Translations under genes and position numbers: made by a program | From: a virus | IMG/VR virus record: IMGVR_UViG_3300046009_015620 | Location: 1-21,233 of that record | DNA length: 21,233 nucleotides | Direction: 5' to 3' (one strand) | Shown: positions 1-21,233 of the stretch, in pieces | Numbering within the stretch: the stretch's first letter is position 1 | Layout: each line of letters opens with the position of its first letter | Notes under the pieces: model-generated | The model's input: only the letters and a program-made list of their open reading frames with translations | Told to the model about the DNA's origin: nothing | Database searches by the model: none

Positions 1-1
1 G

Positions 2-496
2 AAAGGCTCATGGGACGATAAAGCCAACAACGAAATTAAGAATTATCCATCTTACTTTATTTTTGTACTATTTTCTAATACCAAAGAAAATGACCAGAAA
101 AATATTTTGCCCGGCAAGGGCACTATATTTGATAGAATACTAAAAACACAACAAAGTTGGGGGTATTTTAAAGATGGAAGAAAGTTTAACGATGAAGATT
201 TGACTAAATTCTTAAAGTCTTGCAGTGAGCCTTACATAGATTTCTTAGAATTGAGCAGCCAAGAAGCCTCACCCAAAAATGTTAGGAATTTTATATCCCT
301 AGGCGAAAAACAAATGTTTCCAAAGAATTGGAATGAATATCCTAATCCAAGCAGTAAAGTAGCCAAACAAGCCAATGACTACCGAAATAAATGGTTATTG
401 AAACAAAAGGAAGGTGTTTATTTTATGGGTTCGGGACACATTCTGGAAATCAGTCAATTATCCAATTTAAAAGTCATAGGTGGCGAAAAAATATGA
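2..496 (+). CDS. Unknown protein, 5' end outside window
   Basis: The reading frame is open from base 2 to a TGA at 494-496, so this is the C-terminal 164 residues of a longer gene. A TTG at 107 lies in frame but has no ribosome binding site, and the frame upstream of it continues with normal-looking protein (an aromatic-rich stretch with Tyr-Phe-Ile-Phe-Val-Leu-Phe), so a start there is unlikely. The fragment is lysine-rich and soluble, with a short Gly-Ser-Gly-His stretch near the C-terminus. I recognise no domain or catalytic motif. It is followed by a 52-nt gap and the next plus-strand gene. Confidence 0.7.
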   Translation, partial: KGSWDDKANNEIKNYPSYFIFVLFSNTKENDQKNILPGKGTIFDRILKTQQSWGYFKDGRKFNDEDLTKFLKSCSEPYIDFLELSSQEASPKNVRNFISLGEKQMFPKNWNEYPNPSSKVAKQANDYRNKWLLKQKEGVYFMGSGHILEISQLSNLKVIGGEKI

Positions 497-548
497 TTGA
501 AGAACTTTATCATTGATAAAGGCAGACCCCGGAAAAACAAACTGAGAC

Positions 549-851
549 ATGAGCGACAAAAAACAAAAAACAGTAAATGCACTAGTTATCGCAGATGTGC
601 ACTGCAGATCATCTGAACTTCATCCAATCTATAGATTGTATGTCAACAATGAACTCTTTACTGAGCGAACTTGGATATGGGATAATTGTTATTTGGAAGA
701 ACTAATTCCTATCTCTGCTGGCCCAGGTGATTATTTAATTAGATATCAAATTATACCAGATTCTGGTGCTTCGTTGAAAATCAAAAATCTAAGAATTGCA
801 GAAACCAACGGTTCGGCTCAATTGATAAAAAACACTCTTAGGATAAGATAA
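549..851 (+). CDS. Unknown protein, 100 aa
   Basis: An ATG-started frame of 100 residues. Apart from a lysine-rich N-terminus it alternates hydrophobic and polar residues, with Pro-Gly-Asp-Tyr turns, suggesting a small beta-sandwich. Visible stretches include ALVIADVHCRSS near residue 12 and a basic C-terminus. There is no signal peptide, membrane segment or known catalytic motif. The stop overlaps the next start as TAATG, so the two are probably translationally coupled. The best purine stretch before the start (GAGAC) is weak and close. Function is not recognised. Confidence 0.7.
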   Translation: MSDKKQKTVNALVIADVHCRSSELHPIYRLYVNNELFTERTWIWDNCYLEELIPISAGPGDYLIRYQIIPDSGASLKIKNLRIAETNGSAQLIKNTLRIR

Positions 852-1042
852 TGACAAAAACAATCAAAGAAAATGCCTCAAGCACTGCTACACATGCTGG
901 CAGCATTGCATTTATTTCCAACAGTTTGAATCCCCACCCAATTAAACGACAGCAGCAAAAAACACAAGATCCTCATAAATACTCTAATACACCCAACTTC
1001 CAAGTGTATAATTCAAAAGGGGATAAAAGTGTTAGCAGATGA
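851..1042 (+). CDS. Small unknown protein, 63 aa, coupled to Dps gene
   Basis: A short basic protein rich in Ser, Asn, Gln and Lys, probably largely disordered. Its ATG shares a base with the preceding stop (TAATG), and its last 14 nt overlap the start of the Dps gene, a packed arrangement that favours a real gene. The Shine-Dalgarno for Dps lies inside its 3' end. No domain is recognised. A chance frame is possible given the size, but leaving it out would create a gap unlike the rest of the window. Confidence 0.55.
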   Translation: MTKTIKENASSTATHAGSIAFISNSLNPHPIKRQQQKTQDPHKYSNTPNFQVYNSKGDKSVSR

Positions 1043-1469
1043 TCTCAAAGTATTATTGGCAACTCAGTATGCCTATGTGATAAAGGCACAGCTTTTTCAC
1101 TGGAATGTGGAAGGGCCTGATTTTGCTCAATTACATCGTTTTTTTGGAAAAATATATCAAGAGGTCTATGATGCCATTGACCCCACCGCTGAATATATAC
1201 GCATCATAGGCGAGTACACACCAGGAAGTTTTGAAAGATTCTTAGAATTAAGCCAGATATCAGGACAAACTAAAATACCCAGGGCACAATTAATGATTGA
1301 AGAATTGCTGAATGATACACAGACTGCCATCGACTTATTGAACCGATGTTTCGAAAGTGCAGAAAGCGAAAATCAACAGGGCATTGCAAATTTTATCTCT
1401 GAAAGATTAGATGCCATGGGCAAACATCGTTGGATGCTGCAAAGTTTTCTCAAAGTAGAAAGAGCTTGA
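1029..1469 (+). CDS. dps: Dps-family ferritin
   Basis: Dps proteins are ferritin-like dodecamers that oxidise Fe(II) with H2O2, store iron and often bind DNA. The four-helix core is visible, and the intersubunit ferroxidase residues fall at His24, His36, Asp51 and Glu55. Their spacing (12, 15, 4) matches E. coli Dps exactly, within the family pattern HWNV-G-x2-F-x2-LH and AEYIR. At 146 aa it is slightly shorter than E. coli Dps and lacks a lysine-rich N-terminal tail, so DNA binding is uncertain. The start is GTG at 1029, supported by AAGGGGA at 1017-1023 five bases upstream. It overlaps the previous gene by 14 nt. In a phage it could protect DNA from oxidative damage or sequester iron; that is inference. 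Confidence 0.88.
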   Translation: MLADDLKVLLATQYAYVIKAQLFHWNVEGPDFAQLHRFFGKIYQEVYDAIDPTAEYIRIIGEYTPGSFERFLELSQISGQTKIPRAQLMIEELLNDTQTAIDLLNRCFESAESENQQGIANFISERLDAMGKHRWMLQSFLKVERA

Positions 1470-1474
1470 CTGAC

Positions 1475-2113
1475 ATGGACATTGCGAAAATTCTACAAAA
1501 TCTTGACATAATAGAAGGCAAAACCAGTCCTGTTTCTATGCAGCATGGACTAACACCTCAACAACAAAAAAGTCATCAATTGCCGGCATTATTTCGACCT
1601 AAAAAAATTGCTGTATTGACTGCCAAGACTGATCCTGCTCATCCCACCAAGGGTTATTTTGTTGGCGACAGTGTAGAGCCAGATGTAGCACAAACCCCGT
1701 TGGAGGAAACCATGCGAAGCGTAGAAGAGGACATGATTTCAAAAACTCGTGCAGATTTGAAACAATATTTGGATATGATTTCAAATGAAAAAAAGGACAG
1801 TAATTTTACTCCGCGCCAGTCAACCAAACAAGCAGATGTAGTAGAGGATCCAACCGAATCTGACCCAACACCAGATCAGCCTCTGAAAACCATGATGAGC
1901 AGTTCGGGCAGTATTCCGGTCAAAACCATTGCTCTAGAAGATGGCGATGTTCTAGAAATACATGGTAATGTCAAGGATGGGTTCAACATAGGTCACAAAG
2001 GACAAATCTCGTCACGCAGTGTTCCTACCATAGAAGATGCCACTAAATTGATAGATCTTTATCGTCAAAAACTCAAAGCCAACTCCAGTGCCGACTATGT
2101 GGAAGAAAGATAA
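1475..2113 (+). CDS. Unknown low-complexity protein, 212 aa
   Basis: The ATG at 1475 lies five bases after the Dps stop. A TTG at 1430 in the same frame would overlap Dps and lacks a binding site. The N-terminus is compact (MDIAKILQNLD). The middle (roughly residues 80-145) is rich in Asp, Glu, Lys, Pro, Ser and Thr and probably disordered. The last 60 residues contain VKTIALEDGDVLEIHG, which looks like a small beta domain, then a helix. No enzyme motif is visible. Acidic, disordered, helix-ended proteins of this kind occur among phage scaffold and structural proteins, but nothing here proves that role. Confidence 0.65.
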   Translation: MDIAKILQNLDIIEGKTSPVSMQHGLTPQQQKSHQLPALFRPKKIAVLTAKTDPAHPTKGYFVGDSVEPDVAQTPLEETMRSVEEDMISKTRADLKQYLDMISNEKKDSNFTPRQSTKQADVVEDPTESDPTPDQPLKTMMSSSGSIPVKTIALEDGDVLEIHGNVKDGFNIGHKGQISSRSVPTIEDATKLIDLYRQKLKANSSADYVEER

Positions 2114-2154
2114 TTAGTCAAAACTATTGTTTTTTAGATGGGATTGCGCTAAAC

Positions 2155-2160
2155 TACAAT
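2155..2160 (+). promoter_or_regulatory. Possible -10 element before dsbA-like gene
   Basis: TACAAT lies 16 nt before the ATG at 2177, and the same hexamer is the -10 of the two better promoters at 18223 and 21065. A matching -35 is not evident: only TTTAGA at 2133-2138 is at plausible spacing. A transcript from here would start right at the AGGA binding site. Weak call. Confidence 0.3.
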
Positions 2161-2176
2161 TTTTATAGGATTGAAT

Positions 2177-2437
2177 ATGTCAGACAAAATGTTTAGTGCC
2201 GAGCAGAAAGCCAAACTAGGTAGATTGATCAACGAAGGTATGCAAGTCATGCAGGAAGTAGAAACACTGAATGCTGGTCTTACTGACACCATCAAGGCCA
2301 TTGCCGAAGAACTCGAAATCAAACCTTCCATTCTCAAAAAAGCCATCAGACTGGCACACAAAGCTGAATTTGGACGCGAAAAACAAAATCACGAACTACT
2401 GGAAACAATTTTAGAAACTGTTGGCCGTACACTATAA
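2177..2437 (+). CDS. dsbA: DsbA-like dsDNA-binding protein (T4 type)
   Basis: An 86-residue, almost wholly helical protein. Length, composition (two helices, then a segment of the type ELEIKPSILKKAIRLAHK, then an acidic C-terminal helix) and position next to replication genes resemble T4 DsbA, a small double-stranded-DNA-binding protein that acts near late promoters. The ATG at 2177 is preferred over a TTG at 2171 because AGGA at 2167-2170 is six bases upstream. The middle segment reads like a helix-turn-helix. The assignment rests on resemblance, not on a diagnostic catalytic residue, so another small DNA-binding protein is possible. Confidence 0.6.
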   Translation: MSDKMFSAEQKAKLGRLINEGMQVMQEVETLNAGLTDTIKAIAEELEIKPSILKKAIRLAHKAEFGREKQNHELLETILETVGRTL

Positions 2438-2454
2438 ATTATAGTCTAATCACC

Positions 2455-2459
2455 GGAGA
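2455..2459 (+). promoter_or_regulatory. Shine-Dalgarno that points to an ATT start
   Basis: GGAGA is the only good ribosome binding site before the polymerase gene. It is six bases from an in-frame ATT at 2466 but 24 bases from the first conventional start (TTG 2484). There is no in-frame ATG or GTG between the TAG at 2442 and 2484. Confidence 0.6.
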
Positions 2460-2465
2460 CATATT

Positions 2466-5126
2466 ATTAGCTATATTGATTGTTTGTACGATCGTGACCG
2501 CGACCGCATTCACGTGATCGAAAGATCAAACGGTAAACGAATATACAAAGAGTTTTCTGCAGATTATCGATTTTACTATGACGACCCACGAGGAAAATAT
2601 CTTTCTATTTTCAATACCCCGGTCAGCAAATTTACATCTAGGCATCTAAAAGAATTTAGAAAAGAGTTGAAACTGCATCAGGGAAAAAATATCTACGAGT
2701 CAGATATCAATCCCATATTCCGATGTCTAGAAGAAAACTACAAGGGTCAAGAGCCCCCTCGGCTTCATACTGCATTTTTTGATATCGAAGTTGATTTTGA
2801 CCCGGTCAAAGGTTACAGTAGACCGGAAGATCCATTTAACCCAATTACAGCAATATCAATTTATTTAGATTGGTTGGATCAATTGGTCACATTGGTCATT
2901 GCACCACAGACCTTGAGTCATGATCAAGCCAAAATAATTGCCAACGAATACGACAACTGCTTTGTTTGCTCGTCTGAACAAGAATTAATTGATAACTTTT
3001 TACAGTTGATTGATGATGCAGATGTATTGAGTGGCTGGAACTCAGAGGGCTTTGACATTCCCTACTTGGTGATGCGTACCACTAGAATTCTCAGTAGAGA
3101 TGATACTCGAAGATTTTGTCTTTGGGAACAGATGCCAAAACAAAGAACTTTTGAAAGGTTCGGTGCAGAAAATATCACTTTTGATTTGGTCGGTAGAGTG
3201 CATATGGACTACATGCAACTCTACAGAAAATACACCTACGAAGAAAGGCACAGTTATAGTCTGGATGCCATTGGTGACTATGAAGGTGTTGGCAGCAAAG
3301 TTGCCTACGAGGGCACACTAGATCAACTGTACAACAAGGAATTCAGTAAATTCATACTGTATAACAGAGAAGATGTGGCCTTGATCGCCAGACTGGACAA
3401 AAAATTAAGATTTTTGGATTTGGCCAATACATTGGCACACGAAAATACTGTGTTGTTGCCCACCACAATGGGTGCAGTGGCAGTTACAGAGCAGGCCATC
3501 ATAAACGAAGCACACGAACGAGGCATGGTTGTGCCCAATAGAAAAGACAATGGCAACGGGGAAGATTTGCAGGCAGCAGGTGCATATGTGGCTTACCCCA
3601 AAAAAGGCATACACGAGTTTGTGGGCAGTGTGGACATCAACAGTCTGTATCCCAGCACCATTCGTGCATTGAATATGGGGCCAGAAACCATCATAGGGCA
3701 AATACGACAAGTTCAAACCGACAGCTATATCAAGGATCGTATGGCTCGTGGTATGAGCTTTGCTGAAGCATGGGAAGGTCTGTTTGCCACCTTGGAATAT
3801 AGTTGTGTCATGGACCGTCGAGCAGATACAGTACTCACAGTTGATTGGCAAAATGGCGAAGAGACCACGCATTCAGCTGCTGAACTTTACAATATTATAT
3901 ATAGATCTGGCAAATCGTGGATGTTGAGTGCCAACGGTACAATATTCAGTGGCGAAAGAGAAGGTGTGGTCCCTGGTCTACTGAAACGATGGTATTCAGA
4001 AAGAAAACAGATGCAGGCCAAACTTCGCGATGCAAAAAACAAACAACAAGAAGAATACTGGGACAAAAGGCAGCTGGTCAAAAAAATTAATTTGAATAGC
4101 TTGTATGGTGCGATTTTGAATCCAGGATGTAGATTCTTCGACAAACGTATTGGACAAAGTACCACACTGTGCGGCAGGTCTATCACCAAGCACATGACCG
4201 AAGAAATAAATTCTATCATAGACAATGATAAAAATCATCTGGGTCGTAGTATCATTTACAATGACACAGATTCCTGTTATTTTTCAGTCTGGCCCATAAT
4301 TAGAGAAAATGTAGAAAACAAAACCACAGAATGGAACAAGGACATTGCTGTTTCAGTCTATGACAACATTGCCGATTTGGTCAATCAAAGCTTTCCAATT
4401 TTCATGTCACAGGCATTTAATTGTCCAAATGACAGAGGGTCGGTCATCCGTTGTGGTCGCGAGTTGGTTGCATTGAGAGGTTTATTCATTACCAAAAAAA
4501 GATACGCACTGCTGTACTATGACAAAGAAGGTCGCAGATATGATCAAGAACAACATGGCAAAATCAAGGCCATGGGGTTGGATCTAAAAAGAAGTGATAC
4601 TCCCAAAACTGTTCAAGATTTTTTAAATTCCATACTCAAGGATGTGCTGTCTGGTGCTGAGCAGGAAATTGTGTTGGAGAAAATTCGAGAGTTCAAAGTA
4701 GAATTTGCCAAAAGACCAGCATGGGAAAAAGGCACCCCCAAACGAGTCAACAATTTAACCAACTATGGTCGTAAAGAACAACAACAGGGCAGAGCCAACA
4801 TGCCCGGGCATGTCAGAGCTGCACTCAACTGGAATAATCTCAGGCGTATGCACGGTGATAACTACAGTTTACAAATTGTAGATGGCATGAAAACCATAGT
4901 ATGTAAACTATTGCCCAATCCCATGGGTTACACCAGTGTGGGATACCCAACTGACGAAACCAGGTTACCCGAGTGGTTTAAAGAATTGCCATTTGATGAT
5001 TCCAGTATGGAATCCACCATCGTGGATCAAAAAATAGAAAACTTACTGGGGGTGCTGAATTGGAATCTCAAAGATACCACACAAACCAATAACACTTTTA
5101 ATTTGCTGTTTGAACTAGAAGAATGA
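2466..5126 (+). CDS. 43: DNA polymerase, family B (T4 gp43-like)
   Basis: Replicative DNA polymerase with 3'-5' proofreading. Numbering from the ATT gives 886 aa, close to T4 gp43 (898). Exo I is FFDIEVDFD (Asp106, Glu108), Exo II is SGWNSEGFDIPY (about 189-200), and Exo III is YNREDV (about 299-304). Polymerase motif A is DINSLYPS (about 390-397), motif B is KKINLNSLYGA (about 539-549), and motif C is YNDTDS (Asp600, Asp602). All catalytic acids are present. The C-terminus (FNLLFELEE) is hydrophobic then acidic and could be the clamp-binding tail, as in gp43. The start is unusual: the GGAGA site favours ATT at 2466, adding six residues (SYIDC after the initiator); otherwise TTG at 2484 gives 880 aa. 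The stop overlaps the next gene (ATGA). A DsbA-like gene precedes it and the sliding clamp gene follows shortly. Confidence 0.95.
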   Translation: MSYIDCLYDRDRDRIHVIERSNGKRIYKEFSADYRFYYDDPRGKYLSIFNTPVSKFTSRHLKEFRKELKLHQGKNIYESDINPIFRCLEENYKGQEPPRLHTAFFDIEVDFDPVKGYSRPEDPFNPITAISIYLDWLDQLVTLVIAPQTLSHDQAKIIANEYDNCFVCSSEQELIDNFLQLIDDADVLSGWNSEGFDIPYLVMRTTRILSRDDTRRFCLWEQMPKQRTFERFGAENITFDLVGRVHMDYMQLYRKYTYEERHSYSLDAIGDYEGVGSKVAYEGTLDQLYNKEFSKFILYNREDVALIARLDKKLRFLDLANTLAHENTVLLPTTMGAVAVTEQAIINEAHERGMVVPNRKDNGNGEDLQAAGAYVAYPKKGIHEFVGSVDINSLYPSTIRALNMGPETIIGQIRQVQTDSYIKDRMARGMSFAEAWEGLFATLEYSCVMDRRADTVLTVDWQNGEETTHSAAELYNIIYRSGKSWMLSANGTIFSGEREGVVPGLLKRWYSERKQMQAKLRDAKNKQQEEYWDKRQLVKKINLNSLYGAILNPGCRFFDKRIGQSTTLCGRSITKHMTEEINSIIDNDKNHLGRSIIYNDTDSCYFSVWPIIRENVENKTTEWNKDIAVSVYDNIADLVNQSFPIFMSQAFNCPNDRGSVIRCGRELVALRGLFITKKRYALLYYDKEGRRYDQEQHGKIKAMGLDLKRSDTPKTVQDFLNSILKDVLSGAEQEIVLEKIREFKVEFAKRPAWEKGTPKRVNNLTNYGRKEQQQGRANMPGHVRAALNWNNLRRMHGDNYSLQIVDGMKTIVCKLLPNPMGYTSVGYPTDETRLPEWFKELPFDDSSMESTIVDQKIENLLGVLNWNLKDTTQTNNTFNLLFELEE

Positions 5127-6037
5127 AGTTGAGTTCAATACAATACGACTTGAGTGTGCTACACTCAATTAAAAAAAATTATTCCCAATTCACAGGACAG
5201 CATCTGTTGAAAGAAACAATGTCTACACTTTTGAATATGGACAATGAGTTTTTTTCAGATATCTCAACAAAATTTAATCAACTAGACGATACACTGATAA
5301 AGATCATAGATGACAAGATTCAACATTTACAATCCAAGGCGCAATCAATCAGCACAGAATATTTAGAAAAACATCGACATCATTTTTATCATGTCTATAT
5401 CGAAAGTAATCTAGTGGTAAGAAAATGGCATTTGAATCCCACTGTTAAAAAGGTAATTGTCAACAAATTACAAATGCACAGCAATTGGATATTTCCAGGA
5501 TTGATATTCAGGCCCACTTCGTTGGACTCCATTAGATCAATGGTGGCCTGTGATCCACTTTACATTGTTGATACCACTGAGTTTTTGTTGGAACATGCCA
5601 AAATGGAATTTCCGGACTCGTATCAAAGACGACTGCGGCCCTATGTGATAGATCAAACAAAGGATAATTTTTTGTCTCATCTACCACAAGACAATTTTGG
5701 CTTTATAACCAGTTTAGATTTATTAAAGTATAGAAATATTCAGCAAATAGAAACCTATTTGAAAGAAATTTTCAAACTATTGAGGCCAGGCGGCATCTTC
5801 AGTTTCAGTTTCAATGACTGTGATCACGGCCATGAAACTTCTTTGGCAGAAAGTTTTGCGTTTAGTTTTGTACCCGGCAATATGTTAAGATCGATCATAC
5901 AACAAATAGGTTTTAATATTGTGCTGGTATACAGAGATATCTCGGCTATTTCGTGGTGGGAAATTCAAAAACCCGGCAATATACAAAGTATTCGAGGCGG
6001 ACAAACTTTGGCAAAAATCATTGTAAAATCTAAATAA
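5123..6037 (+). CDS. Methyltransferase-like protein, degenerate
   Basis: 304 residues, starting inside the polymerase stop (ATGA), so probably co-translated. The N-terminal 115 residues are helical with a coiled-coil look. The C-terminal part resembles a class I SAM-dependent methyltransferase: an Asp-ended strand (DPLYIVD, about 144-150), then FGFITSLDLLKY (about 192-203), the strand-helix with LLRPGGIFSFSFND (about 219-232), and a final region rich in aromatic residues. The usual glycine-rich SAM loop after strand 1 is not recognisable, so cofactor binding is doubtful. It sits between polymerase and clamp, suggesting a role at the replication fork or on DNA. An active methyltransferase, a structural relic, or a protein binding another nucleotide are all possible. 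Confidence 0.65.
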   Translation: MKLSSIQYDLSVLHSIKKNYSQFTGQHLLKETMSTLLNMDNEFFSDISTKFNQLDDTLIKIIDDKIQHLQSKAQSISTEYLEKHRHHFYHVYIESNLVVRKWHLNPTVKKVIVNKLQMHSNWIFPGLIFRPTSLDSIRSMVACDPLYIVDTTEFLLEHAKMEFPDSYQRRLRPYVIDQTKDNFLSHLPQDNFGFITSLDLLKYRNIQQIETYLKEIFKLLRPGGIFSFSFNDCDHGHETSLAESFAFSFVPGNMLRSIIQQIGFNIVLVYRDISAISWWEIQKPGNIQSIRGGQTLAKIIVKSK

Positions 6038-6069
6038 GTTATATACTATTACACATTCAAGGAGAATTT

Positions 6070-6795
6070 ATGAAAGACCAGTTACTGGACCTCGTACAGC
6101 ACACATATGATCTGGGATTTATTGATCTGTTAAAAATCACCGGAACAGACGAAAAAACTAAAATTTACTCAATGGCCGAAGATAAATCCGTGGTAATTCA
6201 TGGTGAGTTTATAAATCCCATTGCAGACTTCAACGGATCGTTTGGTATGCCCAATCTAAACAAACTGAAAATTTTGTTGAACTTGCAAGAATATAGAGAA
6301 AATGCGCGATTGACTGTGAGTCGTAGAGCCACTGATCAGCTGTTGGATGGTATAAATTTTGAAAACAGCACAGGAGATTTTTGCAACAGTTATAGATTTA
6401 TGTCCTCGAAAATTGCCGACGAACAATTAAAGACCTACAATTTCAAGCAGCCACCATGGATCATCGAATTTGAACCCAGTGCCAATTCGATATTGCGTCT
6501 TCGAATGCAAGCCCAGGCCAATGCAGAAGAGACAGTGTTTCGAACTGAAACCAGCAACAACGACCTGAAACTCTACTTTGGCAATCACAGCAGCCATGCT
6601 GGCAATTTTGTGTTTCAATCAGATGTCGGTGGCAAACTAAAAAACACTTGGTCTTGGCCGGTATCACAGATACTTGGCATCTTGGGATTAGTGGGCAATA
6701 AAATGATTAGAATCAGCGACATGGGTGCCATGCAAATCACAGTGGATTCCGGTCTAGCAATTTATAACTATTTTATATCTGCTCACACAAAATAA
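6070..6795 (+). CDS. 45: Sliding clamp (T4 gp45-like)
   Basis: Processivity clamp that in T4 forms a trimeric ring, tethers the polymerase to DNA and activates late transcription. It is 241 aa (T4 gp45 is 228). Visible family features are the FGMPNLNKLKILL strand-helix segment (about 58-70), the mixed beta repeats, and the C-terminal DMGAMQITVDSGLAIYNYFI segment shared in pattern with gp45. A strong AAGGAGAA lies just before the ATG. The 32-nt gap upstream contains TATACT at 6042-6047 but no convincing -35. No clamp-loader genes (gp44/gp62) are in the window. Confidence 0.85.
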   Translation: MKDQLLDLVQHTYDLGFIDLLKITGTDEKTKIYSMAEDKSVVIHGEFINPIADFNGSFGMPNLNKLKILLNLQEYRENARLTVSRRATDQLLDGINFENSTGDFCNSYRFMSSKIADEQLKTYNFKQPPWIIEFEPSANSILRLRMQAQANAEETVFRTETSNNDLKLYFGNHSSHAGNFVFQSDVGGKLKNTWSWPVSQILGILGLVGNKMIRISDMGAMQITVDSGLAIYNYFISAHTK

Positions 6796-6811
6796 AAAAC
6801 GGACCGGCCAT

Positions 6812-8473
6812 ATGCAAAATAACTTCACAAAAAAACAGACCGACAGCGCAGGACTTAGTAAATGGGCAGTGTTTCTTCCTGCTATATCGGGGTTCTATGC
6901 TACCTTCATAGGGAAACAACGAGTGGGTCACTATGTGGATCCAGCTCGTTTTCCTGTTGGTATCAAGAACATGGAACAACTGAATTGGCTCAACAGTCAA
7001 CAGGCCTTATTTCCTTATCGGTGGAGTTTGTACAGTGCCGGTCATGCAAATTTAGATCTCACCAAAACCGACCCCAGTGAGGACATGATTAGACAACGAC
7101 CTCCCGACAGTTTTATGTTGGGCGACAGCGGCGGATTTCAGATAGCCAAAGGTCGTTGGCCTGGCGAATGGCGAGATCCCAATGGTCCTGAAGTTCAGGC
7201 CCACATTGCACAATTGCAATCACAGGGCACAAAACAACAAATCAACAAAAAAGGACAGATAAAAATTGTAGATCCGGTTCAGGAATACAAAAAAACATTG
7301 TCTGAAACAGAAAAGAAAAGAAAAAGTGTGTTGACCTGGTTGGACAGTATAGCAGACTACAGCATGACTCTAGACATACCCACTTGGGTCATACATGATC
7401 AAGAAGTTGGTCAAGTTTGCGGTATCAAAACATTGAAAGAAGCCATTGATGCCACAAAGTACAACAATGATTATTTTATCAATCATCGCAAAGGCAAAAA
7501 CAACGGCGGTACCAAGATACTGAATGTGCTGCAGGGCGACAATCACGATTCAGCAGACAGTTGGTATGACACAATGAAAAGCTATTGTGATCCCAAAATC
7601 TACCCAGAACGGCATTTTGATGGATGGGCCATGGGTGGTCAAAACATGTGTGATGTGCATCTGGTTATTCGTAGATTGATCACAATAATTTATGATGGAC
7701 TGCTACAGCCTGGATTACATGACTGGATGCACTTTTTGGGTACCAGTAAACTGGAATGGGCTTGTCTATTGACCGATATACAAAGAGCAGTCAGACAGTA
7801 TCACAATCCCAATTTTACTATCAGCTTTGACTGTGCCAGTCCTTTTTTGGCCACTGCCAATGGTCAACTTTATATTCACAACGAGTGCAGACATAGATCT
7901 AAATGGGTATATCGAATGGAACCCACCTTGGATGACAAATCCTACAAAAATGACACCAGACTATTTCGAGATGCAGTCACGCAAGACGGTATACACACCG
8001 ACTTTCACGACAGTGTTGTCAGCCAACTGTTGCAAGCCAACGACATTTGTGTTTATGGTCCAACTGATCGTAACAAGGTAGGTAAGATCGGCAATACCAG
8101 TTGGGACAGTTTTAGCTATGCTTTGCTGATGGCACACAATGTTTGGCATCATATCAACGCAGTTCAGACTGCCAATGAATTATATGAACAGGGAACTTTA
8201 CCTTTGATGTTGGCCGGCAAAACTGACCCAAAATATAATTTTAGTCTTGTTGTGAATGATATTTTTAGCCAAAAAACTAGACAGGCTAGTCTAGATCGTA
8301 TAAAGTACTATGAATCATGTTTCGATCAAATCATTGGTACCCGAGGATTTACAGGAAAGAATCTCATTCGTACAAGCGATGTTTTGTTTGACACATTTTT
8401 TGAAGAAGAAAATTCACAACCAGAATCAAATGACCTTGATTCTACCTATCTGGAACTACTGGAAATCAAATGA
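6812..8473 (+). CDS. dpdA: DpdA-like DNA 7-deazaguanine transglycosylase
   Basis: Member of the tRNA-guanine transglycosylase (TGT) superfamily, of the phage DpdA type that swaps guanine in DNA for a 7-deazaguanine base. It is 553 aa, longer than bacterial TGT (about 375). TGT landmarks are in order: LGDSGGFQI with Asp105 (base-pocket/acid Asp), LDIP with Asp188, WAMGGQ (about 272-277, the counterpart of GGLAVG), and ISFDCASPF with Asp340 in the place of the nucleophilic Asp of TGT. The CxCxxC-His zinc signature of tRNA TGTs is not seen, which argues against a tRNA enzyme. The following gene overlaps by ATGA. FolE, QueD, QueE and a YhhQ-type transporter occur in the same window, which strongly supports a DNA deazaguanine role. 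The ATG at 6812 has only a weak GGA upstream. Confidence 0.85.
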   Translation: MQNNFTKKQTDSAGLSKWAVFLPAISGFYATFIGKQRVGHYVDPARFPVGIKNMEQLNWLNSQQALFPYRWSLYSAGHANLDLTKTDPSEDMIRQRPPDSFMLGDSGGFQIAKGRWPGEWRDPNGPEVQAHIAQLQSQGTKQQINKKGQIKIVDPVQEYKKTLSETEKKRKSVLTWLDSIADYSMTLDIPTWVIHDQEVGQVCGIKTLKEAIDATKYNNDYFINHRKGKNNGGTKILNVLQGDNHDSADSWYDTMKSYCDPKIYPERHFDGWAMGGQNMCDVHLVIRRLITIIYDGLLQPGLHDWMHFLGTSKLEWACLLTDIQRAVRQYHNPNFTISFDCASPFLATANGQLYIHNECRHRSKWVYRMEPTLDDKSYKNDTRLFRDAVTQDGIHTDFHDSVVSQLLQANDICVYGPTDRNKVGKIGNTSWDSFSYALLMAHNVWHHINAVQTANELYEQGTLPLMLAGKTDPKYNFSLVVNDIFSQKTRQASLDRIKYYESCFDQIIGTRGFTGKNLIRTSDVLFDTFFEEENSQPESNDLDSTYLELLEIK

Positions 8474-8994
8474 ATAGAAACGGACATCAAGATGCAGAAT
8501 TTTTTCTGGGTCGAGAAGTAGAACATACTCCAGCCTATGGTATGTATACTCTGTTTGTAATAGGTTGTCAACCCAAAAACAAGATATTTGCTCATTTAGA
8601 CAGTATTCGTGACACTCCCATTGAACATGTTTATCTCGGCGCCAATCACAGTTTTCCCAGAAATATCACAACCAATGACTTTGCTGGTTGGCGACCGTGG
8701 GAAGAACTGGTCGACAGCATTTTGGATAGAGATTTATATTGCACCTTGGATATCAACATCAATCAAATTGAGGGACTATTGGAAACCAGTTTCTGCGAAA
8801 ACAACAAATTCATACCAATGATCAGTGCCCCATTGCCTTATATCAAACTGTTGGGCTACAACGCAGTATTGAAAATTGACGACATTGACTTCGATAAAAC
8901 CAATCCCGGTATTTGGTGTTACAGTATTCATTCACTGACACACAGGGATCAGTTTACCCCATGGTCTGCCTATGCAAAGGATCAAGTATTATGA
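8470..8994 (+). CDS. Unknown protein coupled to dpdA
   Basis: 174 residues starting within the dpdA stop (ATGA) and overlapping the next gene in the same way, so translated as part of a dpdA unit. Visible features are an N-terminal NRNGHQDAEFF segment followed by GREVEHTPAYGMYTLFV, a Trp-rich stretch (AGWRPWEELVDSIL), a strand-like CTLDI, and a C-terminal Trp-Cys / His / FTPWSAY region. It is rich in Trp, His and Cys. It has no signal peptide and no motif I can name. The coupling suggests a partner of DpdA or an enzyme acting on the modified base, but that is inference from position only. Confidence 0.7.
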   Translation: MNRNGHQDAEFFLGREVEHTPAYGMYTLFVIGCQPKNKIFAHLDSIRDTPIEHVYLGANHSFPRNITTNDFAGWRPWEELVDSILDRDLYCTLDININQIEGLLETSFCENNKFIPMISAPLPYIKLLGYNAVLKIDDIDFDKTNPGIWCYSIHSLTHRDQFTPWSAYAKDQVL

Positions 8995-9260
8995 ATTGGT
9001 TGAAAAACTTCCAAAAAAAACGAAATCGTGTCAGGCAGTCGTCTGAGATTGGTTCTATACAGGGCAATCACAATGAGTTTGAAAGTCATGGGCCGTTGCG
9101 AATTCATGTACATCGTGCCATCGGCGGCATGGTCATACAGACTAACAATTACGATGAGAAACAAGATAAGTTACACCAAAATCTGTATGTGATTCAAAGC
9201 CACCAAAATTTAGCAGAAGAATTAAGTAAAATAATCACAATCGAAACTATCAAGTTTTAA
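8991..9260 (+). CDS. Small unknown protein, 89 aa
   Basis: Starts at an ATG inside the preceding stop. The N-terminus is very basic (MNWLKNFQKKRNR). The remainder contains LRIHVHRAIGGMVIQT, LYVIQSHQNLAEELSKI and a C-terminal strand, which looks like a small mixed alpha/beta domain. No catalytic motif or membrane segment is present. Function is unknown. Confidence 0.65.
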   Translation: MNWLKNFQKKRNRVRQSSEIGSIQGNHNEFESHGPLRIHVHRAIGGMVIQTNNYDEKQDKLHQNLYVIQSHQNLAEELSKIITIETIKF

Positions 9261-9276
9261 TTTAGGACAGTATTTT

Positions 9277-9708
9277 ATGATAAAAACTCAGAGAGACACA
9301 GCCGACTTGATCACAAGTCTAGCGGAACGAAAAATTTTCGTTCAGTTTCAAAAAGAAGGGATTCATTGCTACCCAGCGGCAGCAACTGATCCTATGTTAG
9401 CAACAGGAGATCAATATGATGTCAGCTTTCTTGCAACGCCTCATAGGCATATGTTTCATTTTCGTGTTTGGATTGATGTCTTACACAATGACAGAGACAT
9501 TGAGTTCATACAATTTAAAAGATGGCTTGAGGGGTTGTATTCTGGCCCATCGAGTATTCTGCAGCTAGATTACAAAAGTTGCGAAATGATAGCCGAAGAT
9601 TTGTACTTGCAAATCACTGCAAGGTATCCCAACCGAGAGGTTTGGATTGAAATCAGCGAAGACGGAGAAAATGGAGCTTTGCTGAAATTTAAACTAGACA
9701 GAGTTTAA
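9277..9708 (+). CDS. T-fold (QueD/PTPS-like) protein lacking catalytic residues
   Basis: 143 residues that align by pattern with 6-carboxytetrahydropterin synthase (QueD). His30 sits where the first zinc histidine belongs (FQKEGIH). PHRHMF with His56 and His58 matches the HGH zinc pair. IEFIQFKRWLEGL resembles the MVxDFxxLK strand-helix, LDYKSCEMIAEDL resembles the LDH...TSExLA segment, and VWIEISED ends like the VxVxET strand with Glu128. The catalytic Cys (four residues before the His pair) and the catalytic His (Tyr99 here) are missing. It may therefore be a T-fold protein with another activity or only substrate binding. A clearer QueD lies at 13249. The ATG has AGGAC eight bases upstream. 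The domain call is a by-eye alignment. Confidence 0.5.
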   Translation: MIKTQRDTADLITSLAERKIFVQFQKEGIHCYPAAATDPMLATGDQYDVSFLATPHRHMFHFRVWIDVLHNDRDIEFIQFKRWLEGLYSGPSSILQLDYKSCEMIAEDLYLQITARYPNREVWIEISEDGENGALLKFKLDRV

Positions 9709-9789
9709 TTGAGTCTATCAAATTATCGCAGCGAAACACAAAAAACTACAAAGTTTTTTATAAAACCAACTATCACTAGAAAGATTACT

Positions 9790-10011
9790 ATGAGTAAAAT
9801 TACTATTCGCCCAAATCCACAAGTGTCAGAAGTATTTGATTTACTGGAAAAATATCTAGATTTTTGTCGTGAATATGGCTATCGATATTCTGAAAACGAT
9901 ATCAATAATTTTCGAAGTTATCCTTGGCAGCAGTTTACCAAATTCACAGCTGGCAAAAACTTTAAAAACCAATGGAATGAGGACTTGAAAAAACTCGAAG
10001 GTCTGTCATGA
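9790..10011 (+). CDS. Small unknown protein, 73 aa
   Basis: The start is taken at ATG 9790; a TTG at 9709 abutting the previous stop is in frame but has no binding site. The protein is helical and basic, with SKITIRPNPQVSEVFDLLEKYLDFCREYGY, then WQQFTKFTAGK and NQWNEDL. The following ATG is inside its stop (ATGA). No domain or function is recognised. Confidence 0.65.
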   Translation: MSKITIRPNPQVSEVFDLLEKYLDFCREYGYRYSENDINNFRSYPWQQFTKFTAGKNFKNQWNEDLKKLEGLS

Positions 10012-11183
10012 GAAAACTATGGTACATGATGTTGGAGCCATATCAAGAAAGATATACACTACAACTAACAGAATGGAATCGTCGTGTATTTGAATCACGA
10101 GGGTTAGATGTGGTATATGTCCCTGGCCATACACTAGATAATACCAAAAGTATTTCAGTGGGCCAAGTCTTGGATGCTCATGGCCGTAGTTATTTTTCTA
10201 TGAGCCAAATGATGTATCTCATACAGATGATGAGAAACGGAGAAGTCAACAGTGATGATGTCATTTTTTTCGAAGACATGTTTCAACCAGGCATCGAGAG
10301 CTTACCTTATATTCTCAATCAAATTAGTGCTGATCAGCGCCCTAGGATTTTTGTTCGTTGTCTTGCTCAAACCATTGATCCAGATGACTTTGTTCATGTC
10401 TGGGGTATGTCGAAATGGATGGGGCACTATGAAAAAATGGTTAATGAATTCGTAGATGGAGTATTGGCCACCAACGAAGAAATGGTCATGCACATGAAGA
10501 TTGCAGGTTGGAATGCTCCGATTTACAATATCAGTGGATTGGCATTTGGCAAAACAGAAGTTCAAGAACGAGTCAAAGAAATTATTCCTTTTGCAGAAAG
10601 AAAATTCCGTGTAGTGTTTTCGGCCAGATGGGATCAAGAAAAACAACCAGATTTCTACATGGATCTCATTGATGCATGGCATAAAAAATATCCCAACACT
10701 AATGTAGAATTTTGTGTGTGCTCGGGCGGAAAGTTAAAAAGCAATAATCAAAGTTACATGCAGCGAACACACAAGATGGCGGCCGACGGTACCCTTAAAA
10801 TCTACGATAACTTGGATAAAAATTCCTACTACAATATCGTCAATGACAGCCGTGTGGTTTTCAATTGTGCTCTACAGGACTGGGTATCAAACACAGTCAG
10901 TGAAGCGGATGCACTGGGTTGCAATGTGCTGTATCCTGCTTATCGAAGTTTTCCCGAAACATTTGCCAATGATGCTGAACGAATGTATATCCCTTGGTCA
11001 CTGGATGATGCCTTATACAAACTAGGCAAATTGTTGCTCACTACTCATCCCAACTTGGGGCAAATCAGTGATTGGACCAACTCCACTGTTGATCGTATCT
11101 GCGATATCATAGAAGGCAATGGTCAACAGTATCTTAGAGACAGCAAAGATTATCGTAAATATCTTAGACAAAAAAAATATTGA
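10008..11183 (+). CDS. GT-B fold glycosyltransferase-like protein
   Basis: 391 residues with the layout of a two-domain GT-B glycosyltransferase. The linker after about residue 195 leads into the strand VVFSARWDQEKQPDFYMDLIDAW (about 202-224), the usual start of the donor domain in GT4-like enzymes. The second marker is SNTVSEADALGCNVLYPAYRSFPETF (about 294-319), where Glu299 and the following small residues match the nucleotide-sugar binding E-A-x-A-x-G pattern. The first domain also carries a strand FEDMFQPG and a helix NEEMVMHM typical of the family. Substrate cannot be read. T4 glycosylates its modified cytosines with GT-B enzymes, so sugar addition to modified DNA is possible; a capsid or host-surface target is equally possible. 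A likely terminator follows. Confidence 0.75.
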   Translation: MRKLWYMMLEPYQERYTLQLTEWNRRVFESRGLDVVYVPGHTLDNTKSISVGQVLDAHGRSYFSMSQMMYLIQMMRNGEVNSDDVIFFEDMFQPGIESLPYILNQISADQRPRIFVRCLAQTIDPDDFVHVWGMSKWMGHYEKMVNEFVDGVLATNEEMVMHMKIAGWNAPIYNISGLAFGKTEVQERVKEIIPFAERKFRVVFSARWDQEKQPDFYMDLIDAWHKKYPNTNVEFCVCSGGKLKSNNQSYMQRTHKMAADGTLKIYDNLDKNSYYNIVNDSRVVFNCALQDWVSNTVSEADALGCNVLYPAYRSFPETFANDAERMYIPWSLDDALYKLGKLLLTTHPNLGQISDWTNSTVDRICDIIEGNGQQYLRDSKDYRKYLRQKKY

Positions 11184-11194
11184 TAAATATTTTT
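11173..11194. repeat. AT-only inverted repeat over the stop codon
   Basis: AAAAATATT (11173-11181) and AATATTTTT (11186-11194) are exact complements around a GATA loop and cover the stop of the glycosyltransferase gene. The site also contains GATAAATA, which resembles the T4 late-promoter element TATAAATA. It lies just upstream of the better terminator and may be an RNA end-stabilising hairpin or chance AT symmetry. Confidence 0.45.
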
Positions 11195-11224
11195 GTCGAA
11201 GTAAGATAGACTTTGACTTTTTTT
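11195..11224 (+). terminator. Likely rho-independent terminator
   Basis: GTCGAAG (11195-11201) can pair with CTTTGAC (11211-11217) as seven base pairs including one G-U, with a nine-base loop, directly followed by seven Ts (11218-11224). It would end the transcript that includes dpdA and the GT-B gene and separate it from folE. The stem is short for a strong terminator. Confidence 0.6.
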
Positions 11225-11240
11225 ATATTTTTAAAATATT
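11213..11240 (+). promoter_or_regulatory. Possible folE promoter
   Basis: TTGACT (11213-11218), inside the terminator stem and T-run, is 16 bases from AATATT (11235-11240), giving a short leader with the AAGGAG site before folE. The -10 match is poor. The argument is mostly that a new transcript should start after the terminator. Confidence 0.25.
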
Positions 11241-11258
11241 TGAGTAAGGAGATCAAAT

Positions 11259-11945
11259 ATGAGTTTCGACAAAAATAAATGCGACCCAGTTCTTGGTCGA
11301 GCAATCCGCCAACACCTTGTCAGCATGGGAGTAGAAACACCCATTGTTGACTCTGCACTGGCAGTGGAAAACAAAAAGAAAATAGACATCCTCGAACAGG
11401 CATTTACACAGATTTGGCAAACTGTGGGCATGGATCTCAGTGACGACAGTTTGGCCGAAACTCCCAATCGCATGGCAAAGATGTATATCAACGAAATTTA
11501 CTTTGGGTTAAAGGAAGAAAACTTTCCTAAATGTACCACTGTGCAAAACAAAATGAGCTACGACGAAATGGTTGTTGAACGAAATATCAATGTTCAAAGC
11601 AACTGTGAACATCACGGCGTGGTCATTGACGGGCTGGCCACAGTGGCTTATATTCCCAACAAAAAGGTGCTAGGCCTCAGCAAAATCAACAGGATTGTGG
11701 AATATTTCAGCAAACGGCCACAAATTCAAGAACGACTCACAGAACAGATATATCATGCACTACAATATATTTTAGACACAGACAATATCGGAGTAGTGAT
11801 CAATGCACAACATTACTGCGTAAAAAGTCGCGGGATTCAAGACACAGGCAGTTCAACCACAACCAGCAAACTAGGTGGTGTGTTTCGCACTGACAGTTCT
11901 GTGAGACTGGAGTTCATGAATATAGTAAATAATTGCAACAAATAA
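11259..11945 (+). CDS. folE: GTP cyclohydrolase I
   Basis: Converts GTP to 7,8-dihydroneopterin triphosphate, the first step of both folate and 7-deazaguanine synthesis. It is 228 aa, the usual length. Zinc site: Cys116 and His119 in SNCEHHG, and Cys187 in AQHYCVKSRG. Other family signatures are YIPNKKVLGLSKINRIVEYFSKRPQIQERLTEQI (about 131-164), GSSTTTSKLGGVF and the C-terminal RLEF. All expected active-site segments are intact. A strong AAGGAG precedes the ATG. In this window it most likely feeds QueD and QueE in deazaguanine synthesis. It follows a terminator and probably opens a new operon running through QueE. Confidence 0.96.
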   Translation: MSFDKNKCDPVLGRAIRQHLVSMGVETPIVDSALAVENKKKIDILEQAFTQIWQTVGMDLSDDSLAETPNRMAKMYINEIYFGLKEENFPKCTTVQNKMSYDEMVVERNINVQSNCEHHGVVIDGLATVAYIPNKKVLGLSKINRIVEYFSKRPQIQERLTEQIYHALQYILDTDNIGVVINAQHYCVKSRGIQDTGSSTTTSKLGGVFRTDSSVRLEFMNIVNNCNK

Positions 11946-11956
11946 AGGAGTATGAA

Positions 11957-12637
11957 ATGTTTTTATCTGACACTGTTTCTTATAGATCTGCTGCAGAAAT
12001 CAACAACGGAATGATCCGTGTCTACAACAATATGCTGTTGGCAGTTTTAACCAGTTTGATCATTAGTACCGTTGTGTCAAACAGCACCTCTCTGATGATG
12101 TTTTTCTTCACCGGATGGATGAAGTGGGTCACTGTTTTTGCACCACTGGCAGCAGTCTTTGCCATTGGTTTTGCATTGGCCAAAAACCCACCCAAAGAAA
12201 TAGCCTTGCTCATGCTGCACGGTTTTGCTGCACTCATGGGTTTGAGCATGGCCAGTTTATTTGACATATTCTCATTGGGCAGCATTGTCACTGCCTTTAT
12301 GGGCGCTGCGGTTTTATTTGGAACTATGAGTATATATGGATATTTTACGAAGAAAAGTCTCGAAAGCATGGGTCAGTTTATGTTTATTGGTCTTATTGCT
12401 GTCGTCATTGCCTCCATTGTTAATATTTTTATTGGTAGTAGTGTTATGGCTATGGTGATTTCAGCTTTGGCCATCGTAATCTTTTTGGGTTTGACTGCCT
12501 ATGATACTCAACAAATTAGAGAAGAACTCAGTATAGATCGTGACAGTTTAGTGGAGGTCACTGGTGCGCTTAGGCTATATCTTAACTTTATCAACATTTT
12601 CATTTCTTTGCTGCAGCTAACTGGCAACAAAGAATGA
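11957..12637 (+). CDS. Bax inhibitor-1 (BI-1/YccA) family membrane protein
   Basis: 226 residues, mostly membrane-spanning, with about seven hydrophobic helices (roughly at 22-43, 50-70, 78-96, 101-123, 133-155, 158-178 and 203-222). The loop YDTQQIREEL (about 181-190) and the C-terminal LYLNFINIFISLLQLTGNKE match the BI-1/TMBIM signature seen in bacterial YccA and YbhL (LDFINLF...LL.L.G). Bacterial BI-1 proteins are inner-membrane proteins; YccA binds the FtsH protease, and other members leak Ca2+ or protons. The ATG at 11957 is chosen because AAGGAG lies six bases upstream; a TTG at 11933 would overlap folE. In a phage it might modulate FtsH or membrane integrity, which is inference. Confidence 0.88.
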   Translation: MFLSDTVSYRSAAEINNGMIRVYNNMLLAVLTSLIISTVVSNSTSLMMFFFTGWMKWVTVFAPLAAVFAIGFALAKNPPKEIALLMLHGFAALMGLSMASLFDIFSLGSIVTAFMGAAVLFGTMSIYGYFTKKSLESMGQFMFIGLIAVVIASIVNIFIGSSVMAMVISALAIVIFLGLTAYDTQQIREELSIDRDSLVEVTGALRLYLNFINIFISLLQLTGNKE

Positions 12638-12643
12638 CAACAA

Positions 12644-13252
12644 ATGCTGAATTTTGATTATATAGATCGTTTTCCTGTTATCATAATTTCCAGTCCTCGT
12701 ACAGGATCAAATACTTTACTTACTAACATACTTGATTATTTTCGCCAAAAAGATCAAAATTTTTTTGCATTGAACGAGCCACATCACAGTAATCATGGTC
12801 AGGATTTCCAAAAGTTTCTTAGAATATGCAACCAACCACAACCTTATGTTATAAAATTTCATGCATACAACTATCGATTTTATAAAGAACTTGACCCAAA
12901 GATCAAAGCCAATGACTGCTATCTAATCAGGTTAAAAAGACAAAATGTCATAGAGCAGATTGCCAGTTCATATATTGCTGCTGTTAGGAATAAAGGATAT
13001 TATACTATCAACGACGAAATTGTAGATGAAACAATAGTAATAGATAGGAAAAAAATAAAATTGGCCATAAATGCAATATTAAAACATAATCAGGCGAGAG
13101 ATAATTTTGATGCCAAATTTGATAAAGAAATGATCTTAGAAGACATAGAGTTCAACGATTCATTTATGATTAAAACTCCCAAACCCAGCAACTATCAAGA
13201 GCTGATTGAACAAATAAACTGGAATATCTCACAAGGACAATACCAATTATGA
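12644..13252 (+). CDS. Sulfotransferase-like protein
   Basis: 202 residues with the two PAPS-binding marks of sulfotransferases: the N-terminal phosphate loop VIIISSPRTGSN (residues 12-23) and a second strand-helix YLIRLKRQNVIEQIASSYIA (about 93-112), in which Arg99 and Ser108 occupy the 3'-phosphate contact positions. VIKFHAY (about 69-75) corresponds to the intervening strand. It is shorter than typical family members (about 250-300 aa). It lies between the BI-1 gene and QueD and overlaps QueD by ATGA. It would transfer sulfate from PAPS to a hydroxyl or amine, with sugar the commonest target. Nearby glycosyltransferases make a sulfated sugar plausible. The acceptor (DNA, protein or surface glycan) is unknown. 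Confidence 0.72.
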   Translation: MLNFDYIDRFPVIIISSPRTGSNTLLTNILDYFRQKDQNFFALNEPHHSNHGQDFQKFLRICNQPQPYVIKFHAYNYRFYKELDPKIKANDCYLIRLKRQNVIEQIASSYIAAVRNKGYYTINDEIVDETIVIDRKKIKLAINAILKHNQARDNFDAKFDKEMILEDIEFNDSFMIKTPKPSNYQELIEQINWNISQGQYQL

Positions 13253-13752
13253 CTTATTTTCCAATCACTTATAAATTTGTCAGTACGAAAGAATATGTAG
13301 ACGAGTTCCCTTGTGCTTACAAACAATGGCGAGCAGACACACATTGCAATCTAAATCATGGCTATTCATTTTCTATCAAGTTTTATTTCGGTGCCAATGA
13401 ATTAGACAAAAGAGGATGGGTGGTGGACTACGGCGGTTTGAAAGAACTGAAACAAATTTTAAAAGATCAATTCGATCACAAAACATTGATTGCATCAGAT
13501 GATCCCGATCTTGAACAGTATAAACAACTGGAACGAGATAAAATTTTGAAACTGACAGTGCTGCCTGCCATGGGCTGTGAACTAATAGCCGACATGTTAT
13601 ACAAATTTGTCAACGGAGTATACATACCAGACTATCTAGGGCAAGGTGAAGCCCAACGAATCTGGTGTTATCGGGTGGAAGTACGAGAAACACAGACAAA
13701 TATGGCCTGGAGGGAAGGCCATCGAGAATGGAACGAAAATTTATTTGTTTAA
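13249..13752 (+). CDS. queD: 6-carboxytetrahydropterin synthase (QueD)
   Basis: T-fold enzyme that turns dihydroneopterin triphosphate into 6-carboxy-tetrahydropterin, the second step to CDG. It is 167 aa. Seen: FPCAYKQWRADTHCNLNHGYSF (19-41) with Cys33 four residues before His37, GWVVDYGGLKELKQ (56-69), FDHKTL (His77), GCELIA (Glu111) and VRETQTNMA (Glu147). Cys33, His77 and Glu147 match the catalytic Cys, His and Glu of QueD. The zinc site is atypical: HGH is HGY, and the FPCAH expected in this subfamily is FPCAY, leaving His32 and His37 as candidate ligands. It overlaps the sulfotransferase gene by ATGA and is followed by the transporter. Confidence 0.88.
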   Translation: MTYFPITYKFVSTKEYVDEFPCAYKQWRADTHCNLNHGYSFSIKFYFGANELDKRGWVVDYGGLKELKQILKDQFDHKTLIASDDPDLEQYKQLERDKILKLTVLPAMGCELIADMLYKFVNGVYIPDYLGQGEAQRIWCYRVEVRETQTNMAWREGHREWNENLFV

Positions 13753-13768
13753 ATTTATAGGAAAAACA

Positions 13769-14467
13769 ATGAACACTACAACTTTACATGATCGCTTTTT
13801 AGACAATCAACTTATTTCAATCGACCACAAAACACTATACTGGATCATTGGTCTGGCCGCTACTTTGATTATGACCATGACAGTAGCGGACTTTGCTGCT
13901 GCAAAATTTCTTGATTTTGGATGGGTAGTAACACCAGCAGGTGCATTATTATTTGCTGTGGTATTTGTTGTTAGAGACATGTTACACAAATTGGCTGGGG
14001 CGGCAATTGTTCGTCAAACTATATTGATAGGCGTGGTGCTGAATTTGCTCATAGCCACCTTTATGTATTTGATGACTTTTATACCTGCACCATCATTTAG
14101 ACCCAGTGTCAATTTTGATGCAGTCTATAAAATGAGCCTAGGTATTGTCATTGGTTCTGAAATAGCCACAATTGCCAGTCAATGGGTCAATACCATGGTA
14201 TATCAACGCCTATGGGAGAGTGATTGGGGCAGTTGGTCTAGAACCGCTGTGTCAAATCTTGTCAGCTTACCGGTAGATGCAGTGCTTTTTGTATTATTTG
14301 CATTTGTATTCATTCCCCCCATGTTGGGAGGCAATGCCATGGATATCAATACTGCCATTGCGCGAATTGTTTCTGGATCAACATTATTTAAGTTGGCAGT
14401 GATTTTGGCGTTGACACCATTGGTCAGCTTGGCACCGTGGCGCGAAGAAGCCAGAGAAATGAAGTGA
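13769..14467 (+). CDS. yhhQ: YhhQ-type queuosine precursor transporter
   Basis: 232-residue polytopic membrane protein with about six hydrophobic helices, matching the VUT/ECF family of queuosine-precursor carriers, of which E. coli YhhQ imports preQ0 and preQ1. Supporting segments are FAAAKFLDFGWVVTPAGALLF, FVVRDMLHKLAG (about 67-78, the counterpart of D-x-x-x-E/K-x-x-G in the family) and SNLVSLPVDAVLF (about 178-190), with the conserved Ser and Asp in a helix. The ATG at 13769 is preferred because AGGA at 13759-13762 is six bases upstream; starts further up would overlap queD. It would sit in the host inner membrane and supply precursor bases for DpdA. Known phage deazaguanine clusters sometimes carry this gene. 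Confidence 0.85.
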   Translation: MNTTTLHDRFLDNQLISIDHKTLYWIIGLAATLIMTMTVADFAAAKFLDFGWVVTPAGALLFAVVFVVRDMLHKLAGAAIVRQTILIGVVLNLLIATFMYLMTFIPAPSFRPSVNFDAVYKMSLGIVIGSEIATIASQWVNTMVYQRLWESDWGSWSRTAVSNLVSLPVDAVLFVLFAFVFIPPMLGGNAMDINTAIARIVSGSTLFKLAVILALTPLVSLAPWREEAREMK

Positions 14468-14706
14468 AACAAATAATTAGACAACCTTGGACTTTTTGGT
14501 ATGAATGGAGTATCACTGCAATTCTCATAGTAGGAGCAGTGCTTACTTCATTCAATGTCTATCCTCTAAATATTTGGTTTTTATTTGTCAGTAATTTGGG
14601 TTGGGCAGCACAGGCCATAATGTGGGAAAAATACAGCTTGTTCACTGTTCAAACAGTTATTACAATCATATATTTTCCACCGGTTATAAAATCAATAGTA
14701 CCATGA
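14464..14706 (+). CDS. Small membrane protein, 80 aa
   Basis: The GTG at 14464 overlaps the transporter stop (GTGA), so translation is probably coupled. Two or three hydrophobic helices (about 13-30, 32-50 and 54-75), rich in aromatic residues, with a Tyr-Pro-Leu-Asn (YPLN) turn between the first two. Its size and aromatic content recall half-size SWEET/PQ-loop or PnuC-like carriers, but there is no clear PQ motif. The coupling suggests it works with, or is regulated with, the YhhQ-type protein. Function is not established. Confidence 0.65.
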   Translation: MKQIIRQPWTFWYEWSITAILIVGAVLTSFNVYPLNIWFLFVSNLGWAAQAIMWEKYSLFTVQTVITIIYFPPVIKSIVP

Positions 14707-15524
14707 CACAAAAACACAAAATCAGTATTTTACTACCAAGTCGGGGTAGAATTGAAGCTTTAGAAAAATCGCTGACTTCTTTATTAGACACTGCCAACGA
14801 TGCAAAAAATATAGAAATTTTGTTGGCATTGGATCGTGATGACACAGCAGTGATAGATTTTTCCAAAACTACACTGAAAAACCGGCTTCGCAACGAATAT
14901 CAGTGCGGTCTTGTCATAGTGACCTTTAACCCCATTGGGTATATTAGATTAAACGAGTACCTCAATGTTTTGGCCAATATCAGTCAGGGCGATTGGTTGA
15001 TGTTTTACAATGATGATGCAGTGATGGAAACTCAGGGCTGGGACACAGAAATACTGAAGCACACTGGTAAATTTTCAGTTTTACGCACAGAGACCACCAA
15101 TCAGCATCCCTATGCCATATTCCCCATTGTTCCGCGCCAATGGATAGAAGTCAATGGTCATCTCAGTCCACATCAAATCAATGATGCATGGATCAGTCAT
15201 ATAGCCTACTTGCTCGATATCATGGTCAATATTCCGGTATTGATCAAACATGATAGATTTGACTTGACAGGCAATAATTTCGACAACACCTATAAAAACC
15301 GCCCCATGTTGGAGGGCAATCCCAATGACCCCAAAGATTTCAATCATATCACTTGGCGAGAAAAAAGATTAGAGGAGGCCAGTAAATTTTGTCACTACAT
15401 AGAAAAAACGGAAAATCGAATCTGCTCATGGTTCAGAGATGGCATAGCAGGCAAGATTGACATCTGGGAAAAAATGTACCAGGCTGATGTAAAAAATAGA
15501 TTAACCAAGATAACACATCAATGA
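14703..15524 (+). CDS. GT-A fold (GT2-like) glycosyltransferase
   Basis: 273 residues, starting within the previous stop (ATGA). N-terminal KISILLPSRGRIEALEKSLTSLL (about 6-28) is the classic nucleotide-sugar binding start of GT2 enzymes. Asp residues in LALDRDD (about 41-47) and the strand DWLMFYNDDAVM (about 97-108) supply the metal-binding Asp-Asp motif. The second half has Trp/His-rich segments (ISHIAYL, NHITWREKRL) likely to form the acceptor site. There are no membrane helices, so it is a soluble transferase. The donor sugar and acceptor are unknown. It is one of two glycosyltransferases in the window and lies in the same co-directional run as queD, yhhQ and queE. Confidence 0.75.
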   Translation: MTQKHKISILLPSRGRIEALEKSLTSLLDTANDAKNIEILLALDRDDTAVIDFSKTTLKNRLRNEYQCGLVIVTFNPIGYIRLNEYLNVLANISQGDWLMFYNDDAVMETQGWDTEILKHTGKFSVLRTETTNQHPYAIFPIVPRQWIEVNGHLSPHQINDAWISHIAYLLDIMVNIPVLIKHDRFDLTGNNFDNTYKNRPMLEGNPNDPKDFNHITWREKRLEEASKFCHYIEKTENRICSWFRDGIAGKIDIWEKMYQADVKNRLTKITHQ

Positions 15525-16300
15525 TGTCATTGACTGAAAAAATAGTAGAGTATTGGGATAGACAGCCTTGCAATATTTTGCATAGCCAAGCTGACATGAA
15601 CAGTGAACAATACTGGAATGAAATAACTCAACGAAGATATTTTGTTGAGCCGCATATACATGACTTGGCCAATTTTTCCAAGTGGCAAGGTCGAAGAGTA
15701 TTGGAAATTGGCTGTGGTATTGGCACTGATGCAGAACAATTTGTTCGCCACGGAGCAGATTACACTGGCATAGATGTCAGCACAAACAGCATAAATCTCT
15801 GCAAAAAAAGATTCGAAATACAACAACTGACAGGAAACTTTCTTTGTTGTGATTCAACCAATCCAGATTTAGTCAAGGAGTTGGGAAAATTTGATTTGGT
15901 CTACAGCATGGGGGTAATACATCATTGCCCAACCCCAGACAAAATCATACACAATGTCAACTGCCTGCTACAAGATAATGGAGAGTTTAGATTTTTGGTC
16001 TATGCTGAAAATAGTTGGAAATCGGCCATGATTCAATCAGGACTGGATCAATTTGAAGCCCAGGCAGGGTGTCCATACGCAGAAACTTATACAGAACAAA
16101 AGGTCAAAGACTTGATATCCACTTATTTTGACATAATCGATATTAGACAAGATCATTGTTTCATGTATAATATAGCTGAATATCGCCAAGGAAATTATGT
16201 GTTAGAACCATGGTTTAGAGAAATGCCCGAAGCCATGCGTCTGGCTATCAAAAAACATTTGGGTTGGCATCTTTGCGTAAAGGCTATTAAAAAATCATGA
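15521..16300 (+). CDS. Class I SAM-dependent methyltransferase
   Basis: 259 residues with a complete Rossmann methyltransferase core: motif I VLEIGCGIG (60-68), acidic motif II YTGID (Asp85), FDLVYSMGVIHHCPTP (124-139) as motif IV with the post-strand HH, and a following LLQDNGEFRFLVY strand. This is the UbiE/Methyltransf_11 type, which acts on small molecules, lipids or sugars more often than DNA; no NPPF/DPPY DNA amino-methylase motif is present. ATG 15521 shares bases with the previous stop; ATG 15524 is an equally good start. The 3' end overlaps the MazG-like gene (ATGA). Substrate unknown; sugar or modified-base methylation is conceivable from the context. Confidence 0.85.
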   Translation: MMSLTEKIVEYWDRQPCNILHSQADMNSEQYWNEITQRRYFVEPHIHDLANFSKWQGRRVLEIGCGIGTDAEQFVRHGADYTGIDVSTNSINLCKKRFEIQQLTGNFLCCDSTNPDLVKELGKFDLVYSMGVIHHCPTPDKIIHNVNCLLQDNGEFRFLVYAENSWKSAMIQSGLDQFEAQAGCPYAETYTEQKVKDLISTYFDIIDIRQDHCFMYNIAEYRQGNYVLEPWFREMPEAMRLAIKKHLGWHLCVKAIKKS

Positions 16301-16587
16301 TCAATGTTGATGAAATACTTTCGATTCTGCAAGAAGAATGTGCAGAGGTCATACAGGCAGTCAGCAAAGTCAATCGCTTTGGTATGACAGGAATGAACCC
16401 CAAAGACAACAAAAACAATCAATATCATCTAGAAGAAGAAATTGGTGATTTGACCTGTATGATTGAACTTTTGATAGAAAATGGTATAGTCAACAAAGAC
16501 AATATTGACAGTGCTGCTATCAATAAAAGAGTCAAACTGCGTAAATGGTCTACAATTTTTCTCAACAACAATATTCCAAATCAATAA
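16297..16587 (+). CDS. MazG-like NTP pyrophosphohydrolase (short)
   Basis: 96 residues, all helical. The metal-binding ExxE...ExxD motif of the MazG/all-alpha NTP-PPase family is visible as EECAE (Glu14, Glu17) and LEEEIGD (Glu48, Asp51), with KWS at the end of the last core helix. Such enzymes cleave NTPs or dNTPs to NMP and PPi, and phage members are thought to affect (p)ppGpp or dNTP pools. It lies between the methyltransferase and queE, overlapping the former by ATGA. A second MazG-like gene lies at 19711. Confidence 0.8.
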   Translation: MINVDEILSILQEECAEVIQAVSKVNRFGMTGMNPKDNKNNQYHLEEEIGDLTCMIELLIENGIVNKDNIDSAAINKRVKLRKWSTIFLNNNIPNQ

Positions 16588-16596
16588 AGGTCTACA

Positions 16597-17472
16597 ATGT
16601 CAAAATTTCACTATACAGAAAAATTTTATTCTGTCCAAGGAGAAGGTCGCTATTCAGGAGTTCCCAGTGTATTTCTTCGCATGTTCGGTTGTAACTTTCG
16701 TTGCAAAAATTTTGCAAGATATAACCAAGACATTCTAGGCGAAACAGTCTCACATAATCCAGAAGTCGTTGAGATCATCCGCAATATCGATCAATACAAA
16801 GAATTCAAAGATTTACCACTGGTCGAAACTGGCTGTGACAGCTATAGCTCAGTGTACCCAGAATTTAAAAAATTTGTTTCAAAAGCATCGGTTGACGAGC
16901 TTGCCGAAGATATTGTCAACTTGCTGCCCAATCAGACCTGGCAAGACGAGCATTTGGTCATCACTGGCGGCGAACCCCTGTTGGGTTGGCAAAAACTTTA
17001 TCCAAGTTTACTGAATCACAGCCTGATGCGTGGTTTAACCGAGATCACTTTCGAAACCAACGGCACACAAGCATTGACAGTTGATTTTAAATCTGCTTTG
17101 CAAGATTGGGTGAGTTGGCATTATCGCTGTGCCAAAGAAATTACATTTTCAGTGTCTCCCAAACTCAGCGTCAGTGGCGAAAATATTGCAGATTCCATCA
17201 AACCCAAAATCATAGTAGACTATGAAACTGTGGGGCACACTTATCTGAAGTTTGTGGTCAGTGGCATGAAAGACATTGAAGAAATTGAATATGTGGTGCA
17301 TCTATACCGAGATCAAGGTTTTCAAGGTCATGTCTACTTAATGCCAGTTGGCGGTGTAAATAGTGTGTACAATCAACATGCAAGAGAAGTGGCAGAACTT
17401 GCCATGAAATTGGGTTTTCGATACAGTGCAAGACTGCAGGTTGATTTGTGGAAAAATGCATGGGGTACATAA
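16597..17472 (+). CDS. queE: 7-carboxy-7-deazaguanine synthase (QueE)
   Basis: Radical SAM enzyme that contracts 6-carboxy-tetrahydropterin to 7-carboxy-7-deazaguanine (CDG). It is 291 aa against about 210-250 for bacterial QueE. FYSVQGEGRYSGVPSVFLRMFGCNFRC (10-36) is the family N-terminus, and VITGGEPLLGW (about 120-130) is the SAM-binding GGE motif. The [4Fe-4S] cysteines are displaced: Cys32 and Cys36 keep the CxxxC spacing, but position 39 is Phe, and the third Cys is most likely Cys80 in TGCDSYSS, which resembles the WCDT motif after an insertion of about 41 residues. FETNGTQ (about 151-157) fits the next strand. AAAGG precedes the ATG. It overlaps the next gene (TAATG). Confidence 0.88.
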   Translation: MSKFHYTEKFYSVQGEGRYSGVPSVFLRMFGCNFRCKNFARYNQDILGETVSHNPEVVEIIRNIDQYKEFKDLPLVETGCDSYSSVYPEFKKFVSKASVDELAEDIVNLLPNQTWQDEHLVITGGEPLLGWQKLYPSLLNHSLMRGLTEITFETNGTQALTVDFKSALQDWVSWHYRCAKEITFSVSPKLSVSGENIADSIKPKIIVDYETVGHTYLKFVVSGMKDIEEIEYVVHLYRDQGFQGHVYLMPVGGVNSVYNQHAREVAELAMKLGFRYSARLQVDLWKNAWGT

Positions 17473-17657
17473 TGGAAGAATTTAAAATCACAAGAAATCA
17501 GTTTTTGAAACTGCAAGAAATTTTCACAGATTATCCGCGAGTTGAAAGTGTAATTTGGCAACAAGAATCAACTTCGGGCATTGGTTATAAAATAACTCTG
17601 ATCTATGACCCAAGGTCAGTGGTAAAAGTTGATATAACAGATTATGAAAGTTGGTAA
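17472..17657 (+). CDS. Small unknown protein, 61 aa
   Basis: The ATG at 17472 shares a base with the queE stop. The sequence has an N-terminal helix, then ESVIWQQESTSGIGYKITLIYDPRS and a C-terminal VKVDITDYESW: an alternating pattern that looks like a small beta sheet. No catalytic residues are recognisable. Its position suggests co-expression with queE, with no evidence of shared function. Confidence 0.65.
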   Translation: MEEFKITRNQFLKLQEIFTDYPRVESVIWQQESTSGIGYKITLIYDPRSVVKVDITDYESW

Positions 17658-17658
17658 A

Positions 17659-18012
17659 ATGTTTAAATGGTTGACTAACAGGAAAAAAACACAGTCTGTA
17701 GAGCAAAAAACAGAAAAACAGATTGCCACAGAAAAGGGGCTACCCTATATAAAAATTATCAGTTTTGAAATTGATTCAAAAAATTTACACACTGGTAGTT
17801 TTGAATTAGACTGGAATGATAAATTCATAGCCGATCTAATTCGTGCCGGTTATCAAATCAAGCGAGAAGACAGTGAAGCGGACATTGTGGATCGTTGGTT
17901 TCAAAATGTCTGTAGGCATGTGGTAATGGAAACTTGGGAGCAAGAACAAGCCATTGCCAATAATTGGACCAAAGTTAGAGATCTAGGCGATGGCAGATCG
18001 GAAATAAGTTGA
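17659..18012 (+). CDS. Unknown protein, 117 aa
   Basis: Starts at the ATG at 17659, one base after the previous stop; an ATG at 17644 in the same frame would add five residues and overlap the previous gene. The N-terminus is basic (MFKWLTNRKK), the middle has an alternating strand pattern (IKIISFEID) and ELDWNDKFIADLIRAGY, and the C-terminal half is acidic/helical with VDRWFQNVCRHVVMETWEQEQ. It has no membrane segment or known motif. It is followed by the longest non-coding stretch of the window. Confidence 0.65.
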   Translation: MFKWLTNRKKTQSVEQKTEKQIATEKGLPYIKIISFEIDSKNLHTGSFELDWNDKFIADLIRAGYQIKREDSEADIVDRWFQNVCRHVVMETWEQEQAIANNWTKVRDLGDGRSEIS

Positions 18013-18199
18013 AAGAATCTTTCTCAATTACCGGAAATCAAAATTAAATTACCAATCATCTCAAGCAATTAAGACAACAATAGGGACCACAAGGAATTGA
18101 TTGAAACTTTGTGGGAAACTATAACAAAATTTCAGTACATACAGGTAATGGTAAACTGAAAGTTTGGATGTTGCTGAGAGGATTCAGTAAAAATTAAAT
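18013..18199 (+). other. Non-coding region with multiple inverted repeats
   Basis: Part of the 243-nt gap between genes (18013-18255). It contains a near-perfect inverted repeat at the upstream stop (GAAAGA/TCTTTC, 18011-18023), CCACAAGG (18087-18094) pairing with CTTTGTGG (18107-18114) with one G-U around a 12-base loop, and TTTCAGT (18130-18136) pairing with ACTGAAA (18155-18161). None is followed by a T-run, so they are not typical terminators. Together they suggest a structured RNA or 3' UTR. No tRNA is present and no open frame stands out. Confidence 0.4.
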
Positions 18200-18228
18200 T
18201 TGACAAAATTTATTTGATAATGTACAAT
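18200..18228 (+). promoter_or_regulatory. Strong sigma-70-type promoter for rnh
   Basis: A consensus TTGACA (18200-18205) and TACAAT (18223-18228) are separated by exactly 17 bases. Predicted transcription start is near 18235, about 20 nt before the rnh ATG. The leader has no Shine-Dalgarno and contains ATG AAT TTC TAA at 18243-18254, ending one base before the rnh ATG at 18256. Host-type promoters of this quality are typical of early phage genes. Confidence 0.75.
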
Positions 18229-18255
18229 TAGCACTCCCAACCATGAATTTCTAAT

Positions 18256-19281
18256 ATGAAATATCTTTTGATTGATACAGCAAATACTTTTTTCCGTGCA
18301 AGACATACTGCATTTCGAGCCACAGATGAAAATGAAAAGATCGGATATGCATTACATGTAACTCTCAGCAGCATCAACAAAGTTTTTCGTAAATTTTCCA
18401 CCGATCATGTGGTATTTGCCCTAGAAGGGCGTAGTTGGCGCAAAGACTTTTATAAGCCATATAAAGCCAATCGTGCAGTAGATCGTCTTAGTCAATCTTT
18501 GGAACAACAAAAAGAAGATCAACTGTTTTGGGAAACCTACGATCATTTTGTTGCCTATCTTCGTGATCAAACCAACTGCTCGGTGATTCGTGACCCCAAT
18601 GCCGAAGCAGATGATGTAATTGCTAGATGGATTGCCCTACATCCCAATGACGAACATATTATTATCAGCAGTGACACAGACTTTGTACAGTTGTTGAGCC
18701 ACAATGTCAAACAGTATAATGGTATCACTGATGAATTAATCACTGTGGATGGTATTTTCGATTCTCGAGGTCGCCAATGCACTGATCGTAAAACCAAACA
18801 GACCAAAACTATTCCTGATCCTGAATGGTTGTTGTTTGAAAAATGTATGCGAGGCGACCCCACTGACAATGTCTTTTCGGCTTTTCCCAAAGTAAGACTG
18901 AAAAGTACCAAAAACAAAATCGGTTTACTTGATGCATTTCAAGATCGTCATCAAAAAGGTTTCGCATGGAACAATCTTATGCTACAACGATGGGTGGATC
19001 ATGACGGAGCAGAACACAGAGTGTTAGATGACTATCAAAGAAATCGCACTTTGATTGATTTGACATTGCAACCAGATTCTGTGAAAAATTCTGTAGATCA
19101 ACATGTGAGACAACAGATTAGAATCAATGACATCGGTCAAGTGGGGCTCAAGTTTATACGATTTTGCGGTCGATACGAACTGGTCAAATTGAGTGAGTCG
19201 GCTGATCAGTACAGTCAATGGCTCAACACAAAATATCAAGGTATACTACATGATTATAGCAAAACCAATCATCAAAAATGA
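18256..19281 (+). CDS. rnh: 5'-3' exonuclease, T4 RNase H/FEN-like
   Basis: Flap/5' nuclease of the type that removes RNA primers in T4 replication. It is 341 aa (T4 RNase H is 305). Metal-binding acids appear in family order: Asp7 in LLIDTAN, Glu117/Asp119/Asp120 in NAEADDVIARW, Asp140/Asp142 in ISSDTDFVQLL, and Asp201/Asp204 in RGDPTDNV, followed by the helix-hairpin-helix region. FALEGRSWRKDFYKPYKANR (about 54-73) carries the basic arch residues. It is expressed from the promoter at 18200. Its 3' end overlaps the next gene by 32 nt. T4 naming is by resemblance. Confidence 0.88.
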   Translation: MKYLLIDTANTFFRARHTAFRATDENEKIGYALHVTLSSINKVFRKFSTDHVVFALEGRSWRKDFYKPYKANRAVDRLSQSLEQQKEDQLFWETYDHFVAYLRDQTNCSVIRDPNAEADDVIARWIALHPNDEHIIISSDTDFVQLLSHNVKQYNGITDELITVDGIFDSRGRQCTDRKTKQTKTIPDPEWLLFEKCMRGDPTDNVFSAFPKVRLKSTKNKIGLLDAFQDRHQKGFAWNNLMLQRWVDHDGAEHRVLDDYQRNRTLIDLTLQPDSVKNSVDQHVRQQIRINDIGQVGLKFIRFCGRYELVKLSESADQYSQWLNTKYQGILHDYSKTNHQK

Positions 19282-19714
19282 ATTTTGGATATTACAAAAA
19301 AATCAAGAAAAAATCGGCAATATTGAATCAAAGAACAATATTTTCACAATCACTATAGGCAACAGAAAATTTGTTGCAAATAATTTACAATCACTGAAAA
19401 AAAACAATATTGTCTTTGAAAAGGTCACGGTCAACAGACCTTGTGCTATTACACAGGTATATGGCTATCCAACAGACTGTTTGGCCTACAATCCAATCTG
19501 GGATGTAAAAAAACGCATACCTTTGTTTACAAAAAGGAAAAAAAGCCGTTGTTGGTTTGCAGCAGGGTGGTATAAAATTTATCAAAAAGACCAATGGCAA
19601 ATTGTTCAAAATCCCAAATTGATTTCTATCAAGCGTAATAGATATCTGGGACCATACCATGACAAACAATCTGCCAGTCTGGCAGAAGCACAATCAATAG
19701 AGGACACACTATGA
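19250..19714 (+). CDS. Unknown protein, 154 aa
   Basis: The ATG at 19250 overlaps the end of the exonuclease gene by 32 nt in another frame. The first 45 residues are strand-rich. The central section has VYGYPTDCLAYNP and a basic loop IPLFTKRKKSRCWFAAGWY, then PKLISIKRNRYLGPY, a pattern of strands joined by basic, aromatic loops consistent with a nucleic-acid-binding or beta-barrel protein. No catalytic motif is present. The stop overlaps the next start (ATGA). Function unknown. Confidence 0.65.
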   Translation: MIIAKPIIKNEFWILQKNQEKIGNIESKNNIFTITIGNRKFVANNLQSLKKNNIVFEKVTVNRPCAITQVYGYPTDCLAYNPIWDVKKRIPLFTKRKKSRCWFAAGWYKIYQKDQWQIVQNPKLISIKRNRYLGPYHDKQSASLAEAQSIEDTL

Positions 19715-20076
19715 CCAATGTTTTTAGGGATCAAGAAAAGTTCATGCGAGCCTGTGACCAAACAGTTGGTGAGCTAAATGAAACACAATACAAACTTTAC
19801 CTTGACCTCATGAGCGAAGAATGGAAAGAATTACAAGTAGCATTAGCCAACGCAAACCGTGTAGAACAGTTAGACGCACTACTGGACTTTATTGTTGTGA
19901 CTACAGGTGCTATCCATAGTGGCGGCTTTGACGGCGAAGGCGGTTGGAAGGAAGTTATGCGTACCAACTTTGCCAAAATTAACAAAGAAACAGGCAAAGT
20001 ACGCAAACGAGAAGATGGCAAAGTTTTGAAACCTGTGGGCTGGACGCCGCCTGATTTGAAACCGTTTGTCAAATGA
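19711..20076 (+). CDS. MazG/HisE-like NTP pyrophosphohydrolase
   Basis: 121 residues. Helical pyrophosphohydrolase with MSEEWKELQ (Glu37, Glu40) and VEQLDALLDFIV (Glu52, Asp55, Asp59) giving the metal-binding ExxE...ExxD pattern, and a conserved GGFDGEGGWKEV loop followed by NFAKINKETGKVRKREDGKVLKPVGW, an ending common in phage members. It probably hydrolyses nucleoside triphosphates, so it may clean the nucleotide pool or alter signalling nucleotides. It overlaps both neighbours by ATGA. It is distinct in sequence from the 96-residue MazG-like protein at 16297. Confidence 0.8.
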   Translation: MTNVFRDQEKFMRACDQTVGELNETQYKLYLDLMSEEWKELQVALANANRVEQLDALLDFIVVTTGAIHSGGFDGEGGWKEVMRTNFAKINKETGKVRKREDGKVLKPVGWTPPDLKPFVK

Positions 20077-20273
20077 GTTTGCACATTGATAGATTCGTTG
20101 ATTTGGTTAGATCACATGACGCCAAAGGAAAACGCGATGTTGTTTTGTCTATTCAGGATGCCAGAAACCTGTTGGGCGATATCACCAAACTTCTAAATCA
20201 ATTGAATAGGCAGAATTTGCCCAAGACAGAAAATCAAACTCAAGTAGAAATAAGTGGCGGCCGCTTTAGATAA
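20073..20273 (+). CDS. Small helical unknown protein, 66 aa
   Basis: Coupled to the MazG-like gene by ATGA. It consists of two helices (DRFVDLVRSH and IQDARNLLGDITKLLNQLNRQ) and a short C-terminal strand VEISGGRF. It is soluble with no active-site motif. Its stop codon forms the first bases of the palindrome at 20271. Function unknown. Confidence 0.65.
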   Translation: MSLHIDRFVDLVRSHDAKGKRDVVLSIQDARNLLGDITKLLNQLNRQNLPKTENQTQVEISGGRFR

Positions 20274-20290
20274 ATATATGCATATATTTA
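20269..20290. promoter_or_regulatory. 20-bp palindrome with late-promoter-like GATAAATA
   Basis: TAAATATATG followed by its exact complement CATATATTTA (20271-20290) forms a perfect 20-base palindrome that begins at the previous stop codon. GATAAATA (20269-20276) differs by one base from the T4 late-promoter box TATAAATA. A start about seven bases downstream would leave a short leader holding the AGGAGA site of the next gene. It could be a late promoter, a regulator-binding site or an RNA hairpin. Confidence 0.45.
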
Positions 20291-20300
20291 GGAGAATGCA

Positions 20301-20594
20301 GTGAGTAGGCCCAAACCAAAAATAATTGCTGAAATAACCAATCGCAGCACTTATCGCAGTGATCAAGTCTTGGCCAGCGAAGGAATTTGGGCGGTATTTT
20401 ACAACGAGCAACCCATTAACCTAAAAACCTGCAATCTTCTGACCAGTGTGCCGGGTCCAAAATATCGTAAAGTCAGTTTCAGTAACAAAGGACATGCCAT
20501 CAATTTGGCAAAAAAATTAAACTCTCAATTCAAAACAGACAAATTTTCAGTGGTGCTGCTGAAATCTGGACCCAAAGTCTATCCCAATGACTAA
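20301..20594 (+). CDS. Unknown protein, 97 aa
   Basis: Starts at GTG 20301, supported by AGGAGA (20290-20295) five bases upstream. The protein is basic with ordered strands: IWAVFYNEQPINLKT, PGPKYRKVSFSNKGHAINLAKKLN and FSVVLLKSG. The GPKYRKVSFSNKGHA stretch followed by a helix looks like a compact alpha/beta domain that could bind nucleic acid. It overlaps the next gene by eight bases. Function unknown. Confidence 0.68.
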   Translation: MSRPKPKIIAEITNRSTYRSDQVLASEGIWAVFYNEQPINLKTCNLLTSVPGPKYRKVSFSNKGHAINLAKKLNSQFKTDKFSVVLLKSGPKVYPND

Positions 20595-20937
20595 GAATCA
20601 ATACGGCAATTTTTTTAAACAAAAAACCAATAACGATCAGATAGAAAAAAACATTTGGGTGAATCCAAATATCAGTAGTTTTAGGCTTACTTTATTTGGT
20701 AGAAATCTGTTTTTGGATTCTGTGGAATTTGAGTGTCACTTGGTGAATATCAAGATATCCAAGTGGACTGCTAGACATGTTTTGGCCATAGATAAAACTA
20801 TCACAGGACCCTTCTGGTACAAAATTGATCCCAAAAAACAGATGTTGAACATGGAATTTTTTGACAGATCGGATCAAGCTGTTGTGTTGTGTTTATACAA
20901 CAACTTGGATATGTTCCTCAAACACTACAAAAAATAA
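20587..20937 (+). CDS. Unknown protein, 116 aa
   Basis: ATG at 20587, inside the end of the previous gene, with a purine-poor upstream region, so probably translated by coupling. The first 30 residues are Asn/Lys-rich. The rest alternates strands (FRLTLFGRNLFLDSVEFECHLVNIKISKW, VLAIDKTI, FWYKID, LNMEFFD) ending in a helix. It has no signal peptide or known motif. It is the last complete gene before the promoter region at 20941. Confidence 0.62.
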   Translation: MTKNQYGNFFKQKTNNDQIEKNIWVNPNISSFRLTLFGRNLFLDSVEFECHLVNIKISKWTARHVLAIDKTITGPFWYKIDPKKQMLNMEFFDRSDQAVVLCLYNNLDMFLKHYKK

Positions 20938-20940
20938 TGG

Positions 20941-20969
20941 TTGACCACAATTCAGTTTGATGCTATAAT
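20941..20969 (+). promoter_or_regulatory. Strong sigma-70-type promoter (P1)
   Basis: TTGACC (20941-20946) and a consensus TATAAT (20964-20969) are spaced by 17 bases. Predicted start is near 20976, the first base of an inverted repeat (ACAGTGA 20976-20982 with TCACTGT 20995-21001). It would give a leader of about 100 nt before the GIY-YIG gene, or a short RNA. Confidence 0.75.
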
Positions 20970-20975
20970 AGCATT

Positions 20976-21041
20976 ACAGTGATAAAAAACATTGTCACTG
21001 TGCGAAAGTGGTAGAAATCTTGCAAAAAAATCCATGATTGG
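20976..21041 (+). ncRNA. Candidate leader or small RNA with 5' hairpin
   Basis: Between promoters P1 and P2 lies a 66-nt stretch whose first 26 bases can form a seven-base-pair hairpin (ACAGTGA/TCACTGT, 12-base loop) beginning at the predicted P1 start. It has no open frame and no T-run terminator, so it may simply be a structured 5' leader. Confidence 0.3.
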
Positions 21042-21070
21042 TTGACAAAAACCCCAAGGTCAAGTACAAT
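21042..21070 (+). promoter_or_regulatory. Strong sigma-70-type promoter (P2), near-leaderless
   Basis: A consensus TTGACA (21042-21047) and TACAAT (21065-21070) are spaced by 17 bases. The -10 ends six bases before the ATG at 21077, so the predicted transcription start coincides with, or lies within a base or two of, the start codon. A short inverted repeat (TTGAC/GTCAA) overlaps the -35 and spacer. Confidence 0.72.
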
Positions 21071-21076
21071 ACGATT

Positions 21077-21233
21077 ATGAGAAAGAAACGCACAGATCGC
21101 AATCACATCATTTACATGTTGGAATGTAATGATGAGTTCTACATTGGCGTGACTGCCAAGACTCAAAGCACCGTAAACAAAAGTGTTTTGGTTCGCTGGA
21201 ACAAGCATATTTATCGTGCTCGCAGTGAAAATC
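21077..21233 (+). CDS. GIY-YIG nuclease domain protein, 3' end outside window
   Basis: 52 residues are visible before the window ends, with no stop. HIIYMLECNDEFYIGVTAKT (about 10-29) matches the GIY-YIG core (I-Y-x-L ... F-Y-I-G-x-T), and a later Arg in VRWNKHIYRAR sits where the family's catalytic Arg and His helix begins. GIY-YIG proteins in phages are often homing endonucleases, but also repair or DNA-degrading nucleases; the C-terminal half that would distinguish them is missing. No Shine-Dalgarno is seen; promoter P2 would give a near-leaderless mRNA, and P1 a longer leader. Confidence 0.75.
   Translation, partial: MRKKRTDRNHIIYMLECNDEFYIGVTAKTQSTVNKSVLVRWNKHIYRARSEN

Follow-up and report, generated by a model that had tools for sequence, protein, structure and literature searches.

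A gene cluster of large phages predicted to build and glycosylate 7-deazaguanine in DNA

Gene layout of the locus

The window, by which we mean the whole stretch of DNA analysed, is an entire IMG/VR record of 21,233 bases and represents a genome fragment. The genes considered here all lie on the plus strand.

2484-5126, +, DNA polymerase B; context gene 5' of the module
5123-6037, +, methyltransferase-like protein MT1; context gene 5' of the module
6070-6795, +, clamp-like protein; context gene 5' of the module
6812-8473, +, divergent DpdA-like DNA (or tRNA) guanine transglycosylase with Tgt-type motifs, of a subfamily common to PA5oct gp168
8470-8994, +, g8470, conserved module gene with an ATGA overlap with dpdA
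9277-9708, +, QueD-fold (T-fold) paralogue, named from predicted fold, PDB match and conservation
9709-10011, +, g9709, small gene kept between T-fold and GT-B in relatives
10008-11183, +, predicted GT-B glycosyltransferase, retaining GT4-like, named from predicted fold, PDB matches and invariant residues
11259-11945, +, FolE, GTP cyclohydrolase I (PF01227, 2.7e-60; phrog_2197)
11933-12637, +, Bax-1-inhibitor-like membrane protein (PF01027, 3.7e-50); accessory, in a minority of relatives
12644-13252, +, sulfotransferase-like protein, weak (PF00685, below cut-off); accessory
13249-13752, +, QueD, 6-carboxytetrahydropterin synthase (PF01242, 2.2e-17; phrog_2389)
13766-14467, +, YhhQ-like 7-deazaguanine precursor transporter (PF02592, 6.4e-27)
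14437-14706, +, DUF6552 small membrane protein (PF20189, 4.8e-7)
14703-15524, +, GT-A (GT2-like) glycosyltransferase (PF00535, 1e-4, just under cut-off; phrog_14945, 2.1e-13)
15521-16300, +, SAM methyltransferase, MT (PF08242, 1.1e-16; phrog_22502, 6.4e-61)
16297-16587, +, MazG-like nucleotide pyrophosphohydrolase (PF03819; phrog_4856)
16597-17472, +, QueE-like 7-carboxy-7-deazaguanine synthase (phrog_2076, 4.7e-50) with an unusual Cys pattern

Open reading frame analysis and family profile searches confirmed what a sequence-only reading of this DNA had described, namely that GT-B, GT-A and MT are interleaved with folE, queD, yhhQ and queE, mostly with overlapping codons. Start and stop codons overlap between dpdA and g8470 (8470-8473), g9709 and GT-B (10008-10011), the sulfotransferase-like gene and queD (13249-13252), DUF6552 and GT-A (14703-14706), GT-A and MT (15521-15524), and MT and MazG (16297-16300). 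The interval named in that reading, 10008-16300, ends just short of queE and leaves dpdA outside; within it lie the Bax-1-inhibitor-like and DUF6552 genes, which were absent from the description. For yhhQ, an alternative GTG start upstream at 13646 is possible. The block of DNA polymerase B, MT1 and clamp-like genes (2484-6795) is syntenic 5' of the module across the phage group, and the g8470 counterpart in ACP17 adjoins the DpdA2-like gene of that phage.

Sulfation of the DpdA product, which had also been suggested, is unsupported. The sulfotransferase-like gene is a singleton without a counterpart in any other contig, its PF00685 score of 16.1 bits (12644-13252) lies below the cut-off of 22, and we found neither a sulfotransferase among its PDB matches nor a viral relative; a sulfated base was rejected on these grounds. 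A P-loop-like stretch, SPRTGSNTLL, is visible by eye in this protein.

Carboxy-deazaguanine synthesis and a divergent transglycosylase

An alignment of 14 diverse members of the DpdA-like family revealed invariant DSGGFQ (residues 105-110), GWAMGG (271-276) and FDCAS with D340, which we take to be the active-site motifs of Tgt. Neither Pfam nor the PDB yielded a match by phmmer or profile search, so the name rests on these motifs, the gene neighbourhood and the earlier reading, and the product of 6812-8473 is best described as a very divergent candidate member of the Tgt/DpdA family.

FolE, QueD and QueE, which make up the route from GTP to 7-carboxy-7-deazaguanine (CDG), are all encoded in the window. 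QueC was seen neither in the window nor in 19 of 20 relatives, the remaining one scoring marginally above the cut-off. Genes for guanine salvage (phosphoribosyltransferase, IMPDH/GMPR) turn up repeatedly in the module interval of relatives. The 7-deazaguanine DNA modification of phages 9g, CAjan, Rosebush and nt-1 likewise combines FolE-QueD-QueE synthesis with a Tgt-like DpdA that swaps DNA guanine (PMC6884629). In contrast to those systems, the present cluster has no QueC or amidotransferase that we could see, its DpdA in the window belongs to another subfamily, GT-B is universal in it, and it includes a QueD-fold paralogue. The text describing them contains no occurrence of "glycosyl" and does not mention GT-B, and QueA, QueG and QueH were not found in the viruses it surveyed (PMC6884629).

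As a homologue of Tgt, the DpdA-like enzyme could instead act on tRNA together with GT-B, giving a glycosylated queuosine-like tRNA base. We know of glycosylated 7-deazaguanines only from tRNA, which counts in favour of this reading: galactosyl- and mannosyl-queuosine of animal tRNA carry their sugar at the queuosine cyclopentenediol, and resemble the base proposed here in having a sugar on a 7-deazaguanine nucleoside, although in tRNA and not DNA. The DpdA subfamily of the window is, moreover, far from the DpdAs tested on DNA. Nevertheless, a tRNA target appears improbable: the recurring guanine-salvage genes fit bulk guanine release, the module of the main phage group lies between the DNA polymerase, the clamp-like gene and an exonuclease, and those phage DpdAs that have been assayed act on DNA (PMC6884629).

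Profile searches of the PDB with GT-B, T-fold, GT-A and DpdA returned nothing decisive, and we therefore predicted the folds of GT-B and T-fold, using alignments composed only of the window and IMG/VR or genome loci. The AF2 model of T-fold (mean pLDDT = 93.2) displays a beta-beta-alpha-alpha-beta-beta order, and the top PDB match of the predicted fold is E. coli QueD (4ntk, E = 5e-5); comparison with the QueD profile gave a weak match. Residues H30, H56, H58 and E128 are invariant, and the three-His zinc site of QueD is kept. The catalytic Cys that in QueD stands just before the HxH motif is not conserved, the sole invariant Cys being C102. With this residue missing and a true, separate QueD present in 19 of 20 relatives, T-fold was rejected as a true QueD; it was also rejected as QueF, since QueF-like structures score far below QueD. 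If T-fold were a CDG decarboxylase, an activity known for DpdL, the base would be left without an obvious handle for a sugar. With CDG itself as acceptor, the carboxylate is the sole group offered. A DNA carboxylate serves as a handle for tailoring in the 5-carboxymethylcytosine/CmoY hypermodification, which, unlike the cluster described here, involves cytosine and amide ligation to glycine, with no sugar (PMC12783734).

A GT4-like glycosyltransferase linked to dpdA

Both Pfam matches of GT-B, Glyco_trans_1_2 and Glycos_transf_1, are sub-threshold. Its AF2 model (pLDDT = 82.5) clearly has a GT-B fold and matches MshA, BshA, PimA and OtsA in the PDB, with E values down to 1.6e-11. Alignments showed R207, E211, K212 and E299 to be invariant, with both the R...K donor-phosphate site (R207, K212) and the E-x7-E motif present; residue 291 is D in the clade of the window and E in the other clade. 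By its model, GT-B is predicted to be a retaining GT4 enzyme with its catalytic motifs kept. The alpha- and beta-glucosyltransferases of T4 are also phage GT-B enzymes, which sugar-coat hydroxymethylcytosine DNA after replication as a counter-defence, a role that we propose here as well. Their acceptor, however, is a pyrimidine, whereas the present GT-B gave no close sequence match and folds nearest to the GT4 enzymes MshA and BshA. These close structural relatives glycosylate small molecules (inositol phosphate for MshA, malate for BshA), and one could envisage that the module yields an unglycosylated base while GT-B acts on another small molecule, such as a nucleotide or free base. We consider this scarcely credible, as GT-B is constantly accompanied by dpdA, the QueD-fold gene, folE and queE, and no small-molecule pathway is conserved with it.

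Among distinct IMG/VR loci, 170 extend 4.8 kb or more upstream of GT-B, and in all of them dpdA precedes it (searches take in the best 80 of at least 598 loci), although counts within the main phage group are not independent because its block is syntenic from the polymerase onward. The T-fold gene and folE/queE flank GT-B almost as regularly. The GT-B family was also found beside dpdA and/or T-fold in five unrelated cultured lineages, PA5oct, Phosso, ACP17, X1 and BUCT-ZZ01, among which gene orders and DpdA types vary. In PA5oct the order is gp168-gp167-gp166, where gp168 represents the DpdA subfamily of the window, gp167 is the GT-B and gp166 the T-fold gene, and the dpdA match of Phosso lies elsewhere in its genome, away from GT-B. 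Four cultured phages encode a distant GT-B relative (25%, partial) with no deazaguanine gene among the nearby annotations.

Median identity is 71.7% for GT-B, 59.7% for polB and 47.9% for dpdA, and in all 104 loci compared GT-B exceeds dpdA. The neighbourhood of GT-B is enriched in nucleotide-sugar genes: within 5 kb of it, an epimerase occurs in 8 of 15 genomes (null mean 1.2) and a DegT aminotransferase in 7 of 15 (null mean 0.8). Judged from its linkage and conservation, GT-B is no passenger of the deazaguanine module.

The well-known phage DNA glycosyltransferases all act on pyrimidines, and the fold of GT-B also matches a protein named DNA alpha-GT from cyanophage S-TIM5. GT-B, and GT-A with it, might accordingly glycosylate 5-hydroxymethyl- or 5-hydroxycytosine, the deazaguanine genes simply sharing an anti-restriction locus. 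A thymidylate-synthase-family gene is present in 9 of 20 relatives, so a pyrimidine acceptor is conceivable in those. The thymidylate-synthase/hydroxymethylase family is absent, however, from 11 of the 20, including the GT-B carriers BUCT-ZZ01, ACP17 and X1, and GT-B sits inside the deazaguanine module in every lineage; a search for TET/JBP oxygenases gave no match, and neither did its control. Overall, we regard a pyrimidine acceptor as unlikely.

A second transferase pair

GT-A and MT form a second pair, less universal than GT-B and nearly always located between queD and queE. In GT-A, alignment identified invariant D45, D47 and D48 and an invariant NDD (104-106). Deazaguanine genes accompany GT-A in 68 of 69 loci and MT in 62 of 67 fetched stretches, the exceptions being L222, L247, L253 and two contig fragments.

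Surface-glycan loci typically contain GT4, GT2, epimerase and DegT genes, and the MT homologue of Bellamy resides in a sugar-nucleotide cluster without annotated deazaguanine genes. Transferases placed here by chance or as cargo could thus have a glycan or lipid on the surface of the host or the virion as their target, serving to mask receptors or to glycosylate the capsid, an idea that the sequence-only reading had held equally compatible. It is not, because GT-B is tied to DNA-modification genes, by its complete linkage and five independent lineages (with GT-A nearly as constant), and its family is absent from bacterial genomes, surface-glycan loci among them, save five MAG contigs; on four of these, other genes of the phage cluster are present as well. 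A surface role is, in our estimate, decidedly unlikely.

Widespread occurrence of the transferases in relatives without dpdA, named at the outset as evidence against action on the DpdA product, was not seen for GT-B, GT-A or MT. The evidence thus supports glycosylation of this product well and methylation to a moderate degree, with the glycan as the probable methyl acceptor, while the sulfation part of the original proposal falls away.

Discussion

We propose that the cluster probably makes a 7-deazaguanine and decorates it in the phage genome, by DpdA insertion, transfer of a sugar by GT-B and extension by GT-A and MT. FolE, QueD and QueE would convert GTP to CDG, and DpdA would swap DNA guanine for CDG or for a derivative into which the QueD-fold protein has converted CDG. 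GT-B, being GT4-like, would next use a nucleotide sugar as donor and attach its sugar, with retention of configuration, to the position-7 substituent, giving an O- or acyl-linked, conceivably C-linked, glycoside. In the GT-A/MT subgroup, GT-A may add a second sugar and MT may methylate the glycan (or the base), and the accessory epimerase and sugar aminotransferase would tailor the donor sugar.

Work by Cui in 2023 reportedly added four phage 7-deazaguanines, dCDG, dDG, mdPreQ1 and fdPreQ1, with DpdL, DpdM and DpdN; these bases share with the present case further deazaguanine tailoring and CDG-type bases formed without QueC. To our knowledge, no glycosylated derivative is among them, and a sugar-coated 7-deazaguanine in phage DNA has not been described so far. 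A literature search on glycosylated deazaguanine DNA, with bioRxiv outside its scope, found no paper, and the phage Paride paper does not mention deazaguanine.

We lean towards the broader reading that a widespread group of large phages converts guanines to a carboxy-deazaguanine-derived base bearing a sugar, which in part of the lineages is extended to a methylated glycan of two sugars. Such a base would be the first purine in DNA known to be glycosylated, and its making would involve a GT4-like family of DNA glycosyltransferases dedicated to it, together with a QueD-fold tailoring enzyme of a new kind.

Phages counter host defence with 7-deazaguanine bases and, in a separately known strategy, by glycosylating their DNA. 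Here the two gene sets are fused, both in numerous environmental phages and in five or more cultured lineages, among them PA5oct and its relatives that grow on P. aeruginosa PAO1. If the proposal is true, it adds the sugar-bearing deazaguanine as a new class of DNA base and GT-B as a new DNA glycosyltransferase family, and the prediction is checkable by nucleoside mass spectrometry on existing phage stocks. Like the glucosylated hydroxymethylcytosine of T4, a base of this bulk would protect the genome from restriction enzymes and perhaps from Cas nucleases, and may bear on the resistance of these phages to both.

The deazaguanine gene cluster

The 21,233-base window is the entire IMG/VR virus record and hence a genome fragment. 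The transferase and deazaguanine genes named in a sequence-only reading are all present, and the overlapping start and stop codons it described were borne out: several junctions are 4-base overlaps, one read directly in the sequence, which fits co-expression of the cluster genes:

6812–8473, + strand: DpdA-like protein (Tgt-like guanine transglycosylase)
8470–8994, + strand: g8470
9277–9708, + strand: T-fold protein (QueD-fold paralogue)
9709–10011, + strand: small gene between T-fold and GT-B
10008–11183, + strand: glycosyltransferase GT-B
3′ of GT-B, + strand: FolE
11933–12637, + strand: Bax-1-inhibitor-like membrane protein, after FolE
Next, + strand: sulfotransferase-like protein, weak
Next, + strand: QueD, then YhhQ, then DUF6552
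14703–15524, + strand: glycosyltransferase GT-A
15521–16300, + strand: methyltransferase
Between methyltransferase and QueE, + strand: MazG
16597–17472, + strand: QueE

The Bax-1-inhibitor-like protein (11933–12637) and a Dps/ferritin-like protein (1029–1469) are phage-encoded and also found in some relatives.

DpdA keeps Tgt-like motifs, and no tool returned a Tgt match by sequence. E. coli QueD is the best match to the modelled T-fold protein (pLDDT 93.2), whose alignment has three His and one Glu invariant and no Cys at the QueD catalytic position. A separate true QueD is found in 19 of 20 relatives. We infer that the T-fold protein may convert 7-carboxy-7-deazaguanine (CDG). QueE (16597–17472) and about 155 relatives have C-x3-C-x2-F instead of the radical-SAM C-x3-C-x2-C; because the third Cys to be invariant (C80, within GCD) comes only some 43 residues downstream, the cluster motif seems to be split by an insertion.

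GT-B is linked to dpdA

IMG/VR relatives were gathered with GT-B, DpdA, GT-A, the methyltransferase and a mixed GT-B alignment as queries (best 80 of at least 598 loci), and each locus was annotated with profiles made from the window genes, leaving 218 distinct GT-B loci once identical copies were dropped. The proposed tie between GT-B and deazaguanine genes held: dpdA lies upstream of GT-B in 170/170 distinct loci with at least 4.8 kb upstream, and independent cultured lineages also carry the association. A T-fold gene was scored upstream in 169 of these 170, and folE and queE lie downstream in 82 and 84 of 86 loci with at least 9 kb there. All these counts, 170/170 included, are non-independent, the main phage group being syntenic from the polymerase onward. 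Every dpdA locus without GT-B ends within 3.8 kb past dpdA. GT-B was more similar to the window than DpdA in 104/104 paired loci (median identities: GT-B 71.7%, T-fold 67.9%, DNA polymerase 59.7%, DpdA 47.9%).

GT-B also occurs on five MAG contigs called bacterial (L335–L339), assigned to Phycisphaerae, Syntrophomonadaceae, Rickettsiales, Rhodobacteraceae and Chloroflexi; four have further cluster genes, and all five are most likely misbinned phage contigs.

Gene order varies among cultured phages with this GT-B family. Annotated records of PA5oct and relatives have contiguous dpdA (gp168), GT-B (gp167) and T-fold (gp166) genes; Sinorhizobium phage Phosso has T-fold, GT-B, folE, its dpdA match lying far from the T-fold/GT-B pair; Acidovorax phage ACP17 has folE, g8470, DpdA2-like, GT-B, T-fold, queE; Xanthomonas phage X1 has GT-B, DpdA, T-fold, queE; and the Synechococcus cyanophage BUCT-ZZ01 has folE, second GT-B, DpdA, T-fold, GT-B. 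DpdA of the last three is of a different type, marked by DSGGLQ, FDEIP and SYDSTTH. A pyrimidine as sugar acceptor is unlikely in these three phages, in which no thymidylate-synthase-family gene was found. phiST, RHph_I1_18 and some others have T-fold and FolE without GT-B. A distant partial relative (25%) is the sole version in four jumbo phages, with no deazaguanine genes annotated nearby in the one inspected.

By eye, the second BUCT-ZZ01 enzyme (UTS52035; L162:12010–13353), adjoining DpdA, is a different GT-B-like glycosyltransferase. Xanthomonas phage PhiXhv-12 (L340:7669–10903) has consecutive GlmS-like, BshB-like deacetylase and GT-B genes, and the annotations around them include no deazaguanine gene; they may form a further pathway of sugar modification in phages.

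GT-B resembles retaining GT4 enzymes

The predicted GT-B model (pLDDT 82.5, two loops poorly predicted) matches retaining GT4 enzymes MshA, BshA, PimA and OtsA. R207, E211, K212 and E299 are kept, position 291 is D or E (with 299, the D/E-x7-E pattern of GT4), and an E-x4-RYT stretch at the N-terminus is invariant. Given this fold match and the retained catalytic residues, GT-B is probably active. Two clades, about 22% identical, swap at the same locus in otherwise syntenic phages (L002–L334), with at least two, most simply four, changes on the DpdA tree. Such in-place replacement suggests a constant job; the clades perhaps differ in sugar.

Accessory genes

As expected of a GT2-like enzyme, GT-A has its D-x-D-D and N-D-D residues conserved. 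Deazaguanine genes are present at 68/69 distinct GT-A and 62/67 distinct methyltransferase loci, ordered queD, GT-A, (GT-A), methyltransferase, queE, and the pair mainly accompanies GT-B clade 1. Since the methyltransferase homologue of Synechococcus phage Bellamy sits among nucleotide-sugar and glycosyltransferase genes, a sugar is favoured over the base as its target.

The GT-B–queE intervals of 140 loci contain genes for phosphoribosyltransferases (87), HIT proteins (59), NDP-sugar epimerases (50), cytidylyltransferase-like proteins (29), DegT-like sugar aminotransferases (25; the cluster representative matches just part of the profile) and B12-dependent radical SAM proteins (19: L240:7235–9157 and 18 related), the last possibly sugar or base C-methylases; 2OG-Fe(II) oxygenases and IMPDH/GMP-reductase also recur. 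Phosphoribosyltransferase examples are L255:11014–11559 with 86 related genes, PA5oct gp163 and BUCT-ZZ01 UTS52039; together with IMPDH/GMP-reductase they would suit salvage of guanine freed by DpdA. Among 15 large relatives, an epimerase gene lies within 5 kb of GT-B in 8 (1.2 by random placement) and a DegT gene in 7 (0.8), with the significance (P values) overstated by close relationships among some genomes; further genes of both types occur elsewhere in these genomes.

A putative glycosylated 7-deazaguanine

CDG is the product before the QueC step, where a pathway without QueC stops. Because QueC is missing from nearly all relatives (above cut-off in 1/20, marginally), the phage-encoded pathway ends at CDG, unless the host provides preQ0; YhhQ, uncommon among relatives, would permit its import.

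To our knowledge, a DNA base of this kind, a 7-deazaguanine bearing a sugar, has not been described, and none was found in the literature searched, which left out preprints and a key 2023 paper. Of the sugar, sulfate and methyl decorations originally envisaged, sulfation is unsupported and methylation stands less firmly than glycosylation. The best reading is that these phages likely carry a glycosylated 7-deazaguanine in their DNA, whose glycan GT-A and the methyltransferase may extend, a step that we consider less certain and only slightly favoured.
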